A stretch of 64,000 nucleotides of DNA from Kosmotoga olearia TBF 19.5.1 (GTDB taxonomy: Bacteria; Thermotogota; Thermotogae; Petrotogales; Kosmotogaceae). The stretch spans positions 806,001-870,000 of the forward strand of contig NC_012785.1 in the NCBI RefSeq assembly GCF_000023325.1, given 5' to 3'. The position numbers and the translations under genes were made by a program. The notes under the pieces are model-generated. The model was not told the DNA's origin, did not search any database, and worked only from the letters and a program-made list of their open reading frames with translations. This document shows, one piece after another, positions 1 to 64,000 of this stretch. Numbering within the stretch: position 1 is the first letter of the stretch; each line of letters begins with the position of its first letter.

Positions 1-80
1 TAGCCCACCATCAACACCATGAGTATCGATCCCTACTCACGAAAAAGCTGCTGACTCCCTATTTTCGCACCGTTATGCCT

Positions 81-1484
81 TTATGCACCGGCTTTTTTAC
101 GAACCTTATCGGCAGTTTTTTCCCAGTTACCTGAAAGTAATCTGAATACTTTAAGGGACATTCTGAGGATCATATCAATCATCATACCTATCCATGCCCC
201 CATAAGTCCCATACCGAAATATTTTACCAGAACAAAACCCACAGGTATCCTGACAAGCCACATAGCGATCATAGAGGCAATCATAGGAAACCGTGTATCT
301 CCCAGCCCGCGCAGCGCACCGGTAAAAGCAAAATCTGTCCCGAGGATGATTTGAAACAACCCGATTATCCTGACTGGCAGGCTCGCCATCTGAATTATCT
401 CAGCGTCGTTTGTGAAGATCATTATAAAAGCACGCGGAAACAGAAAGATCAAAATGCCGATAATAGAGGAAAAACACATTGAGATAATCCAGCCCTGTCG
501 CAAGGTCCCGATAACCTTGTTTATCTGTCCTGCTCCATTATACATACCGACAAGAGCCGTAATGGAAACACCCAACCCCCAGGCAGGCATGAAGGAAATC
601 GACTCAACGTTTATACCTATTCTATGCGCCGCATACACCCTGGCACCAGCTAAAAGCAGTATATTAGCAAAAACCATAATTCCCACCGAAAAAGATAGAT
701 TATCAAAAGCCGTTGGCAGACCAACTGAAAATATATTTCTCGTTACTCTCGAAGAAAATCTGCACGGTTTTGGTCCCATTGCTATTCTCTTATTCCTGAA
801 AAGAAGATAAAGCAAAATAGTTGCACCAACAAACCTTGAAATAATTGTAGCTGTCGCTGCACCTCTTGCTCCCAATTCGGGGAATCCGAACCTTCCAAAA
901 ATGAGTGCATAATCGAGAAAAATGTTTATCGCATTGGATATTGCCACGGTTATCATCGGGGATTTGGTATCTCCTGCCCCTCTCAGAACGGATCCAAGAA
1001 CGATCATAAAGCTGAACCCTGTCGCACCAAGAAGGATAATGGCTAAATAATCCTGTGCGGCTTGCTGAACAATGGGTTCAGCCTTCGGGAAAAACCACTC
1101 TATAAAACTATCAGAGAAAAAAGCCAAAAGAGTCATCGCTATTCCAACAGCCGCTGCAAGATAAATCGAATGCCAGCTTACTCTATTTACAAGCCTTTGA
1201 TTTTTCGCGCCAAGCCCATTTGAAATATAAACCATTGTCCCGGTAGATACTGCTATAAGAATCACCTGAAGTATAAAAACCATCTGGTTCGCTACCCCAA
1301 CGCCGCTCATAACCCGCCAATCATAATGCCCAAGAAATGCGGTATCCGCAATACCGAGAAGCATCTGGAGGATGTTCTCACCCATCGCTGGAAGAGCAAT
1401 AACAATTAATTTTTTTCTTATTTCAGCAGCTTCTTCGTGAGAAAGATAACTTCTTAGCAGGCTATACTTCATTGACATCACCAT
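81..1484 (-). CDS. MATE family multidrug/Na+ antiporter
   Basis: The 467-aa product is a polytopic membrane protein of the size (about 450 aa) and twelve-helix pattern of MATE (multi-antimicrobial extrusion) transporters. These export cationic drugs or metabolites in exchange for Na+ or H+. The repeated two-lobe pattern is visible: LPAMGENILQMLLGIADTAF near residue 35 and GLPTAFDNLSFSVGIMVF near residue 255, each opening a bundle. GAGDTKSPM and GLGDTRFPM are the paired family motifs in the two halves. It is transcribed leftwards and separated from the peptide island by about 200 bp holding an inverted repeat. Substrate cannot be told. Family assignment is secure; whether it belongs functionally to the island is unknown. 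Confidence 0.9.
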   Translation of the reverse strand: MVMSMKYSLLRSYLSHEEAAEIRKKLIVIALPAMGENILQMLLGIADTAFLGHYDWRVMSGVGVANQMVFILQVILIAVSTGTMVYISNGLGAKNQRLVNRVSWHSIYLAAAVGIAMTLLAFFSDSFIEWFFPKAEPIVQQAAQDYLAIILLGATGFSFMIVLGSVLRGAGDTKSPMITVAISNAINIFLDYALIFGRFGFPELGARGAATATIISRFVGATILLYLLFRNKRIAMGPKPCRFSSRVTRNIFSVGLPTAFDNLSFSVGIMVFANILLLAGARVYAAHRIGINVESISFMPAWGLGVSITALVGMYNGAGQINKVIGTLRQGWIISMCFSSIIGILIFLFPRAFIMIFTNDAEIIQMASLPVRIIGLFQIILGTDFAFTGALRGLGDTRFPMIASMIAMWLVRIPVGFVLVKYFGMGLMGAWIGMMIDMILRMSLKVFRLLSGNWEKTADKVRKKAGA

Positions 1485-1576
1485 ATCGTTAGGATTCCTA
1501 ACTATTTTAGTTTTTTAAGATTTATTCTCTATGATGAAAGTGTGAAAATTAGGGTAAGCACACTACGCACGGGTGC

Positions 1577-1625
1577 GCTCCGAAAACGGGGACTGTACCG
1601 CAGTGGACCGTACCCGTTTTTCGGA
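1577..1625. repeat. Long imperfect inverted repeat
   Basis: CTCCGAAAA...CGGG on the left pairs with CCCG...TTTTCGGAG on the right around a centre that is itself partly palindromic (ctgtaccgcagtg). It lies in the 196-bp spacer between the MATE gene and an ABC permease gene. No T-run follows directly on either strand, so a simple terminator is not obvious. It may be a degenerate relative of the hairpin arrays seen at 47-55 kb; that link is only suggestive. Confidence 0.45.
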
Positions 1626-1680
1626 GGAAAAGCCCGATAATGTCAGGGGTGCGAACTCCTTGCAGCTTTTTCATTCAACC

Positions 1681-2325
1681 TCACTGCTGTATCAGCTCTT
1701 TGCTGAAGAACCCCACTATGTACACTATTCCAAACACAAGAAATAATCCTGTAAAAACCGCTATATAGTTTATTAGGCCCATCTGCGAAACTTTTATCCA
1801 CACCTGTTTATTAAGGGCAACAAAATATATCAGCAAAAATAGAGCCATTCTGATTATAAGCGGATTCCCAAATACAAGAAGTCCTATTCCTAAAAGTCCG
1901 CTAAGCACTCCAGACCAGATCGGAAGAGCTATCAAGCTTATAATAATTGCTTCAAGAGTAGGAACAGAGCCCCCACCAGAAAAAGTACTTGTTATAAAGC
2001 CTGCAAGTAAACCCCATATTGTCAATGCAACGCTGATAAAATACACGGCTAATATCTTACCCAAAAAGATTTCTCTCATACTCAGGGGCGATGCCAAAAG
2101 GTATGAAATGTTCTTGTTTTTTTGCTCTTCCAGAAAAGCAATCCAGCCAAATCCATAGGACACAAAAAGCGCTCCTATCAAAGAAGTGGCGACATAAGGA
2201 TCAAATTCATACAAATTTTTGGAATTGAGCGCCACCGCAAATACCGTAACTACTGCAAATAACAAGAAAAACTGATATCTTTTACGCATGAATATACGAA
2301 TTTCTTTCTTAATCAGCGCCATCAT
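1681..2325 (-). CDS. ABC-2 type transporter permease
   Basis: The 214-aa protein has about six hydrophobic segments and begins with a short cytoplasmic MMALIKKEIRIFMRKR helix, typical of ABC-2 permeases. The stretch LLASPLSMREIFLGK is the cytoplasmic coupling segment and closely resembles LLAAPLSVKDILLGK in the paralogue at 36184-36819. Its start overlaps the end of the upstream ATPase gene by four bases, so the two are translationally coupled. In peptide-antibiotic loci such ATPase/ABC-2 pairs often give self-immunity or export; here that role is inferred from the neighbours. Confidence 0.85.
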   Translation of the reverse strand: MMALIKKEIRIFMRKRYQFFLLFAVVTVFAVALNSKNLYEFDPYVATSLIGALFVSYGFGWIAFLEEQKNKNISYLLASPLSMREIFLGKILAVYFISVALTIWGLLAGFITSTFSGGGSVPTLEAIIISLIALPIWSGVLSGLLGIGLLVFGNPLIIRMALFLLIYFVALNKQVWIKVSQMGLINYIAVFTGLFLVFGIVYIVGFFSKELIQQ

Positions 2326-2687
2326 ATTTCCTCATCCTCCTTAACGATGGATGTGTATATATCCTCAAGCGTTACCTTCTCTTCTTCAACCCTCTCCACA
2401 TCGATACCCTTGTTCACAAGGTATCTCACCACCAGTTTCGTGTACGTTTCATCTCCAGAAACCATAAGTTCATTTTCTTTACTTATGCGTACTTCACAAT
2501 CACCTGAAAACTCGTCCACAATCTCTGGAGGAACCTTGCCACTCACCTTGATTTTCACCTGTGTGCCAACTCCCAGTGCTTTTTTCAACTCTTCCATGTT
2601 TCCTTCCACAACTATCTGCCCTTTCCTCATAAGAACTATTCTGGTACATATCCTCTCTATATCGAATAAATCGTGAGAAGTGATCAA
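2322..2687 (-). CDS. ABC ATPase, C-terminal portion (downstream of frameshift)
   Basis: This reading frame carries the end of an ABC ATPase: the H-loop (ITSHDLFDIERICTRI), the following beta strands, then a C-terminal accessory domain ending KVTLEDIYTSIVKED. It continues the protein encoded at 2684-3238 in the -1 frame. The paralogue at 36816-37736 is one uninterrupted 306-aa protein over the same stretch (LLKGFAGTDKTIIITSHDLYDIERVC), so this gene is split by a single-base change near 2690. A TTG codon overlapping the upstream stop (TTGA) could let ribosomes restart, so some function is possible. Confidence 0.75.
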   Translation of the reverse strand: MITSHDLFDIERICTRIVLMRKGQIVVEGNMEELKKALGVGTQVKIKVSGKVPPEIVDEFSGDCEVRISKENELMVSGDETYTKLVVRYLVNKGIDVERVEEEKVTLEDIYTSIVKEDEEI

Positions 2688-3238
2688 AAGCGCTTTGTTT
2701 TGTTGCGAAAGCTTTTCAGAAACTCCACCATGTTTTTCCTTGCAACCGGATCGAGATTGGATGTCGGCTCGTCCATAACGATAATTGAAGGATCATGTAC
2801 AAATGCACACGATATTGCAAGTTTCTGTTTCATACCCGCAGAGAGTTCTTTGGTTAAGCTATTTCTTTTTTCCCACAATCCCCACTGCTGAAGCAACTCC
2901 TTGCAGCGACCATCAGAAACTCGATACAATTCTGCCCAGAATTCCAAGTTTTCTTTAACAGTTAAATCATCATACAAACCCGGAACATCCATAACGAATC
3001 CTATTTGTTTCCTATCTTCTTTCGTCATTTTATCGATATTTTTGCCCAGAATTTTTACCGTTCCTTCTGTGGGCTTCAAAAGGCCCAACACCGTCTTCGC
3101 CAGTGTTGTCTTACCCGCGCCGTTTGGTCCAACGAGCCCTACAACCTCACCACTTTCAATTGAAAGATTTACCCTCTTCAAAGCTTCTACACCGTTTTTA
3201 TAAGTCTTACTCACGCCTTTTAGTTGTATCATCTCCAT
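2684..3238 (-). CDS. ABC ATPase, N-terminal portion (frameshifted gene)
   Basis: The 184-aa frame contains Walker A (GPNGAGKT, about residue 37), a Q-loop, the signature (LSAGMKQKLAI) and Walker B with the catalytic Glu (IIVMDEPTS), then runs into a stop just before the H-loop, which is found in the next frame. The start ATG follows GGGGAGGAAAG. Function of an intact protein would be to power the ABC-2 permease encoded downstream. The sequence at the break (AACAAAACAAAG then CTTTTGA) is not a classic slippery heptamer, so I favour a mutation or a genuine split over programmed frameshifting. Confidence 0.8.
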   Translation of the reverse strand: MEMIQLKGVSKTYKNGVEALKRVNLSIESGEVVGLVGPNGAGKTTLAKTVLGLLKPTEGTVKILGKNIDKMTKEDRKQIGFVMDVPGLYDDLTVKENLEFWAELYRVSDGRCKELLQQWGLWEKRNSLTKELSAGMKQKLAISCAFVHDPSIIVMDEPTSNLDPVARKNMVEFLKSFRNKTKRF

Positions 3239-3352
3239 AGCTTACTTTCCTCCCCATATACAACATAAAATAACAAATTAAGAACACCGATTATCACTAC
3301 TGCTACGGTGAATTTTTCTTTCTTATTTACTTTTCCCGAAGATAATCCCGGA

Positions 3353-4654
3353 TTATTCGGACGAGGAATAACCCCCTTTTTGAGCCTCTTTGACAATCTT
3401 AAGGGCTTTATCAAGCATAGGATCAGCTTCACCAATTATCCATGAAATCTTTTCCTCAAGGCTCAGGTTTATGGGAATATCTGGCTCTATATGTCTCCCC
3501 TCTTCAAGAAGCAAAATCCTCGCTTTTGACAGATTTGCGATGCATTTTGTGTTTGGTAGTAAGTATCCTTTTCGATTCGAACCGAAGTTAGCTGTTTCAC
3601 TGGACCGTTCCCCAAGAATCGTTCCGATATCAGCTTTCAATGTATAACTAAGGAATCTGAGACTTGCAGAGAAAACATTCTCATCTGTCAAAATCCACAC
3701 TCTTCCAGAAAAATGCTTTTCAGCTGGATAGATGTATATGTTGTACTTTGAAACAATGTATTTGGTTCCCTCCCTGGTGTGGGATTTTGATCCGATTCCT
3801 ATGGTTAACTCAGTTGGTTTATCTACAAGATATTCCATCAGGCTTATCACAGGCTCTAGATCACCTCCCGGATTGCTTCTAACGTCTATAATCAGATCAG
3901 TAATGTAGCTATCCAGAGCTTCTTCCATCCTGTCTATTATTTCTTGTCGAAATGACCCATTAAAACTTGGGATTTTCAATACCCCGATAGAACCATGTAG
4001 TTCAAATGATGGGCTTCTTTTTCTTACCGGTTGGGGGACCCATTTATAGTCTTTTGAAGATGCAGATTCAATCTTCAGTGTTTTTTTCCCATCTCTGCGA
4101 AGATAGGTGATCTCGAATTCCTCGATTCCCCACCATTCTGGTAGTGCCTGGATGAAGTAATTAACCCGCCAGTTTAAGCTGCTTTCAAGAGTTTCAGAAG
4201 ATCCATACACTTGCAGCTCTTCAATAATATTCTCAATTGGAATACCGTTGATCTTTGTCACAATGGCTCCGACTGGCAGTTTACAGATTGAATTAACTAC
4301 CACGGCATACCCGTTTACCCTGCGCAATCTGAAGGGGAAAACCTTGATCTCGGCATCCGTAGGAGGGCATAACATGGAATGTTGATCATGAAGAATGGCT
4401 ATTAACGGAGCAGCTATCATGTAGAATTCCGACCAGGTCATATCGTGGTCTAATTGAGCCCTTTTCTCTGCCACAAGATTCCAGAATACATCTTCATCTA
4501 CCTTTAGCCATGGATTGTAAAACTCTGCAACGATTTTGGAGACAAGAAAATCTAAGTCCTCTCTCAACTGCTCGGGAGTAAAAAGCTGTTCGGCTATTGT
4601 GAAAGTGGAGATGAGTAAAAGGACTCCTATGAGTATACAGCGAGTTTTATTCAC
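3353..4654 (-). CDS. Secreted S41 family peptidase, A-type core
   Basis: The 434-aa protein starts at a GTG behind AGGTGGAGA and opens with a signal peptide (hydrophobic ILIGVLLLISTFTIA). The mature part has the S41 (C-terminal processing/tricorn-like) fold: a helical N-domain, a degenerate PDZ-like stretch (GAIVTKINGIPIENII, about residue 130), the strand LIIDVRSNPGGD, and a probable nucleophile Ser in ENVFSASLRF. Such enzymes act outside the membrane. It sits among exporters that lack a peptidase domain, so removal of leader peptides from exported products is a reasonable guess. The middle is almost identical to the copy at 19025-20308, while its last residues (KGGYSSSE) match the neighbour at 6439. 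Confidence 0.85.
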   Translation of the reverse strand: MNKTRCILIGVLLLISTFTIAEQLFTPEQLREDLDFLVSKIVAEFYNPWLKVDEDVFWNLVAEKRAQLDHDMTWSEFYMIAAPLIAILHDQHSMLCPPTDAEIKVFPFRLRRVNGYAVVVNSICKLPVGAIVTKINGIPIENIIEELQVYGSSETLESSLNWRVNYFIQALPEWWGIEEFEITYLRRDGKKTLKIESASSKDYKWVPQPVRKRSPSFELHGSIGVLKIPSFNGSFRQEIIDRMEEALDSYITDLIIDVRSNPGGDLEPVISLMEYLVDKPTELTIGIGSKSHTREGTKYIVSKYNIYIYPAEKHFSGRVWILTDENVFSASLRFLSYTLKADIGTILGERSSETANFGSNRKGYLLPNTKCIANLSKARILLLEEGRHIEPDIPINLSLEEKISWIIGEADPMLDKALKIVKEAQKGGYSSSE

Positions 4655-4788
4655 CGCAATCTCCACCTCATATAATATTAGCTGAAACTTTTTTCAATAC
4701 TTTGGATTTCACACTTATATATCAAAGCTTGTAATGACATGAGTGTGTTTTTCACGGTAAGGCTGAAACAACTCTAATGTTTGCTTGT

Positions 4789-6393
4789 TCAATTTTTCAG
4801 GTGTAATTTTCCATTCTCAAGCTTGTATACTTTGTCGCAAAAGTCCAATATTTCTTTTTCATGGCTGATTACGATACATGTTTTTTTCTTAAGGTATTCC
4901 TTTATGAGTTTTATTACGATCTCTCTTTTATCTTTGTCCACAAAAGCGAGGGGTTCGTCTAAAATAAACACTTCACCTTCATTATTAAGCGATCGCCAAA
5001 GATTTATTAATTTCTTCTCACCACCAGATAGATTGGAGCCTTTCGAGTATATTTTCTTGCCTAATTTTTCATTTATGAATTCTGCGAGGTTGTTAGGCAT
5101 GGTTGTGTTTTGAAGAATTAAATCTTTTTCAAGATTTCCAAAAACATATGGATGCTGGGATATCAGAACGATCTTTTTACGCAAAACTTTATTATCGATA
5201 TTCTTATAATCGATTTGGTTGTAGTAAATTCTTCCGCTATCCAATTGTATTAACTTCACCAAAACATTGGCCAGTGTAGATTTTCCTGCTCCGTTCTCAC
5301 CGATTACGCCTATTTTTTCTCCCTTTTTAATTGAGAGATTCAGGTTGCTAAAGATCTTTTTGTTTCCGAATGATAGGCAGGCATCTTTTATTGTTAATTC
5401 CTCAAAATCATCTAATAATTTATCAATAGAACCGCTATCTTCCTCTTTCAAACTTAGAAATGATCTAATCCTATTCAAAGAGACCGTCTTTTGTTTGAAC
5501 CTTTTCTGAAAACCCATAAAATACTCGACAGGACTCCACAATCTTGAAAAATACAGGGTAAAAGCTAACAAAGTACCGATGGTTATTTTTTCGCTAAAAA
5601 CGTAGTTTGCTCCCAGCCAATAAATTAAAAGGTGAGCTGCATTCATAACTCCAACCACAAGTATGAAATCATAAAGAATTTCGTACTTCACCTCTTTTAT
5701 TTGTGTGGTGTAATAGCTATCGAGTGTGTGAAGAAATTCCGTTTCGAAGAAGCTTTGATGATTTCCAGCTCTAACAGCATAATTATTATTGAGTAGCTCT
5801 TCCACCTGACTGTTTATTATCTCTTCGTTTTCTAGAATCTTTTGACTTAAACTCTGTATTTTTGGAATGACAAGTTTGGAAAACAGAACAAATATAGGAA
5901 ACAAGAGTACCAGCAAAAGGGTTAATAACAAATTCAATTTGAGCATTATAAACAATATAGCGGTTATAAAGAAGATGTTTATGGCAAACGTCGTAAAATC
6001 CTCTACAATTAAACTTCGTACCCTACCAACATCATTATTCATCCGTTGTATAAAATAACCGGAATCCCTTTCTATCAAGTCAAGATAAGGTATGTGGTTT
6101 ATCTTCTTAAATAACTCCATCCGTAATTTGTTGAGAACCTTCACCTCAATAGTATTTTGGAAATAATATCTAAGGGAAAGAAATACGATGAATGCCAGAA
6201 ACGTGATAGCTAAATAAATCCCATACCTGTTTAACTCATTTATATCACCATGTGTGTTTGCTGTATCGATCAATTTTTTAGATAAAATGGGGATAATTAT
6301 CAGGCAAACTTTTTGGGATATGCTGAATAGAAAATATAATAAAGCTTCCCATTTGTTAATGTATTTATAAAAGAAAGCCAGAACTTCTCTCAT
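4789..6393 (-). CDS. ABC exporter, fused membrane and ATPase domains
   Basis: The 534-aa protein (start ATG after AAAGGAGC) is a half-transporter of the type I exporter fold: six membrane helices in residues 1-310, then an ATPase domain with Walker A GENGAGKST, signature LSGGEKKLINLW and Walker B VFILDEPLAFVD. There is no N-terminal C39 peptidase domain, so it cannot cut a double-glycine leader itself. It lies between two S41 peptidase genes and downstream of a radical SAM maturase, as expected for a peptide exporter. Together with 7792-9507 it might form a heterodimer, or each could homodimerise. Confidence 0.88.
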   Translation of the reverse strand: MREVLAFFYKYINKWEALLYFLFSISQKVCLIIIPILSKKLIDTANTHGDINELNRYGIYLAITFLAFIVFLSLRYYFQNTIEVKVLNKLRMELFKKINHIPYLDLIERDSGYFIQRMNNDVGRVRSLIVEDFTTFAINIFFITAILFIMLKLNLLLTLLLVLLFPIFVLFSKLVIPKIQSLSQKILENEEIINSQVEELLNNNYAVRAGNHQSFFETEFLHTLDSYYTTQIKEVKYEILYDFILVVGVMNAAHLLIYWLGANYVFSEKITIGTLLAFTLYFSRLWSPVEYFMGFQKRFKQKTVSLNRIRSFLSLKEEDSGSIDKLLDDFEELTIKDACLSFGNKKIFSNLNLSIKKGEKIGVIGENGAGKSTLANVLVKLIQLDSGRIYYNQIDYKNIDNKVLRKKIVLISQHPYVFGNLEKDLILQNTTMPNNLAEFINEKLGKKIYSKGSNLSGGEKKLINLWRSLNNEGEVFILDEPLAFVDKDKREIVIKLIKEYLKKKTCIVISHEKEILDFCDKVYKLENGKLHLKN

Positions 6394-6438
6394 TGGTTTG
6401 CTCCTTTTCACTAAAGACTACTAATTATCTATCCCGGA

Positions 6439-7739
6439 TTATTCGGACGAGGAATAACCCCCTTTTTGAACCTCTTTGACAATCTTAAGCGCTTTATCAA
6501 GCATGGGATCAGCTTCTCCTATTATCCATTTAATCTTTTCCTCAAGGCTCAGGTTTATGGGAATATCCGGCTCTATATGTCTTCCCTCTTCAAGAAGCAA
6601 AATCCTCGCTTTTGATAAGTCTACGCTACAGTTTGTGTTTGGTAATAAATATTCCTGTTGTTTAAACCCAAAATTCGCTGTTTCGCTTGACCTTTCTCCT
6701 AGAATCGTTCCAATGCCTTCTCTTACCAAAAAACCAAGAAATATGAGAGTACCGGAAAAAATATCTTCATCCGTTAGAATCCACAGCTTTCCAGAAAACT
6801 GTTTCTTCGCAGGATACACATTCACACCATAATCTAAAATAGCGTATTTAACTACTTCCCTTGTATAAGATTTCGCCCCGATTCCTTTGGCCAATTTCGT
6901 TGGTTTATCTACAAAATATTGCAGGAGACTCAATACGTTTCCTGTACTACCTCCCGAATTGCTTCTAACATCAATAATTAGATTGGTGATGTCGCTATCT
7001 ATCGCTTCCTCCATTTTCTTTACTGTTTCATTCTTATATGATCTATTAAAACTCGGAACTTTCAAAACTCCAATAGAACCATGCAACTCAAATGATGGGC
7101 TTCTTTTTCTTACTGGTTGAGTAATCCATCTATAATACTTTGAACTTGTAGCTTCCAAATTCAGTACTTTTTCTTCATTTTTATAAAGATATGTAATCTC
7201 AAATTCCTCGATTCCCCACCACTCAGGCAATGCTTGGATGAAGTAATTCACCAGAAAATTAAGTCTACTCTCTGGAGTTTCATAGGTTCCATACATCTCC
7301 AGTTCCTGGATAATATTCTCAACCGGAATGCCATTGATCTTTGTTACAATGGCTCCGACTGGCAGTTCGCAGACTGAATTGATCACCACCGCTTTATCTT
7401 TCACATTGTGCAACCTAAATGGAAATACTCTGATTACTGCATCTGATGGAGGATGCAAAAAGGAATGCTGGTCGTGAAGAATGGCTATTAACGGAGCAGC
7501 TATCATGTAGAATTCCGACCAGGTCATATCGTGGTCTAATTGAGCCCTTTTCTCTGCCACAAGATTCCAGAATACATCTTCATCTACCTTTAGCCATGGA
7601 TTGTAAAACTCTGCAACGATTTTGGAGACAAGAAAATCTAAGTCCTCTCTCAACTGCTCGGGAGTAAAAAGCTGTTCGGCTATTATGAAAGTGAAGCAAT
7701 CAAAAGGATTCCTATGAGTATATAGCGAGTTTTATTCAC
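6439..7739 (-). pseudogene. S41 peptidase, B-type core, frameshifted in signal peptide
   Basis: The body (from about 7653 down) is a complete S41 domain with DVRSNSGGS and the probable active Ser in EDIFSGTLIF. The GTG start at 7739 begins a normal signal peptide, but a missing base after ATTGCTTC (compare 20308 downward) shifts the frame into an immediate stop, so the secreted form cannot be made. The first 230 bases of the coding body match the A-type gene at 3353-4654, the middle is near-identical to the B-type gene at 20733-22037, and the end again matches the A gene. It is a clear recombinant. Confidence 0.75.
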
Positions 7740-7791
7740 CGCAATCTCCTCCTAGGAAATTGAACTTGTAATATTGTATTGCTTACTATTA

Positions 7792-9507
7792 TCACGCCAT
7801 CAGTTGGCTTTCCAGGATTTTCTTGTACATCAAACCTTTTTTCACCAATTCCTCGTGTGTGCCCTCTTCAACCACTCTTCCTTTGTCCAATACAACCACC
7901 CTATCTGCCTTCCTTATTGTCGATAATCTGTGGGAAATGATGATAATCGTCATATTCAGCTTCTTCAGGTTGTTGAATATTTCCTCTTCTGTCTGTGAAT
8001 CAACACCGGAGGTAGCTTCATCAAGTACGAGTACCTTTGGATTTCTGATAACCGCACGTGCTATTGCAACCCGCTGCCTTTGACCATCGGATAACTTTGA
8101 ACCTCTCTCTCCTACAATAGTGTCGTATCCGTTCTCAAGTTTGTCGATGAATTTATCCACACATGCAATTTTGATGGCTTCTCTAAATTCTTCTTCACTG
8201 AAGTTATCATCAAGGACTATATTTTCTCGTATACTCATATTGAAGAGGAAATCATTTTGGTGTACCACAATCACTTTCTTTCTAAGTTTGTTTAACACGT
8301 ACCTTCTTAAATCTTCACCGTTTATCATTACGTTTCCCTTTTCTGGATCAAAGTACCTGGGAAGAAGGGTAATTAACGTACTTTTTCCTGCACCACTTGT
8401 TCCCACGATTGCGACACGCTCGTTTGAGTTTATTTTCAAGTTAATTCCATTCAAAACAGGCTCATTGTCATACGAAAAGCATACTTCTTTGTATTCGATC
8501 TTGTTTACACCTTCAAATATCTTTTCTCCGCTCTTCTCCTCGTCCATTTCGTGAATTTCACGAATTCTTCTGAAAACGGGAGTCGCACTCTTTAGGGAGA
8601 TGAGAAAGTGACTCAGAACCCTTATGGGTTCATATATCCAGTTCATGAAATCGTAGAAACCTATCAACGTACCGAGTGTGATAGTCCCTTTCATCACAAG
8701 AAAACCACCGAAACTCAAAACGAGAACGGGACTTATCCCTCTTATAAATGTTACAAAATCCTCTATGGTCTGTGTGACAAGTTGATACTTGTTGCTCACC
8801 TTAAGCCACTCTTTCACCTTTTCATCAAATTTTTCAGCGAAATATTCGTTCTTAACGAGATTTTTTATTGTAGCGGTTCCATCTATTTTCTCTCTAAAAC
8901 TCTCGATAACCTGGCTGTTTTTTTCGCGTTCGAGGGTGGAGAATTTTTTTAGTTTCTTGTTAAAAATGTTCACAGAGAAGTTATAAAAAGGAATGGTTGC
9001 GAATACAACAAGCGCCAATTGCCAGCTGAAGTAAATTAATACCCCACCAAAAAGTATCAATTCTATGATATTCAACACGATAATTGGGATAACAGAACTT
9101 ATTGTTCTAGAAAGTTGGGGGATATCCGAAGTTGCTCTTGAGATCATGTCACCTGTGCTCTTTTTGGCAAGGCTTTCTACAGGAGATCGCAAAACTTTTT
9201 TTAGAAACGATACCTGCTCATCGTGTGTTATCTGGTTACCGCACTTAAAGATGTTGTAGTTCACAACAACAGAAAGCAACCTTTCGAGCCCTTTGATACC
9301 TATAAACAAGAGTACGAATACCGGCAGTTTGGAGAAGTCAGCCTTTGCTATTATATTATCAAATAGATATCTTATAAGAAATGGGCTTAAAATCCCTACG
9401 AAGAGCAGAATTGGTGCAAACACGAAAATCAATTTCTGATATTTTGTGTACCGTTTTGCGTAGTTTAGAAGTTCGTGAACTTCAGGATCACGTGTAAGAA
9501 TTCTCAA
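7792..9507 (-). CDS. ABC exporter, fused membrane and ATPase domains
   Basis: This protein of about 571 aa has six membrane helices (residues 20-310) and an ATPase domain with Walker A GTSGAGKST, signature LSDGQRQRVAIARA and Walker B VLVLDEATSGVD. It is a type I exporter of the MsbA/bacteriocin-exporter class without a C39 peptidase domain. I place the start at a TTG overlapping the stop of the radical SAM gene (ATATTGA), preceded by GGGAGTGG. The overlap means tight coupling with the maturase at 9504-10901, so the likely cargo is the modified product of the 34-aa precursor at 11043-11147. Confidence 0.88.
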   Translation of the reverse strand: MRILTRDPEVHELLNYAKRYTKYQKLIFVFAPILLFVGILSPFLIRYLFDNIIAKADFSKLPVFVLLFIGIKGLERLLSVVVNYNIFKCGNQITHDEQVSFLKKVLRSPVESLAKKSTGDMISRATSDIPQLSRTISSVIPIIVLNIIELILFGGVLIYFSWQLALVVFATIPFYNFSVNIFNKKLKKFSTLEREKNSQVIESFREKIDGTATIKNLVKNEYFAEKFDEKVKEWLKVSNKYQLVTQTIEDFVTFIRGISPVLVLSFGGFLVMKGTITLGTLIGFYDFMNWIYEPIRVLSHFLISLKSATPVFRRIREIHEMDEEKSGEKIFEGVNKIEYKEVCFSYDNEPVLNGINLKINSNERVAIVGTSGAGKSTLITLLPRYFDPEKGNVMINGEDLRRYVLNKLRKKVIVVHQNDFLFNMSIRENIVLDDNFSEEEFREAIKIACVDKFIDKLENGYDTIVGERGSKLSDGQRQRVAIARAVIRNPKVLVLDEATSGVDSQTEEEIFNNLKKLNMTIIIISHRLSTIRKADRVVVLDKGRVVEEGTHEELVKKGLMYKKILESQLMA

Positions 9508-10901
9508 TATAACCACTCCCAAACCTTTTCATCAAAAATTTTCTTGACAATTTCCATTTTTATTTTGCAGTACTCGTGTGGAATAGTTGCATCACTAGAT
9601 TTTCCTAAAACATGCTCTTCAAAAACACAGCCTTCACAGAGATATTCTAAAAAGCATTCTTTGCACATTGTATCGTTACTTTTTGAATTTAAAACCTTAT
9701 ATTTTTCTTTCATGACTTCCAATTTTTTAGAAACTTCACTTAAATCATCGTTGACGTTGGCAATTTTAAATTTGTTCTTTCCAACAACAAGTTGGCATGG
9801 GTAAATATCACCTTGGGCTGAGACAGCAAAACTTGTTATGCCAGCTCCACAAAAATATTCTGTTGGATTTGAATTAAATATGTTACTCAAATATACTTTT
9901 ATTCTTTTAGAAATTTCGTCTTGGTTTTCAAATTTACGTGATGTTTTTAATTTTTCTATTAACTTAAGAATGTCGATAACGCTATTTGTAAACAAATCAG
10001 TTCCTATTAATAGGTCAGGATGATTTGATATAACGGGTACAATCATAAGACTTGTTATTCCTAGTTTCTGAGCAAAAAAATTCTTTAAATCCTCACGAGA
10101 AAATCCAAACTCCAAATGTTTTTTCGTGTAAGTTACTTCAATCGCCTTTGGTTGGTAGATATTCCTCAGGATGTCAAGATTTTCAATAACTCTGTTATAT
10201 GAAGGACTTCCGTCTTTAAATGGTCGTAAAGTGTTTTGAATTATTTCAGGCCCGTCAAGACTTACAACTATTTCAAATTCAAATAGTGAACTGTTATCTT
10301 TGATTAACTTCACCAGCTCCTCTACATTTTTCTGGGAAACACCCAATCCTGTTTCAAGGCTAATTTTTGGTGATGCTGAAATCTTTTTTTCGTTTGTCAA
10401 TATTTTCAAAGTCTCTATTAATTTTTTAATTGCTTTGAGATTTAACAGTGGCTCACCACCAAAAAGCTGAATAGTTTCAATATAACCGTATAAATTATAG
10501 AAAACTGTCAATGTATTTTCTAATGTCGAAATATTCATTAATCCGCCTTCACCATATGTTCCACCATTTGCGTAGCAATAAACACATTTGAGAGGGCACT
10601 CTTGTGATACTAAAAGAGCCAATCTTTCCACATGGTTTTTAGTTACTGTTTTTATTGAAAGAAGCTGCTTTAATTGGTTAATAGTATTTTCGGAATTAGG
10701 AAGCACAGTTAGGATTTCGTTTATTTCCTCCGTGTTATTTTTTAGAAGTAGCTTGAAGAATTTTGTGTTTGTTTCGTCTAAAGTGTATATAGATAACGTG
10801 GGCTTGTGCCATAGTATAGTTTCATTGCTGGTAGTTGAAAAAAGATAAAATTCTCTTTTTATAGTTGGTAGATTATTAACTATGAAGTGGTAATTTCCCA
10901 T
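9504..10901 (-). CDS. Radical SAM/SPASM peptide maturase
   Basis: The 465-aa protein has a 90-residue N-terminal domain, which in this family often contacts the precursor leader. The radical SAM core carries the cluster motif CPLKCVYC (Cys 102, 106, 109) and the GGEP motif (FGGEPLLN). A Cys-rich SPASM domain fills the C-terminus (about residues 349-450; CGAG, YPCQ, CKECFLEYLCEGC, YCKIK) and would hold auxiliary 4Fe-4S clusters. Such enzymes form thioether or C-C crosslinks in ribosomal peptides. The start follows GAGGAGG. A precursor gene lies directly upstream beyond a terminator hairpin and the exporter gene overlaps its end, making a compact RiPP operon. Confidence 0.9.
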   Translation of the reverse strand: MGNYHFIVNNLPTIKREFYLFSTTSNETILWHKPTLSIYTLDETNTKFFKLLLKNNTEEINEILTVLPNSENTINQLKQLLSIKTVTKNHVERLALLVSQECPLKCVYCYANGGTYGEGGLMNISTLENTLTVFYNLYGYIETIQLFGGEPLLNLKAIKKLIETLKILTNEKKISASPKISLETGLGVSQKNVEELVKLIKDNSSLFEFEIVVSLDGPEIIQNTLRPFKDGSPSYNRVIENLDILRNIYQPKAIEVTYTKKHLEFGFSREDLKNFFAQKLGITSLMIVPVISNHPDLLIGTDLFTNSVIDILKLIEKLKTSRKFENQDEISKRIKVYLSNIFNSNPTEYFCGAGITSFAVSAQGDIYPCQLVVGKNKFKIANVNDDLSEVSKKLEVMKEKYKVLNSKSNDTMCKECFLEYLCEGCVFEEHVLGKSSDATIPHEYCKIKMEIVKKIFDEKVWEWLY

Positions 10902-10985
10902 TTTTCCATCCTCCTCTTTATATTTGATGAGTCAAAAACTAAGATTTGTCTTTTATTTAAACTTTTGAATTTAGTATATGAATTC

Positions 10986-11020
10986 AAAAACCCGCCACAT
11001 TGCATAAACAATGTGGCGGG
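10986..11020 (-). terminator. Intrinsic terminator between precursor and maturase
   Basis: On the minus strand a perfect 12-bp GC-rich stem (CCCGCCACATTG, 6-nt loop) is followed by TTTTT. It lies after the 34-aa precursor gene and before the radical SAM gene. Partial read-through would give much more precursor than enzyme mRNA, a common layout in RiPP operons. Confidence 0.85.
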
Positions 11021-11042
11021 AGAGAATGATTTACGCTAGAAC

Positions 11043-11147
11043 TTACGGGGTGAGTTTACCATCTTTACAACTTCCGCAGATTGCATACCCCCTGCATCCA
11101 GAGCTTGTGGTTACGTCCGTTTCAACAGGTATTAGTACTTTTTTCAT
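11043..11147 (-). CDS. Small Cys-containing RiPP precursor peptide, 34 aa
   Basis: An ATG preceded by GGGAGGTGTAAG opens a 34-codon frame. It has a polar leader-like half beginning MKKVLIPVETDV and a tail with three Cys among Gly, Ser and Tyr (SGCRGYAICGSCK), ending KLTP. It is encoded just upstream of a radical SAM/SPASM maturase, with a strong terminator between them. Cys residues 18, 24 and 27 are candidates for thioether formation. I do not recognise a named precursor family. Its position, ribosome site and composition make a real gene very likely; the exact modification is unknown. Confidence 0.8.
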   Translation of the reverse strand: MKKVLIPVETDVTTSSGCRGYAICGSCKDGKLTP

Positions 11148-11512
11148 AATCTTACACCTCCCTTCACGTTAACTTTCTAGTACCCCCTCACGGGAGTTAA
11201 TTGCCTCTTTGCCAATATTTCTGCTCTCGATATCTCCTCACAGCTCAAGCTTTAGCAACTTCTTTATAACGCAGCTTGGTGACACCGTTTTCAATCTTTC
11301 GACAGTGCTTTCACTCAGTTTTTGTAGTATTGTATCCATGTGTGAGCGGTGGGCTGCTGAGATTTTCAAGTTTGGAAATCAAAGAACTTTTGTATATGTT
11401 TCCCGCACTGCCCCACTTTAGCTGTTTTCTTGTTACAGCCTATTTCACTTTAGCCTTTTTGTGCAATTCTGCGAGTTTTGTCCATGGCCGGTTGTGATAG
11501 AATGAGAATGAG
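11148..11512. other. Intergenic stretch with decayed peptide-locus sequence
   Basis: No convincing gene is seen in these 365 bases. The part around 11350-11420 resembles 41985-42060 (both read, on the minus strand, as N-[IV]-Y-x-[SN]-SL...ENL), so it seems to be the shared downstream flank of the small secreted peptide genes in a decayed state. The leader of the 34-aa precursor gene must begin in here, but no clear promoter could be chosen. Confidence 0.4.
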
Positions 11513-11650
11513 TCAGTTGTCGGCATGCTGGGTTATCACAGGATTTGTGTTTTCTGTGTTAGCATTTGCATCTGTTTCATCAGCAAACGCTATTGTTACT
11601 GTTAAGAACAACATTATTAATATCAGCAAAATCTTTATGGATTTTTTCAT
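11513..11650 (-). CDS. Small secreted peptide, candidate pheromone precursor
   Basis: An ATG behind AAGGGGGGAAATA opens a 45-codon frame. It encodes a classic signal peptide (MKKSIK, a run of Ile/Leu, cleavage site IAFA) followed by a short hydrophilic tail (DETDANANTENTNPVITQ...). It is divergent to the truncated TPR/HTH regulator starting at 11807, with 156 bp between them. Two other tiny genes with the same design (27903-28031 and 42106-42261) stand in the same relation to intact or IS-interrupted regulators. The pairing recalls Rgg/SHP and other peptide-receptor systems, so a secreted signal is my preferred reading. Confidence 0.7.
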   Translation of the reverse strand: MKKSIKILLILIMLFLTVTIAFADETDANANTENTNPVITQHADN

Positions 11651-11670
11651 TATTTCCCCCCTTATTTGCA

Positions 11671-11727
11671 GAATAATACATTCTATGTGATTTTTCAAAT
11701 TTTTAAATTCTGTAATTCGCTTCTGTA
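11671..11727 (-). promoter_or_regulatory. Promoter with two upstream direct repeats
   Basis: Reading leftwards: two TACAGAA sites 13 bp apart (11721-11727 and 11708-11714), 9 bp, then TTGAAA (11693-11698), 16 bp and a -10 near TTATTC (11671-11676). It faces the small secreted peptide gene. The same order of elements occurs at 28052-28109 and 42294-42349. The repeats abut the -35, the place of a class II activator site. Confidence 0.6.
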
Positions 11728-11806
11728 GTAAGTTTCAGAGCCTAAAATTGCTTGAAATCGTTACATTCGCATTTTTCCGTTATAACTGAAACAAGGGGTT
11801 GGAAAA

Positions 11807-12304
11807 GTGAAGAAACTGCCCGAATTGTTCATGCCTGTATTCAGATATGGTGCATTTGCAAAACCTTTAATAATTAAAGTCATCAATTCCAATTTGTCAG
11901 ATAATATAAGGTACACTGCGCTTTCTTTTGTACATACGTGGAAAGGTGACTATAACAAAGCGCTTTATTACACCCATAAGGCACTTGATCTTTGTGGAAA
12001 TAGCAGCATGCGCTATATGCTTTTTGCAAGGGAGCTGTCGTGTAAGGCAAGTCTCGGGAACAAAGATGAAAAGCTTTACCAATTTCTAAAAAGCAATTTG
12101 AATAAAATAAGCGGAAGGACACGAGAAGAAATAGAAGCAGTTATTTTAAACGTAGAAGCGAGATGGGGAACAGTGAAATTGAAGAGAAAAACAAGAATTT
12201 GGGGGGATAAAAAGATATTATCTGCCATCACTTTTCATCATCTTGGTTATGCGCGAAGACTCGCTGAAGAAGGAAAACTCGGGTCTGTTAGTAATTTTGT
12301 GTAA
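11807..12304 (+). pseudogene. TPR/HTH regulator, truncated by IS256-type element
   Basis: The frame starts at GTG after AAGGGGTTGG and begins KKLPELFMPVFRYG, aligning with the N-termini of the regulators at 28225, 32807, 42462 and 45695. It keeps the first TPR-like part (KGDYNKALYYTHKAL) and stops at residue 165 where the IS256-type inverted repeat begins. The HTH and C-terminal domains are missing, so it cannot regulate. The rest of the gene is not on the other side of the element, so a deletion accompanied or followed the insertion. Confidence 0.75.
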
Positions 12305-13598
12305 ACTCCCTCCGAAATATGAGAAAATAACAAAAAGCTAAGGAGGGAGAACAGTGGGAAACTTCGACAGAGAAGCAATGAAGAGATTGGTACGAGAAAG
12401 GAAATTAAAAACGACAAAAGACGCGGAAAATCTAGTAAAGGAATTATTTGGAGACATCATTAAAGAGATGTTGGAAGCGGAACTTGAAGAAGAACTTGGT
12501 TATTCTAAGCATGACTACAGAAACAAAGAAACGGATAACTCACGAAACGGTTATTCGAAAAAGACAGTGAACAGCTCTTACGGTAAAATAGAACTTTCGA
12601 TTCCCAGGGATCGCAAAGGTGAATTCGAACCAATAGTGGTTAAAAAGCACCAGCGAAGCATAGCTTCCATAGAGGACCAGATATTGTCTATGTATGCCCG
12701 GGGAATGACATACAGGGACATACAGGCACATCTTAAGGACATATACGGTTCTGAACTGTCAATTGAAAGTATAAGCAGGATAACAGACAAGATAATCCCT
12801 ATTGTTTCCGAATGGAGAAACAGACCCCTTGAAGAGGTATATACCATAATCTACATGGACGCTATCTTTTTCAAAGTTTCTGAGAACAACCAGATAAGAA
12901 ACAAGGCTTTGTATATAGCCTTTGGGGTAAATCTGGAAGGAATGAAAGATGTCCTAGGAATGTGGATAGCTCAGAGTGAAGGTTCAAAATACTGGCTTGG
13001 TGTGCTAAATGAACTGAAAAACCGAGGAGTTAAAGGTGTAATGTTCTTTTCAATAGATGGATTAAAGGGAATGGAAGAGGCAATAGAAGCGGTATATCCC
13101 CAGGCTAAAATCCAGAGATGCGTAGTACACCAGATAAGATATTCCATGAAATTTGTATCCTGGAAAGACAAAAAGAAATTCGCTGCTGATCTGAAATCGG
13201 TATACACAGCGGATACAAAAGAAGCAGCATGGAATGCTCTTATGGCCTTTGAAGAGAAATGGGGAGAAAAGTATCCATTCAGCATTAAAAGCTGGAAAGA
13301 TAACTGGGAAGCCCTCACGACCTATTTCGAATATCCCAAAGAAATTAGAAAATTGATTTACACGACAAATCCCATAGAATCCCTGAACAGCCAACTCAGG
13401 AAGGTAACAAAGAACAGAGGTGTTTTCCCCAATGATATGGCTCTCATGAAACTTGCATATCTCGCCATTAACAACATAACCAGAAAATGGACCGTGAGAA
13501 TAAACGAATGGGATAAAATCCTTGCCACTTTGATGATAGAATTTGATTGGGTGAAATCCTATGTCTGATCTTTTCCGGAGTTTGGAGTTTACACAAAA
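12295..13598 (+). mobile_element. IS256-family insertion sequence
   Basis: Ends TTTTGTGTAAACTCC (12295) and its complement (to 13598) bracket one transposase gene; length is about 1.3 kb, usual for IS256. The flanking bases do not form an 8-9 bp target duplication, which fits with the deletion of the interrupted regulator. A solo copy of its 3' end lies at 34474-34530. Confidence 0.85.
12354..13568 (+). CDS. IS256-family (mutator type) transposase
   Basis: The 404-aa protein has the complete domain order of this family: an N-terminal DNA-binding part (LVKELFGDIIKEMLEAELEE), then a DDE catalytic core with D in YMDAIFFKV, D in FFSIDGLKG and E in NPIESLNSQLRK. The segment CVVHQIRYSMKFV is also typical of the family. 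It starts at GTG after GGAGGGAGAACA. The frame is intact, so the element may still move. Confidence 0.93.
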   Translation: MGNFDREAMKRLVRERKLKTTKDAENLVKELFGDIIKEMLEAELEEELGYSKHDYRNKETDNSRNGYSKKTVNSSYGKIELSIPRDRKGEFEPIVVKKHQRSIASIEDQILSMYARGMTYRDIQAHLKDIYGSELSIESISRITDKIIPIVSEWRNRPLEEVYTIIYMDAIFFKVSENNQIRNKALYIAFGVNLEGMKDVLGMWIAQSEGSKYWLGVLNELKNRGVKGVMFFSIDGLKGMEEAIEAVYPQAKIQRCVVHQIRYSMKFVSWKDKKKFAADLKSVYTADTKEAAWNALMAFEEKWGEKYPFSIKSWKDNWEALTTYFEYPKEIRKLIYTTNPIESLNSQLRKVTKNRGVFPNDMALMKLAYLAINNITRKWTVRINEWDKILATLMIEFDWVKSYV

Positions 13599-13651
13599 TA
13601 TGTGACATGCCCGAAAACTCTGTAATGCACCCCGAAAAACTGGACAAAAAA

Positions 13652-14482
13652 TCAAGCAATTTTGTGTAGACTCACGGATTCTTCGAATACCTCTTTGGGA
13701 CTCTTGTAACCTAGTGCACTGTGTGGATATTCTTCATTGTAAAACGTTTCAAAAGTTTTGGTCTTTTCGATTAGCTCTTCGTAACTCGGATTGTCCAGTA
13801 CCCATGCAACTTCTTCTTTGTATGTTCTGAAATACCTTTCCGTGTTGGCATTACCTTTTGGGTTGTTGTAGCTCGTGAATATCTGTTTTATCCCCAGTAC
13901 AGCACATTCTTTCAGAAACTTCGTGCTTGTCGGTTGGCTGCCGTTATCGCTCACCAGTATTACTTCTTCGCCCCGCACACCTTCGGGATACCCCTCATTT
14001 AAGGCTCTGTCCAACGCTTTCAACCATTCTTCCGTCCTACACCTGAGACTTATTTCCGATCCAAGGATTTCTCTTGTGTACCAATCTATCACTGCTATGT
14101 AATATGCCCAACCAGCATCTCTTGTGAATACTTTTGTCATGTCGATCCCAAGCACCTCTCTGGGCCTGGTTGGCTTTATCTTTTTTTGAATGGTTCTACA
14201 AGCTTTTTTGTGCTCAACTTTGAACAGCAATCCATTCTCTTTCATTATCCGGTATACTCTCTTTCGGTTGAGCTTGTTGCCCTTTTTCCTCAACATCGCC
14301 CAGATTCGACGATATCCCCAGTAAGGGTGTTCTCGTTTGAGTTCTTCTATTTCTTTGAGTATTTCTTCATCATTCGTTCTTCGACTGTATTCCCTGGGCT
14401 TGTAGTAATACGTGCTCCGGCTGATTTTCAAATACCTCAGCGCTTCTGAAACGCTAAATCCCTCATTAAGGAGCAATGTCAC
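13652..14482 (-). CDS. IS3-family transposase OrfB (integrase core)
   Basis: The 276-aa product carries the rve integrase core: D in GIDMTKVF, D in LVSDNGSQPTS and E in GNANTERYFRTYKEE, after an N-terminal HTH_21-like helix region (EIEELKREHPYWGYRRIWAML). Its GTG start overlaps the orfA stop (TAGTG). An A8 run near the end of orfA in frame 0 as TTA-AAA-AAA-ACA would allow the -1 shift that usually makes the OrfAB fusion transposase in this family. Confidence 0.93.
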   Translation of the reverse strand: MTLLLNEGFSVSEALRYLKISRSTYYYKPREYSRRTNDEEILKEIEELKREHPYWGYRRIWAMLRKKGNKLNRKRVYRIMKENGLLFKVEHKKACRTIQKKIKPTRPREVLGIDMTKVFTRDAGWAYYIAVIDWYTREILGSEISLRCRTEEWLKALDRALNEGYPEGVRGEEVILVSDNGSQPTSTKFLKECAVLGIKQIFTSYNNPKGNANTERYFRTYKEEVAWVLDNPSYEELIEKTKTFETFYNEEYPHSALGYKSPKEVFEESVSLHKIA

Positions 14483-14772
14483 TATTTCCCGTTGCCTGGA
14501 TGCACTACTGTTTTTTTTAAGGTCTCAATGACGATGGTCTGTTTCCCAATTACCTTCTCGAGTTCTTCGATTTTTTCTTCGAGCTGCTTTACCCTGGATT
14601 TCTTCCCGTTTTCCAAGCCTTCTTTGGCTCCTTCGAGAAACCTGTCACGCCATTTGTAATACTGAGCTTGTGAAATTCCATGTTCTCTGCAGATTTGAGA
14701 AACGCTCTTTTCTCGACGAAGCCCTTCCAGAATTATTGCCATCTTTTCTTCTGCCGAGAGTTTCTTTGCCAT
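14482..14772 (-). CDS. IS3-family transposase OrfA (HTH protein)
   Basis: A protein of about 96 aa with a helix-turn-helix of the HTH_Tnp_1 type (SVSQICREHGISQAQYYKWR) followed by a leucine-zipper-like coiled coil (VKQLEEKIEELEKVIGKQ). It binds the terminal repeats. I start it at the ATG after GGGGGTGCAG rather than nine bases upstream. An A8 slippery run lies about ten codons from the end. Confidence 0.92.
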   Translation of the reverse strand: MAKKLSAEEKMAIILEGLRREKSVSQICREHGISQAQYYKWRDRFLEGAKEGLENGKKSRVKQLEEKIEELEKVIGKQTIVIETLKKTVVHPGNGK

Positions 14773-14855
14773 TAACTGCACCCCCTTGCCTTTATTTTAT
14801 CTCTCTACTTTTTACCTGTCCAATTCTTCAGGGGTGCAGTATAATCTTTCCCATA

Positions 14856-15569
14856 CTAATTCCTCCCCACTATATCAAAGAACAGATCTTCAAGACTTTT
14901 ATATTTTGATAGGGTATCGTTTATCAAATTATCGACCAATATCTTTCCATCTTTCATCACGATTACTCTGTCCGCAAGTTTCTCAACTTCTGCCAAATCG
15001 TGAGATGTTAGTAAAATACTCTTACCATCTTCGTTCAACTCAAGAATCAGATTTCTCATGTTTTTCCTTGAAAGGGGATCAAGACCACTCATAGGTTCGT
15101 CAAGAATCAGAAGATCTGGGTCACTCAAAAGCGCCAGGACAAAAGATAATTTTCTCTTTGTACCTTTTGAATAAGTGTAGACTTTTTTTGTTAGAAATCC
15201 TGAAAGGCCTAACATGTTTATGTAGTACTCAATCTTTTCCCTAGTTAAAATTCCTTTGAAATAGTCAAAACATATTTTTATGTTCTTCCATCCTGTGTAT
15301 TTTTCCCAGAAAAAATCTTTCTCCGGCATTACAGAGATATCTAAACCCTCCATTTTATTTATCACACCGGAATCAATATTGAAAATCCCCGATAAGCAAC
15401 GAACGGTAGTCGTTTTTCCCGCACCATTTGGGCCAACAAGTGCTAGGATTTCTCCGCGTAATATATCAAAAGAAACGTTTTTTAGGATATTTCTACCCTT
15501 TATTTCTTTGGAAATAGACTCAATGGAAATAATTTTTTCGATTCTTTCAACTGTTTTTTCCATACGCAA
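14856..15569 (-). CDS. ABC transporter ATP-binding protein, orphan
   Basis: The 237-aa ATPase has Walker A GPNGAGKTTT, signature YSKGTKRKLSFVLALL and Walker B LLILDEPMSGLDP, typical of ATPases that pair with ABC-2 permeases. No permease gene follows: the frame ends 13 bp before the IS3-family copy 1, so the partner was probably lost when the IS elements invaded. Start taken at TTG eight bases behind GGAGGG. Its leader contains a degenerate copy of the IS3 left end and it lies downstream of one copy of the portable promoter repeat (15698-15925). Confidence 0.85.
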   Translation of the reverse strand: MRMEKTVERIEKIISIESISKEIKGRNILKNVSFDILRGEILALVGPNGAGKTTTVRCLSGIFNIDSGVINKMEGLDISVMPEKDFFWEKYTGWKNIKICFDYFKGILTREKIEYYINMLGLSGFLTKKVYTYSKGTKRKLSFVLALLSDPDLLILDEPMSGLDPLSRKNMRNLILELNEDGKSILLTSHDLAEVEKLADRVIVMKDGKILVDNLINDTLSKYKSLEDLFFDIVGRN

Positions 15570-15697
15570 TTATAATTCCCTCCAAAAAACTGAGAAAAAG
15601 AATCAAGCAGATTTATATAACCCCATGAATCTTCAAATATCTCTTTTGACCTTAAAATAAGTGACCCACGCTTTTCTAAACAAAAACTTCCGATTTT

Positions 15698-15925
15698 TCT
15701 AACCTCCGAAGTCGTTTCAAGACTAGTATATATTTTTCTATATGATTTTCATATTTCTTGCCTTCTGAAATGCAGGTGAGCTAGGGGTTTCAGAAGAACT
15801 TTTTTCTTGCGTTTTCGATGTTTTGAAAAAATCCACCTCTAACGCATCAGGAGATATAAAAAATTTTTCCAAACATTTCCAACTGTTGATCAGGTAATAA
15901 TCCAGAAATTATCTGTGAATCTTGA
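15698..15925 (-). repeat. Portable promoter repeat, copy 1
   Basis: About 230 bp closely related to 25591-25825, 39454-39688 and 41758-41985. On the minus strand it contains a TTCAGAA half-site (15763-15769), 10 bp, a -35 (here ATGAAA, one base off), 16 bp and TATACT (15725-15730), facing the ABC ATPase gene at 14856-15569. The frame that stays open across copies ends exactly at the promoter and is probably not a gene. Confidence 0.7.
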
Positions 15926-16227
15926 TCGTTGTCGGGATTTTCAAGTTTGGAATTTGACTGTCATAAGTTCTTCTGGATTTTTTATAATTTGATTTCATTG
16001 TCTATCATAAACTTTCATTTGCTTTGTTTTTGCTTCATGTTTGAAGGCCGAAGGAAATCTGCTAATCCTTTCTAATGAATAGCTTCAATATTTCAGTAGA
16101 ATTCCCTTCAAATCACCTCGAATTTTCTATAATAGAACCAGAGTTCAGTTTTTCCTTTATTCGTCTTGTTAACTCGAAGTGCATAAGTTGAGACTCATAT
16201 TAGTTATCTTTAATGCAAATCATACAG
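15926..16227. other. Intergenic mosaic of gene fragments
   Basis: No intact gene. At about 16050-16105 the minus strand reads EILKLF[IV]RKD and stop, matching the last residues of the beta-helix protein at 26022-26939 and its downstream flank. At about 16172-16200 a short piece (TTAACTCGAAGTGCATAAG) recurs at 34555-34575 in front of the MFS stop. The stretch looks like recombination debris. Confidence 0.5.
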
Positions 16228-17562
16228 TCACGATTTTTTAAGATATCTTTGGTAGGCAAATGGCAAGTAAACATTCTTAATAACCTCCATTTCTTCGCAT
16301 GAGCCTTCTAGAATTGTGCCATGCTTTACGTATGCAGAATAGGCACAACCTCCACCACAAATCGCTGAGAATTCACAGCCAGCACATTTCTTCAACATAA
16401 AAACAGATCTCGATTTCCACCTTTTGCTTGCTTTATTTAGTTTAAATGAGGGATAAAATCTTCCGATGGAAAGTTCAGATTGCCCCACAGCTTTCCAGCA
16501 GGGATAAATCATTCCGTAAGGATCAAAAATCATAAGCCCCGTATGCGCATTACATGCGAAGAAACGAGGACTCCATACTTTGTTTATGAACAAATCCTTA
16601 AAAGGATAGACTATTGGTTCGCTAAATATTTCGTTTAATAAACCTTTTTCATAATACTGACAGATCTTCTTCCAAATTGCTACCTTCGAATAGTTATGTA
16701 ACGTGTTGCTATTAGGGGCCGACGTGGATGCAAAAAAACAAGATAATTTGTCTTGATTCGGCCAATTATGGTATTTTAGGAATTTTATCAGTTCTGGAAT
16801 AGTATGTTCGTTTTCTGAATCCACAAGGATTCGGATCGATGTTTTTATGCCTTTGAGTAACACTAACTCGATATTATGAATAATTCTATCGAAAGTTCCA
16901 TTTCCGGAAATACTGACCCGTCTTTTATCATGTTCATTTTTTGGACCATCCAAACTCACCTGGACAAAATCTATTCTGTCTTTGTATTTTGCCAGATAAT
17001 CTATATACTCGTTAAGATAGATACCATTTGTAATAACTGCAATTTTTCTATCTCTTGTTATTGCGTTTTTTATTATATATTCAACAGCTCTTCTATTTTC
17101 TGGCATTAAAGGTTCTCCGCCATACAACTTAATAGAAATCTTTTTATTATCTCCAAGATCATCAAAAAAGTCAATGACCTCGAAAGCTTTTTCTATTCTC
17201 CGATCATCTATGACAGTAGTTCTTTTACCCACAATACCCTCTTTCACAGAAGCCTCAAAACAGTAGGGACAAGCTAAATTGCATTTATATGTAATTACAA
17301 AACCATATTCTTTGTTCTTAAATAAAGTTTGGCAAACTTCTGTGAAGAAACGTTTCATATCACTTTTCTCTTCAATTATTGTCTTGCTGGTAAGATAACC
17401 TCTTGATATTAAGTATTTTTCGACTCTATCGTTAATTAGTTGCCCTCTAAGGACTTTTACAACCGCTGAATCTACTAAGTCAGCTGAACCGGATAACGAA
17501 TTGAAAAGCAAAAAAGCGTCTGTGTCTACTTTCATTACTAAGTTGTAATGACTTTCATGCAT
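16228..17562 (-). CDS. Radical SAM/SPASM peptide maturase
   Basis: The product (about 444 aa) has a short N-terminal domain and a radical SAM core with CNLACPYC (Cys near 94, 98 and 101) and the GGEP motif (LYGGEPLMPE). The C-terminal SPASM region has Cys in FFACNAH, YPCWK, CAGCEFSAICGGGC and EGSCEE. The CGGGCAY pattern is usual for peptide-modifying members. It follows another maturase gene (17703-19001) at 140 bp; two different maturases downstream of two precursor genes suggests sequential or product-specific modification. The ATG is preceded by a weak GTGAGGTGTAAGG. Confidence 0.88.
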   Translation of the reverse strand: MHESHYNLVMKVDTDAFLLFNSLSGSADLVDSAVVKVLRGQLINDRVEKYLISRGYLTSKTIIEEKSDMKRFFTEVCQTLFKNKEYGFVITYKCNLACPYCFEASVKEGIVGKRTTVIDDRRIEKAFEVIDFFDDLGDNKKISIKLYGGEPLMPENRRAVEYIIKNAITRDRKIAVITNGIYLNEYIDYLAKYKDRIDFVQVSLDGPKNEHDKRRVSISGNGTFDRIIHNIELVLLKGIKTSIRILVDSENEHTIPELIKFLKYHNWPNQDKLSCFFASTSAPNSNTLHNYSKVAIWKKICQYYEKGLLNEIFSEPIVYPFKDLFINKVWSPRFFACNAHTGLMIFDPYGMIYPCWKAVGQSELSIGRFYPSFKLNKASKRWKSRSVFMLKKCAGCEFSAICGGGCAYSAYVKHGTILEGSCEEMEVIKNVYLPFAYQRYLKKS

Positions 17563-17702
17563 CACCCTTACACCTCACTTTTGCTAATCTACGTTAGGGG
17601 CAGAAAAGCATCATATGGGCATTAAAAATTAACAATTTTCAAAGTACACTACTCGATAGTATTGAATGAAAGAATCAAGAAATAGGCCTTGATCTTCCAA
17701 AG

Positions 17703-19001
17703 CTAACTCCCTGTTGTGGTGGGAACAGAGTTCGATTTTTTTCGCGCTACCTCAACAAATGACAATTCGATCGCTTTTTTCACAAACTCACAGTAAACAC
17801 GAAAATGCTTTTCAGGTAGTCCGATAGTAGCCATGCAAATACCAGAACATAAATTACGAGCCCAACAGTTCTTGCATTCTTCTATTTTTGAACTCAATTT
17901 ATTCAACTTTGACTTAGATGTTAGTACTATCTCCTCAAATGTATTTGAGATGACATTTCCAATGAAGAAGCTAGATACACCGACCTTTCTATGGCAAATA
18001 TACACATCACCATTACTAGCCAGAGTAACCATCGTACGCCCCGCAGTGCAATTTGCGGAGAATTCTTTTGATTCAATTTTCTTAGCTGTGCTTGACACCA
18101 ATCCAAGAAAAGTACCATTCTTGTGTCTAAAATACTCATAGAGTTTTTGATAGCTGGAAGTTAATTCGAAGCTTTCGGGAATCATGTGTTCATTACTGGT
18201 GCTAACAACGGCAACATAGAGTTTCCTAATAGATAGTTCTTTGAAGACTTCTGCAAAATTCGATAAATCTGAATTCACAGATGTTGAAGTACATCTTATT
18301 GACGGTTTTAGCCCCTTTTCGTTCAACAGTTTTATACCATGAATCGTTTTGATAAAACTGTTCTCTGAGTCTTTTAGAGGACGTAAGATATTCTGGGTTC
18401 TCTCTAGGCCATCAAGACTAACTAAAACACTGAATTTTTTCTTAGTAAGAAAATCTGCAATTTTTGTATCTATCAAAGTAGCATTTGTTGTTATACCAAA
18501 GGAAAATCGATCTGGCCACATTTTTTCTACATATGATACTATCATCTCTATCAAATCGAAATTTAGCAAAGGCTCCCCACCAAAGAATGTCAGTCTTCTT
18601 CTTTGATTATCCATGTCTGGCTTCAATAATTTAATAATTGCTTTTTTTGCTGTTTCAGAATCCATACGAGATAATCGGTCAAACTCTTTCGAATTTTCAT
18701 AACAATAAGCACATCTCATGTTACACTCTTGTGTTACATCTAAGGTTAAACCTCGAAAATGTGTTACTTGTTTTAACTTAGTTTCTTCACTTTTTGTTTT
18801 ATTCAACCTACCATATTGTTCGAAAATTTCGAGTACCTCTTTTGGAAGAACGATGTTCTGGTAAGTTTCACCCTTTTTCAGTAACTCAAATAACTTATTA
18901 TCTATCTCTAATAGAGAAATCGTTTCAGGAAAAAACACGAAATTCTTACCCAAAAGTGATGTAGTATAATATTCAATCTCTCTGTTTACGTAATGATTCA
19001 T
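17703..19001 (-). CDS. Radical SAM/SPASM peptide maturase
   Basis: The product is about 432 aa from the ATG that follows GGAGGTGAAGTGAAT; a longer frame reaches 19028 and overlaps the S41 stop, but the ribosome site favours the inner start. The N-terminal domain begins MNHYVNREIEYYTTS. The radical SAM cluster motif is CNMRCAYC (Cys 93, 97, 100), the GGEP motif FFGGEPLLN, and the SPASM region holds CTAG, YICHR, CKNCWARNLCSGIC and VYCEF. Truncated copies of its first 20-30 codons lie at 20655-20723 and 22415-22500, each just ahead of a precursor gene, showing the locus grew by tandem duplication. Confidence 0.9.
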   Translation of the reverse strand: MNHYVNREIEYYTTSLLGKNFVFFPETISLLEIDNKLFELLKKGETYQNIVLPKEVLEIFEQYGRLNKTKSEETKLKQVTHFRGLTLDVTQECNMRCAYCYENSKEFDRLSRMDSETAKKAIIKLLKPDMDNQRRRLTFFGGEPLLNFDLIEMIVSYVEKMWPDRFSFGITTNATLIDTKIADFLTKKKFSVLVSLDGLERTQNILRPLKDSENSFIKTIHGIKLLNEKGLKPSIRCTSTSVNSDLSNFAEVFKELSIRKLYVAVVSTSNEHMIPESFELTSSYQKLYEYFRHKNGTFLGLVSSTAKKIESKEFSANCTAGRTMVTLASNGDVYICHRKVGVSSFFIGNVISNTFEEIVLTSKSKLNKLSSKIEECKNCWARNLCSGICMATIGLPEKHFRVYCEFVKKAIELSFVEVARKKSNSVPTTTGS

Positions 19002-19024
19002 ATTCACTTCACCTCCATACCCTT

Positions 19025-20308
19025 TCATTCTTCTGATGCCCTTTCAACAATTCGCAGAGCTTCGTCAATCATGGGATCAGCTTCTCCAATTATCCATGAG
19101 ATCTTTTCATCAAGGCTCAGGTTTATGGGAATATCCGGCTCTATATGTCTTCCCTCTTCAAGAAGCAAGATCCTCGTTTTTGACAGATTTGCGATGCATT
19201 TTGTGTTTGGTAGTAAGTATCCTTTTCGATTCGAACCGAAGTTAGCTGTTTCACTGGACCGTTCCCCAAGAATCGTTCCGATATCAGCTTTCAATGTATA
19301 ACTAAGGAATCTGAGACTTGCAGAGAAAACATTCTCATCTGTCAAAATCCACACTCTTCCAGAAAAATGCTTTTCAGCTGGATAGATGTATATGTTGTAC
19401 TTTGAAACAATGTATTTGGTTCCCTCCCTGGTGTGGGATTTTGATCCGATTCCTATGGTTAACTCAGTTGGTTTATCTACAAGATATTCCATCAGGCTTA
19501 TCACAGGCTCTAGATCACCTCCCGGATTGCTTCTAACGTCTATAATCAGATCAGTAATGTAGCTATCCAGAGCTTCTTCCATCCTGTCTATTATTTCTTG
19601 TCGAAATGACCCATTAAAACTTGGGATTTTCAATACCCCGATAGAACCATGTAGTTCAAATGATGGGCTTCTTTTTCTTACCGGTTGGGGGACCCATTTA
19701 TAGTCTTTTGAAGATGCAGATTCAATCTTCAGTGTTTTTTTCCCATCTCTGCGAAGATAGGTGATCTCGAATTCCTCGATTCCCCACCATTCTGGTAGTG
19801 CCTGGATGAAGTAATTAACCCGCCAGTTTAAGCTGCTTTCAAGAGTTTCAGAAGATCCATACACTTGCAGCTCTTCAATAATATTCTCAATTGGAATACC
19901 GTTGATCTTTGTCACAATGGCACCAACTGGCAGTTTACAGATTGAATTAACTACCACGGCATACCCGTTTACCCTGCGCAATCTGAAGGGGAAAACCTTG
20001 ATCTCGGCATCCGTTGGAGGGCATAACATGGAATGTTGATCATGAAGAATGGCTACCAACGGAGCAGCTATCATGTAGAATTCCGACCAGGTCATATCGT
20101 GGTCTAATTGAGCCCTTTTCTCTGCCACAAGATTCCAGAATACATCTTCATCTACCTTGAGCCAGGGATTGTAAAACTCTTCAACGATTTTGGAGACGAG
20201 AAAATCTAAATCCTCTCTCAATTGCTCGGGAGTAAAAAGCTGTTCTGCTATTGTGAAAGTGGAAGCAATCAAAAGAATTCCTATGAGTATGCAAATTATT
20301 TTATTCAC
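19025..20308 (-). CDS. Secreted S41 family peptidase, A-type core
   Basis: A 427-aa protein starting at GTG behind AAAGGAGG, with an N-terminal signal peptide (ILIGILLIASTFTIA) and the S41 domain including LIIDVRSNPGGD and ENVFSASLRF. Its core is almost identical to 3353-4654, but the last residues (RIVERASEE) match the neighbouring B-type gene at 20733. The stop lies in the stretch that opens the radical SAM gene, so the two are co-translated or nearly so. It lies directly downstream of the 54-aa precursor gene and is the best candidate for extracytoplasmic processing of that product. Confidence 0.87.
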   Translation of the reverse strand: MNKIICILIGILLIASTFTIAEQLFTPEQLREDLDFLVSKIVEEFYNPWLKVDEDVFWNLVAEKRAQLDHDMTWSEFYMIAAPLVAILHDQHSMLCPPTDAEIKVFPFRLRRVNGYAVVVNSICKLPVGAIVTKINGIPIENIIEELQVYGSSETLESSLNWRVNYFIQALPEWWGIEEFEITYLRRDGKKTLKIESASSKDYKWVPQPVRKRSPSFELHGSIGVLKIPSFNGSFRQEIIDRMEEALDSYITDLIIDVRSNPGGDLEPVISLMEYLVDKPTELTIGIGSKSHTREGTKYIVSKYNIYIYPAEKHFSGRVWILTDENVFSASLRFLSYTLKADIGTILGERSSETANFGSNRKGYLLPNTKCIANLSKTRILLLEEGRHIEPDIPINLSLDEKISWIIGEADPMIDEALRIVERASEE

Positions 20309-20433
20309 TTTTTAATTCCTCCTTTTTGTCATTGATGAAAATAGGAGGAGAGCTTATAAACTGAATTTTAGTTGTAAATAGTACTTAAAGTGCCCACTTG
20401 TAATCTAAATACATTTAGGGAGAAATATTCTTT

Positions 20434-20598
20434 TCACGGAAGCGGAAGCTCACAAAGAGGAGAATCCGCTTGTTCTATCATGCACTCAGGACATGGTGCA
20501 TCCTTTTCAGGTCCACAATCGAACAGAGTCTCGGTAACGGGACAGCTAAGAGTTTTAGGCTTACCCGGTTCGTTCAGTGGAATAATTCTGTAATCCAT
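20434..20598 (-). CDS. Cys-rich RiPP precursor peptide, 54 aa
   Basis: An ATG after GGGGGAGACTGAAT opens a 54-codon frame with Cys at 19, 28, 36, 39 and 49. Residues 1-36 (starting MDYRIIPLNEPGKPKTL and including CPVTETLFDCGPEKDAPC) are almost the same as in the gene at 22165-22338. After residue 36 the two differ completely (here CPEC...PLCELPLP). A fixed leader with a variable Cys-rich tail is the hallmark of a RiPP precursor family. It is followed by an S41 peptidase gene and two radical SAM maturase genes on the same strand. Confidence 0.82.
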   Translation of the reverse strand: MDYRIIPLNEPGKPKTLSCPVTETLFDCGPEKDAPCPECMIEQADSPLCELPLP

Positions 20599-20654
20599 AT
20601 TCAGTCTCCCCCTTTTCTTTTTTTGCTCTCCTCCAAAACATTTGATTTAAGGGA

Positions 20655-20723
20655 CTATATATTACACAAAAGTCTTACCTAAAAGTGATGTAGTATAGTA
20701 TTCAATCTCACTGTTTATGTAAT
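20655..20723 (-). pseudogene. 5' fragment of radical SAM maturase gene
   Basis: GGAGGTGAAGTAAAT and an ATG open a short frame, MNHYINSEIEYYTTSLLGK, that copies the start of the maturase at 17703-19001 and ends after about 22 codons. It is what remains of a maturase gene in a tandem precursor-S41-maturase unit. Confidence 0.8.
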
Positions 20724-20732
20724 GATTCATAT

Positions 20733-22037
20733 TTACTTCACCTCCATACTTCTTTGCTCTTCTGATACCCTTTCGACAATTCGCAGAGCTTCGTCAAGCA
20801 TGGGATCAGCTTCTCCTATTATCCATTTAATCTTTTCCTCAAGGCTCAGGTTTATGGGAATATCCGGCTCTATATGTCTCCCCTCTTCAAGAAGCAAAAT
20901 CCTCGCTTTTGATAAGTCTACGCTACAGTTTGTGTTTGGTAATAAATATTCCTGTTGTTTAAACCCAAAATTCGCTGTTTCGCTTGACCTTTCTCCTAGA
21001 ATCGTTCCAATGCCTTCTCTTACCAAAAAACCAAGAAATATGAGAGTACCGGAAAAAATATCTTCATCCGTTAGAATCCACAGCTTTCCAGAAAACTGTT
21101 TCTTCGCAGGATACACATTCACACCATAATCTAAAATAGCGTATTTAACTACTTCCCTTGTATAAGATTTCGCCCCGATTCCTTTGGCCAATTTCGTTGG
21201 TTTATCTACAAAATATTGCAGGAGACTCAATACGTTTCCTGTACTACCTCCCGAATTGCTTCTAACATCAATAATTAGATTGGTGATGTCGCTATCTATC
21301 GCTTCCTCCATTTTCTTTACTGTTTCATTCTTATATGATCTATTAAAACTCGGAACTTTCAAAACTCCAATAGAACCATGCAACTCAAATGATGGGCTTC
21401 TTTTTCTTACTGGTTGAGTAATCCATCTATAATACTTTGAACTTGTAGCTTCCAAATTCAGTACTTTTTCTTCATTTTTATAAAGATATGTAATCTCAAA
21501 TTCCTCGATTCCCCACCACTCAGGCAATGCTTGGATGAAGTAATTCACCAGAAAATTAAGTCTACTCTCTGGAGTTTCATAGGTTCCATACATCTCCAGT
21601 TCCTGGATAATATTCTCAACCGGAATGCCATTGATCTTTGTTACAATGGCTCCGACTGGCAGTTCGCAGACTGAATTGATCACCACCGCTTTATCTTTTA
21701 CCCTATGCAACCTAAACGGAAATACTCTTATTACCGCATCTGATGGCGGTTGCAAGAAAGAATGTTGGTCGTGAAGAGTGGCTACTAATGGAGCAGCTAT
21801 CTTGTAGAACTCAGACCATGTCATATCATGGTCTAATTGAGCTCTTTTCTCTTCGACAAGATTCCAGAATTCGGTTTCATCTACCTTTAGCCAGGGGTTG
21901 TAATACTCTTCAACGATTTTGGAAACGAGAAAATCTAAATCCTCCCTCAACTGTTCGGGAGTAAAAAGCTTTTCGGCTATTGTGAAAGTGGAAATGAGTA
22001 AAAGGATCACTATGAGTATGTATCTCGCTTTATTCAC
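20733..22037 (-). CDS. Secreted S41 family peptidase, B-type core
   Basis: A 434-aa protein starting at GTG behind GGGAGGATTAAA, with signal peptide (YILIVILLLISTFTIA) and S41 domain: helical N-part, PDZ-like GAIVTKINGIPVENII, LIIDVRSNSGGS and the probable active Ser in EDIFSGTLIF. Its core is near-identical to 6439-7739 but it has an undamaged signal peptide, so it is the functional B-type copy. It sits between two precursor genes. The B core differs from the A core mainly in the probable substrate-binding middle, which suits different leader peptides. Confidence 0.87.
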   Translation of the reverse strand: MNKARYILIVILLLISTFTIAEKLFTPEQLREDLDFLVSKIVEEYYNPWLKVDETEFWNLVEEKRAQLDHDMTWSEFYKIAAPLVATLHDQHSFLQPPSDAVIRVFPFRLHRVKDKAVVINSVCELPVGAIVTKINGIPVENIIQELEMYGTYETPESRLNFLVNYFIQALPEWWGIEEFEITYLYKNEEKVLNLEATSSKYYRWITQPVRKRSPSFELHGSIGVLKVPSFNRSYKNETVKKMEEAIDSDITNLIIDVRSNSGGSTGNVLSLLQYFVDKPTKLAKGIGAKSYTREVVKYAILDYGVNVYPAKKQFSGKLWILTDEDIFSGTLIFLGFLVREGIGTILGERSSETANFGFKQQEYLLPNTNCSVDLSKARILLLEEGRHIEPDIPINLSLEEKIKWIIGEADPMLDEALRIVERVSEEQRSMEVK

Positions 22038-22164
22038 TTTAATCCCTCCTTTTTGTCATTAACGAAAATAGGAGGAGAGCTCTTAAATTGAATCTCAGTC
22101 ATAAAGAACACTTAAAATAAACACTTGTAATCTAATCCAAATACATTTAGGAGAAATTTTCTTT

Positions 22165-22338
22165 TCACGGAGTATCACAAACATCAAGACTGCCGCATTC
22201 ATCTAGCATACCTGGTGGACATGTATCTCCACATGGTGCATCCTTTTCAGGTCCACAATCGAACAGAGTCTCGGTAACGGGACACCTAAGAGTTTTAGGC
22301 TTATCCGGTCCGTTCAGTGGAATAATTTTGTAATCCAT
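22165..22338 (-). CDS. Cys-rich RiPP precursor peptide, 57 aa
   Basis: An ATG after the same GGGGGAGACTGAAT as the sister gene opens a 57-codon frame with Cys at 19, 28, 36, 40, 48 and 54. The first 36 residues differ from the 20434-20598 product at only four positions (4, 10, 12, 18); the tail (CGDTCPPG...LDVCDTP) is unrelated. The gene is followed by the B-type S41 peptidase. Gene identity is well supported by the conserved leader and ribosome site; the modification is inferred from the maturases nearby. Confidence 0.82.
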   Translation of the reverse strand: MDYKIIPLNGPDKPKTLRCPVTETLFDCGPEKDAPCGDTCPPGMLDECGSLDVCDTP

Positions 22339-22414
22339 ATTCAGTCTCCCCCTTTTCTTCTTTTGCTCTCCTCCGAAACATTTGACTTAAGCGATCACAT
22401 ATTTAGTAATTAAT

Positions 22415-22640
22415 AAAACAAAGGGAAAAACACGAAACTCTTACCCAAAAGCGATGTAGTATAGTATTCAATCTCTCTGTTTATGTAATGATTCATATTC
22501 ACTTCACCTCCATACCCTTTCATTCTTCTGATGCCCTTTCAACAATTCGCAGAGCTTCGTCAAGCATAGAATCAGCTTCACCAATTATCCATGAAATCTT
22601 TTCCTCATGTCTCCCCTCTTCAAGAAGCAAAATCCTCGCT
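22415..22640 (-). pseudogene. Fragments: S41 3' end plus maturase 5' end
   Basis: From 22640 to about 22510 the minus strand matches the C-terminal coding part of the S41 genes with an internal deletion. It then runs into GGAGGTGAAGTGAAT and MNHYINREIEYYTTSLLGK, the start of the radical SAM gene, which stops after about 28 codons. This is the third and most decayed unit of the tandem series. The rest of the 22339-22705 gap holds no gene. Confidence 0.75.
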
Positions 22641-22705
22641 TTTGACAGATTTGCATTGTATTTTTGATTGACGTTTTCTTTATTTGGGGAATTTACTAAA
22701 AACTG

Positions 22706-23401
22706 CTAACAGACCCCTTTTACAAAATTCTCTACGCAATCTCTATTTTCATGCACCAGCAGTTCGCCCACTTTTATGCCATTGTGTATAGCTATTATCC
22801 TGTCCATTTTCTTCAAATCTTCTATCTCATGTGTTGCAAAAATGACTATCTTCTCTTTTCCAAGCTCGTTCACTATCTTGTGTATTCCACCTCTCGTCTT
22901 TATATCTATCCCCGCACATGGCTCGTCAAATATGTATACTTTAGCTTCTTTCAGCAGCGCCCTCGCTATGTCCAGCCTTCTCTTCAGTCCTTTTGATAAC
23001 TCCATGTATCTTATTTTTCCGTATTCCTCAAGCCCCGTCTTTTCTATCACTTTTTCTACTTTTTTCTTTAACTCCTTCCCTACAAGTCCGTTCAACATCC
23101 CAAAGAATTCAAGGTTTTGTTTGACAGTTAATCTGTAATAAAAGCTCCTTTCCATTCCAGTGGATATGGTTATGTTTTTCCTTGCATATTTGTTGTTTTT
23201 GATGATATTTACTCCTTCAAGGGTAACCGTCCCCTCATCTGGCAACAAAAATGTGGCAATGATTTTTAGTAGCGTTGTCTTCCCCGCACCATTCTCTCCA
23301 AATATCGCTACTTTTTTCCCGGTTTCTATCTTTAGACTCACACCTTTCAACGCTTCTATCCCGTTTTTGTATTTTTTCTTCACACCTAGCACTTCAAGCA
23401 T
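22706..23401 (-). CDS. ABC transporter ATP-binding protein
   Basis: A 231-aa ATPase with Walker A GENGAGKTTLL, signature LSKGLKRRLDIARALL and Walker B VYIFDEPCAGID, the pattern of ATPases serving ABC-2 permeases. The ATG is preceded by GGTGAGATGGA. It follows its permease gene (23414-24229) by 12 bp. The pair lies upstream of the two precursor genes on the same strand, so immunity or export for those products is a fair inference. Confidence 0.88.
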   Translation of the reverse strand: MLEVLGVKKKYKNGIEALKGVSLKIETGKKVAIFGENGAGKTTLLKIIATFLLPDEGTVTLEGVNIIKNNKYARKNITISTGMERSFYYRLTVKQNLEFFGMLNGLVGKELKKKVEKVIEKTGLEEYGKIRYMELSKGLKRRLDIARALLKEAKVYIFDEPCAGIDIKTRGGIHKIVNELGKEKIVIFATHEIEDLKKMDRIIAIHNGIKVGELLVHENRDCVENFVKGVC

Positions 23402-23413
23402 TCCATCTCACCT

Positions 23414-24229
23414 TCAATACCATACAAGAGTTCCTTCTTTTTGTGCTTTGCGCAGGTTGGTTTGGAATACTATTATTCCCAAGGGTAGTAAAAGTATGCC
23501 CATGACTATTAATATTAACAATCCGTCTTTTATCTGAGTCAGTGTGTATCCTTTTATTAGCGTTTTTCTCGATAAATCCATTCCAAATGTAGTGGGAAGA
23601 AAATACGACACAGGTCTTATCCATGTTGGCAGTATTTCGACGGGAAAATATATGCCTGAAAATATTCCTGCTGTCGTTGAGTATATCCATCCTATGGGAT
23701 CACCTCTCTTTGTTACCACCACCATAGCAGCGCTCAAAAGACCGATACCGGAAAGAGGAAACATCGTTACTATCAGCACCACGAAAGTTGCAAATATATT
23801 GGGTGTTATATGCACTGAAAATAACCACACAAGGGCAAAGAACATGATAATAATATTTATACTTGTGAACATAAAAGAGCTCAGAAAATTGAAGGTAAAA
23901 AGTTCCCAGAAAGGTGTTTCGGAAAGAAGAAGATATTCCAGCGTGCCCATTGATTGCTCACGCTGGATAGATGCTTTGAAAGTGGAAAGAGCAAGGTTCG
24001 TATATGACATGAAAACGGTACCTGTAATAAAATAAGCAAGGACATCACCTCCGTATTTTTCTATCATAGGAAAGTAATTGCCACCTGCTATGAACTTACC
24101 AATAAGTCCAAATTGGATTATTCCCACAAATCCACTGAGAAACCCAAGAACAAGCTGTACCCTGTAAGAGAGCCATATCGCTATGTCTCTTCTAAAAAAG
24201 TAGCAAAATTTGTATATTAATGCTTTCAC
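23414..24229 (-). CDS. ABC-2 type transporter permease
   Basis: A 271-aa membrane protein with six predicted helices of the ABC2_membrane type. The start is GTG with a short cytoplasmic helix (KALIYKFCYFFRRDIAIWL). The segment REQSMGTLEYLLLSETPFWELFTF is the coupling region typical of these permeases, and DPIGWIYSTTAGIFSGIYFPVEILP matches the conserved late loop. It lies between a frameshifted permease gene and its ATPase, all co-directional and closely spaced. Confidence 0.88.
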   Translation of the reverse strand: MKALIYKFCYFFRRDIAIWLSYRVQLVLGFLSGFVGIIQFGLIGKFIAGGNYFPMIEKYGGDVLAYFITGTVFMSYTNLALSTFKASIQREQSMGTLEYLLLSETPFWELFTFNFLSSFMFTSINIIIMFFALVWLFSVHITPNIFATFVVLIVTMFPLSGIGLLSAAMVVVTKRGDPIGWIYSTTAGIFSGIYFPVEILPTWIRPVSYFLPTTFGMDLSRKTLIKGYTLTQIKDGLLILIVMGILLLPLGIIVFQTNLRKAQKEGTLVWY

Positions 24230-24235
24230 TTTTAA

Positions 24236-24733
24236 TCAACTCCCGTGATTGGTTATTGCGACTTTGTTTATTCGTTTTATCGATAGCCATGTTAATAACG
24301 CAAGCCACATTGCTCCGTACATCAATGCCTTTTTAGGATCATCAAGCCAGAACATATCAACAAGAACTTTCAAAAATTTGCTGTCTTTAAAATTGAGCAT
24401 CAAAAAGAATGTGAGTTTCATGGCTATGAATATAATCCCTGCTGACATAATGCTGCCAATCATCAGTTTCCCAGGTAGAAAAGTCGTTATCAGCACAGCC
24501 AGCGCAACGTATACCATCGTTTTCAAGATATTGGAACTTACTTCTTCAAGCGCTTTTGTTATTTCTGGATTTTGACCCGCTGTTTCTATTCCTTTCAGTG
24601 TGAAATCTCCGGTTACCATTCCTGAACCTATCGAAATGAGCGCAAAGGCTATAAAAAATTGCAAAACAATGAAAAGATAGAAAGTCAGCAATCTTTTCCA
24701 CATCCACTTTGTTCGACTTTTCCCACACAGCAA
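24236..24733 (-). CDS. ABC-2 permease, C-terminal portion (frameshifted)
   Basis: This 165-aa frame continues the permease begun at 24963 in the -1 frame: LLCGKSRTKWMWKRLLTFYL follows naturally on VEYVEGTFLRI of the upstream frame. Four to five membrane helices remain. The copy at 38099-38596 has the same break, so the lesion came before duplication. Loss of one T from a T-run near CGCATTTGCTG explains it. Protein sequence is otherwise clean, so either the two pieces assemble or decay is recent. Confidence 0.7.
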   Translation of the reverse strand: MLCGKSRTKWMWKRLLTFYLFIVLQFFIAFALISIGSGMVTGDFTLKGIETAGQNPEITKALEEVSSNILKTMVYVALAVLITTFLPGKLMIGSIMSAGIIFIAMKLTFFLMLNFKDSKFLKVLVDMFWLDDPKKALMYGAMWLALLTWLSIKRINKVAITNHGS

Positions 24734-24963
24734 ATGCGTAAGAATGTACCTTCCACATACTCCACATTGAAAGCAAGATCTGCCAACATCAGTGATAATA
24801 TTGGTATCAATAATTCCTGTGTATTGGATATAAAATGCAGACCTATGGCCATACCTCCAAACATTTTTCCGTTTGATTTAAAAATTAACGCGCTTAAAAT
24901 ACCAATAATCAGGTATATCGCCTGTATAACTATCCAGTGTCTATGCTTGAATAAAATTCTCAT
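24685..24963 (-). CDS. ABC-2 permease, N-terminal portion (frameshifted)
   Basis: A 92-aa frame with two membrane helices (QAIYLIIGILSALIF and ELLIPILSLMLADLAF), reaching EYVEGTFLRI before the frame shifts and ends in an out-of-frame tail. Its start overlaps the end of the ATPase gene 24960-25589 (four bases), so the two were designed to be translated together. Confidence 0.7.
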   Translation of the reverse strand: MRILFKHRHWIVIQAIYLIIGILSALIFKSNGKMFGGMAIGLHFISNTQELLIPILSLMLADLAFNVEYVEGTFLRICCVGKVEQSGCGKDC

Positions 24964-25589
24964 ATTGTCACCTCTTTTTCTATTACTCTATCTATGAGGC
25001 CTTGATACATATCTGGATTTGTACCGGCAATTATGCAGGTTTTACCGTTTTCTTTATAATCACGAAGTAAATTTACTAAAGTTTCATGGCGCTTTTTATC
25101 AAGTGCGAGTTCTGGCTCATCCCATATCAGAAGTTCAGGATCATTTATCAGCGAGAGTGTTAATTTAGCTATCTTCCTCATGCCATGGGAGGATTTCTTG
25201 TATTTTCTGTTGAAATCTATGTTCCACATTCTTACATATTTTTTCAGTGCTTCTTCTGCCATTTCGGGTGTTACACCTTTTTGTCTGGCGAAGAGTAATA
25301 TATTTTCTCTCAAGCTAAGTTCTCTGTATAATCCCATACCATCAATCACTATTCCCAACCTTTTTAAAATTTCAGGGTTACGATGTGGTTCTTTTCCAAA
25401 AACGCTAACATTCCCAGTTGTTGGAGGTATTAATCCACAAAGGATTTTTAAGAGCGTACTCTTCCCGGAACCGTTTAGACCTTTTATATAAACAAATTCA
25501 CCCTTTTTCACGCTCAACGAGAAGTTGTCGAATATTTTCGGCCCATTGGCAAAAGAAAACGATACATTCTCCATAGACGCAACCGTCAT
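24960..25589 (-). CDS. ABC transporter ATP-binding protein
   Basis: A 209-aa ATPase with Walker A GLNGSGKSTLL, a degenerate signature (KSSHGMRKIAKLTLSL, so LSGGQ is replaced by SSHGM) and Walker B LLIWDEPELALD. The ATG lies behind CGGAGGTTAGAAG inside the end of the portable promoter repeat. It heads an operon running through two permease genes, an ATPase and then the precursor/S41/maturase cluster. An essentially identical copy lies at 38823-39452. Confidence 0.87.
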   Translation of the reverse strand: MTVASMENVSFSFANGPKIFDNFSLSVKKGEFVYIKGLNGSGKSTLLKILCGLIPPTTGNVSVFGKEPHRNPEILKRLGIVIDGMGLYRELSLRENILLFARQKGVTPEMAEEALKKYVRMWNIDFNRKYKKSSHGMRKIAKLTLSLINDPELLIWDEPELALDKKRHETLVNLLRDYKENGKTCIIAGTNPDMYQGLIDRVIEKEVTI

Positions 25590-25590
25590 C

Positions 25591-25825
25591 TTCTAACCTC
25601 CGAAGTCGTTTCAAGACTAGTATATATTTTTCTATATGATTTTCAAATTTCTTGCCTTCTGAAATGCAGGTGGAATGGGGGTTTCAGAAGGGCTTTTTTC
25701 TTGTGTTTTCGATGTTTTGAAAAAATCCACCTCTAACGTATCAGGAGATATAAAAAATTTTTCCAAACATTTCCAACTGTTGATCGGTAATAATACAGAA
25801 ACTATCTGTGAGCGTTGACTGCTGA
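25591..25825 (-). repeat. Portable promoter repeat, copy 2
   Basis: About 235 bp shared with 15698, 39454 and 41758. It carries, reading leftwards, TTCAGAA (25657-25663), 10 bp, TTGAAA (25641-25646), 16 bp and TATACT (25619-25624), then the ribosome site of the ATPase gene. The right side continues into a degenerate IS3 end. Confidence 0.75.
25619..25663 (-). promoter_or_regulatory. Promoter of the ABC/precursor operon
   Basis: TTGAAA, 16-bp spacer and TATACT give a near-consensus sigma-70 promoter about 30 bp ahead of the ATPase start. The TTCAGAA half-site ten bases upstream of the -35 matches the spacing of the TACAGAA sites in front of the small secreted peptide genes. Confidence 0.7.
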
Positions 25826-25984
25826 GTTCTTCGAGTTTTTCCTCGAGCTGTTTTACCCTGGATTTCTTTACGTTTTCCAAGCCGTCTTTTCTTCCATCGA
25901 GGTTTTCTTTGCCTTTATCTGTACCCCCTTGCCTTTACTTTATCTCTCTACTTATATGTCCAATTCTTCAGGGGAGCAGTAAAT
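25826..25984 (-). mobile_element. IS3-family remnant, right end
   Basis: Degenerate orfA start (CGAGCTGTTTTACCCTGGAT, TTTGCC...CCCCTTGCC) and right inverted repeat (CAATTCTTCAGGGGAGCAGTA) of the IS3-family element, with internal deletions. No functional gene. Confidence 0.8.
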
Positions 25985-26021
25985 AGTTTTTGTTCCATAT
26001 TTGGGAGCCGAAGGAAATTCA

Positions 26022-26939
26022 TCAATCCTTTCTAACAAATAGCTTCAATATTTCAACAGAATCCTGTGGACAAAAAATGTGATTATCGGAGATGTTTTCT
26101 TTTCCATACACTGATCCATCGAAAGGTTTTTCGACACATTTTGAACATAGCTTGCATTCTTCTGTGGAAAGGCTCAAATCCCATTTTGTGGATTTAGAAA
26201 AAATATTGCTTTCCAGGGAACAATTGCCTTTTCCAGATAGTATTACTGCAACATGGTTGCGATAGAAAATATTCTTCGATAAATCTAGTTCTGAGACATC
26301 AATAAATTTTGCACCAATTACATTTTCAGAAAATTTGTTGTTCTGACTGTATAGCGTATCTACGTTGCTTACAAGAAGACCTGTTCCCATGTGTTTTACC
26401 AGGTTGTTGGTGAATTCTATGTTATTAGCTGCTGATACAAGCATTGCTGTTCCACGGTATGTGAAACCTCCTTGGATTTTTTCCCTAACACCATTGAATA
26501 CCGAGGTAGATATCGAAAGCGATCCACCAGAAAATAATATAGCGGTGCCGGAGGTCTCAAACTTACAATTTCTGAAGCTCACGTTGCTCATTATAATTTG
26601 AAAAAGCCTTCCATCCCCTCTGAATTTTATCCCCTCAAATTTTAGTTCATCAGAACCAATAACAACGATCATGGGGATTTCCGAATCAACTGGTTCAAAA
26701 TAAACTTTTCCTTTCTCACCAACTATCTCAAGGGATTTGTTTATGACAGCTTTTGTATTATAAACACCTGGCATGACTTTAATAATGTCACCATTTTGAG
26801 CGATATCAATAGCTTTTTGAAGTGAATTTATGTCACCTTCTGGATTGACTGTTATCGTTCTTCCCATCTCATCTGCAATCAAAAGTGTTGAAAGAACCAG
26901 TAAAACTGTGAAAAGCATTAATGATTTTCTTAATGACAT
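26022..26939 (-). CDS. Secreted parallel beta-helix (NosD-like) protein
   Basis: The product is about 305 aa with an N-terminal signal peptide (SLMLFTVLLVLSTLLIA). It then has a right-handed beta-helix: ITVNPEGDINSLQKAIDIAQNGDIIKV is the usual entry motif, followed by repeats such as NVSFRNCKF, NNIEFTNNLV and VDTLYSQNNKF. Near the end is a Cys cluster, ECKLCSKC, then another Cys (IFCPQ). Beta-helix proteins of this class bind or cut polysaccharide or serve as surface scaffolds; no catalytic residues can be assigned. It follows the secreted 16-Cys protein gene and is probably co-transcribed. A fragment of its last codons is found at about 16050-16105. Confidence 0.8.
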   Translation of the reverse strand: MSLRKSLMLFTVLLVLSTLLIADEMGRTITVNPEGDINSLQKAIDIAQNGDIIKVMPGVYNTKAVINKSLEIVGEKGKVYFEPVDSEIPMIVVIGSDELKFEGIKFRGDGRLFQIIMSNVSFRNCKFETSGTAILFSGGSLSISTSVFNGVREKIQGGFTYRGTAMLVSAANNIEFTNNLVKHMGTGLLVSNVDTLYSQNNKFSENVIGAKFIDVSELDLSKNIFYRNHVAVILSGKGNCSLESNIFSKSTKWDLSLSTEECKLCSKCVEKPFDGSVYGKENISDNHIFCPQDSVEILKLFVRKD

Positions 26940-26957
26940 ACCTGTCCCCCCCATAAT

Positions 26958-27350
26958 TCACATTAAAAAGCTTTGCTTCAAATTCAGGCCTACTTCACGG
27001 CGACAGCATGTCTCATAAGGAGTATCGAGAAGTGAATACCAACTACATGGATAAATCGTTACACATTCATATTCACCAACACAGGTTTCAGGATAGGTGC
27101 ACTGTGCGAGACAATACGCAGTACATGCTGCATAACAAACAGCATTTGTTCCACAAGTTGCACATCCTGCTACACATTGAGCGTAACAGGTCCAATCAGT
27201 GTATGCAGGTCGTACTTCCGTACACCAACATTCAGTGCGGGGTTCAGTTATACTGTCATCACATTCAACTCGAAGTGGTATTATACTTTCTACAGAAAAC
27301 AATACTGTTGAAACCATAATTAGAAGAACAAAAACCATCCTTTTTAACAT
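26958..27350 (-). CDS. Secreted 16-cysteine protein
   Basis: The ATG at 27350 follows AAAGGAGGGATTCGC. The 130-aa product has a signal peptide (VFVLLIMVSTVLFSV) and then 16 Cys in about 105 residues. The middle shows CX3C/CX2C runs (CYAQCVAGCATC and CYAACTAYCLAQC), a spacing that puts Cys on one face of helices. I know no named family with this layout. Position next to the peptide factory allows a toxin, an extracellular structural protein or a large modified substrate; none can be chosen from sequence alone. Confidence 0.75.
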   Translation of the reverse strand: MLKRMVFVLLIMVSTVLFSVESIIPLRVECDDSITEPRTECWCTEVRPAYTDWTCYAQCVAGCATCGTNAVCYAACTAYCLAQCTYPETCVGEYECVTIYPCSWYSLLDTPYETCCRREVGLNLKQSFLM

Positions 27351-27629
27351 GCGAATCCCTCCTTTTGTTTCTTTATTTCCTAAGTACATGTTCCTTCGAC
27401 CCCCAAATATGGGAAAAACTATTTGTTTTTAGGATATAAAAATCAAAAATCTTGCTATGTCAAGAAAGTGCTGTAAAAACATCCTTGTATCCCAAAAAAG
27501 ACTACAACTCTGTATTTAGACATCGCAATCTTGCTTTACCTCTAACACAACAAGAGATATAAAAATCCGGCTCATATATTTCCAACTATCGATCAGGTAA
27601 TAATACAGAAACTATCTGTGTGTCTTGAC
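27351..27629. other. Intergenic, partial promoter-repeat relic
   Basis: No gene seen. The stretch 27535-27629 is a diverged piece of the portable repeat (GAGATATAAAAAT...TCAGGTAATAATACAGAAACTATCTGTGTGTC). It lacks the promoter end of that repeat. Confidence 0.5.
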
Positions 27630-27790
27630 TGCTGCTGAGTTCTTCAACTTTTTCCTCGAGCTGTTTTACCCTGGATTTCTTTCCGTTTTCCAAGCCTTCT
27701 TTGGCTCTCTCGATAAACCTGTCACGCCATCTGTAATACTGAGCTTGTTAAATTCCTTGATCTCTGCAGATTTGAGAAATAATTTTTTGC
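27630..27790 (-). mobile_element. IS3-family remnant, orfA part
   Basis: Matches the orfA coding part (reading CGAGCTGTTTTACCCTGGAT and CTGTCACGCCATCTGTAATA) with in-frame stops and no terminal repeat. It is a decayed fragment. Confidence 0.8.
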
Positions 27791-27902
27791 ATGCTTTAAA
27801 TAGTTCTTATGCTAGATGAGATACTTCTTTTTTCCTTAGACACCTCTGGTTTCTTTCCCCACCACACAGCTTAACCATAGGTTGTGTTAATTCAGCACAA
27901 TC

Positions 27903-28031
27903 CTATCCATCAATTGTCTGAACAACAGGTGGTCTTGTGACCTCTGTCTGCTCATTGTAATCATCTTCTCCCGCAAAAATAAGCGTTACAAACATAAAAA
28001 TCACCAGCAGCATTATCATCACTTTTCTCAC
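27903..28031 (-). CDS. Small secreted peptide, candidate pheromone precursor
   Basis: GTG after AAGGGGTGAGATA opens a 42-codon frame: a short basic start (VRKV), a hydrophobic core (MIMLLVIFMFVTL), cleavage site LIFA, then GEDDYNEQTEVTRPPVVQTI and two more residues. It is divergent to the regulator gene beginning at 28225, with 193 bp between them. Signal-peptide design, size and position are the same as for 11513-11650 and 42106-42261, while the mature tails are unrelated. This suits receptor-specific signals. Confidence 0.7.
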   Translation of the reverse strand: MRKVMIMLLVIFMFVTLIFAGEDDYNEQTEVTRPPVVQTIDG

Positions 28032-28051
28032 TATCTCACCCCTTTATTCCC

Positions 28052-28109
28052 AACATAGCACCGTACATTTGAAAGTCAAATTTCATGCATTCTGTATCCC
28101 GCTTCTGTT
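28052..28109 (-). promoter_or_regulatory. Promoter with two upstream direct repeats
   Basis: Reading leftwards: ACAGAAG-type site (28103-28109) and TACAGAA (28090-28096) 13 bp apart, 10 bp, TTGACT (28074-28079), 16 bp, TATGTT (28052-28057). It faces the small secreted peptide gene and repeats the plan seen at 11671-11727 and 42294-42349. Confidence 0.65.
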
Positions 28110-28308
28110 GCAAATTTTGGTATGGTAAAATTTATATGATTTGTATATTTCATGTTTTTTTTAGTTATAACACCTCAATTACTTGGTGCAATCCATGTAT
28201 TTATCTGTATGTTGGGTGATCAATTTGAATAAAAAGCTCTATGAGATCTTAGATTTACTTTTCAAGCACGGACAATATGTAATGCTCCCCGAAAAACTGG
28301 ACAAAAAA

Positions 28309-29139
28309 TCAAGCAATTTTGTGTAGACTCATGGATTCTTCGAATATCTCTTTTGGGCTTTTGTATCCTAAAGCACTATGGGGATATTCTTCGTTATAAA
28401 ACTTTTCAAAAGCTTTCGTCTTTTCGATTAGCTCTTCGTAACTCGGATTGTCCAATACCCATGCAACTTCTTCTTTGTATGTTCTGAAATACCTTTCCGT
28501 GTTGGCATTACCTTTGGGATTGTTGTAGCTCGTGAATATCTGTTTTATCCCAAGTACAGTACATTCTTTCAGGAACTTCGTGCTCGTTGGTTGGCTGCCG
28601 TTGTCGCTCACCAGTATTACTCCTTCGCCCCGCACACCTTCGGGATATCCCTCATTTAAGGCTCTGTCCAACGCTTTTAACCATTCTTCTGCTCTACACC
28701 TGAGACTTATTTCCGATCCAAGGATTTCTCTTGTGTACCAATCTATCACTGCTATGTAATATGCCCAACCAGCATCTCTTGTGAATACTTTTGTCATGTC
28801 GATCCCAAGCACCTCTCTGGGCCTGGTGGGCTTTATTTTCTTTTGAATGGTTCTACAAGCTTTTTTGTGCTCAACTTTGAAGAGTAATCCATTTTCTTTC
28901 ATTATTCGGTATACCCTCTTTTGGTTGAGCTTATTGCCTTTTTTCCTCAACATCGCCCAGATTCGACGATATCCCCAGTAAGGATGCTCTCTTTTGAGTT
29001 CTTCTATTTCCTTGAGTATTTTTTCATCATCTGTTCTTCGACTGTATTCCCTAGGCTTGTAGTAATACGTGCTCCGGTTGATTTTCAAATACCTCAGCGC
29101 TTCTGAAACGCTGAATCCCTCATTAACAAGCAGTGCCAC
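28309..29139 (-). CDS. IS3-family transposase OrfB (integrase core)
   Basis: A 276-aa rve-type integrase nearly identical to the copy at 13652-14482, with the same DDE residues (GIDMTKVF, LVSDNGSQ, NTERYFRTYKEE). GTG start overlaps the orfA stop; an A8 slippery run upstream permits an OrfAB fusion. The frame is intact. Confidence 0.93.
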   Translation of the reverse strand: MALLVNEGFSVSEALRYLKINRSTYYYKPREYSRRTDDEKILKEIEELKREHPYWGYRRIWAMLRKKGNKLNQKRVYRIMKENGLLFKVEHKKACRTIQKKIKPTRPREVLGIDMTKVFTRDAGWAYYIAVIDWYTREILGSEISLRCRAEEWLKALDRALNEGYPEGVRGEGVILVSDNGSQPTSTKFLKECTVLGIKQIFTSYNNPKGNANTERYFRTYKEEVAWVLDNPSYEELIEKTKAFEKFYNEEYPHSALGYKSPKEIFEESMSLHKIA

Positions 29140-29429
29140 TATTTCCCGTTGCCTGGATGTACTACTGTTTTTTTTAATGTCTCAATGACGATGGTCTGTT
29201 TCCCTATTACCTTCTCGAGTTCTTCTACTTTTTCTTCGAGCTGCTTTACCCTGGATTTCTTCCCGTTTTCCAAGCCTTCTTTGGCTCCTTCGAGAAACCT
29301 GTCACGCCATTTGTAATACTGAGCTTGTGAAATTCCATGTTCTCTGCAGATTTGAGAAACGCTCTTTTCTCGACGAAGCCCTTCCAGAATTATTGCCATC
29401 TTTTCTTCTGTCGAGAGTTTCTTTGCCAT
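29139..29429 (-). CDS. IS3-family transposase OrfA (HTH protein)
   Basis: A protein of about 96 aa, nearly identical to 14482-14772: HTH (SVSQICREHGISQAQYYKWR) and coiled coil (VKQLEEKVEELEKVIGKQ). It starts at the ATG following GGGGGTGCAG. Confidence 0.92.
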   Translation of the reverse strand: MAKKLSTEEKMAIILEGLRREKSVSQICREHGISQAQYYKWRDRFLEGAKEGLENGKKSRVKQLEEKVEELEKVIGKQTIVIETLKKTVVHPGNGK

Positions 29430-31096
29430 TATCTGCACCCCCTTGCCTTTATTTTATCTCTCTACTTTTTTCCTGTCCAATTCTTCAGGGGAGCAGTATA
29501 AATATTCAAAACCTTTTGTGGTAAATTTCCTCCAATTTTTCACTGGACCTGAATGCTTTTATCTAAAAGCAAGACTTTTGAGCTGGAGGAATGAATACGA
29601 TCGAGCACTTTATGAAATAGAAAAAGGGTTGAAAACCGCCGATTCAACGAGGGCCGAATATCTTCTGTACGCACTGAAGCTATCTTTATTAAGCAAAACT
29701 GGAGCAAAGCAAACAGATAAAATGATAGTCAAGCTAAAAAAGGGCTTGCACAGAATTCCACCTATTGCGCGTAAATTAATCATTAGCACTATTCTCAACC
29801 ATACAATTCGCAGTTGTGGGGTTGAAAAGATAAGGATATGGGGAAAGTTATACGAAAATGATCTTGCCACATGGTGTGCAGTACAAATTGCTTTTGCTAG
29901 GAAGCTTTATCGTACAGGAGATATAAACAAAAGCGTGAGATTATTGCTAAATGTGTACAAAACTGCCAGGAGATTGCCAAATCCCTCACAGATGATTTCA
30001 GCATTAAATAACGCAGCATGGTATTTGAAGAAAGATCATCCTTACTGGGCATTGAAAATGTCCCGGCAAAGTGTGTATTGGATGGGATGGTATAAAGAAT
30101 GGGAAGAAGCGTCTGCGAATATATTTGACACTTTGTTGGAACTGCAAATACTCTCTCATGATAATTTCGGAGCTTTCATTATAACAATGCTTATGTTGAA
30201 GATGAGAGACTTGAATGGAAGTTACATGAAAAAGATACAGATATGGAAAGACATAACTCTGGGCATTTCAATGTACAGGAACACGAGAAGGCTTCGGAGA
30301 TGGATAGGATCTATCGGAAATAGTATGTCGGACATTTCAAGAAAGACAGGGATAGACAGGAAAGTATTAACAAAAATAATAAGCGGGGAAGTAAGAAACA
30401 TAAAAGGAGAGACAATAAGAAAAATAATACGAGGATCGAGAAATTTTGATGTTTTCAAAACACCATATCCTATATACAACGAATTAGTGAAGATAGATAT
30501 TGAGAAACGGTTTGAAGAAGCGATAGAAAGTTTGAGACAACTACCGCTTTCAGAAAGACAGACTTTATTCATATCCACATACATGGCTCAGATTAAAAGG
30601 GATAAGTTTTATTTATCGAGGAAAGACAAGTTCAAAGAAGCATATGAGATGCTTGGTGAAATTGGAAAATTTGAGAGATATATGTTCAAAAGATACGAAA
30701 CTATGGAATTTATGATAGACATGATGAGAGCGCACCCGTACATAGAAGGAAGGAAGGCGGTAGTAAGAAAAGCAATAGATAGAATGAAAAAGAAGAAAAA
30801 GGAAGACTTTATTCATGGATATATAGAACTTGATGAGCATGATAGGAGACTACTGGACAGATTTTTTCGAAACTACGGCAGGTATGATGGCATAAGGTTC
30901 GGGGTGAGGATAGATGGACCTGAGAGAGTAAGATCATTTGCAAAGAGGTACAGATTGAAGATACAACCATGTTTTATTGCCTATTGGTGTGAAGAAGATG
31001 GAAGGATACGAAGAAAGCTGGAAAGGATTTTGGAAATCATATAATACCAACCGGAAATTTTCTTTTGTCAACATCGATCAGAAATGTGAGAAATCG

Positions 31097-31228
31097 TCCC
31101 GCAGAACTTTATCCCTTCACCCAGAAATACAGGCTAAAGAAAACCCAGACTGCCCTTGCTTACTGGGCGCTGGATAAGAAGAAGGAAAGGGAAAAGCTGA
31201 TTAATAGACTTTTGAGATTTATTTGAAA
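31097..31228 (+). pseudogene. C-terminal fragment of TPR/HTH regulator
   Basis: Reads PAELYPFTQKYRLKKTQTAL... to LLRFI and stop, identical in sense to the end of 42462-44114. It has no start and is the left edge of the 3288-bp duplicated block (31097-34384 = 43985-47272). Confidence 0.85.
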
Positions 31229-31231
31229 TCC

Positions 31232-32518
31232 TCAAACTGTTTCTGATGATTCAACAATTGAATTTTCGGTTTTTGGTTTGCTTTCAAGAAAGTCGAAAGT
31301 TTTTGTGAAGAGATAGACCAGTGTGATAAGAGTCGTTAAAATAAGTGAACCAAAAATAACTAAATGTACAGGATATTTATCTACAATTAATCCGTAAACA
31401 GCCATACCGATTGGCATGCTTATCTGTGCGATAAGGGAGATTGCCGATAGTACACGGGTCCTAAGTTCTGTTGGGGTTGCCAATTGGAAATATACTCCAA
31501 CAGGTGTATTGATGAAAGCATTGAAGAAGCCCATGGCAACGAAAAATCCTGCTATAAATATAAGGTATATCCAACTTGGTCCTCCAAAGAAGCTTATCAT
31601 CCGTGGAAAAGTAAGAGTGCCGAAAGTGTAGAAAAGAACTAATTGGAAAAACAAACCGGTTAAGAACAATCTTTTTATACTTTTGTTCTTAGCAATGATT
31701 ACAAGAAGTATGTTTCCCGCAGTAATACCGATGAGCCATGAAGCATTCAAAATTCCATATTGATAGCTATTGAATCCAACGATTTCCCTAGCAAAATATG
31801 GAATCACAAGCATTATCACTGGTCCCATAAGAAAGTTGGTAAGCATTATGAAAATCATTATTCGAAGTACTCCTGCTAGTTTTTTGAAAGCATTGACACC
31901 ATCTTTCAAGTCTTCCCAAATTTGTCTGACGGTTATTTTCTTTTTTACTGTTGTCTGTTCATAACTTATGAATATCTCGCTAATGCCGGATATAACGAAG
32001 GTCGTGGCATTTAATGCAAAAACGAGCCATATTCCAAGGGGATATAGAATGCCTCCAAGAATTGGACCAACAATGTAACTAAAGCTATCGGTTGCATTAA
32101 CTATTGAGTTTGCAGATGTAAGGTTATTTTCTGGGACTATATCTGGCAGTATAGCTCTTGTAACAGGATCGAAGAAGATATCCATAGTGGAAATAATCAG
32201 TTGAAAGCCATAAATAAGAATAATTCCCATGGATTCCTTAAAGGCAAGAAAAGCCATAAGAAAGATGATAATACCACGGAACAAATCGAGGTATACCATT
32301 AGCCATTTTCTGTTTAGTCTATCCCCGAACACCCCGGCTAAAGGAGCAAAGACAATTCGTGGTAGCATATTTATAAGCAAGAAAGTACCCATAGCAGCGC
32401 CAGAACCTGTGATATCCAATATGTAAAGCGACAGAGCAAGAGATTGTATACCACTCCCAAGAAGTGATACTAACCTTCCAAAATAATAAAGCCTAAAGTT
32501 CGTTTGCAAGCTAGACAT
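31232..32518 (-). CDS. MFS transporter
   Basis: A 428-aa, twelve-helix major facilitator protein of the MFS_3/enterobactin-exporter-like type. The loop motif GVFGDRLNRKWLMVYLDL between helices 2 and 3 is the family signature, and a long central loop holds KKKITVRQIWEDLKDG. Such transporters export small molecules, siderophores or antibiotics. It is divergent to a TPR/HTH regulator gene at 289 bp, taking the place that small secreted peptides have at the other regulator loci. Two residues differ from the copy at 44120-45406. Confidence 0.9.
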   Translation of the reverse strand: MSSLQTNFRLYYFGRLVSLLGSGIQSLALSLYILDITGSGAAMGTFLLINMLPRIVFAPLAGVFGDRLNRKWLMVYLDLFRGIIIFLMAFLAFKESMGIILIYGFQLIISTMDIFFDPVTRAILPDIVPENNLTSANSIVNATDSFSYIVGPILGGILYPLGIWLVFALNATTFVISGISEIFISYEQTTVKKKITVRQIWEDLKDGVNAFKKLAGVLRIMIFIMLTNFLMGPVIMLVIPYFAREIVGFNSYQYGILNASWLIGITAGNILLVIIAKNKSIKRLFLTGLFFQLVLFYTFGTLTFPRMISFFGGPSWIYLIFIAGFFVAMGFFNAFINTPVGVYFQLATPTELRTRVLSAISLIAQISMPIGMAVYGLIVDKYPVHLVIFGSLILTTLITLVYLFTKTFDFLESKPKTENSIVESSETV

Positions 32519-32641
32519 TTTTTGTCACCCCCGGAATTTTTGCTTATTTCTTTTGGTTAAAATCTAGAAATTCATTTAACCAATTTTCAAAAGAGTTTTT
32601 CTTGGTCTCTGGAAAATGTTTTTCGGGTTTAGTCAGTTAAA

Positions 32642-32687
32642 ATATTACTTGTGCATATATGATTTTCAAGTCTTTAGTATTTCGTAA
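32642..32687 (-). promoter_or_regulatory. Promoter of MFS gene with TNCAGAA-like site
   Basis: Reading leftwards: TTACGAA (32681-32687), 11 bp, TTGAAA (32664-32669), 16 bp, TAATAT (32642-32647), about 120 bp ahead of the MFS start. The CATAT just after the -35 is shared with the peptide and ABC promoters. The upstream site is one base off TACAGAA and single. Confidence 0.55.
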
Positions 32688-32694
32688 GTCTTAT

Positions 32695-32724
32695 TTGAAG
32701 CGGAGTACAAATAGACATTATAAT
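32695..32724 (+). promoter_or_regulatory. Probable promoter of TPR/HTH regulator
   Basis: TTGAAG, 18 bp and TATAAT on the plus strand, about 85 bp ahead of the proposed AUA start. A second option, TTGATT-16-TAGAAT, lies at 32740-32767. Both are in the duplicated block, so they recur at +12888. Confidence 0.45.
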
Positions 32725-32806
32725 AAACAATTATCCTTTTTGATTTTTTGATACTTAACACTAGAATAGAAAATGGAAGTGATGATATTTATAGGGAGGG
32801 AATCGT

Positions 32807-34411
32807 ATAAACCGTAAAGTTCCTGAATTACTCAACCATGCCTTTGGTGTTTTTTACTCGAGACCAATGATAAATATGCTAATAGATAACAAACCTTCCA
32901 GTGAATGGAAGCATTATTCCAGAGCCATTAAGTACTACTGTGAAGGAGACTTCAGCAAAGCAAAGTCTCAGATTGAAAGAGGCTTGAAGAGTAATATGAA
33001 AAACCGTAGTCTCTTTTATCTACTACTTTCTCTCAAACTACTCGTATCAACCGGACAGAACGATAAGCTTTACAACAGGCTTAGAAGAGAATTCGGCAGA
33101 ATACCGGTAAGAGTGAGACCAGAAGTCGTCTGGGCCTTAATCAACTATCACAGTATCTATCATACCGAAAGAGAACTCAAAGCCTTCAGAGTGTGGAGCG
33201 AAAGATACGAGCAGGAGAACACTGCAACGATAATGCTCTTCCTTGGAAAAGCAAGAAAAGAGGCTCTTGACAACAATAAAGAAAATGCGTTAAAACTCTT
33301 CGAAAAGACTTATGAACTGGCGAAAAAACTCGAAGATCCGCAGGGACTTATAAACGTCCTCAACGATTTTTCCTGGTACTTGAAGTTAGATACGAAAGAA
33401 CGTGCCTTGAAATTAGCAGAAAAGGCCTCCTACTATTCTGGCTACTACGATGAAGACCTAGCTGCCGCTCCTTATGTGCTCGATACCCTCGCAACTATCC
33501 AATTTGAAAATCACGTTATTTCATTATATAAAACCGCTGAAATACAGCGGTTTGTCGGCTTCAGAAATAGTAGTACCTCAACCATATTGAAAAAGAAAAG
33601 CCCAGTTTTCAATCCTAGAAGATCAAAATACGCAAACAATGAACTCATAAGGGATTACTTGAAGAATCGCATGAACAACCTTTTAGCTGTTAGTAGGAAC
33701 ACTGGAATTGCCTGGGATAACCTCAGCAAACTCATTAACGGCAAAACCCAAACCGTCAGGGGTAAAACTTTAAGGAAGATAATCACAGGATTGGGAATCG
33801 AGGTTGATCCACTCAACGATCCTTATCCGATCGTGAACGAATGGATAAAACTTCAGATAGATAAAGGCTTTGAAAATGCGATAACAGAACTGGAAAAACT
33901 CAAACCATCCGAACGTGAAATATTAATCCTCTCAACATACACCGCTCTTTTGAACAAAAGGAAAGATTATCCTTATCTAAGCAGGAAGGGAACGCTTTCC
34001 CGTGCACTGGAACTTTGTAAAGAAGACCTTCGAAGGTTTAGAGAATTTACGGAAAATCGTTATGAAATGAAGAAATTCGTGGCTCAACTCTTCGAGCTTC
34101 ATCCGTTTCTTGAAGGCAGGAGAGACCTTATTTGGAAATTCCTGAAGGCCTTACCTGCGAGAAAAAGAAAAGAGTTCATCCATAAGTATCTTCAACTCGG
34201 AGATGAAGACAGAGGGGTAATAGATACCTTCATGAGAAACTACGTTCGCTACGACAGGAACTGGGGCCTGAGACTCAAACCTCCCGCAGAACTTTATCCC
34301 TTCACCCAGAAATACAGGCTAAAGAAAACCCAGACCGCCCTCGCTTACTGGGCGCTGGATAAGAAGAAGGAAAGGAAAAAGCTGGCTAATAGACTGTTGA
34401 AGTTTGTTTGA
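32807..34411 (+). CDS. TPR/HTH transcription regulator, apparent AUA start
   Basis: The first ATG is at 32867, but the frame upstream to an ATA at 32807 reads INRKVPELLNHAFGVFYSRP, which aligns with the N-termini of the paralogues. GGGAGGG sits six bases before the ATA, and no ATG, GTG or TTG is available there. The 534-aa product has TPR-like helices in residues 40-250 (FSKAKSQIERGLKS, NALKLFEKTYELAKKLEDP), an HTH near 280-330 (LLAVSRNTGIAWDNLSKLINGKTQTV) and a C-terminal helical domain shared by all copies. It resembles RRNPP peptide receptors in parts, but with TPR before HTH. It is divergent to an MFS gene. Confidence 0.8.
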   Translation: MNRKVPELLNHAFGVFYSRPMINMLIDNKPSSEWKHYSRAIKYYCEGDFSKAKSQIERGLKSNMKNRSLFYLLLSLKLLVSTGQNDKLYNRLRREFGRIPVRVRPEVVWALINYHSIYHTERELKAFRVWSERYEQENTATIMLFLGKARKEALDNNKENALKLFEKTYELAKKLEDPQGLINVLNDFSWYLKLDTKERALKLAEKASYYSGYYDEDLAAAPYVLDTLATIQFENHVISLYKTAEIQRFVGFRNSSTSTILKKKSPVFNPRRSKYANNELIRDYLKNRMNNLLAVSRNTGIAWDNLSKLINGKTQTVRGKTLRKIITGLGIEVDPLNDPYPIVNEWIKLQIDKGFENAITELEKLKPSEREILILSTYTALLNKRKDYPYLSRKGTLSRALELCKEDLRRFREFTENRYEMKKFVAQLFELHPFLEGRRDLIWKFLKALPARKRKEFIHKYLQLGDEDRGVIDTFMRNYVRYDRNWGLRLKPPAELYPFTQKYRLKKTQTALAYWALDKKKERKKLANRLLKFV

Positions 34412-34473
34412 GGTGTTTTTTATGCTTTACGGTGTCTTCGGTGTTTAACTACCGGTTAGTATGCGGGTGTATA

Positions 34474-34530
34474 ACTTTTTTGTGTAAACTCCGAACTCCA
34501 GATTAGACATAGAATTTCACCCAAGAATTC
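34474..34530 (-). mobile_element. IS256-family remnant, 3' end
   Basis: TTTTTTGTGTAAACTCCGAACTCC followed by the complement of the last transposase codons (AGACATAGAATTTCACCCA, compare 13550-13598). Only the terminal 50-60 bases remain, in inverse orientation to the full element. Confidence 0.8.
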
Positions 34531-34576
34531 CTAACAGACCCCTTTATTCTGTTAACTCGAAATGCATAAGCTGAGA

Positions 34577-35833
34577 TTATGACTCACTTCCTTCTAAAGA
34601 TTTTTGTTTACAGTATTCTCGAATTGCACGTATCCTAAATCCCACTATCATTTGAATAACGAATATAACCCCGTAAAAGGCGAGCATACTACGAGGAGAA
34701 AAAATATCTAGAAGAACTCCACCCAAAAAGAGGGATAATGGAGCAGAGATCGTCTGTGTTGCAGAAATCACACTCGTAACTCTACCCATTTTTCCCTGTT
34801 CAATTGTCTCTTGAAGATAGGTTTGCACACTTGCTTTGCTTATCGAAGTTACAAGACCAAATAGAAACATCATTACCATTAAACTATAAATGTTAAAGAA
34901 GATAGTGGTAGTTAGAAAGATCAAACCTATTATAAATTTAGCTCCCAGATTAATTTGAACATTATTAAATTTCCGCAGGAACTTCTTTAAGAGTGTATTT
35001 GCTGCAATACCTCCTATAATCATTCCAACTGCCATAATTGATTGAGTAATTCCATAAGTAAAAGCATCTCCATTCCATTTCCTTATCGCCACCGGTATCC
35101 AAAGGAAAAAAGGAATTAAAAAATCACCAATTGTACTCAGAAGCGTAACGGCAAAAAAAGCTCTATTCTTCCTAAACTCAGCAAATCCTTCTTTTAGCAT
35201 GCTGAGATATGATTTGAAATTCTCTTTATCTTTTTCGTAATGCTTCTTGGTATCGCTTCTACCCTTTACAACAATCATGGCTCCACAGATCGCCGCGAAA
35301 ATCGATGTCATTGAATCTATAAAGAAACAGGTGCTATAACCAAACATCTTGATAAATAAACCAGCAACCCCTGATCCTATAAAGGCTATGGAAGTAAAGA
35401 AAGATGTCTTAAAAGCGTTGAATGAAAATAAATGCTCTTTCGGGACAATCTCTGGAATAAAAGCAATGCTTGCAAGGAAGAAAAGCTGAAGTAAAAAGGG
35501 ATAGAAAAAGGCTATCAAGTAGATATTTAATGTGCCAATCCTGCCCAAGTAGGCAGGAATAAAGAGTAAGAAGAAGACGACCAGTCCCTGGATCAAATCG
35601 CTGACAACTATTATTCTTTTCCTTGAGAATTTATCTACTATTATTCCTGCTACAAGACCAAAAATTCCTAAAGAAAATTCCTGAATCCCCATCACACTTC
35701 CCAACCCGGAAGCTTTCCCAGTCAGTTCCAACATTAACCATGCCAGGGCGATCTTGTGAAGCTCATCCCCAAAAGTAGAAACCCCTCTTCCTGTGAAGTA
35801 AAGAATGATATTTCTCTTGAGATTATTCTTCAT
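34577..35833 (-). CDS. MFS transporter
   Basis: A 418-aa twelve-helix protein of the same MFS_3-like branch as 31232-32518 but clearly divergent in sequence (GLVAGIIVDKFSRKRIIVVSDLIQG is its helix 2-3 motif). The stop of a truncated S41 gene lies inside its first codons, so it may be translated from that gene's ribosome site. Substrate unknown; export of an island product is possible. Confidence 0.88.
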   Translation of the reverse strand: MKNNLKRNIILYFTGRGVSTFGDELHKIALAWLMLELTGKASGLGSVMGIQEFSLGIFGLVAGIIVDKFSRKRIIVVSDLIQGLVVFFLLFIPAYLGRIGTLNIYLIAFFYPFLLQLFFLASIAFIPEIVPKEHLFSFNAFKTSFFTSIAFIGSGVAGLFIKMFGYSTCFFIDSMTSIFAAICGAMIVVKGRSDTKKHYEKDKENFKSYLSMLKEGFAEFRKNRAFFAVTLLSTIGDFLIPFFLWIPVAIRKWNGDAFTYGITQSIMAVGMIIGGIAANTLLKKFLRKFNNVQINLGAKFIIGLIFLTTTIFFNIYSLMVMMFLFGLVTSISKASVQTYLQETIEQGKMGRVTSVISATQTISAPLSLFLGGVLLDIFSPRSMLAFYGVIFVIQMIVGFRIRAIREYCKQKSLEGSES

Positions 35834-36081
35834 TTTTTATCACCATTGTAGGATCCCCACCATGCTAAATTTTGGCTTAATTGAGCTCTTTTCTCTTCGA
35901 CAAGATTCCAGAATACATCTTTATCTACCTTGAGCCAGGGGTTGTAATACTCTTCAACGATTTTGGAAACGAGAAAATCTAAATCCTCCCTCAACTGTTC
36001 GGGAGTAAAAAGCTTTTCGGCTATTGTGAAAGTGGAAATGAGTAAAAGGATTCCTATGAGTATATAGCGAGTTTTATTCAC
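35830..36081 (-). pseudogene. S41 peptidase, 5' fragment
   Basis: GTG start, complete signal peptide (YILIGILLLISTFTIA) and the first 45 mature residues (LFTPEQLREDLDFLVSKIVEEYYNP in the family) up to EKRAQL, then an unrelated 14-residue tail and a stop overlapping the MFS start. No catalytic part is left. It may still supply promoter and ribosome site for the MFS gene, or even an exported 60-aa fragment. Confidence 0.8.
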
Positions 36082-36183
36082 CACTATCTCCCTGGATTCC
36101 TGATACGTTATCCTTTTCCAGTTTCCAGTACAGCAAGTGCCTTATTTCATCGCTAAAACTTGCGTTTTTCATTGGAAGAGTTT

Positions 36184-36819
36184 TCATAAGAGAATTCTCA
36201 TCATTTTTTCCTTATTTATTTTTCCCATAAGAATATACAGCAAAAATGCAAGGGCTATTCCAGATAAGGTGAAAATGATTATGGTACTTGTAGAAATGTT
36301 TGCTGGATTATTCATCATGCTTATAACTATTCCTATAGTCACAAACATTTCGAGGTACTGGAGAAGCAAGGGGTTTTTTACTATAACGAAAGCTATGCAA
36401 AATAGCTCTATAAGCACAAATCCAGATATTGGGGTTACGATAAAAAGCATCAACAAGAATTTTATGAGGTCACCTCTTAATAGAATCATAGTTGGAATTC
36501 CCATAAGTAACGATATAGGATAAGAAAACAAAAAGATCGCAAAACACTTTCCGAGAAGAATATCTTTAACAGATAACGGTGCTGCTAACAAACTCCCAAG
36601 AGTTCGGCTGTATCTTTCTGTATTGAAACTTATTGGAGAAAATAAGCATGCGCACAAAAGCATTGGCACCAAAGGAGATATTACTGAGTACGTTCCATTT
36701 CTACCTGGCAGAAATGGGTTTACGAAGGTAATAAATGCCGAAGTTAGGATTATGACTATCAATTTTACCTTTTCGCGAGAAAAGCATCGTATTTCTTTCC
36801 ACATAATTGCTCTCATCAT
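36184..36819 (-). CDS. ABC-2 type transporter permease
   Basis: A 211-aa six-helix membrane protein, paralogous to 1681-2325 (coupling segment LLAAPLSVKDILLGK). Its ATG overlaps the stop of the ATPase gene 36816-37736. It opens with the same short amphipathic start (RAIMWKEIRCFSREK). Role as export or immunity partner is inferred from the island. Confidence 0.85.
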   Translation of the reverse strand: MMRAIMWKEIRCFSREKVKLIVIILTSAFITFVNPFLPGRNGTYSVISPLVPMLLCACLFSPISFNTERYSRTLGSLLAAPLSVKDILLGKCFAIFLFSYPISLLMGIPTMILLRGDLIKFLLMLFIVTPISGFVLIELFCIAFVIVKNPLLLQYLEMFVTIGIVISMMNNPANISTSTIIIFTLSGIALAFLLYILMGKINKEKMMRILL

Positions 36820-37736
36820 TCTTCATCCTCTTTCACAATTTTTATATAGATATCTTCCAAGGTCACCTTCTCAGATTCCACTCGTTCGACACCAACATCA
36901 TTCTCTACAAGGAACTTGACTAATTTTTTTGTATCGAAATGATCTCCTGGCACAAGGATTTCTTTATCCCTTATTTTTTCAATGGGATAATTTTTAAATA
37001 GTTTCTTTTTAAGAACATCGCTTACATTCGTAGATACAATTATTTTCACACATTCCCTAACTCCTAATTGTTTTTTTAATTCTTCCATGGAACCGTCGGC
37101 TATGATTTTCCCTTTTCTAATCATTATTATCCTTGTGCATACTCTTTCAATGTCGTATAGATCATGTGAAGTAATGATAATGGTTTTATCTGTTCCTGCG
37201 AAACCTTTTAATAGGTCTACTACCTGTCTTCTTACAACAGGGTCAAGGTTCGACGTGGGTTCATCCATTACGATGAAAAGCGGGTCATGGATAGCTACCT
37301 TCGCTATGGCTAATTTTTGCTTCAAGCCTCTGGAAAGCTCCTTTACAAGATCTTTTCGTTTGATCCACAAATCCCATCTTTCCAATATTCCTTTTACCTT
37401 TCGCGTATCCACAGCATATACTTTTGCCCAAAATATCATGTTTTTTTCTACTGTCATATTCTCATATAGCCCTCTATCATCGAGGAGAAAACCTGTCTTC
37501 TTCTTGAATTCCATAGGCAACGAATAACTATCTTGCCCCCATAATTTGACTCTTCCAGATGAGAGCTTTAGCAGGCCAAGGAGCGATTTCACGGCGGTTG
37601 TTTTTCCCGCACCATTAGGCCCTATTAACCCTACGATCTCTCCTCTTTCTATTTTGAAGGTTATGTTTTTGAGTGCCTCCGTACCGTTTGGATAGATTTT
37701 GCAAGCATTTTGAAATTCAACAACATGCGAATTCAC
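36816..37736 (-). CDS. ABC transporter ATP-binding protein with C-terminal domain
   Basis: A 306-aa ATPase with Walker A GPNGAGKTTAV, signature LSRGLKQKLAIAKV, Walker B FIVMDEPTSNLDP and H-loop TSHDLYDIERVC. A C-terminal domain of about 80 residues ends KVTLEDIYIKIVKEDEE. It is the intact paralogue of the frameshifted gene at 2322-3238. GTG start. It forms a two- or three-gene operon with the small membrane protein upstream and the permease downstream. Confidence 0.9.
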   Translation of the reverse strand: MNSHVVEFQNACKIYPNGTEALKNITFKIERGEIVGLIGPNGAGKTTAVKSLLGLLKLSSGRVKLWGQDSYSLPMEFKKKTGFLLDDRGLYENMTVEKNMIFWAKVYAVDTRKVKGILERWDLWIKRKDLVKELSRGLKQKLAIAKVAIHDPLFIVMDEPTSNLDPVVRRQVVDLLKGFAGTDKTIIITSHDLYDIERVCTRIIMIRKGKIIADGSMEELKKQLGVRECVKIIVSTNVSDVLKKKLFKNYPIEKIRDKEILVPGDHFDTKKLVKFLVENDVGVERVESEKVTLEDIYIKIVKEDEE

Positions 37737-37753
37737 AGTGTATCGCCTCTTTT

Positions 37754-37945
37754 TTATAACTGCCCGGCTTTGGTCAACATTATTAAAATAAGCCCTACAA
37801 CTCCCAAAATCCCCACAATAGTTAAAGCTATTCTTTGCAAAGTCTTTCGGCGCTTTTCTGGTAACGATTTTGCTTTGTATATCATAACAATTGCGCCCAA
37901 AAGTATCACGTTACCTATTATCCCGAATAACTGCAATTTACTCAT
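37754..37945 (-). CDS. Small membrane protein, two helices
   Basis: A 63-aa protein with two hydrophobic segments (LFGIIGNVILLGAIVMIY and LTIVGILGVVGLILIML) separated by a basic loop (KAKSLPEKRRKTLQR). ATG behind AGGTGATTTGA, 17 bp ahead of the ATPase gene. No family recognised. A decayed one-helix frame lies at the same place upstream of the ATPase at 2684-3238 (about 3239-3345), hinting that a small membrane protein belongs to this ATPase/permease type. Confidence 0.65.
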   Translation of the reverse strand: MSKLQLFGIIGNVILLGAIVMIYKAKSLPEKRRKTLQRIALTIVGILGVVGLILIMLTKAGQL

Positions 37946-38039
37946 TCAAATCACCTCCCATATTATGTGGACAAACAATGTTTTGCTTGTGTTCATTTAA
38001 CGATCTTTGCTCAGCTGCATAACAAGCAGTAAATCTAAA

Positions 38040-38098
38040 CTTAAAATAAGTAACGATGCTTTTCTCAAAACAAATACTTTCGATTTTCTCACCTCTGT
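38040..38098 (-). repeat. Left part of repeat split by ABC cassette
   Basis: TTAAAATAAGTAACGATGCTTTTCTC...CGATTTTCTCACCTC matches 15653-15705 and 41707-41765, where it runs straight on into the portable promoter repeat. Here the ABC cassette 38099-39452 lies between the two parts, bounded by TTCTCACCTC on both sides. Confidence 0.65.
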
Positions 38099-38596
38099 TC
38101 AACTTCCCTGATTGGTTATTGCGACTTTGTTTATTCGTTTTATCGATAGCCATGTTAATAACGCAAGCCACATTGCTCCGTACATCAATGCCTTTTTAGG
38201 ATCATCAAGCCAGAACATATCAACAAGAACTTTCAAAAATTTGCTGTCTTTAAAATTGAGCATCAAAAAGAATGTGAGTTTCATGGCTATGAATATAATC
38301 CCTGCTGACATAATGCTGCCAATCATCAGTTTCCCAGGTAGAAAAGTCGTTATCAGCACAGCCAGCGCAACGTATACCATCGTTTTCAAGATATTGGAAC
38401 TTACTTCTTCAAGCGCTTTTGTTATTTCTGGATTTTGACCCGCTGTTTCTATTCCTTTCAGTGTGAAATCTCCGGTTACCATTCCTGAACCTATCGAAAT
38501 GAGCGCAAAGGCTATAAAAAATTGCAAAACAATGAAAAGATAGAAAGTCAGCAATCTTTTCCACATCCACTTTGTTCGACTTTTCCCACACAGCAA
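38099..38596 (-). CDS. ABC-2 permease, C-terminal portion (frameshifted), copy 2
   Basis: 165 aa, differing from 24236-24733 only near the last residues (ITNQGS versus ITNHGS). It begins in the -1 frame relative to the upstream part. It is followed by no further permease gene here, unlike copy 1. Confidence 0.7.
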   Translation of the reverse strand: MLCGKSRTKWMWKRLLTFYLFIVLQFFIAFALISIGSGMVTGDFTLKGIETAGQNPEITKALEEVSSNILKTMVYVALAVLITTFLPGKLMIGSIMSAGIIFIAMKLTFFLMLNFKDSKFLKVLVDMFWLDDPKKALMYGAMWLALLTWLSIKRINKVAITNQGS

Positions 38597-38826
38597 ATGC
38601 GTAAGAATGTACCTTCCACATACTCCACATTGAAAGCAAGATCTGCCAACATCAGTGATAATATTGGTATCAATAATTCCTGTGTATTGGATATAAAATG
38701 CAGACCTATGGCCATACCTCCAAACATTTTTCCGTTTGATTTAAAAATTAACGCGCTTAAAATACCAATAATCAGGTATATCGCCTGTATAACTATCCAG
38801 TGTCTATGCTTGAATAAAATTCTCAT
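38548..38826 (-). CDS. ABC-2 permease, N-terminal portion (frameshifted), copy 2
   Basis: 92 aa, identical to 24685-24963 including the shifted tail after EYVEGTFLRI. Identity of the lesion in both copies dates it before the duplication or gene conversion. Confidence 0.7.
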   Translation of the reverse strand: MRILFKHRHWIVIQAIYLIIGILSALIFKSNGKMFGGMAIGLHFISNTQELLIPILSLMLADLAFNVEYVEGTFLRICCVGKVEQSGCGKDC

Positions 38827-39452
38827 ATTGTCACCTCTTTTTCTATTACTCTATCTATGAGGCCTTGATACATATCTGGATTTGTACCGGCAATTATGCA
38901 GGTTTTACCGTTTTCTTTATAATCACGAAGTAAATTTACTAAAGTTTCATGGCGCTTTTTATCAAGTGCGAGTTCTGGCTCATCCCATATCAGAAGTTCA
39001 GGATCATTTATCAGCGAGAGTGTTAATTTAGCTATCTTCCTCATGCCATGGGAGGATTTCTTGTATTTTCTGTTGAAATCTATGTTCCACATTCTTACAT
39101 ATTTTTTCAGTGCTTCTTCTGCCATTTCGGGTGTTACACCTTTTTGTCTGGCGAAGAGTAATATATTTTCTCTCAAGCTAAGTTCTCTGTATAATCCCAT
39201 ACCATCAATCACTATTCCCAACCTTTTTAAAATTTCAGGGTTACGATGTGGTTCTTTTCCAAAAACGCTAACATTCCCAGTTGTTGGAGGTATTAATCCA
39301 CAAAGGATTTTTAAGAGCGTACTCTTCCCGGAACCGTTTAGACCTTTTATATAAACAAATTCACCCTTTTTCACGCTCAACGAGAAGTTGTCGAATATTT
39401 TCGGCCCATTGGCAAAAGAAAACGATACATTCTCCATAGACGCAACCGTCAT
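38823..39452 (-). CDS. ABC transporter ATP-binding protein, copy 2
   Basis: 209 aa, identical to 24960-25589: Walker A GLNGSGKSTLL, altered signature SSHGM, Walker B LLIWDEPELALD. It starts within the end of the portable promoter repeat (ribosome site CGGAGGTGAGAAG). The coding part matches copy 1 almost perfectly, while the flanking repeat is more diverged. Confidence 0.87.
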   Translation of the reverse strand: MTVASMENVSFSFANGPKIFDNFSLSVKKGEFVYIKGLNGSGKSTLLKILCGLIPPTTGNVSVFGKEPHRNPEILKRLGIVIDGMGLYRELSLRENILLFARQKGVTPEMAEEALKKYVRMWNIDFNRKYKKSSHGMRKIAKLTLSLINDPELLIWDEPELALDKKRHETLVNLLRDYKENGKTCIIAGTNPDMYQGLIDRVIEKEVTI

Positions 39453-39453
39453 C

Positions 39454-39688
39454 TTCTCACCTCCGAAGTCGTTTCAAGACTAGTATATATTTTTCTATAT
39501 GATTTTCAAATTTCTTGCCTTCTGAAATGCAGGTGGAATGAGGGGCTCAGAAGGGCTTTTTTCTTGTGTTTTCGATGTTTTGAAAAAATCCACCTCTAAC
39601 GCATCAGGAGATATAAAAAATTTGTCTAAATATTTCAAACTGTTGATCAGGTAATAATCCGGAAATAATCTGTGAGCGTTGACTGTTG
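39454..39688 (-). repeat. Portable promoter repeat, copy 3
   Basis: Same layout as copy 2: TTCAGAA at 39520-39526, TTGAAA at 39504-39509, TATACT at 39482-39487, facing the ATPase gene. Flanked on the right by an IS3 right-end remnant. Confidence 0.75.
39482..39526 (-). promoter_or_regulatory. Promoter of second ABC cassette
   Basis: TTCAGAA, 10 bp, TTGAAA, 16 bp, TATACT, the same as at 25619-25663. Confidence 0.68.
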
Positions 39689-39689
39689 A

Positions 39690-39847
39690 GTTCTTCAACT
39701 TTTTCCTCGAGCTGTTTTACCCTGGATTTCTTTACGTTTTCCAAGCCGTCTTTTCTTCCATCGAGGTTTTCTTTGCCATTATCTGTACCCCCTTGCCTTT
39801 ACTTTATCTCTCTACTTATATGTCAAATTCTTCAGGGGAGCAGTATA
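39690..39847 (-). mobile_element. IS3-family remnant, right end
   Basis: Degenerate orfA 5' part (CGAGCTGTTTTACCCTGGAT; TTTGCCATTATCTG) and right inverted repeat ending GGGGAGCAGTATA, with the same internal deletion as 25826-25984. The two remnants therefore share one ancestor rather than being independent decay products. Confidence 0.8.
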
Positions 39848-39903
39848 TTGTGGTATACATAGGTGCCTTTATTATCTATTTCGAAGACCAAGACATCATT
39901 CAT
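39832..39903 (-). pseudogene. Start of unknown gene cut by IS3 remnant
   Basis: AAGGAGGTAGAAAAAC and an ATG open MNDVLVFEIDNKGTYVYHN, then the frame enters the IS3 right end and stops after 23 codons. It lies just downstream of the exporter gene 39924-41585, where a maturase or peptidase gene would be expected. The fragment is too short to name. Confidence 0.6.
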
Positions 39904-39923
39904 GTTTTTCTACCTCCTTACAA

Positions 39924-41585
39924 TTACCTTAAAAGATTAATCTTTGTCAAATGCACGATTTTATTACAAGCGTCATCGAAGTAGTCAGAATGATCGATTA
40001 TTACGCATATCTTGTCGTTCAACTCTTCTTTTATAAATTTTTTGATCAGTTCTCTTGTATCTGTATCTAAATGAGCCGTTGCTTCGTCGAATATGAAAAC
40101 ATCAGAATCGGATTTCACAATAGCGCGAGCTATCGCCAGTTTCTGTATCTGACCACCAGAGAGTTTCACTCCATTTTCTCCCACCAAGGTTTGATCCTTT
40201 AAAGGTAAGCTCTCTACGAAATCTTTCAAACCTGATTTGATCAAGGCCATTTCGTACTTTTCATCGTCGACATTGTCTACTATCTTTATGTTGTTCTCGA
40301 TGGTATCGTTGAACAAGAAAATCCTCTGTGACACTATCGACACTCGGCTCCTCAGGGATTTCTTCGATATCTTCATTAACTTCACGCCGTTTATCAGAAT
40401 TTCTCCTTCGTAATTTTCGTAAAATCCCAGAAGTAATCTTATTACCGTTGACTTTCCACTTCCGTTCGGCCCTTTCAAGAGCACTTTATCTCCAGTTTCT
40501 GCCTTCAAATTGAAACTTCTCAAAACGTATTCCTTCCCATCGGGGTATCGGAAATTCACGTTTCTCATCTCTATTTCGTTTATCTTATCTATCTTGATCT
40601 TGTCAGTCCCTTCATCTTCTTCGGGATATCTCAAGAAGAAATCTCTGATCCTTTCTAAAGCCACAAAGGCAGGTTTGAAGGTGTACATGCTTAAACTCCA
40701 GTTGACCACAGGAGCGTAGAGTTTTCCAAAGTATCCAGCAAAAGCCATGTAAGTCCCGACAGATATACTCTCTTGAAGAATGGATCTCCCTCCCAAATAA
40801 AGCAGGAGAACACCTGCAAGAGAAGAAAGAAGTATGATCGCTTCAGAGCCGAAAGATAGCAAAATACCGTATTTTATGGCTGATTTCACGTACTCTTTGT
40901 TCACTTCGTTTATCTTCTGTGCTTCTTTCTCTTCTAAGGACATTCTTTTTATCTCCTCTGCACCGCTTATGGACTGTTGTATTTTTCCATGGAAGATGGC
41001 CCCTTTCTCCATGGTTTCATCGGTGACTCTAGCGAAGGCCGATTCGAAAGTTCTGGTCACTACATAGAAAACGGGTATTACAAGGATCAATAACAGAGTC
41101 AGTTGTACGTTCATAGACAACATGATCACTAAAGCTCCTATGAATTCGAAAACGCTGAGAATCAGCTTGAAACTCTGCAAAGAAAACAATGGACTCAAGG
41201 AATCGATTTCTTTGAACCTCGAAACGATGTATCCACTTTCGCTATTGGAGAAGAACTCGAGTGGTAGTTTCAAAATGCGGTTCGTTAAGTCTTTTTGCAT
41301 GTCAAAGAGTGTGCTCTGGCTTACAAATGTAAAAAGCGCCGAACTTAAGTAGTTGAAAAGACTCTTCAACACGTACGCCCCAACGAGCAGCAAGACGTAT
41401 TTGATTAATAGATTCAGGTTTCTGCTCATTATTCCTTCATCGAAAGCAAGTTTGGTGAGGTAAGGTGGTAAAAGTGAGACCAAAGATAACGCAACCAAAA
41501 AAGCAAAAGCCAGTATGAACAGTTTCATCTTGGACTTTACGTATTTAAAGACAAAACGCAGTAGTACTAATTCTTTTGCCTTCAT
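39924..41585 (-). CDS. ABC exporter, fused membrane and ATPase domains
   Basis: A 553-aa type I half-exporter: membrane helices in residues 20-310, Walker A GPNGSGKSTVI, signature LSGGQIQKLAIARA, Walker B VFIFDEATAHLD. No C39 peptidase domain. ATG is preceded by AAAGGAGC. It lies downstream of portable promoter copy 4 across an IS3 left-end remnant, and its downstream partner gene has been lost to another IS3 remnant. A third exporter of the island, distinct in sequence from 4789 and 7792. Confidence 0.88.
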   Translation of the reverse strand: MKAKELVLLRFVFKYVKSKMKLFILAFAFLVALSLVSLLPPYLTKLAFDEGIMSRNLNLLIKYVLLLVGAYVLKSLFNYLSSALFTFVSQSTLFDMQKDLTNRILKLPLEFFSNSESGYIVSRFKEIDSLSPLFSLQSFKLILSVFEFIGALVIMLSMNVQLTLLLILVIPVFYVVTRTFESAFARVTDETMEKGAIFHGKIQQSISGAEEIKRMSLEEKEAQKINEVNKEYVKSAIKYGILLSFGSEAIILLSSLAGVLLLYLGGRSILQESISVGTYMAFAGYFGKLYAPVVNWSLSMYTFKPAFVALERIRDFFLRYPEEDEGTDKIKIDKINEIEMRNVNFRYPDGKEYVLRSFNLKAETGDKVLLKGPNGSGKSTVIRLLLGFYENYEGEILINGVKLMKISKKSLRSRVSIVSQRIFLFNDTIENNIKIVDNVDDEKYEMALIKSGLKDFVESLPLKDQTLVGENGVKLSGGQIQKLAIARAIVKSDSDVFIFDEATAHLDTDTRELIKKFIKEELNDKICVIIDHSDYFDDACNKIVHLTKINLLR

Positions 41586-41625
41586 GGTTTTTTCATGCTC
41601 CTTTCAAAAGAGGTAGGAGAGAAAT

Positions 41626-41757
41626 TGTAATGCTCCCCAAAAAACTGGACAAAAAATCAAGCAAACTTATATAAACCCATGAATCTTCGAATATCTCTTT
41701 TGGCCTTAAAATAAGTGACCGACGCTTTTTTCTAAACAACCGCTTTCGATTTTTCTA
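41626..41757 (-). mobile_element. IS3-family remnant, left end
   Basis: TGTAATGCTCCCCAAAAAACTGGACAAAAAATCAAGC in sense (split here as left repeat plus adjacent bases), then about 60 bp of orfB 3' end (GAATCTTCGAATATCTCTTTTGG), then non-IS sequence joined to the portable repeat. Confidence 0.75.
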
Positions 41758-41985
41758 ACCTCCGAAGTCGTTCAAAACTAGTATATATTTTTCTATATGA
41801 TTTTCAAATTTCTTGCCTTCTGAAACGCAGGTGAGCTAGGGGTTTCAGAAGAACTTTTTTCTTGCGTTTTCGATGTTTTGAAAAAATCCACCTCTAACGC
41901 ATCAGGAGATATAAAAAATTTGTCCAAATATTTCCAACTGTCGATCAGGTAATAATCCAGAAACTATCTGTGTGTCTTGATTGCT
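41758..41985 (-). repeat. Portable promoter repeat, copy 4
   Basis: TTCAGAA at 41818-41824, TTGAAA at 41802-41807, TATACT at 41780-41785, facing the exporter gene 39924-41585 across the IS3 remnant. It joins directly to the piece seen at 38040-38098, showing the arrangement without the ABC cassette. Confidence 0.75.
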
Positions 41986-42105
41986 GTTGAGATTTTCAAA
42001 ATCGAAACTCAAAGAATTTTCATATACGTTTTCCGCGGTGCATTTGCTTGAACCATCTTTTGGTCCAACCACGTCATCTGGATCAGCCAGCAAAGGTGCA
42101 GAGCT
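41986..42105. other. Flank of small peptide gene, no clear gene
   Basis: A minus-strand frame (starting MLADPDDVVGPKDGSSK...) runs from here into the portable repeat. Related sequence lies at 11350-11420. It has no good ribosome site and I do not call it a gene. Confidence 0.4.
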
Positions 42106-42261
42106 TTAACTCTGAATCATTCTGTAAATTTCATTCACGCTTTCGTTGACTGTAGATGGTGGGGTTCCATCTGTGTATTTCTTTCTATCACCTGGACTAG
42201 CAAAAATAATTGCAGAAAAAAGGAATAGGACAATAGACAATATGGCAATTTTCTTGAACAC
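42106..42261 (-). CDS. Small secreted peptide, candidate pheromone precursor
   Basis: GTG after AGGGAGATGATATT opens a 51-codon frame: VFKKIAILS, hydrophobic IVLFLFSAI, cleavage site IIFA, then SPGDRKKYTDGTPPSTVNES and ten more residues. A longer upstream frame lacks a ribosome site. It is divergent to the intact regulator 42462-44114 with 200 bp between. Same design as 11513-11650 and 27903-28031. Confidence 0.7.
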   Translation of the reverse strand: MFKKIAILSIVLFLFSAIIFASPGDRKKYTDGTPPSTVNESVNEIYRMIQS

Positions 42262-42293
42262 AATATCATCTCCCTGAGCTCCTTTGTAACCTA

Positions 42294-42349
42294 ATTTTAT
42301 CAACCACCATATGATTTTCAAGTTTGCTGGGTTCTGTAAGCATTTCTGG
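42294..42349 (-). promoter_or_regulatory. Promoter with two upstream direct repeats
   Basis: Reading leftwards: CCAGAA-type site (42344-42349) and TACAGAA (42332-42338), 10 bp, TTGAAA (42316-42321), 16 bp, TAAAAT (42294-42299). It faces the small secreted peptide gene. Confidence 0.65.
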
Positions 42350-42461
42350 TAAAGGTTTACAGTCAAGTATTTTTGTGTAATTTTCACTTACAGGAAAATT
42401 CAACCCATAACGGTCCATATGGTAAAGTTAAAATATATAAAATGTGTAATGGGAGTGATTT

Positions 42462-44114
42462 TTGATTAGCAAGAAATTCCCTGAATTTGTTGCGACTTTC
42501 TTGGAGTACGGTGGTTACGGAAAACCTTTTTTAAATTATTACTTCAATCATTCGAAGGACTCGGATTGGCTGGATTATTTTTTGATACTCAAATTGGTTT
42601 GGAAGCGAGAATATCCGAAAGCTCTGAGAGAGATTGACAGGGTATTAAAAAGAGTCAGGAAGAACAAAACGCTGACGTATTTTCTCCTTGCAGAGAAACT
42701 TGCATTGTTATCCAGGTTGGATACTGAACAAGCAATTTCACTGTATAAGCAGTTGAAATATGGGTTCTCAAAGATACCAAAAACAGCAAGGAATGTTGTT
42801 GCAACTGTGATGATAGGTGTTCATGCAGAACTGCAAAGTAATGAAGATATGCATGAATTCAGAACATGGAGCAAGCAATACCTCGAGCACAATCCCACAA
42901 GAGTATTTCTCGAACTTGGAATGGCAAGAAGAAAAGCAATTTCCGGAAATCTAGATATGGCGAAGGAATTATTTTTGGATGCTTTTGAAATCGCCAGAAG
43001 CATACCACATCCGGGGGGGATGAGTGATTCTTTAAACGATGCTGCGTGGTATTTAAGAGAGTATGATTCGGAATTTTCACTAAAACTGGCACAGAAATGC
43101 CTGTACATAGACGGTCAGTACTATGAAAAATTCAACGGAGTAATAAATGAGTTTGACACATACCACGAGGTTTTGAAGCTTACAAAGGTTGAATGTCTTT
43201 GTGAAAACGCAATGATTTTATATTCAATATTCGAACTGATTCAGGAAACAGCGAAGGGTTATCTATACAAACGATATGAGGGGATGTTAAAGGAGTGCTT
43301 GAAATTCATAACTGACCTTGAAGTTTCCTCTTACCGATCGGAATTGGCATTAATTGAATATCTAAGAAGCAGGATATCTAATATAACAGCTGCTTCTAAT
43401 AAAACAGGAATCGCCAGGCACAGACTCAGAGGGTTACTTAACGGCAAAACCCAAACCGTCAGGGGCGAGACTTTAAGGAAGATAATCACAGGATTGAAAA
43501 TCGAGGTTGATCCACTCAACGATCCTTATCCGATCGTGAACGAATGGATAAAACTTCAGATAGATAAAGGCTTTGAAAATGCGATAACAGAACTGGAAAA
43601 ACTCAAACCATCCGAACGTGAAATATTAATCCTCTCAACATACACCGCTCTTTTGAACAGAAGGAAAGATTATCCTTATCTAAGCAGGAAGGGAACGCTT
43701 TCCCGTGCACTGGAACTTTGTAAAGAAGACCTTCGAAGGTTTAGAGAATTTACGGAAAATCGTTATGAAATGAAGAAATTCGTGGCTCAACTCTTCGAGC
43801 TTCATCCGTTTCTTGAAGGCAGGAGAGACCTTATTTGGAAATTCCTGAAGACCTTACCTGCGAGAAAAAGAAAAGAATTCATCCATAAGTATCTTCAACT
43901 CGGAGATAAAGACAGAAGGGTAATAGATACCTTCATGAGAAACTACGTTCGCTACGACAGGAACTGGGGGCTGAGACCCAAACCTCCCGCAGAACTTTAT
44001 CCCTTCACCCAGAAATACAGGCTAAAGAAAACCCAGACTGCCCTCGCTTACTGGGCGCTGGATAAAAAGAAGGAAAGGAAAAAGCTGATTAATAGACTTT
44101 TGAGATTTATTTGA
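42462..44114 (+). CDS. TPR/HTH transcription regulator
   Basis: A 550-aa protein starting at TTG (MISKKFPEFVATFLEYGGYG). TPR-like helices fill residues 40-280 (YPKALREIDRVLKRV, DMAKELFLDAFEIARSIPHP). The HTH is near 295-345 (ISNITAASNKTGIARHRLRGLLNGKTQTV), and the shared C-terminal domain runs to the end (PAELYPFTQKYRLKK). From LLNGKTQTV onward the DNA is almost identical to 33740-34411, whereas the TPR half is quite different; the gene is a mosaic. It is the only intact regulator paired with a small secreted peptide in the window. DNA binding is inferred from the HTH, peptide sensing from the TPR part and the neighbour. Confidence 0.82.
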   Translation: MISKKFPEFVATFLEYGGYGKPFLNYYFNHSKDSDWLDYFLILKLVWKREYPKALREIDRVLKRVRKNKTLTYFLLAEKLALLSRLDTEQAISLYKQLKYGFSKIPKTARNVVATVMIGVHAELQSNEDMHEFRTWSKQYLEHNPTRVFLELGMARRKAISGNLDMAKELFLDAFEIARSIPHPGGMSDSLNDAAWYLREYDSEFSLKLAQKCLYIDGQYYEKFNGVINEFDTYHEVLKLTKVECLCENAMILYSIFELIQETAKGYLYKRYEGMLKECLKFITDLEVSSYRSELALIEYLRSRISNITAASNKTGIARHRLRGLLNGKTQTVRGETLRKIITGLKIEVDPLNDPYPIVNEWIKLQIDKGFENAITELEKLKPSEREILILSTYTALLNRRKDYPYLSRKGTLSRALELCKEDLRRFREFTENRYEMKKFVAQLFELHPFLEGRRDLIWKFLKTLPARKRKEFIHKYLQLGDKDRRVIDTFMRNYVRYDRNWGLRPKPPAELYPFTQKYRLKKTQTALAYWALDKKKERKKLINRLLRFI

Positions 44115-44119
44115 AATCC

Positions 44120-45406
44120 TCAAACTGTTTCTGATGATTCAACAATTGAATTTTCGGTTTTTGGTTTGCTTTCAAGAAAGTCGAAAGTTTTTGTGAAGAG
44201 ATAGACCAGTGTGATAAGAGTCGTTAAAATAAGTGAACCAAAAATAACTAAATGTACAGGATATTTATCTACAATTAATCCGTAAACAGCCATACCGATT
44301 GGCATGCTTATCTGTGCGATAAGGGAGATTGCCGATAGTACACGGGTCCTAAGTTCTGTTGGGGTTGCCAATTGGAAATATACTCCAACAGGTGTATTGA
44401 TGAAAGCATTGAAGAAGCCCATGGCAACGAAAAATCCTGCTATAAATATAAGGTATATCCAACTTGGTCCTCCAAAGAAGCTTATCATCCGTGGAAAAGT
44501 AAGAGTGTCGAAAGTGTAGAAAAGAACTAATTGGAAAAACAAACCGGTTAAGAACAATCTTTTTATACTTTTGTTCTTAGCAATGATTACAAGAAGTATG
44601 TTTCCCGCAGTAATACCGATAAGCCATGAAGCATTCAAAATTCCATATTGATAGCTATTGAATCCAACGATTTCCCTAGCAAAATATGGAATCACAAGCA
44701 TTATCACTGGTCCCATAAGAAAGTTGGTAAGCATTATGAAAATCATTATTCGAAGTACTCCTGCTAGTTTTTTGAAAGCATTGACACCATCTTTCAAGTC
44801 TTCCCAAATTTGTCTGACGGTTATTTTCTTTTTTACTGTTGTCTGTTCATAACTTATGAATATCTCGCTAATGCCGGATATAACGAAGGTCGTGGCATTT
44901 AATACAAAAACGAGCCATATTCCAAGGGGATATAGAATGCCTCCAAGAATTGGACCAACAATGTAACTAAAGCTATCGGTTGCATTAACTATTGAGTTTG
45001 CAGATGTAAGGTTATTTTCTGGGACTATATCTGGCAGTATAGCTCTTGTAACAGGATCGAAGAAGATATCCATAGTGGAAATAATCAGTTGAAAGCCATA
45101 AATAAGAATAATTCCCATGGATTCCTTAAAGGCAAGAAAAGCCATAAGAAAGATGATAATACCACGGAACAAATCGAGGTATACCATTAGCCATTTTCTG
45201 TTTAGTCTATCCCCGAACACCCCGGCTAAAGGAGCAAAGACAATTCGTGGTAGCATATTTATAAGCAAGAAAGTACCCATAGCAGCGCCAGAACCTGTGA
45301 TATCCAATATGTAAAGCGACAGAGCAAGAGATTGTATACCACTCCCAAGAAGTGATACTAACCTTCCAAAATAATAAAGCCTAAAGTTCGTTTGCAAGCT
45401 AGACAT
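44120..45406 (-). CDS. MFS transporter (duplicate)
   Basis: 428 aa, the copy of 31232-32518 with two visible substitutions (LVFVLNATT for LVFALNATT; TFDTLTF for TFGTLTF). The helix 2-3 motif GVFGDRLNRKW is intact. Divergent to the regulator gene at 45695, with the same intergenic region as copy 1. Confidence 0.9.
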   Translation of the reverse strand: MSSLQTNFRLYYFGRLVSLLGSGIQSLALSLYILDITGSGAAMGTFLLINMLPRIVFAPLAGVFGDRLNRKWLMVYLDLFRGIIIFLMAFLAFKESMGIILIYGFQLIISTMDIFFDPVTRAILPDIVPENNLTSANSIVNATDSFSYIVGPILGGILYPLGIWLVFVLNATTFVISGISEIFISYEQTTVKKKITVRQIWEDLKDGVNAFKKLAGVLRIMIFIMLTNFLMGPVIMLVIPYFAREIVGFNSYQYGILNASWLIGITAGNILLVIIAKNKSIKRLFLTGLFFQLVLFYTFDTLTFPRMISFFGGPSWIYLIFIAGFFVAMGFFNAFINTPVGVYFQLATPTELRTRVLSAISLIAQISMPIGMAVYGLIVDKYPVHLVIFGSLILTTLITLVYLFTKTFDFLESKPKTENSIVESSETV

Positions 45407-45529
45407 TTTTTGTCACCCCCGGAATTTTTGTTTATTTCTTTTGGTTAAAATCTAGAAATTCATTTAACCAATTTTCAAAAGAGTTTTTCTTGGTCTCTGG
45501 AAAATGTTTTTCGGGTTTAGTCAGTTAAA

Positions 45530-45575
45530 ATATTACTTGTGCATATATGATTTTCAAGTCTTTAGTATTTCGTAA
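45530..45575 (-). promoter_or_regulatory. Promoter of duplicate MFS gene
   Basis: Same elements as 32642-32687: TTACGAA, 11 bp, TTGAAA, 16 bp, TAATAT. Confidence 0.5.
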
Positions 45576-45694
45576 GTCTTATTTGAAGCGGAGTACAAAT
45601 AGACATTATAATAAACAATTATCCTTTTTGATTTTTTGATACTTAACACTAGAATAGAAAATGGAAGTGATGATATTTATAGGGAGGGAATCGT

Positions 45695-47314
45695 ATAAAC
45701 CGTAAAGTTCCTGAATTACTCAACCATGCCTTTGGTGTTTTTTACTCGAGACCAATGATAAATATGCTAATAGATAACAAACCTTCCAGTGAATGGAAGC
45801 ATTATTCCAGAGCCATTAAGTACTACTGTGAAGGAGACTTCAGCAAAGCAAAGTCTCAGATTGAAAGAGGCTTGAAGAGTAATATGAAAAACCGTAGTCT
45901 CTTTTATCTACTACTTTCTCTCAAACTACTCGTATCAACCGGACAGAACGATAAGCTTTACAACAGGCTTAGAAGAGAATTCGGCAGAATACCGGTAAGA
46001 GTGAGACCAGAAGTCGTCTGGGCCTTAATCAACTATCACAGTATCTATCATACCGAAAGAGAACTCAAAGCCTTCAGAGTGTGGAGCGAAAGATACGAGC
46101 AGGAGAACACTGCAACGATAATGCTCTTCCTTGGAAAAGCAAGAAAAGAGGCTCTTGACAACAATAAAGAAAATGCGTTAAAACTCTTCGAAAAGACTTA
46201 TGAACTGGCGAAAAAACTCGAAGATCCGCAGGGACTTATAAACGTCCTCAACGATTTTTCCTGGTACTTGAAGTTAGATACGAAAGAACGTGCCTTGAAA
46301 TTAGCAGAAAAGGCCTCCTACTATTCTGGCTACTACGATGAAGACCTAGCTGCCGCTCCTTATGTGCTCGATACCCTCGCAACTATCCAATTTGAAAATC
46401 ACGTTATTTCATTATATAAAACCGCTGAAATACAGCGGTTTGTCGGCTTCAGAAATAGTAGTACCTCAACCATATTGAAAAAGAAAAGCCCAGTTTTCAA
46501 TCCTAGAAGATCAAAATACGCAAACAATGAACTCATAAGGGATTACTTGAAGAATCGCATGAACAACCTTTTAGCTGTTAGTAGGAACACTGGAATTGCC
46601 TGGGATAACCTCAGCAAACTCATTAACGGCAAAACCCAAACCGTCAGGGGTGAAACTTTAAGGAAGATAATCACAGGATTGAAAATCGAGGTTGATCCAC
46701 TCAACGATCCTTATCCGATCGTGAACGAATGGATAAAACTTCAGATAGATAAAGGCTTTGAAAATGCGATAACAGAACTGGAAAAACTCAAACCATCCGA
46801 ACGTGAAATATTAATCCTCTCAACATACACCGCTCTTTTGAACAGAAGGAAAGATTATCCTTACCTGAGCAGAAAAGGAACGCTTTCCCGCGCACTGGAA
46901 CTTTGTAAAGAAGACCTTCGAAGGTTTAGAGAATTTACGGAAAATCGTTATGAAACAAAGAAATTCGTTGCTCAACTCTTTGAGCTTCATCCGTTTCTTG
47001 AAGGCAGGAGAGACCTTGTTTGGAAATTCCTGAAGGCCTTACCTGCGAGAAAAAGAAAAGAGTTCATCCATAAGTATCTTGAACTCGGAGATAAAGACAG
47101 AGGGGTAATAGATACCTTCATGAGAAACTACGTTCGCTACGACAGGAACTGGGGCCTGAGACTCAAACCTCCTGCAGAACTTTATCCCTTCACCCAGAAA
47201 TACAGGCTAAAGAAAACCCAGACCGCCCTCGCTTACTGGGCGCTGGATAAAAAGAAGGAAAGGGAAAAGCTGAGAACGCTGCTTTGCAGCGGATGCGAAT
47301 CCCTTCGGGATTGA
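45695..47314 (+). CDS. TPR/HTH regulator (duplicate), altered C-terminus, AUA start
   Basis: The copy of 32807-34411, with the same apparent ATA start (ATG only at 45755). It carries TPR-like repeats, HTH and C-terminal domain as there. The HTH region reads GETLRKIITGLKIEV, as in 42462-44114, rather than GKTLRKIITGLGIEV. The last eight residues of the family are replaced by about twelve residues (RTLLCSGCESLRD) encoded by a 21-bp hairpin array that starts at 47273. The protein is otherwise intact and may still work. Confidence 0.78.
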   Translation: MNRKVPELLNHAFGVFYSRPMINMLIDNKPSSEWKHYSRAIKYYCEGDFSKAKSQIERGLKSNMKNRSLFYLLLSLKLLVSTGQNDKLYNRLRREFGRIPVRVRPEVVWALINYHSIYHTERELKAFRVWSERYEQENTATIMLFLGKARKEALDNNKENALKLFEKTYELAKKLEDPQGLINVLNDFSWYLKLDTKERALKLAEKASYYSGYYDEDLAAAPYVLDTLATIQFENHVISLYKTAEIQRFVGFRNSSTSTILKKKSPVFNPRRSKYANNELIRDYLKNRMNNLLAVSRNTGIAWDNLSKLINGKTQTVRGETLRKIITGLKIEVDPLNDPYPIVNEWIKLQIDKGFENAITELEKLKPSEREILILSTYTALLNRRKDYPYLSRKGTLSRALELCKEDLRRFREFTENRYETKKFVAQLFELHPFLEGRRDLVWKFLKALPARKRKEFIHKYLELGDKDRGVIDTFMRNYVRYDRNWGLRLKPPAELYPFTQKYRLKKTQTALAYWALDKKKEREKLRTLLCSGCESLRD

Positions 47315-47335
47315 CCCGAACTCCTGCGGAGTTGA
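47278..47335. repeat. 21-bp hairpin array A1
   Basis: Three units: GCTGC-ttt-GCAGC, AATCCC-ttc-GGGATT, AACTCC-tgc-GGAGTT, with centres 21-22 bp apart. Stems differ but each pairs with itself. The array overlaps the end of the regulator gene. Confidence 0.75.
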
Positions 47336-47435
47336 TTACAAATACAAGAGCGGGTATAGGGTCTGGGGTCTAGGGTTTAGAAAAATTCGTACAACGTATA
47401 ACGTACAACCAACAACGATAATTGAGATTCGAGAT

Positions 47436-47534
47436 GGCCGCTATGCGGCTGGTGAGCACGCTGCGCGTGGGTAAGCCCTGCTACGCTGGGGGTAAGCCTG
47501 ACTACGTCAGGGGTGCCAACTGCTGCTCAGTTGA
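47436..47534. repeat. 21-bp hairpin array A2
   Basis: Five units at exact 21-bp steps: GGCCGC-tat-GCGGCT, CACGC-tgc-GCGTG, CCCTGC-tac-GCTGGG, CCTGAC-tac-GTCAGG, CAACTG-ctgct-CAGTTG. Linkers are GGTGAG, GGTAAG and the like. Followed by a TCATTCTG repeat piece (47543-47615) with the palindrome ATCCTGAATCAAGTTCAGGAT. Confidence 0.75.
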
Positions 47535-47748
47535 AAAAACTGTCATTCTGAAGGTGTTCTATCCAGAATCTGGCTTTCTTAAGTACGAGATCCTGAATCA
47601 AGTTCAGGATGACAGCTTTGTTTTTCAAGGCACGTTTACCAGTTTACAACTTTGCAAGCATCTAATCTTTTTCAACTCCGAAGGGATTCGTATCCGTCGC
47701 GCAGCGGCCATCTCGGATCTCGGCTCTCGGATTCTCGGTTATTGAGCC

Positions 47749-48411
47749 TCAAATAACAATTACCTCTCTATTTCCTAATTCCCGGAAGTTTTTGATATCA
47801 ATATCGATATATTTTTGGATGGGCTCGCTTGAAAGAATTTTTACCCCGTTGTGTTCAGTGTAGTAGAGATTATGGTAGCTGTCTTCAGGATCTGAGCAAT
47901 ATTTCATTGCCCAGATGTTTTCAAAATCGCTCAAAAAGCAGGTTAATGAAGTGAATTTTCTCTCTTTTTCTATTTCCTTCGCGCTTTCAAGGAGGGCTTC
48001 TTTAGGAGACATTTTTTGAAGTTTTTCAAGGATCTTCGAAAAATAGTATTGGCTATCTATTTGCCCGTTTTCGCTTGATATCCCATGAATTGTCCCATTA
48101 TGAGCAAAGACATAAGTTTTTTCCTCTATACTTGCAATAAAGGGATGCACGTGATTAAGATTAACTTTATATCCCGGAGAAGCTTTTCTGGCATGGAATA
48201 AAGAAAGCCACGCTTTCGGAGGATGGTATTCTGTGCTCCAGATAGAAGCCGTATCTCTGAGGATTCCTGCTCTATCCTGACTTACATAAAAAACCCCAAA
48301 ACCGTCACCATGTGGGTTCTTTATTCCATCGACCGCCATAGATTTTAGAAATTCAAAATAAATCTTTGTTTCAACATCTTTTTTAGCTTTTATAGCTACC
48401 ATTCTGCACAT
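47749..48411 (-). CDS. Class II glutamine amidotransferase
   Basis: The product (about 220 aa) begins MCRMVAIKAK, so the nucleophile Cys is residue 2 as in all Ntn glutamine amidotransferases. An upstream-extended frame to 48489 would bury it and is rejected. Conserved parts are the NPHGDGFG loop, LFHARKASPG, and NHVHPFI...FAHNGTI, as in the YafJ/EgtC-like GATase_6 group. It hydrolyses glutamine to supply ammonia; the partner or acceptor is unknown. It stands alone between two repeat-filled spacers. Confidence 0.85.
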   Translation of the reverse strand: MCRMVAIKAKKDVETKIYFEFLKSMAVDGIKNPHGDGFGVFYVSQDRAGILRDTASIWSTEYHPPKAWLSLFHARKASPGYKVNLNHVHPFIASIEEKTYVFAHNGTIHGISSENGQIDSQYYFSKILEKLQKMSPKEALLESAKEIEKERKFTSLTCFLSDFENIWAMKYCSDPEDSYHNLYYTEHNGVKILSSEPIQKYIDIDIKNFRELGNREVIVI

Positions 48412-48897
48412 GTTATCACCTTCGGAAACGAGATTTGATGACTGAGATTCGATAACCGGGATCCGGGAGGGCAAGACAACCAATAGCAAATTATATTAAC
48501 CACGAAGGGCAGAACATGTTCTGCCCCTACGATAAAAAGCAACGATCTATTACAGCCTTACAAGTCTGACTCGTCATCCTGAACTTGTCTCGTCATTCTT
48601 AACTCGATTCAGAATTTCAACCTTAAAACAAACCCAGATTCTGGATTAAACATCTCCAGAATGACAGGTATCCGTTGGCTTCTGAAAAATGACAGCGTCT
48701 GCAAGCCTCCTGGACGTAGTCCAGCACTTCGCAGCGTAGCTGCTTCCCGCCGAAGGCGCGTGTCAACTGCACAGCAGTTCGCAACAACTCCGCAGGAGTT
48801 CGTGACAATCCCGGAGGGATTCGTGTCCGCTGTTCCGCAGCGCACAACCTCGCAAGCGTCCTGTTTTCTCGGATCTCGGACTCCCGGTTCTCGATCC
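48412..48897. other. Repeat-filled intergenic spacer
   Basis: No gene. It contains a TCATTCTGG-type piece (48640-48665), the hairpin array at 48710-48843 and CTCGGATCTCGG-type low-complexity sequence (48868-48895). Frames open across it on both strands are by-products of the 21-bp (seven-codon) period. Confidence 0.7.
48710..48843. repeat. 21-bp hairpin array B
   Basis: Seven units: CTGGAC-gta-GTCCAG, GCAGC-gta-GCTGC, CCCGCC-gaa-GGCGCG, AACTGC-aca-GCAGTT, AACTCC-gca-GGAGTT, AATCCC-gga-GGGATT, CGCTG-ttccg-CAGCG. Most steps are 21 bp. It is an inverted near-copy of array C at 55323-55475. Confidence 0.8.
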
Positions 48898-49476
48898 TTA
48901 TTCTTTCCCAATTATTTCTTTCACGAAGTATTCGTGAATTCTCAAATCATCCGTTAGCTCGGGATGAAAGGATGATGCGAGAATTTTGCCCTGCTTAACT
49001 AACACCGGTTTTTCTTTATACGTGGAGAGTACTTCAACACTGTCCCCGCATTTTTCTATTATAGGAGCTCTAATAAAAATCGCCCTAAAAGGGGTATCCC
49101 CTATAGCCGGTATTTCGAGATCGGTTTCAAAACTCGCTACCTGTCTTCCATAACCGTTTCTTTCAACCGCTATGTCCAGAACACCGAGAGTTTCCTGTTC
49201 GGGATAATTTATTATTTCACGCGCTAAAAGTATCATGCCTGCACAGGTAGCGTAAACAGGTAGCCCTGAAGCAATCGCTTCTCTCAGAGCGTCCCAGAGT
49301 TCATATTTTTTCATCAACCGTATCATGGTTGTCGATTCGCCGCCAGGCATGATCAACCCGGAAACTTCCGCAAGCTCCGAAGTGCTTTTTACCCATAGGG
49401 GTTCATTTCCCGTTTTTTCTATCATTCTAAGGTGCTCCTGGATGTCTCCCTGGATACCGAGAACCCCTATTTTCAA
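48898..49476 (-). CDS. pdxT: Pyridoxal 5'-phosphate synthase glutaminase subunit PdxT
   Basis: The 192-aa class I glutaminase supplies ammonia to PdxS for PLP synthesis. Family marks: GVLGIQGDIQEH at the start, the GGEST loop, nucleophile Cys in ATCAGMILLA and the His/Glu pair in FHPELTDD. Length is normal. It starts at TTG behind GAGAGGGGCTGG, three bases after pdxS stops. Confidence 0.96.
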   Translation of the reverse strand: MKIGVLGIQGDIQEHLRMIEKTGNEPLWVKSTSELAEVSGLIMPGGESTTMIRLMKKYELWDALREAIASGLPVYATCAGMILLAREIINYPEQETLGVLDIAVERNGYGRQVASFETDLEIPAIGDTPFRAIFIRAPIIEKCGDSVEVLSTYKEKPVLVKQGKILASSFHPELTDDLRIHEYFVKEIIGKE

Positions 49477-49478
49477 AC

Positions 49479-50357
49479 TTACCAGCCCCTCTCCTGTAGT
49501 TTAACATCAAGCTCTTCAATATCTTTACCTTCCATCGGCTGCCCAATGTCTTCACTAATCTTTGCAAGCATTTTGGGATCGTCCCAGTGAAGAACTGAAT
49601 CAACTATGGCTCTCGCCATTTTTTTCGGATCTTTGGATTTAAAGATTCCAGAGCCAACGAAAACACCATCTGCGCCAAGCATCATCATGAGCGCAGCATC
49701 AGCAGGAGTTGCAACTCCACCGGCGGCAAAGTTAACAACGGGAAGTCTGCCCAGCTCACGAACCTGCTTCAATATCTCCACAGGTGCACCGATTTCTTTT
49801 CCATAATGGACAAGTTCTTCATCACTCATGAGTTGTACTCTTCTTATTTCTTCATTCACCGTACGCATGTGTTTTACAGCTTCAATAATGTTTCCTGTAC
49901 CAGCTTCACCTTTGGTTCTTATCATCGCAGCACCTTCAGCAATTCGCCTGACTGCTTCTCCAAGATTTCGTGCTCCACAAACGAACGGAACTTTGAACTG
50001 ATGTTTATCAATGTGATATTTATCATCGGCTGGAGTGAGAACTTCAGATTCATCAATGAAATCAACGCCAATAGCTTCAAGGATTCTGGCTTCAGCGGTA
50101 TGGCCTATTCTCACTTTTGCCATTACAGGTATTGAAACTGCCTCCATTATCGATTTGATAAGTCTGATGTCGGCCATTCTCGCTACGCCGCCTTCTTTTC
50201 TTATGTCTGCAGGGACTCTCTCAAGGGCCATTACGGCAACAGCACCGGCTTCCTGGGCTATCTTAGCCTGTTCAGGTGTTGTGACATCCATGATAACCCC
50301 GTTTTTGAACATTTCAGCAAAACCTTTTTTTACTACCCATGTTCCCCTTTCTTCCAT
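49479..50357 (-). CDS. pdxS: Pyridoxal 5'-phosphate synthase lyase subunit PdxS
   Basis: The 292-aa (beta/alpha)8 synthase makes PLP from ribose 5-phosphate, glyceraldehyde 3-phosphate and ammonia. The catalytic Lys is in VMAKVRIGH, and the phosphate-binding end reads [16 protein letters not shown] and [11 protein letters not shown]. Length is normal. Start taken at ATG after GAGAGGTGAGT. Co-transcribed with pdxT and the downstream-oriented NAD salvage genes upstream. Confidence 0.97.
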
Positions 50358-50375
50358 ACTACTCACCTCTCTTCT

Positions 50376-51677
50376 CTATTTGTTATTGTTCCAATAATCC
50401 ACTTCCACTTTAGAAAGCCTCGACGTATCTCCCTTTTTCCTGCCGTATTTTGCACACGGCCGTCCGTTTACTTCAACAACATCAGCTGTGAAATCTACCT
50501 TTTCTTTCAGTAACTTTGAACCAACACCGTAAACATCTGCTGGCACTTCCAATTTCTCAAACAGTTCTATTTTTTTTGCGTCGAAACCACCGCTAACTAC
50601 TATCTTTAGATCTTTCATACCGTACTTGTCAAATTCCTGTCGAGCTTTCCAGACCAGTTCCGGACATACTCCCAAAGACGAAGTATCTTTTGGTACAACA
50701 GAACGATCTCTGAGCGTTCCAGAGGTATCGAACCTGACACCCCAGATCTTTCCTTTACCCGGACCTATAACAATTGAAGGATCGCTTTCCCCAAGAACAA
50801 ATTTCTTTCCTGTTGCCCTTTCGTAAAATCTCGCAATAACGCGGTATGTGGTATTAATTACATCGTTATCCCAATCAACGAGAACTATCCTGTTGACTTT
50901 TTCACTGATATACTCATCGAAGGCAACGGCAGCGTCCTCAGTATTTCCCTCATAGGCGGCTATAAGAGCATGAGGGATGGTACCCATGCTTTCAACGCCC
51001 CAGTAATCAGCATTGGCATCCGTGGATACGCCAAAAGCACCGGCTTTTAGGGCAGCATAACCATCGATCGCCTGTGTCCAGAAGTGATCAAACCGCGCAC
51101 TGAAGAATAATATGGGTTTTCCCTTCGCCGCATTCACCACTTTTTTAACAGCCGTAGCTGTTGATGAAGCGCGCGCCATTACTCCTAAAAGTATGGTTTC
51201 AAGATAGCCAAAATACCTGGGATCTCCCTTTATGGTCATCACCGGTTCCATATCCTTACATTCATCGCCATCGTACAGGGCGTGCACTTCAATTTCAGGC
51301 CATTTATCCACCCATAATTTGTTCAATTCAAGTTTCAGTTGCCACTTCTTCGCCGATAGCTCATGCAAGGCTTTCAGGTTCATATCCCAGGCGGCATACT
51401 GAATTTTTCTTTCCACTTCGAGGATCTTCTCAAAAAGCTCGTTTGCCTTTGTTTCGTCTTTGTAATATCCTGTCCCAAACCTTAAAATTGCAAGCGCCTC
51501 ATCGATTCCAACAACTATCGTGTCATTCCTTGGGAAATACTGGTACAGGACTTCTGACGACTTATTTGCTTTTTTCAAAACCTCGACATACCGGGTAAAA
51601 TATTTATCTGAATAGTAACCAGCTCTTATTTTGTCAATTGGTACCTTGAATACCCGCGGATCTAATCTTTTTTTCAT
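50376..51677 (-). CDS. Nicotinate phosphoribosyltransferase
   Basis: A 433-aa member of the NAPRTase family, making nicotinate mononucleotide from nicotinate and PRPP. Visible motifs: FSARFDHFWTQ with the active region, VSTDANADYWG, VLVDWDNDVI and RFDTSGTLRDRS, and the phosphate-binding VVSGGFDAKKI near the C-terminus. Its ATG overlaps the nicotinamidase stop, coupling both steps of nicotinamide salvage. PdxS follows 18 bp later, so the operon joins PLP and NAD cofactor supply. Confidence 0.92.
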   Translation of the reverse strand: MKKRLDPRVFKVPIDKIRAGYYSDKYFTRYVEVLKKANKSSEVLYQYFPRNDTIVVGIDEALAILRFGTGYYKDETKANELFEKILEVERKIQYAAWDMNLKALHELSAKKWQLKLELNKLWVDKWPEIEVHALYDGDECKDMEPVMTIKGDPRYFGYLETILLGVMARASSTATAVKKVVNAAKGKPILFFSARFDHFWTQAIDGYAALKAGAFGVSTDANADYWGVESMGTIPHALIAAYEGNTEDAAVAFDEYISEKVNRIVLVDWDNDVINTTYRVIARFYERATGKKFVLGESDPSIVIGPGKGKIWGVRFDTSGTLRDRSVVPKDTSSLGVCPELVWKARQEFDKYGMKDLKIVVSGGFDAKKIELFEKLEVPADVYGVGSKLLKEKVDFTADVVEVNGRPCAKYGRKKGDTSRLSKVEVDYWNNNK

Positions 51678-52204
51678 TCAATCACCTCTACATTGAGCAC
51701 CTCTTTCATCTGCCTCAAAGCAAATCTGTGAAGATCGTTGTCATAGGAGATCACGCCTTTTTCATACAAAACCACTTTAAGTTTCCTGTTCCTCAGCTCT
51801 TCGACAGTGAAGAGCACACATATATTGGTCACCACGCCTGCTACATGAAATTCATCCAGATCAAGTTCCCTGATTAACGCATCGAATTTGGTCTGATAAA
51901 AAGCACTGTATTTCCTTTTCTTTATCGTATAATGCTTTTCATAACCTATAAGCTCACGTTTTACGACGTCAGCAAGTTCTACTCCTTTTGTCCCTTTAAC
52001 ACAATGAGGGGGCCAGTACTCAAATTCCGGGTCATCCTTCTCATGAAAATCCATGGTGGTGATTATCGGTAAACCCTGCCTCTTGAACCGATCTATCAGT
52101 TCAAGCACCACCGGAAAAATCTTTCTGGAACCATCAACAAAGAGTGCTCCTCCCGGTTCGACAAAATCTTTCTGAAGGTCGATAAGGAGTAAACTTTTGA
52201 TAAT
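51674..52204 (-). CDS. Nicotinamidase, apparent AUU or AUC start
   Basis: The catalytic triad is present: Asp in LLLIDLQKDFV, Lys in HCVKGTKG and Cys in GVVTNICV. This is an isochorismatase-fold nicotinamidase converting nicotinamide to nicotinate for the next gene's product. The triad Asp lies upstream of the first GTG, and the frame has no ATG, GTG or TTG between it and the in-frame TAG. The only candidates are ATT (52204) or ATC (52201), just behind AGGGGTGG. Length then is about 176 aa, normal for the family. Confidence 0.85.
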   Translation of the reverse strand: MIKSLLLIDLQKDFVEPGGALFVDGSRKIFPVVLELIDRFKRQGLPIITTMDFHEKDDPEFEYWPPHCVKGTKGVELADVVKRELIGYEKHYTIKKRKYSAFYQTKFDALIRELDLDEFHVAGVVTNICVLFTVEELRNRKLKVVLYEKGVISYDNDLHRFALRQMKEVLNVEVIE

Positions 52205-52256
52205 ACCACCCCTGAAACAATTCTATCGCAGAATCCCTAACACTTCAATACAAATT

Positions 52257-52279
52257 AAAAAGCGGGGCATTCGCCCCGC
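52257..52279 (-). terminator. Intrinsic terminator of envelope operon
   Basis: On the minus strand GCGGGGC-GAAT-GCCCCGC followed by TTTTT, 18 bp after the stop of 52298-53317. It separates the envelope operon from the NAD/PLP operon. Confidence 0.88.
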
Positions 52280-52297
52280 ATGCACTGTGCTTTCAGT

Positions 52298-53317
52298 TTA
52301 TAACCACTCAAAAGATATTTTGGACATATCGGATTTGATGAACAGCTGGCAGGTTACTTTTGCGTGCTCTATGTTTCGGGAAACATATCCTTCTTCTCTT
52401 GGAATGAGCTCTTCAAAACTACTCCAGTTGAGCTCGCCTTCATGCACAATGGTCACGCCGACATCCCTTGGAACTCTAAGATTCAAAGAGGTTACCTCAC
52501 ATTCCACCTCTATTCTGGAATCACGCATCTTAGACGGAATCAATGATAACCTCGAAAGATTCGCTCTTATAGTGGCACTGTCGAGATTGATGTTTGAAAA
52601 ATCCAGCACTGAATCCGTTCCATCAAGGGTAGCATTCAAGAATATAACCGGTTTGCTGTTAAGTTCAACATCTACCCGGGATTTGGATAGAACACTGGAA
52701 ACGCCCGCTTTGGCTTTACACTTTACCTTTAAATTCGCTTTAGAATTGTCCATGTTGTACTGGACATTACCATTAAAATCTTTTTTATCGAAATTCATAT
52801 TTACTTCAAAACCCTTGTCCTCCTTACCATCTACAAGAAGTACCTTACTAAGGTTAGCATCCAGTTCAACTTCATAAGTATTGGCTTCAATGGGTCTGGA
52901 CAAAGAGATATGTTGCCTGGAAGAAACTTTGCGAACCTTGGAGAATCGAGGGTTTCTAAAAAGGGACATTATCCCCCAACTGAGCATATAGGAACCTATG
53001 AGTGCCAGCAAAAGCTCTCCAAAATTCCAATCCAGTCCCCATATATTGAATGCATCGATTATCAAAACGGTAGCAAAAATCAAGCTTCCCAGGTATTCAC
53101 CTTTCGGGTATCTGAAAATCTTCAAACCGTTGTTTATGAATAAAGCAGCAAACAAGAGTTCAAACAGCACCCAAAAAGAAAAATCGATTACGTTTATACC
53201 CGAAAGTAATATTAATGTACCTATGAATATAGCAACAATTGCTCCAAATTTCACTTTTCTTTTCCTCCTTTCGTTATGAGCGTCAAAATATTTCGACTTT
53301 CCACAACATGCGCTCAT
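52298..53317 (-). CDS. LiaF-like/DUF5668 membrane protein
   Basis: A 339-aa protein with four N-terminal membrane helices (VKFGAIVAIFIGTLILLSGI and following, residues 20-130). A C-terminal beta-rich part resembles the LiaF/YvqF C-terminal or toastrack-type domain (VFLNATLDGTDSVLDFSN, VPRDVGVTIVHEGELNWSS). The ATG overlaps the stop of 53314-54276. In Firmicutes such proteins tune envelope-stress two-component systems; here no kinase is near. The start MSACCGKSK has two Cys but no lipobox. Confidence 0.72.
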   Translation of the reverse strand: MSACCGKSKYFDAHNERRKRKVKFGAIVAIFIGTLILLSGINVIDFSFWVLFELLFAALFINNGLKIFRYPKGEYLGSLIFATVLIIDAFNIWGLDWNFGELLLALIGSYMLSWGIMSLFRNPRFSKVRKVSSRQHISLSRPIEANTYEVELDANLSKVLLVDGKEDKGFEVNMNFDKKDFNGNVQYNMDNSKANLKVKCKAKAGVSSVLSKSRVDVELNSKPVIFLNATLDGTDSVLDFSNINLDSATIRANLSRLSLIPSKMRDSRIEVECEVTSLNLRVPRDVGVTIVHEGELNWSSFEELIPREEGYVSRNIEHAKVTCQLFIKSDMSKISFEWL

Positions 53318-54276
53318 TCTTCTTTTCCTCCCTTTCCTAACAACTCGTTTATTTCTTCATCATTATATCCCAGCAAAGAAAGGATCTGTCGCGCATGCTC
53401 TTCCGTAATTTTCCCGTCATTAAACAACTTCAGTGTTTTCTCTGTTTCCTTGTCTTCTTCAAAATACATTGGTTTAGAGATTTCCTCTTTCAAATCATCG
53501 AAAGTATTCTCTTGCCTTGGTTCAACTCTTTTTGGCATTTCAAACCCCTCCTGAGCTTTTATCCACACATCGCCAGAAACAGAATTCATGGTGATTCTTT
53601 CTCTCGGTTTATCTGGATCCGCCTCGATAATGTAGAACTTCTTTTCTTTAACGAATGGAAGTTTCGAAAAGACATCGCCGCTAACAGTGGAGAGAAGGAC
53701 TTCTACGTTCGGTTTCTGAGAATAAATAACTTCAAGATCACCGCTTACTGTGGAAACGGTCAAATCCCTACTCATTGGTGCTAAATGAACTATCCTGATA
53801 TCCCCCGAAACCGTTCCAAAACGCGCATCCCTGAAGTTAAAATCCTTAAGGACACAATCACCACTGACATCGTCCAACCTGAAAGTTTCAGCTGATCCAG
53901 AGAAAATGCTTGTATCACCGGAAACGGCATTTATTCTTAAATCACTTAGATATACCCCTGAGATTGTTATATCTCCGGAAGCAGTCCCTATCTTTAATCT
54001 TTCAATCTTTTCCGGCAAATAAACCTTTGCTTTCTCTATTCTTTCATTGTCAAAGATATTGTGAAATAATCCTGTAAATCCCTTTATCTCTTTTTTCTCG
54101 AATCTTATGCGTAATTCTGATCCCCTAATTTCTACAACTGGTTCATAGTCTTCCTCATCTGTTTCAACCTCAGCTATAAGTATGTTTTCCTTGGTGGAGA
54201 TTATTTCCAGGTCAGCTGAAGCGGTATATAAAGACACGCTATCTATTTTCTCAAGTTCATAGGTGAAGCTTTTCAT
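53314..54276 (-). CDS. DUF4097 beta-solenoid protein with SHOCT-like tail
   Basis: A 320-aa protein. Residues 80-240 are regular repeats around S-G-D (TASGDITISG, VSGDTSIFSG, VSGDCVLKD, VSGDIRIVH, VSGDLEVIY, VSGDVFSKL, VSGDVWIK), the stacked strands of DUF4097 (adhesin-like) proteins. The C-terminus (LKLFNDGKITEEHARQILSLLGY) is a SHOCT-type helix pair. No signal peptide, so it acts in the cytoplasm or at the membrane with the LiaF-like partner. Confidence 0.8.
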   Translation of the reverse strand: MKSFTYELEKIDSVSLYTASADLEIISTKENILIAEVETDEEDYEPVVEIRGSELRIRFEKKEIKGFTGLFHNIFDNERIEKAKVYLPEKIERLKIGTASGDITISGVYLSDLRINAVSGDTSIFSGSAETFRLDDVSGDCVLKDFNFRDARFGTVSGDIRIVHLAPMSRDLTVSTVSGDLEVIYSQKPNVEVLLSTVSGDVFSKLPFVKEKKFYIIEADPDKPRERITMNSVSGDVWIKAQEGFEMPKRVEPRQENTFDDLKEEISKPMYFEEDKETEKTLKLFNDGKITEEHARQILSLLGYNDEEINELLGKGGKEE

Positions 54277-54302
54277 AAGGCCCCCTCCTTATTTTTCAAA
54301 TC

Positions 54303-54674
54303 TCACTCTTCAAATCTGATTTCTATCCTGTATTCATCGGTGTCTACATTGATCGTTTCACCTGTACTCATAGCCTCTTTTATGAGTTCATCCATATCTA
54401 TGTCCAGATCTACATCCAGATCATTAGAGCCAATCTTGAATGATTTACCTTTCATAAACTTCGAAGCAAAAGAGGCGAGTTTTGCTGGAAGTGTTATATT
54501 AACTTCTGTCTTATTTTTTAATTTATTGAAAACCTCTATTTTCAACCTTCTCGCCATCTTTTGCTTGGTTTCAACAACCTTAATAAGCTCCTCCATTAAG
54601 TCAAATCCCTGATCAGGGGTTATTTTTTTCTCGTATATTAAATTCAGTATCCTCATTATCTCTTCTCTATTCAT
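54303..54674 (-). CDS. SHOCT-like domain protein
   Basis: A 123-aa protein starting with a SHOCT-like helix pair (NREEIMRILNLIYEKKITPDQGFDLMEELIK) and continuing with a beta region. It is the second gene of the DUF2089 operon. Such proteins in this context are probably adaptor or oligomerisation modules; direct function unknown. Confidence 0.7.
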   Translation of the reverse strand: MNREEIMRILNLIYEKKITPDQGFDLMEELIKVVETKQKMARRLKIEVFNKLKNKTEVNITLPAKLASFASKFMKGKSFKIGSNDLDVDLDIDMDELIKEAMSTGETINVDTDEYRIEIRFEE

Positions 54675-54683
54675 CTTTTACAC

Positions 54684-55061
54684 CTACCTCCTGCGCTTAA
54701 TTTTTCGTAAAAGTTCGAGAGCCTCATCAGGTTTCATTTCCCCGGACTCAAGTTTTTCAAGTATCTTGATTGTTTCTTCCTGTTCTTTATCCACGGTATC
54801 GTATCCCATGCTCCTAACAATATCTTCCAGTCTGTTTTTTGCCGTTGGATACGAAATATTGAGTTCCTTTTGGACCTCCGAAAGGTTTCCCCGATTCTTG
54901 ATAAAAATCTTGAGAAATGCGAGCTGCTCCGGTGAGAGCTTCATAATCTCATCGAGTTCGAAGCGCCCCCTTATCGTGGTACCACAGCTATCGCAGTGAT
55001 ACTCTGTTATCGCCAGTTTGTCCCCGCATACAGGGCAATTCGAAATGGGTCTTCTTTTCAC
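54684..55061 (-). CDS. DUF2089 family regulator
   Basis: A 125-aa protein with an N-terminal zinc ribbon (CPVCGD...YHCDSCG), an HTH part (LSEVQKELNISYPTAKNRLEDIVRSMGY) and a short helical SHOCT-like tail (LEKLESGEMKPDEALELLRKI). DUF2089 genes commonly head operons with DUF4097 and LiaF-like genes and probably control them. GTG start after GGAGGTGAT. Confidence 0.85.
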   Translation of the reverse strand: MKRRPISNCPVCGDKLAITEYHCDSCGTTIRGRFELDEIMKLSPEQLAFLKIFIKNRGNLSEVQKELNISYPTAKNRLEDIVRSMGYDTVDKEQEETIKILEKLESGEMKPDEALELLRKIKRRR

Positions 55062-55179
55062 ATCATCACCTCCAAAAATTTTATTTTTACTTTCATAATC
55101 CTTAGCCTTTGCTTTTTATTATACAACTTAAATATGATAAAAGTCAATTATATGAGTAAAATTCTTATTCGAGAGAACG

Positions 55180-56040
55180 AGGATCAAGATCCGTGAAAAG
55201 ACGTTGTAGGTTGTACGTGACAATCGAGAACCGAGAAAGCGAGAGGGCGAGAATATAGAATCGTTTTTGGTTGTACGCGTATAAAACGAGAGATCGAGAA
55301 CCCGAGAGTCCGAGAACCGAGAGCTGCTTCGCAGCGGGTACGAATTCCTTTGGGATTGATACGACCGGCTTCGCCGGTGATACGAACTCCTACGGAGTTG
55401 ACCCAAACTGCTGTGCAGTTGACACGCGCCTTCGGCGGGAAGCAGCTACGCTGCGAAGTGCTGGACTACGTCCAGGAGGCTTGCAGACGCTGTCATTTTT
55501 CAGAAGCCAACGGATACCTGTCATTCTGGAGATGTTTAATCCGGAATCTTAGTTCGCCACTGTCATTCTGGAAATCTTTAATCCAGAATCTTAGCCCGTA
55601 CCGTTATTCTGGAAATGTTTAATCCAGAATCTGGGTTTCTTAAGTACGAGATCCTGAATCAAGTTCAGGATGACAACCTCTGGAAAGACGTGAAGATCAT
55701 ACGCTGAAGTGCGGAGCAACGCTCTGGACGCTCACAAGTTTGACGCTTACAGAGGGTGACGATTGCGAGGCTGATAAGAACCGAAGATTTGGGATTCTAT
55801 ATTTCCTGCGAAATAGGGCTGCAGTACCGGCCAGCGTGGATACCTGGTTTTTACTTCAACGTTGTGAGCCTCAGTCTTCGAACATCGCCCTATCAGCTGA
55901 CAATGTTGCAGGCCTCCTGAACGTAGTCCAGCACTTCAGCCAGCTTTGCTGGCTCCAAGCGTCATCATCTTCCATCGTAACTAAATGTTTACCAAAAGAA
56001 CACCCTAATCTGTATGATGAAAATTACCAATCTATGGTAG
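55180..56040. repeat. Repeat-rich intergenic mosaic
   Basis: No gene in this stretch. It contains GAGAACCGAGAG-type low complexity (55225-55322), hairpin array C, three or four copies of TCATTCTGGAAAT.TTTAATCCAGAATCT (55495-55635), the palindrome ATCCTGAATCAAGTTCAGGAT (55650-55672), and another broken hairpin patch with GCCAGCTTTGCTGGC at about 55935-55950. Open frames on the plus strand here follow the seven-codon period and lack ribosome sites. Confidence 0.75.
55323..55475. repeat. 21-bp hairpin array C
   Basis: Units: GCTGC-ttc-GCAGC, AATTCC-ttt-GGGATT, ACCGGC-ttc-GCCGGT, AACTCC-tac-GGAGTT, AACTGC-tgt-GCAGTT, CGCC-ttc-GGCG, GCAGC-tac-GCTGC, CTGGAC-tac-GTCCAG. Linkers GATACG, GACCCA and GACACG; step 21 bp for most. 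Confidence 0.8.
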
Positions 56041-56119
56041 ACTTATGATGAAAATATTCTTCATACATATTACCCACATTTTAATCCGGCCTTTGGCCGC
56101 AAAAGGGGAGGGTTTAAGT

Positions 56120-57406
56120 ATGAGAAAAGTGCTTGTTCTTTTGCTCGTGTTAGTTTTGTTTGCTTCACTTGCAACTGCCAAGATTATCTTCTGGACTACT
56201 GAAGTCGAATCAAACAGGATGCAGAGAATAAGAGCACTCGCGACATTGTTTAGAGCGAAAACTGGAATAGTTGTAGAGGTTGTGCCGGTTGAAGAAAATG
56301 ACCTGCTGAGGCAAATTCCAATTGCCAAAGCTTCAGGAACACTTCCGGATGTTGTCGAAGGTGGAATTGAACCAATGCTTCTTCTCGGAAGTGAGGGGCT
56401 CTTAAATGAAGATCTCGCCGCTGAAATCATTAATGAATTTGGTGATATCTACACAGGCGCCTCCAGGCTCCTTTCCAATGGTAAAGGAGGCTACTTTGCG
56501 ATTCCTTTCCACGCCTGGGTCCAGGGTATCTGGTACAGGAAAGACATGTTCGCAGAGAAAAAACTGACACCTCCTATTTCCTGGTACGATATTCTAACAG
56601 CAGCAAGGGAAATCCATGATCCTGAAAATGGTGTTTACGGTATAATATTGCCGAAAAAAGCGGATGCTTACGCAGAACAGGTATTCACCGAAATAGCCCT
56701 TGCGAACGGTGCAAGACCAATCGACCTTGAAGGAAATATAAAATTCAACACCCCAGAAATGATTGAAGCTTTCAGGTTCTACAAGGAACTTGGAAAATAT
56801 TCAAAACCCGGATTCACAACCGTCTTGGATGCTTTAAAAGGTTATCTCGCTGGTGAAACGGGAATGATTTTCTATTCAACCTACATAATGGATGATATCG
56901 CTGTTGAAGAGGTCCAGAGAGGTAGAATCGATAAGTTTGACCCGAAGCTTGTTGTCAATACCGGTTTTGCCAATTACATGATAAATATCAAGCCAAGCTC
57001 TTATGGGCAGGTAGTCGCACTTGGAATACTGAAAACATCGAAAAACAGCGAAGAAGCCAAAGAATTTGTCAAATTCTTAATGGACGGATCTAACTACATC
57101 TACTGGCTCCACATGGCTCCCGGCGGAATGAACCCAACGAGAAAGTCGGTAGCCGCGGATCCTGCTTTCCTTAATAATCCGGTTCTTGAAAGGTACGGTA
57201 GCGAAAAGATTCAGGAGATCATCGCTGCTCTCGAGAACGTGGAAAGGTTTGACTTCTATGAAGGCCATGTACTGATGGATATGAGTAAGATTTCTGGTAA
57301 CTTCATCATTGGTAAGGCGATCAACCTCATGTTTGCAAATGATTGGACTCCGGAAGAAGCGGCTAATTGGGCACAAGCTGAAGCCGAAAAGATTCTCGGG
57401 AAATAA
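56120..57406 (+). CDS. ABC sugar transporter substrate-binding protein
   Basis: The 428-aa extracytoplasmic solute-binding protein (family 1) has a signal peptide (KVLVLLLVLVLFASLATA) without a lipobox Cys. The fold is recognisable from IIFWTTEVESNRMQRI, LPDVVEGG, YFAIPFHAWVQGIWYRKDMF and the late FVKFLMDGSNYIYWL. Start is the ATG after GGGGAGGG. It precedes two permease genes, but a terminator in between would make it the most abundant product. The ligand is unknown; the linked glycosyltransferase suggests a glycoside or compatible solute. Confidence 0.92.
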   Translation: MRKVLVLLLVLVLFASLATAKIIFWTTEVESNRMQRIRALATLFRAKTGIVVEVVPVEENDLLRQIPIAKASGTLPDVVEGGIEPMLLLGSEGLLNEDLAAEIINEFGDIYTGASRLLSNGKGGYFAIPFHAWVQGIWYRKDMFAEKKLTPPISWYDILTAAREIHDPENGVYGIILPKKADAYAEQVFTEIALANGARPIDLEGNIKFNTPEMIEAFRFYKELGKYSKPGFTTVLDALKGYLAGETGMIFYSTYIMDDIAVEEVQRGRIDKFDPKLVVNTGFANYMINIKPSSYGQVVALGILKTSKNSEEAKEFVKFLMDGSNYIYWLHMAPGGMNPTRKSVAADPAFLNNPVLERYGSEKIQEIIAALENVERFDFYEGHVLMDMSKISGNFIIGKAINLMFANDWTPEEAANWAQAEAEKILGK

Positions 57407-57424
57407 TTGAACGGCCCCATTTTT

Positions 57425-57458
57425 CCCGGTGGCCTCTGCAAGAGGTCACCGGGTTTTT
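57425..57458 (+). terminator. Hairpin with T-run after binding-protein gene
   Basis: CCCGGTGGCCTC-TGCAA-GAGGTCACCGGG followed by TTTTTAT. It probably ends or attenuates transcription between the binding-protein gene and the permeases, a common way to keep binding protein in excess. Confidence 0.85.
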
Positions 57459-57474
57459 ATGGAGGTGTAAGACT

Positions 57475-58365
57475 TTGACTAACTCGCGAATGGCAACAGT
57501 GGGGACACTAAAAAAGAAGGAAAGTTCTCTCGGTTGGAAGCTGATCATGCCAACGATAATTCTTATAGCAGCTTTTATACTATATCCTGTCGCCTATAAC
57601 ATATACCTTAGCTTTTTTGATGTTTCCCTTTCCCCAGAGAAACCGAACGAATTTGTTGGACTTAAAAATTATATCAATATCCTTTCAGATCCCGATTTCT
57701 GGAAATCTTTTTCGATAACTGTGTTGTTCACAATTCTAACCGTCGGTGGAAGTATAATCCTTGGAATTGTCGTGGCACTTATGATGAATAGGGACTTTTT
57801 TGGGCGTTCGCTGGTACGGGCATTGTTGTTGCTTCCATACATAACCCCTTTGATTGCTATCGTGTTCGCGTGGCGATACATCTTTCTCCCAATCGACGGT
57901 CCGCTGATAAGGTTACTGGCCGGGATAGGGTTGATCGATCCGGGAGTTGATTTCATAAACAATCCGAACAATGCTTTCTGGGTAGTATCCATATTCAATA
58001 TCTGGAGAAACTTTCCTTTTGTCTATCTTATGATCCTTTCACGACTGCAGTCTATCTCTTACACACTATACGAGGCCGCTGAAATAGATGGCGCAAATTC
58101 CATTCAGAAATTCAAATACATCACATTACCGGAACTCTACTTTGTAATTGGTTCTGTCGCTCTTTTGAGAGGTATCTGGAACTTTTACAAATTCGATGAA
58201 GTTTATTTGATGTCAAAATTCGCTGGCACGCTCCCGATATACATCTATGAGAAAGCATTTGTTGGTGTTCCGGAACAGGGTGTTGCTGCTGCGATTGCAA
58301 CGATCTTGTTCGTTGTAATGTTCATCCTGATCGGAATATACGTAAAGAGGGTGTTGAAATGGTAA
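57475..58365 (+). CDS. ABC sugar transporter permease (MalF-like)
   Basis: A 296-aa permease with six helices; the cytoplasmic EAA loop reads YEAAEIDGANSIQKFKYITLP. TTG start behind GGAGGTGTAAGAC. It overlaps the next permease gene by seven bases. No ATPase gene is in the operon, so it must use a shared MsmK-type ATPase encoded elsewhere. Confidence 0.92.
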   Translation: MTNSRMATVGTLKKKESSLGWKLIMPTIILIAAFILYPVAYNIYLSFFDVSLSPEKPNEFVGLKNYINILSDPDFWKSFSITVLFTILTVGGSIILGIVVALMMNRDFFGRSLVRALLLLPYITPLIAIVFAWRYIFLPIDGPLIRLLAGIGLIDPGVDFINNPNNAFWVVSIFNIWRNFPFVYLMILSRLQSISYTLYEAAEIDGANSIQKFKYITLPELYFVIGSVALLRGIWNFYKFDEVYLMSKFAGTLPIYIYEKAFVGVPEQGVAAAIATILFVVMFILIGIYVKRVLKW

Positions 58366-59330
58366 AGGCGAAAAATATACCCAAAAAAATTGGTTTCTAT
58401 ATACTGGTTATCCTGGTGGTTCTTTTTGTTGCCTATCCGTTCGCCTGGATGATTTCCGTATCTTTAAGGTACGACACCGATGCCTTTGAACCTGGTATAA
58501 TCCCAAAGAGGCCTACTCTCAGACAATACGGTGAACTTCTTGGTTTTGTCAAATCCATAAGAGAAGAGCTCTCCCGTGAGGAAGAACAACTGACAGAACT
58601 CATAAAAGATCTCCCCCCGGAATTGCAAAAACAGGTTGCTGCTGAGATTAAAGCCCAGAGGAAACAGGAATCCTTTCCATTTCTCAGATTTTTCCGGAAC
58701 AGTTTAACAGTTGCTGGGATCTCCGCTTTCATAAGTCTTGTCGTTTCCGTTTTTGGCGCGTATTCTTTCAGTCGTCTCGAGTACGTCGGAAGAGGTGTCT
58801 TACAACGTGGCGTTCTTGTAGTTTATCTGTTCGGTGGAACTATACTCGCGGTACCGTTGTACCAGATATTTGTGAAACTAGGATTTGTTGGCTCTGGTTT
58901 AAAATCTTTCCTTGCGCTTTTCATAATATACATCGTACAAACGTTACCCGTGTCGCTCTACATGCTGGGAAATTACTTTAGAACAATACCTTACTCCATA
59001 GAGGAAGCAGCGATAATAGATGGCTGTACCAGAATCCAGGCGATATTCAAAATAGTTGTTCCGTTATCATTACCTGCTATTGTAACTGTCTATATTTATG
59101 CCTTCATGATAGCGTGGAACGAATTCCTTTTTGCTTCTATTTTTGTAAGGCCGTACCCAACATACTATACTCTTCCTATCGGTTTGAATGAACTCTTCTA
59201 CTCTGAACATGCTATCTGGGGAAAGATGATGACGGCTTCTGTACTAACGGCTCTTCCTGTTGTCGTTATGTTCACAATAATGGAAAAATACCTAACAAGC
59301 GGTTTAACCGTTGGTGGAGTTAAAGAATAA
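58359..59330 (+). CDS. ABC sugar transporter permease (MalG-like) with charged insert
   Basis: A 323-aa permease; EAA loop IEEAAIIDGCTRIQAIFKIVVP. Between helix 1 and the rest lies a charged insert (residues about 66-105, REELSREEEQLTELIKDLPP and on) predicted helical, longer than in usual MalG-type proteins of about 280 aa. The stop overlaps the region of the glycosyltransferase start. Confidence 0.92.
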   Translation: MVKAKNIPKKIGFYILVILVVLFVAYPFAWMISVSLRYDTDAFEPGIIPKRPTLRQYGELLGFVKSIREELSREEEQLTELIKDLPPELQKQVAAEIKAQRKQESFPFLRFFRNSLTVAGISAFISLVVSVFGAYSFSRLEYVGRGVLQRGVLVVYLFGGTILAVPLYQIFVKLGFVGSGLKSFLALFIIYIVQTLPVSLYMLGNYFRTIPYSIEEAAIIDGCTRIQAIFKIVVPLSLPAIVTVYIYAFMIAWNEFLFASIFVRPYPTYYTLPIGLNELFYSEHAIWGKMMTASVLTALPVVVMFTIMEKYLTSGLTVGGVKE

Positions 59331-59344
59331 TGGAGGTGGTCGTA

Positions 59345-60550
59345 ATGTTTGCGGTGCCTGACGAAATTATTGAAACACTGGAGTACTTTGGAAAGATTAA
59401 AGTGGTTGTTGGAATCCCGAGTTATAATAACGCATCAACAATTTCATTCGTAACCAAAATGGCTGCGGAAGGAATAGAAAAATATTTTGGAGGCTGTGGG
59501 ATAATAGTCAACGCTGATGGAAATTCGAATGATAGAACCCGTCAAGTCTTTTTGAGTACAGATACTGGTAAGATCAAAAAGCTTTCTTATGTGTATAAAG
59601 GTATTCCAGGAAAAGGAAGTGCAATGAGATCGGTTATGGAGATTTCTTGCAAAATGCAAGCACCGGTAACCATATTTTTAGATTCCGATTTGCGCAGCAT
59701 TAAACCATGGTGGTTAGAACGTCTTGGAATTCCAATTCTTGATGGCAAAACTTCTTATATAACCCCCTATTATGTGCGTCATAAATATGACGGTACTATC
59801 ACGAACAACATCTGTTATCCCGTTACTTCCGCGCTGTATGGCCTTAAAATAAGGCAACCTATCGGCGGAGATTTTGGGGTTGGTCTGGAAATGATAGAGA
59901 AATACATGACCAAACCCGAAGACGTTTGGGAAACCGACGTTGCCAGATTTGGAATCGATATATGGATGACAACCATAGCGATAAACGAATCTGAAAAAAG
60001 ACCTATGCAGGCAGCTTTGGGTGCAAAAATCCATGATGTGAAAGATCCTGGAAAACATCTGGGACCTATGTTCAGCCAGGTTGTAGGAACACTGTTCACC
60101 CTCATGCAAACCTACGAAGAACGATGGAAGAGCATTACAAAGCTTGAAACAGCTGAGATTTACGGGGATGTTCCCGATGTAACTCCCGAACCCCTGGAAG
60201 TGGATATTGAAAATTTGAAGAAAAAAGCAATTGAAGGTACAAAGAAGGTTGAAGGCTTTGTGTCAGAATTTCTTCCCGAATATCTGCAGAAGCGCTTTTA
60301 CTCGGTAAGTACTGAGGGAACTTTAGATAAAGAAAACTGGGTAGACTTTGTCTATGAATTTGCTAAACTTTATAAAAATACTCAGTTGAGGAAACAAATC
60401 ATAGATGCTATGATACCTTTGTATTTCGCGAGAGTTGCAGACTTTGTGTATAAGACGATCGATCTAGATTCCCGGAAAGCTGAAACATTAGTAGAAGACC
60501 TTGTTCAGGTTTTCCTGAAGAAAAAATCCGAACTGGTTGATAGGTGGTGA
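59345..60550 (+). CDS. Glycosyltransferase, glucosylglycerate synthase-like
   Basis: A 401-aa GT-A fold enzyme. The start motif VVVGIPSYNNASTISFV, the NADGNSNDRT loop and the metal site FLDSDLRS are visible, and GIDIWMTTIAINE and AKIHDVKDPGKHLGPMF resemble glucosylglycerate and mannosylglucosylglycerate synthases of Thermotogota and other thermophiles. Those enzymes make charged compatible solutes from NDP-sugar. ATG after GGAGGTGGTCG. Placement in a sugar ABC operon suggests the solute is also taken up. Exact donor and acceptor cannot be set from sequence. Confidence 0.75.
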   Translation: MFAVPDEIIETLEYFGKIKVVVGIPSYNNASTISFVTKMAAEGIEKYFGGCGIIVNADGNSNDRTRQVFLSTDTGKIKKLSYVYKGIPGKGSAMRSVMEISCKMQAPVTIFLDSDLRSIKPWWLERLGIPILDGKTSYITPYYVRHKYDGTITNNICYPVTSALYGLKIRQPIGGDFGVGLEMIEKYMTKPEDVWETDVARFGIDIWMTTIAINESEKRPMQAALGAKIHDVKDPGKHLGPMFSQVVGTLFTLMQTYEERWKSITKLETAEIYGDVPDVTPEPLEVDIENLKKKAIEGTKKVEGFVSEFLPEYLQKRFYSVSTEGTLDKENWVDFVYEFAKLYKNTQLRKQIIDAMIPLYFARVADFVYKTIDLDSRKAETLVEDLVQVFLKKKSELVDRW

Positions 60551-61386
60551 TAAACTCCGTGATAATCGTTCAGCTAAAAGGTATATACGATTCTTTGAGT
60601 GAATCAGAAAGGCGTGTTGCTAAGTATATTATTGAGAGGCCGGACGATGTTATACATTACACTATAACAGAGCTGGCAAAGTTTTCTCATTCCAGTGAAG
60701 CTACTGTATACCGATTGGTTAAAAAGTTAGGGTTTAGTGGATACCAGAGCTTTAAGATATCTCTTGCTAGAGAGTTGAGCATACCCCAGGAAGTAATAGA
60801 AGAAGGTAGCGAAGGTAGTTACCAAAACTTTGTAGAAAGAATCGTTCAGGAAAACATATCACTGGCAAAAGAAACCATGGCTGTTCTGGATCTTGATGCG
60901 TTGAAAAAAGCTGTGGAACTGATAATTAACGCCAGGAGGTTGGTCTTTTTTGGTGTTGGTAGATCTGCCGTGGTAGCTCAAAGTGGAAGTTTTAATTTTG
61001 CTTTGCTGGGTTTTTCCAGCACTCATTACATCGATCCGCATGCTCAGGTTATGGTTGCCTCTGGTTTAACGAATGAAGACGTTGTTGTTGGAATCTCACA
61101 CACAGGAACGATAAGAGATACTGTGAAATCTGTGCAGGTAGCCCATGCAGCGGGGGCGAAAACAATCGTCATAACCTCCGGTATAAACTCCCCGATAACG
61201 GAGGTAGGAGATGTGGTTCTCTACACTGCGGCCGGGAAACCATCAACAAGCGAATTCACTGTCAGCAGGATCGGTGAATTTCTGATTCTTGATATCCTTT
61301 ACAAAACAGTTGTAGCACGCATGAGCGAACGTCTCAGTAAGCATTTCGACAAACTGGAAGAAATATTGAAACCAAAAAGGTTCTAA
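60544..61386 (+). CDS. RpiR/MurR family transcription regulator
   Basis: A 280-aa protein with an N-terminal HTH_6 domain (LSESERRVAKYIIERPDDVI, SSEATVYRLVKKLGFSGYQSFK) and a C-terminal SIS sugar-phosphate domain (residues 120-260; FFGVGRSAVVAQ, GISHTGTIRDTV). Such proteins respond to phosphosugars. It overlaps the end of the glycosyltransferase gene; a GTG at 60559 is an alternative start. It probably controls this operon. Confidence 0.92.
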   Translation: MVINSVIIVQLKGIYDSLSESERRVAKYIIERPDDVIHYTITELAKFSHSSEATVYRLVKKLGFSGYQSFKISLARELSIPQEVIEEGSEGSYQNFVERIVQENISLAKETMAVLDLDALKKAVELIINARRLVFFGVGRSAVVAQSGSFNFALLGFSSTHYIDPHAQVMVASGLTNEDVVVGISHTGTIRDTVKSVQVAHAAGAKTIVITSGINSPITEVGDVVLYTAAGKPSTSEFTVSRIGEFLILDILYKTVVARMSERLSKHFDKLEEILKPKRF

Positions 61387-61390
61387 TCTC

Positions 61391-62047
61391 TCATTTTCTG
61401 GGACCGAAAAGGATTGTTCCAAGCCTTATCATATTTGCGCCTTCTTTAATGGCTATTTTATATGAATCTGACATACCCATAGATAACCATTTCATCTCGA
61501 CTCCCGGTAGTTTTTCTCTGGAAAGGTTCTCAAACAGCTCACGGGTCAAACTGAAGTAAGGGCGAAGTTCTTCTGGAGCGTCAACAACAGGCCCCATCGT
61601 CATCAAGCCTTCGATTCTAATGTTTTCAAGTTTAGAGATCTCTTCGACTAACCGAAAAACATCTTCGGGAAGAACTCCTGCTTTTTGTTCTTCTCTGCCA
61701 CTGTTGACCTCTATCAGAACCGGCATGACTTTGCCGAATTGTGCAGCACGCTTGTTGATTTCATTTGCTATCTTTACTGAATCAACAGTCTGTATCATGT
61801 CGAAAATCTGTACAGCTTTTTTCACTTTATTTTTTTGGAGATGACCTATCATGTGCCATTGTGCTTTTTTCCCCACCGCTTCAAAAGCTTTCTGTGCTTC
61901 CTGCACATAGTTTTCACCGATTATTTCTATTCCAGCCTCTATTGCTTCTAATATTTCCTCTGGTGTTCGGGTTTTAGCTGCAGCAACGACGGTAACATAA
62001 TCCGGTATCTCAGAAAGAATCTTCTTAATGTTCTCCTTTATTCCCAT
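61391..62047 (-). CDS. PLP homeostasis protein (YggS/PLPBP family)
   Basis: A 218-aa single-domain (beta/alpha)8 PLP-binding protein of the alanine racemase N-terminal fold. Lys in VTVVAAAKTRTPEE binds PLP; HMIGHLQKNKVKK, MSMGMSDSYKIAIKEGANMIRLGTILFG are hallmark stretches. It keeps free PLP low rather than acting as a racemase. Start is the ATG after GGAGGTGTTTTA. It converges with the RpiR gene with only four bases between stops. Confidence 0.94.
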   Translation of the reverse strand: MGIKENIKKILSEIPDYVTVVAAAKTRTPEEILEAIEAGIEIIGENYVQEAQKAFEAVGKKAQWHMIGHLQKNKVKKAVQIFDMIQTVDSVKIANEINKRAAQFGKVMPVLIEVNSGREEQKAGVLPEDVFRLVEEISKLENIRIEGLMTMGPVVDAPEELRPYFSLTRELFENLSREKLPGVEMKWLSMGMSDSYKIAIKEGANMIRLGTILFGPRK

Positions 62048-62239
62048 TAAAACACCTCCATAAAAATTATAGCGCAATCAGTAGGGACGTTTTACAAAAT
62101 AACCGAATTTTCTATTAATTGGTGGTTCGCTATCCTGATGATATAATTTTGAAAACCCAATTCAGATAATAGACCTTTCCATTCCAAAACCATTCAACAG
62201 AAGTGAAATACTGTCTATAGCTGGTAGAGGGGGGAGAGA

Positions 62240-62779
62240 ATGCTTGAGGGAAAATCTGTCAGGCTAAGGGCTTACAGAAAAGAAGATGTTGAATTAGCAT
62301 GGAAGTACATCAACGATCCTGAAGTGAAAAGTTATTTGGTTCCAGGAATACCCTTTCCCATGACTCTGGAAGAAGAGTACAAATGGTATGAAAACTTGAG
62401 TTCTTCGAAGGATACCTATAACTTCGCCATAGAAAGGATAGAGGATGGTCAGTATATAGGTGGCTGCGGAATCAACGAAGTCAACTGGAAGAACAGCTAC
62501 GCTTACGTCGGGATCTTTCTGGGTAAACCTTACTGGTCTAAGGGTTACGGTACAGAAGCCATGAAATTGCTGCTCAGATTCATTTTTGAAGAGATGAACC
62601 TTAATAAAGTGCTCTTAAATGTCTATTCCTTCAACGAGCGCGCTATAAGAAGCTATGAAAAATGCGGGTTCGTAGTAGAAGGCCGTTTGAGAGAGCAGAT
62701 TTTTAGAAAAGGAAAATACTACGACGAAATAATTATGGGGATTTTAAGGCGAGAATTTCTAAGAACTATCTCTGATTAA
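62240..62779 (+). CDS. GNAT family N-acetyltransferase
   Basis: A 179-aa protein of the RimJ/RimL-like Acetyltransf_3 group: LEGKSVRLRAYRKEDVELAWKY at the start, the acetyl-CoA loop KGYGTEAMKLLLRFIFEEM and NERAIRSYEKCGFVVEGRLREQIF. ATG after GGGGGGAGAGA. Substrate (protein N-terminus, antibiotic or polyamine) is not evident. Confidence 0.9.
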   Translation: MLEGKSVRLRAYRKEDVELAWKYINDPEVKSYLVPGIPFPMTLEEEYKWYENLSSSKDTYNFAIERIEDGQYIGGCGINEVNWKNSYAYVGIFLGKPYWSKGYGTEAMKLLLRFIFEEMNLNKVLLNVYSFNERAIRSYEKCGFVVEGRLREQIFRKGKYYDEIIMGILRREFLRTISD

Positions 62780-62800
62780 CAAATAGGAGGTGTCGCCCAA

Positions 62801-63466
62801 TTGAAAGTATTTCTGGTAGTTTCCCTTCTATTACTTTCAATAAGCATATTTGCTTTGAACAAACCTATAGCTCTACTTTTAAACGACGGAGACTATCTAA
62901 ATACTACCTCTCTCATAGAAAAAGCACTTAAAGATCTCAAAGTTGATTACAAGCTTTACAGAACTTTTCTCGGAGAATTCCCGGAAAAAGGAAGTTATTC
63001 GGGCATAATTTTGAGCGGTGGAAGTGATATGAGCGCTTTTTTTAATAATGATGGAAGCGCGAAAGAAACGGTAAAACTAATAACGGAAAGCAATGTCCCT
63101 GTTCTGGGGATATGTATGGGACACCAGCTAATTGGTAAGATCTACGGAGCATCTCTAATCTATCTCGAAGAACGCGGCTGGATTGAGGTAAAAGAACTGA
63201 AAGATAACGTTCTTTTCACAGGCTTACCGGAAGTCTTCAATGTCTGGGAAAATCACATGTATACTCTCAATAAAGTTCCCGAAGATTTCGAACTCCTCGC
63301 TATCGGTGAATCCGGTTCCATTCAAGTGATAAAACACCGTGAAAAGCCAATTTACGGCGTTCAATTTCACCCGGAAAAGGGCGACAACAAGAAATTTAAT
63401 CATGGTTTCATGGTGCTTTTGAATTTCATCACTCTGGTGGAATACTATGACTCTAAGTCTTATTAA
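62801..63466 (+). CDS. Class I glutamine amidotransferase with signal peptide
   Basis: A 221-aa protein with the class I triad: Cys in GICMGHQLIG, His and Glu in GVQFHPEKG. The start is TTG behind GGAGGTGTCGCCC and opens with a hydrophobic signal-like stretch (KVFLVVSLLLLSISIFALN), unusual for a cytoplasmic amidotransferase. An exported peptidase or gamma-glutamyl hydrolase-like role is possible. It precedes the pyroglutamyl peptidase gene by 26 bp, so both may act on glutamyl or pyroglutamyl peptides. Confidence 0.8.
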   Translation: MKVFLVVSLLLLSISIFALNKPIALLLNDGDYLNTTSLIEKALKDLKVDYKLYRTFLGEFPEKGSYSGIILSGGSDMSAFFNNDGSAKETVKLITESNVPVLGICMGHQLIGKIYGASLIYLEERGWIEVKELKDNVLFTGLPEVFNVWENHMYTLNKVPEDFELLAIGESGSIQVIKHREKPIYGVQFHPEKGDNKKFNHGFMVLLNFITLVEYYDSKSY

Positions 63467-63492
63467 AGTTGTAATTTCGTGGAGGTGATAAG

Positions 63493-64000
63493 GTGATACT
63501 GCTCAGTCATTTCGATGCTTTCGGTGAAGATAGAGAAAACTCCACAGAAATACTGTTAAGTACCTTTAAAACCCGGAACAATGTACAAGTCGTCAAACTC
63601 CCTACTGTTTTCAGAAAAAGTGGTGAGATACTTATAAAAGAAATCGAAAAGACTAAACCTTCTGCAGTGGTCATGCTGGGACAAGCCGGTGGTAGAACGG
63701 CTGTAACCCCGGAAAAAGTGGCTATAAACATTATGGATGCAAGGATAAAAGATAATGAAGGAAACAAACCCTGTGATGAGCCTGTGGTTGAAGGTGGACC
63801 AACCGCTTACTTTTCCACTCTTCCTGTAAGAGAAATAACTGAAAAACTCAGGAAAAACGGAATTCCCGCTGCTATTTCCTACACAGCGGGGACTTTTGTA
63901 TGCAACAGCCTTTTCTACCAGATTATGCATTACCTATCTGAAAATGATTTAAGTATAAGAGCTGGATTTATTCATTTTCCGTATCTTCATCGGCAGGTAG
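63493..64000 (+). CDS. pcp: Pyroglutamyl-peptidase I, partial (runs off window)
   Basis: GTG after GGAGGTGATAAG opens a frame still open at the window end (169 codons). It has the C15 peptidase marks: ILLSHFDAFGED (usually TGF.PF), GQAGGRTAVTPEKVAINI holding the catalytic Glu region, catalytic Cys in AGTFVCNSLFYQ, and the His region FIHFPYLH. The enzyme removes N-terminal pyroglutamate from peptides in the cytoplasm. The last 30-40 residues lie outside. Confidence 0.92.
   Translation, partial: MILLSHFDAFGEDRENSTEILLSTFKTRNNVQVVKLPTVFRKSGEILIKEIEKTKPSAVVMLGQAGGRTAVTPEKVAINIMDARIKDNEGNKPCDEPVVEGGPTAYFSTLPVREITEKLRKNGIPAAISYTAGTFVCNSLFYQIMHYLSENDLSIRAGFIHFPYLHRQV

Follow-up and report, generated by a model that had tools for sequence, protein, structure and literature searches.

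The window analyzed here is a 64,000-base stretch of the Kosmotoga olearia TBF 19.5.1 genome (C1:806001-870000 of a single contig of 2,302,126 bases), and positions are those of the window unless prefixed by C1. The open reading frame at 42462-44114 on the plus strand, R3, begins with TTG and encodes a regulator of 550 residues with weak matches to the Pfam models TPR_12 and HTH_26. In the AF2 model of R3 (pLDDT 91, pTM 0.90), a helical solenoid extends to residue ~280 and is followed by the HTH helices 295-304, 308-315, and 319-326, a strand at 332-334, a helix at 335-344, and a helical domain up to the end of the protein. The HTH_26 score of R3 was 16.7 bits (cut-off 22), compared to 24.7 and 25.5 for its paralogues R2 and R4, and TPR_12 reached 1e-9 in other family members. 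Full-length members have about 476-629 residues, most of them more than 500.

The Foldseek search with the whole of R3 gave only TPR proteins, including Rap, RapI, RapF, and NprR, with a best E of 9e-3 and none below 0.001. A search of solved structures yielded no real relative for the protein as a whole, the match to a proteasome subunit (E 0.004) being confined to the TPR part. The C-terminal domain modelled alone (pLDDT 94.5) had no significant PDB match by Foldseek or by sequence, no NCBIfam family covers R3, and the plasmid and phage collections gave no match. The members L073-L076 and L078-L080 consist of the TPR part and the C-domain with no recognizable HTH, and most of them still have a peptide gene and the promoter element described below.

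R3 is divided at position 43438 with respect to its paralogue R2 (32807-34411, plus strand). In the blastn comparison, 43438-44114 (positions 977-1653 of the gene) was aligned with 33735-34411 at 97.0% identity over 677 nt without gaps, whereas no R3/R2 alignment was obtained upstream of 43438. According to the codon alignment, the 5' part (42462-43437, residues 1-326) is 45.1% identical in DNA and 30.7% in protein, and the 3' part is 96.9% and 95.1% identical, respectively. The likelihood change-point was located at residue 326 of R3 (support 326-327, dLL 285; Fisher p 2e-124 for the break). The first-pass annotation had placed the break at 43438, with DNA unlike R2 upstream and nearly identical DNA down to the stop; this coordinate is exact, and identity on its two sides is indeed dissimilar.

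In Cro/C1-type HTH domains, the third helix is the recognition helix, which corresponds to residues 319-326 of R3. These residues are RHRLRGLL in R3 and WDNLSKLI in R2 and R4. Judging from the model, the recognition helix of R3 is the gene's own, and the shared cassette (43438-44114, plus strand) begins at N327, so that it comprises the NGKTQTV loop and strand, the last HTH helix, and the helical C-domain of ~205 residues. The gene had been described as a mosaic of its own sensing half and a borrowed DNA-binding half that includes part of the recognition helix region. The mosaic itself stands, with a private N-half that contains the TPR solenoid and a common C-half, but the recognition helix is not borrowed, because the predicted structure puts the break just after this helix and not within it.

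The contrast between the two parts could also arise if the C-half were merely more constrained and evolved slowly with no recombination. The protein identity is somewhat higher in the C-half even among distant members, being 39% against 26% in the N-half for R1 and R3. However, the four-fold sites of R3 and R2 are identical at 14 of 31 positions in the 5' part and at 75 of 79 in the 3' part, which excludes protein constraint as the cause of the R3/R2 contrast; furthermore, orthologues have diverged more in the C-half than in the N-half. An explanation by slow evolution is thus scarcely credible.

The cassette is common to four paralogues, R2 to R5, and a second kind of C-half is shared by R1 (29443-31044, plus strand) and R6 (C1:1132460-1134031), in which a 97% stretch is nested over the final ~60 codons. 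Two of the cassette copies had not been noted in the first-pass annotation. One is in R4 (45695 or 45755 to 47314, plus strand), where it is 96.8% identical to that of R3; R4 has an N-half identical to that of R2, and its final codons are replaced. The other is in R5 (C1:1126118-1127725), at a locus 0.28 Mb away. The R5 cassette is 93-95% identical to the others (93% to R3), and it starts at the same place in comparison with R3 and 33 bases earlier in comparison with R2 and R4. A further paralogue, R7, lies at C1:1830412-1832043 on the minus strand. The fragment R8f (11807-12304, plus strand), whose DNA is 93% identical to the N-half of R6, is cut after 165 residues and adjoins an IS256 transposase gene (12354-13568). 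In R2 and R4 (32807 and 45695), the family alignment begins at an ATA codon located six bases behind GGAGGG, and the first ATG, at 32867 in R2, is 60 bases downstream; either ATA is the start codon, or both copies have in common a lost start.

Traces of exchange are also present around these genes. A block of 3.3 kb is duplicated: 31097-34384, consisting of a cassette tail, an MFS gene, and R2, matches 43985-47272, consisting of the R3 tail, an MFS gene, and R4, at 99.2%. The cassette tail of the former copy is an orphan of 130 bp behind R1 (31097-31226, plus strand), 97.7% identical to the R3 tail, and its first 49 bp are also found behind R6. The identical 49-base tail of the R3 type behind the stops of both R1 and R6 suggests a recombination scar, left by a past replacement of their C-halves.

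A single domain swap, with the C-half passed once between R3 and R2 in either direction and no wider meaning, would give the sharp break at one base and the identity of 97%. It would not account for the presence of this cassette in R5, far away in the genome, for the comparable break in R1 and R6, which have a different C-half ending in a 97% tail, or for the pattern in twelve genomes with other breakpoints. A single event is therefore very improbable, and the earlier proposal of one swap into R3 gives way to repeated homogenization of the 3' half among paralogues.

The relatives were searched in the phylum Thermotogota. A strong change-point was detected in 66 of 104 within-genome pairs, and in 62 of these 66, from 13 genomes, the higher identity was on the 3' side. 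An N-half identity of at most 70% together with a C-half identity of at least 85% was observed in 42 pairs, which came from 12 genomes. The breakpoints vary by lineage and are located at about residues 300, 326, 386-388, and 448-457, which indicates that the process recurs. In G090, one of two Thermotoga-sized genomes (G090 and G091), the paralogues are 47% identical in the N-half and 97% in the C-half, where all 59 of 59 four-fold sites are identical; another comparison over a converted tract gave 56 of 57.

Between species, orthologues usually agreed better in the 5' half than in the 3' half, with N- and C-half identities of 97.4% and 93.9%, 100% and 93%, and 99.7% and 92.3%. The first pair is R3 and its orthologue in G019, for which the N-half shows 25 differences in 976 positions. 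Per 674 positions of the C-half, R3 differs from its paralogue R2 at 20 and from this orthologue at 41. One orthologue pair, G048/G047, shows no dip in the C-half (N 98.1%, C 100%), as is expected if conversion is sporadic. In the trees, the N-halves cluster by type across species and the C-halves more by genome or genus, the genome label changing 54 times on the N tree and 44 times on the C tree for 80 rows. Paralogues of the same genome are closer than orthologues inside the tract and not outside it, and the identity extends to synonymous sites in addition to the protein; both are features of gene conversion. These patterns fit recurrent ectopic gene conversion that targets the 3' part, and they do not fit slow protein evolution. 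Concerted evolution by gene conversion is known for bacterial paralogues such as tuf and the rRNA operons, and the present family is similar in that paralogues within one genome resemble each other more than orthologues do. It differs in that conversion affects only one of the two gene halves, breaks off close to domain boundaries, and has recurred in numerous lineages within a single regulator family. A reverse mosaic was also observed: L078 and L079 in G038 have N-halves that are 100% identical and C-halves that are 78% identical.

On the minus strand in front of R3, a small gene (42106-42261) starts with GTG at a distance of 201 bp from the R3 start and encodes a peptide of 51 residues, (V/M)FKKIAILSIVLFLFSAIIFASPGDRKKYTDGTPPSTVNESVNEIYRMIQS. 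It has a Shine-Dalgarno sequence, and the peptide begins with basic residues, continues with a hydrophobic core, and ends in a short polar tail; the gene is conserved at the orthologous locus of G019. Similar genes are present on the minus strand at 27903-28031 for R1 and at 11513-11650 in front of R8f. R2 and R4 have no peptide gene, which counts against the peptide-responsive explanation given below. An IS3-type transposase gene (28309-29139), a copy of which is located at 13652-14482, intervenes between the R1 peptide gene and R1. In the divergent precursor of R7 (L012 10199-10453), DYDPPDGEVVDGV occurs twice, an arrangement reminiscent of multi-copy pheromone precursors.

Among the family, a divergent signal-peptide-like reading frame, called by a rule of basic start and hydrophobic core together with a Shine-Dalgarno sequence rather than by SignalP, starts within 450 bases in 53 of the 72 upstream regions, or in 51 of 69 when three loci that were counted twice are taken once. 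The opposite strand gave 1 of 72, and shuffled sequences gave 14 of 1440. With the C-half controlled for, the distance between peptides tracks the distance between N-halves (partial r 0.31; none of 1000 permutations); with the N-half controlled for, it does not track the C-half (partial r -0.005). In G090, the segment 1.333-1.352 Mb, which we take, by position, to be the TM1316 region, contains three members of the family, and each of them faces a divergent gene for a small signal-peptide-like product. The TM1316 peptide locus of Thermotoga maritima was reportedly treated by Frock et al. in 2013, a study cited in PMC13157175.

The linkage of peptide and N-half raises another explanation, in which the mobile unit is the sensor, that is, the peptide gene, the operator, and the N-half, which lands on a resident C-half by homologous recombination. 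That the peptide goes with the N-half is in line with it, as is the identity between species, which is 99-100% for the N-halves and upstream DNA and 89-93% for the C-halves. In G090 and G091, however, the identity is ~100% over 1.5 kb of upstream DNA, the N-half (100% over 1146 nt), and most of the downstream DNA, and it decreases, to about 91-93% in the C-half, only from residue ~386 to shortly past the stop. Since the 3' flank is also ~100% identical, the whole locus is shared there and only the C-half was rewritten. We consider a mobile sensor possible but doubtful as the general explanation, although both processes may occur. The first-pass annotation had a new sensor placed on a constant output domain; in these Thermotoga-sized genomes, the peptide and N-half are constant between species and the C-half diverges.

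The promoters of the peptide genes share throughout the phylum the element TTGAAAAYCATATR, followed after ~9 bases by TATAAT. In the promoter of the R3 peptide gene, the element is TTGAAAATCATATG (42308-42321, minus strand), which is a candidate operator. The form TTGAAAATCATATA is located at 32656-32669 on the minus strand before the MFS gene 31232-32518, which faces R2. The same element is found, again on the minus strand, at 45544-45557 before the MFS gene 44120-45406, which faces R4, at 41794-41807 before the ABC exporter 39924-41585, at 25633-25646 before the ABC genes 24236-25589, and at 39496-39509 before the duplicate ABC genes 38099-39452. All six exact matches to TTGAAAAYCATATR in the genome fall inside the window, on its minus strand; they represent three sequence contexts, mostly in duplicated DNA, and are not independent. 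A search that tolerated one mismatch gave 23 matches in this genome against 2 for the reversed control pattern. In each of G090, G091, and G092, three exact matches are located at family loci. In G048 and G036, the one-mismatch counts are hardly above the control, and only exact or well-placed matches are therefore informative there. The only perfect inverted repeat of at least 7 bases in the R3 intergenic region, AATTTTC-N8-GAAAATT, was not taken as the operator because it is absent from the paralogues.

Comparison of the operator motifs among paralogues, as had been proposed, showed that the promoter elements are nearly alike, in agreement with a constant output. R2, R3, and R5 have differing recognition helices and nearly the same element, which counters the idea that different recognition helices mean different operators. 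In addition, members that lack the HTH in G042 and G038 keep the element, and for this reason it may be read by the C-half or by another protein. Both observations favor an explanation close to the first-pass annotation, in which the C-half and not the HTH reads the operator and homogenization keeps one DNA specificity. On the other hand, the C-half contains no known DNA-binding fold, and the variation of the element tracks the N-half with the C-half constant and not the C-half with the N-half constant, although physical linkage alone predicts the link to the N-half. Reading of the operator by the C-half is accordingly regarded as unlikely.

The explanation that we consider probable as a whole is that R3 and its relatives are RRNPP-like, peptide-responsive regulators with private sensors and a common back half, homogenized by conversion of the 3' part. 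Each member would consist of a TPR superhelix, a Cro/C1-type HTH, and the helical domain of ~205 residues, and would normally face a divergent small secreted-peptide gene. The sequences show that the 3' part, which in R3 comprises everything after the recognition helix, is overwritten repeatedly by ectopic conversion among paralogues of the same genome, while the peptide gene, the promoter element, and the 5' part remain linked and different. The N-half would sense its own processed peptide. As the element spans a good -35 and spacer, the regulators are taken to be repressors relieved by peptide binding; R3 would probably act across the -35 and spacer of sigma-70-like promoters and control the peptide gene and the nearby MFS and ABC exporters. 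The shared C-half could serve as a dimer partner, as a contact with RNA polymerase, or as a second contact with DNA, and its uniformity may reflect the fact that the promoter element on which the paralogues would act is almost the same for all of them.

Intracellular peptide-receptor signalling has been described for Firmicutes and their phages. In the RRNPP systems, a propeptide of 10-100 residues, encoded next to the receptor gene, is exported by Sec (as called with SignalP), and the receptor of 250-500 residues has an N-terminal HTH or three-helix bundle followed by a TPR superhelix, where peptide binding in the TPR pocket alters the receptor activity (PMC10075063, PMC9765709). The string 'Thermotog-' does not occur in PMC10075063 or PMC9765709. 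The present loci resemble RRNPP(A) systems (Rap, Rgg, NprR, PlcR, PrgX, AimR) in that a small signal-peptide-like reading frame stands beside a TPR and HTH receptor and that peptide and sensor co-vary. The predicted solenoid of R3, together with the weak TPR_12 match, agrees with a TPR-superhelix receptor, and its peptide gene adjoins the receptor gene, although upstream in a divergent arrangement. In contrast to RRNPP receptors, the domain order in R3 is reversed, with the HTH (295-344) after the TPR part and then a further domain without a PDB relative; most receptors exceed the size range, as R3 itself does; and the family occurs in Thermotogota rather than Firmicutes. The R3 system would work like RRNPP, but it is not filed as one because its size and domain order depart from the definition.

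We tentatively suggest, with somewhat more doubt than belief, that Thermotogota possess a peptide-signalling family of their own with a layout unlike RRNPP. It would consist of a secreted peptide, a near-constant promoter element, and a TPR-HTH receptor whose peptide-specific half is freely exchangeable, while conversion keeps the other half uniform so that new sensors plug into a common output. If this is true, a family that spans a phylum of thermophiles and has a domain order and a promoter element of its own would widen the map of peptide receptors, and current RRNPP detectors would miss it owing to the lengths above 500 residues and the weak TPR scores. Half-gene conversion would then represent a natural experiment, in which one back-half domain is placed under dozens of sensors and the breakpoints mark the sites at which the protein tolerates cutting and rejoining. 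If all paralogues act on the same sites, several peptide signals would merge into one exporter response, which would explain the alike C-halves.

The island around the regulators contains other genes of note. Three radical SAM/SPASM peptide-maturase-like genes (9504-10901, 16228-17565, and 17703-19028) resemble PapB, nif11, and ranthipeptide types below the curated cut-offs, and on this basis the island seems also to make modified peptides. Four paralogous genes (3353-4666, 6439-7653, 19025-20308, and 20733-22037) and two pieces (22422-22664 and 35846-36091) are 77-97% alike, and the two of the four that were scanned resemble S41/C-terminal processing proteases. A Cys-rich secreted protein of 143 residues (26958-27389), for which no Pfam hit was obtained, and a NosD-like protein (26022-26954) are encoded behind the gene for the R1 peptide; the larger part of this region shows 95% identity to the DNA upstream of R3 in G019 and 94% identity to that upstream of R5. 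Finally, a duplication of 1.75 kb (24236-25987 and 38099-39851, 98.7%) contains an ABC ATPase, a membrane protein, and the promoter element.

Follow-up and report, generated by a model that had tools for sequence, protein, structure and literature searches.

In Kosmotoga olearia TBF 19.5.1, pncA, which encodes a nicotinamidase, most likely begins at an ATC codon, which would be a real, weak and IF3-sensitive start peculiar to the K. olearia lineage. The gene lies in a window of 64,000 nucleotides (contig NC_012785.1, 806,001 to 870,000), and positions are those of the window unless stated otherwise. Our reading is based directly on the open frame, the placement of the ATC in the orthologous start column, a conserved promoter and Shine-Dalgarno (SD) site, the lack of other starts, the ATC of infC in the same genome and an intact protein. 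This makes pncA a rare candidate for initiation without AUG, GUG or UUG, and one that is easy to test. Promoter, ribosome site and spacing are common to relatives and one base of the start is changed, a clean comparison that is usually missing and that makes it possible to test what AUC initiation costs a thermophile and what it is used for. In the literature, judged by title or abstract opening, we found no published treatment of the K. olearia pncA start.

The pncA frame on the minus strand reads, from 52225 to 52178, TAG AAT TGT TTC AGG GGT GGT ATT ATC AAA AGT TTA CTC CTT ATC GAC, and it is open between this TAG and the TGA at 51676-51674. The features of the start region are:

52262-52279, minus strand: terminator-like hairpin of the upstream gene (promoter/hairpin scan)
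52243-52248, minus strand: predicted -35 box TTGAAG, with a 17-nt spacer (promoter scan; TTGAAG also in five relatives)
52220-52225, minus strand: predicted -10 box TAGAAT, which holds the in-frame TAG (promoter scan; TAGAAT also in five relatives)
52205-52212, minus strand: ribosome-binding site GGGGTGGT (ad hoc score 17.4), with no difference in the three closest orthologues
52202-52204, minus strand: ATT, second and less likely near-cognate candidate, in an unconserved column and with an SD spacing 3 nt shorter than in relatives
52199-52201, minus strand: ATC, proposed start codon, in a column that is canonical in 59/68 other orthologues and at a 12-nt interval from AGGGGTGGT
52109-52111, minus strand: GTG, first canonical in-frame start (ORF list), codon 31 counted from the ATC; its product is without D8

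The GTG at 52111 is the earliest in-frame ATG, GTG or TTG. It opens an ORF of 145 amino acids, and the catalytic Asp sits 23 codons ahead of it; the preliminary description was thus right that this residue (in LLLIDLQKDF) lies upstream of every canonical start in the frame. Gene finders cannot call starts other than ATG, GTG and TTG, and a GTG-started annotation of 145 residues would delete the catalytic Asp.

TTGAAG-17-TAGAAT was the sole promoter-like match in 52050-52450 (shuffled sequences gave a mean of 0.4), and it follows the terminator-like hairpin. The predicted -10 hexamer begins with the TAG, so transcription probably starts downstream of this stop codon. The transcript is therefore unlikely to include the frame upstream of the ATT, an upstream in-frame start was ruled out, and the only candidates are ATT 52204 and ATC 52201, as had been proposed. 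Two details of that proposal had to be adjusted: the TAG, placed ten codons upstream of the ATT, stands seven codons before it with six sense codons between, and the near-cognate codons, said to adjoin the ribosome-site sequence directly, nearly do so, as one T separates AGGGGTGG from the ATT. Transcription starts about seven bases past the -10 box, and if this rule holds here the pncA transcript would begin near A52213, which leaves a leader some 12 bases long with little beyond the SD site. For Thermotoga maritima, short leaders are reported in PMC3636130. A conserved leader structure or thermosensor was also considered and rejected, as the fold of the K. olearia leader is weak (-6.9 kcal/mol, 37 C, 42 nt) and was not common to the other six leaders tested, so no thermosensor is claimed.

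At E<=1e-30 a pncA gene was found in 69 of 103 Thermotogota genomes, K. olearia included, and the 68 others were compared with it; the searched set contains this one genome from the genus of the window. At the column of ATC 52201 the other orthologues have 33 ATG, 23 GTG and 3 TTG, and in the remaining nine an ATG or TTG lies one or two codons further upstream. ATC at this column was seen in K. olearia alone (1/69 genomes), and a non-canonical pncA start in none of the 68 others, so the trait is lineage-specific. That every one of these orthologues has a canonical codon at the column or within one or two codons of it argues against a chance placement of the ATC. In the six orthologues from the same family, the ATG or GTG start falls precisely on this column. 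A separate scan covered named genome contigs and found 32 loci, partly from the same genomes, and 27 of them were canonical at the column; the other five, which are more distant, have a canonical codon a few codons upstream. In the three closest orthologues (genus g3; 56-60% identical to K. olearia PncA) AGGGGTGGT is followed by three more bases and then the start, an interval equal to that of K. olearia. Alignment and spacing from the ribosome site together place the start at ATC 52201, not at ATT, and so narrow the earlier choice between the two. The SD-to-start interval and the downstream frame equal those of these three relatives in length, and a frameshift or indel was rejected for this reason. 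The simplest history of the start would be a single G-to-C change of an ATG. A comparison of homologous starts had been suggested as a check; the canonical codons at the column speak against a conserved regulatory start and leave the ATC of K. olearia unrefuted.

By homology, 51674-52201 is an intact PncA-type nicotinamidase gene. The gene and its downstream neighbour have the following features:

51674-52201, minus strand: pncA coding sequence from the ATC, 175 codons and TGA (Isochorismatase domain match; orthologues start at the ATC column)
52178-52180, minus strand: catalytic Asp codon, D8 from the ATC, invariant in the alignment and matched to the Asp of PDB nicotinamidase chains
51917-51919, minus strand: catalytic Lys codon, K95, invariant and matched by alignment to the DKRHYSAF Lys of 3s2s
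51818-51820, minus strand: catalytic Cys codon, C128, invariant in the orthologue alignment
51680-51688, minus strand: pncB ribosome-binding site GAGGTGATT (ribosome-site scoring)
50376-51677, minus strand: pncB, nicotinate phosphoribosyltransferase, with an ATG that overlaps the pncA stop (ATGA); PRK07188, E 3.1e-89, below cut-off

The product matched Pfam Isochorismatase (PF00857) with an E value of 1.2e-31 and 110.5 bits against a cut-off of 27. The top NCBIfam model was nicotinamidase PRK11609, at 70.3 bits and below its equivalog cut-off of 174; the name PncA is given on the basis of this best model, the pncB neighbour and the PDB relatives. D8, K95 and C128 are kept in 7/7 aligned PncA sequences, in segments that align to nicotinamidase-like PDB chains, and we take Asp-Lys-Cys to be the catalytic triad of the family. 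K. olearia PncA resembles both other Thermotogota PncA and 1ilw/1im5, presumably the Pyrococcus horikoshii enzyme, in sequence and catalytic residues. Many Thermotogota PncA also have a pncB neighbour, and what sets K. olearia pncA apart is its start codon alone. Downstream of pncB follow a gene matching pdxS and a pdxT-like ORF (pdxT named by eye). The arrangement is best explained by a pncA-pncB operon that pncA leads and that has a sigma-70-type promoter of its own.

Initiation at AUC has a precedent in this genome. A search with the IF3_N domain found infC in 16 of 17 genomes of the family (Kosmotogaceae), and all 16 loci start, shortly after GAGGTGA, with AUC (11), AUA (3) or AUU (2). Between the preceding stop and this codon, 13 of the loci have no in-frame ATG, GTG or TTG; in the other three, K. 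olearia among them, GTG and ATG occur only inside or directly against the ribosome site. The K. olearia infC reads GAGAGGTGATGGAT-ATC (contig position 1548606 region) and appears to start at this ATC. These starts, in the genome and in the family, set the precedent for AUC initiation in K. olearia. They are a second result, firmer than the one for pncA, and automatic gene finders would misplace the infC start throughout the Kosmotogaceae. An initiator-type anticodon stem sequence was found in one copy in K. olearia, at a locus with two tRNA-Met genes.

According to PMC5472188, E. coli infC starts with ATT and that of Streptomyces with ATC, IF3 represses the GTC start of sigR in Streptomyces, a non-canonical start outside infC, and starts other than ATG, GTG and TTG are known from few bacterial genes apart from infC. 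AUU, AUC and AUA are among the bacterial start triplets that IF3 discriminates against, as stated in a review (PMC4611024). Like the genes of the infC/sigR kind, pncA has no usable ATG, GTG or TTG and a near-cognate codon after an SD site, and it probably joins, as a lineage-specific case, the few bacterial genes whose start is an AUH codon. The likeness to infC, with its IF3-autoregulated AUU or AUC start, lies in a near-cognate AUH codon after a strong SD, which is ATC for both genes here; the difference is that the AUH start is present in 16/16 infC loci of the family, whereas for pncA it occurs in 1/69 genomes and has no autoregulatory logic. With sigR, pncA shares being a non-infC gene whose start lacks a third-position G. 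However, the sigR start was tested by mutation and by changed IF3 (PMC5472188), while that of pncA is a lineage-specific candidate.

We consider it likely that an ancestral ATG (or GTG) was changed to ATC and that initiation still takes place there, with a low and IF3-sensitive level of PncA and with pncB translated from an SD of its own. The use of AUC, the low PncA level and the sensitivity to IF3 are what we infer to be most likely. The SD of the pncA leader would hold the 30S subunit, fMet-tRNA would read AUC with a mismatch in the third position, and IF3 would discriminate against this initiation complex, which would keep PncA low and sensitive to IF3. pncB would be translated apart from pncA, by means of its own strong SD.

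That the gene has recently lost its function, with a real ATG-to-ATC change that leaves pncA essentially untranslated and with supplied nicotinic acid used via pncB, is in our view unlikely. In genus g4 (probably Mesotoga), none of the ten genomes gave a pncA orthologue at E<=1e-30 or nadA, so loss of pncA is tolerated in the family, and this fits such a loss, as do the strong SD that pncB keeps for itself and the pncA SD, which by ribosome-site scores against relatives has undergone no compensating strengthening in K. olearia. On the other hand, the frame is open over 175 codons, the catalytic residues are kept and the rate of change is not raised, so that we saw no signs of protein decay. 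The identity to two orthologues from genus g5 is 0.50-0.51 for K. olearia PncA and 0.49-0.53 for the three g3 orthologues, and to the orthologue of another family genome (G001) 0.42 versus 0.40-0.42; these similar values mean that evolution was not faster along the K. olearia lineage. Most of the differences from g3 are at third codon positions (58/38/110, 58/33/115 and 58/43/112). A very recent event would, however, leave no trace of decay. The known routes to NAD also bear on this. In the K. olearia genome there was no match to NadA (2 of 17 family genomes were positive, both of genus g5), nadC gave only a sub-threshold match inside pncB, and NAMPT_N was not found. The NAPRTase model PF04095 had no match in the genome either; it is silent even on the divergent pncB, so its silence says little. 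As nadA, nadC and NAMPT are not recognisable, pncA-pncB is the only recognised nicotinamide route, which argues against a dead pncA because recycling would have no other recognised path. K. olearia probably requires external niacin. A weak PncA paralogue (35% identity) fits other amidohydrolase models better and could share the nicotinamidase function.

Another reading, which we find quite improbable, is that the species has ATG and that the ATC is either a sequencing error or a mutation found only in the stock that was sequenced. The two codons are one base apart and 68/68 other orthologues are canonical at the column or one to two codons away, as this reading would expect; yet the genome is a single contig of 2,302,126 bases with a completeness of 99.97, the neighbouring bases, spacing and frame match those of relatives with no indel, and start-codon base errors are expected to be rare in finished genomes. 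A special case of our preferred reading is a regulatory start that has evolved as in infC and sigR, where the level of IF3 would set PncA and couple NAD salvage to the translation apparatus. It could draw on the ATC found at K. olearia infC as well, on the repression of the sigR GTC start by IF3 in Streptomyces (PMC5472188) and on the ribosome site of pncB, which would let PncA vary alone. The preliminary description had likewise compared the start to infC; the comparison is apt, as the genome's own infC appears to start at ATC and IF3 represses sigR (PMC5472188), but the "deliberate" regulation it suggested finds no support, such a start being present in 0/68 other orthologues. Furthermore, the strong pncB site is common in the phylum and thus not a clear compensation, and no physiological reason was found. 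NAD salvage under IF3 control, with AUC common to PncA and IF3 and with recycling rising when free IF3 falls relative to ribosomes, is thereby very unlikely. If true, nicotinamide recycling could shift across the 20-79 C growth range of K. olearia with PncB made independently, and a metabolic gene would be regulated by start-codon fidelity itself through a single base change. Least probable is initiation at ATT 52204 instead of ATC: it too is an AUH codon and adjoins the SD, but it is not in the orthologous column and its distance from the SD would be 3 nt shorter than in relatives.

The ribosome site of pncB scored 20.7 in K. olearia, compared to 11-13 in six family relatives with the same short overlap with pncA. 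We considered whether this strong site compensates for the weak pncA start, and dropped the idea because strong sites are common elsewhere: the pncB site is strong in most other members of the phylum examined. Possibly, the strong site may have been retained in K. olearia rather than gained.

Starts in the rest of the genome were surveyed over 464 kb, made up of the window and 20 evenly spread 20-kb stretches, with 293 predicted genes of which 255 lie outside the window; the survey is blind to infC-like genes with a canonical codon close by. A first filter flagged four genes, two of which had an ordinary ATG on inspection, the others being pncA and a pseudouridine synthase gene with CTG. With a second filter, 11 genes were flagged for near-cognate codons while three control codon sets gave 5, 2 and 1, so many of these flags are noise; on inspection by eye, those besides pncA and the CTG gene were judged either ambiguous or ordinary. 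We rejected the idea that starts are generally loosened in K. olearia, since the filters gave one other convincing case, the CTG gene. AUH starts outside infC are thus rare in K. olearia, with pncA as an exception. The CTG gene, RsuA/RluB-like (name by eye), lies at contig position 912231 with CTG as the sole plausible start after AAGGAGGT, and its orthologue in G001 also has CTG. The window also has a 3.29-kb direct repeat (31097-34384 and 43985-47272) with 99.2% identity between its two copies; both hold an ORF of about 540 amino acids (32795-34411 and 45683-47314) in whose frame AGGGAGG and then ATA come before the first ATG.
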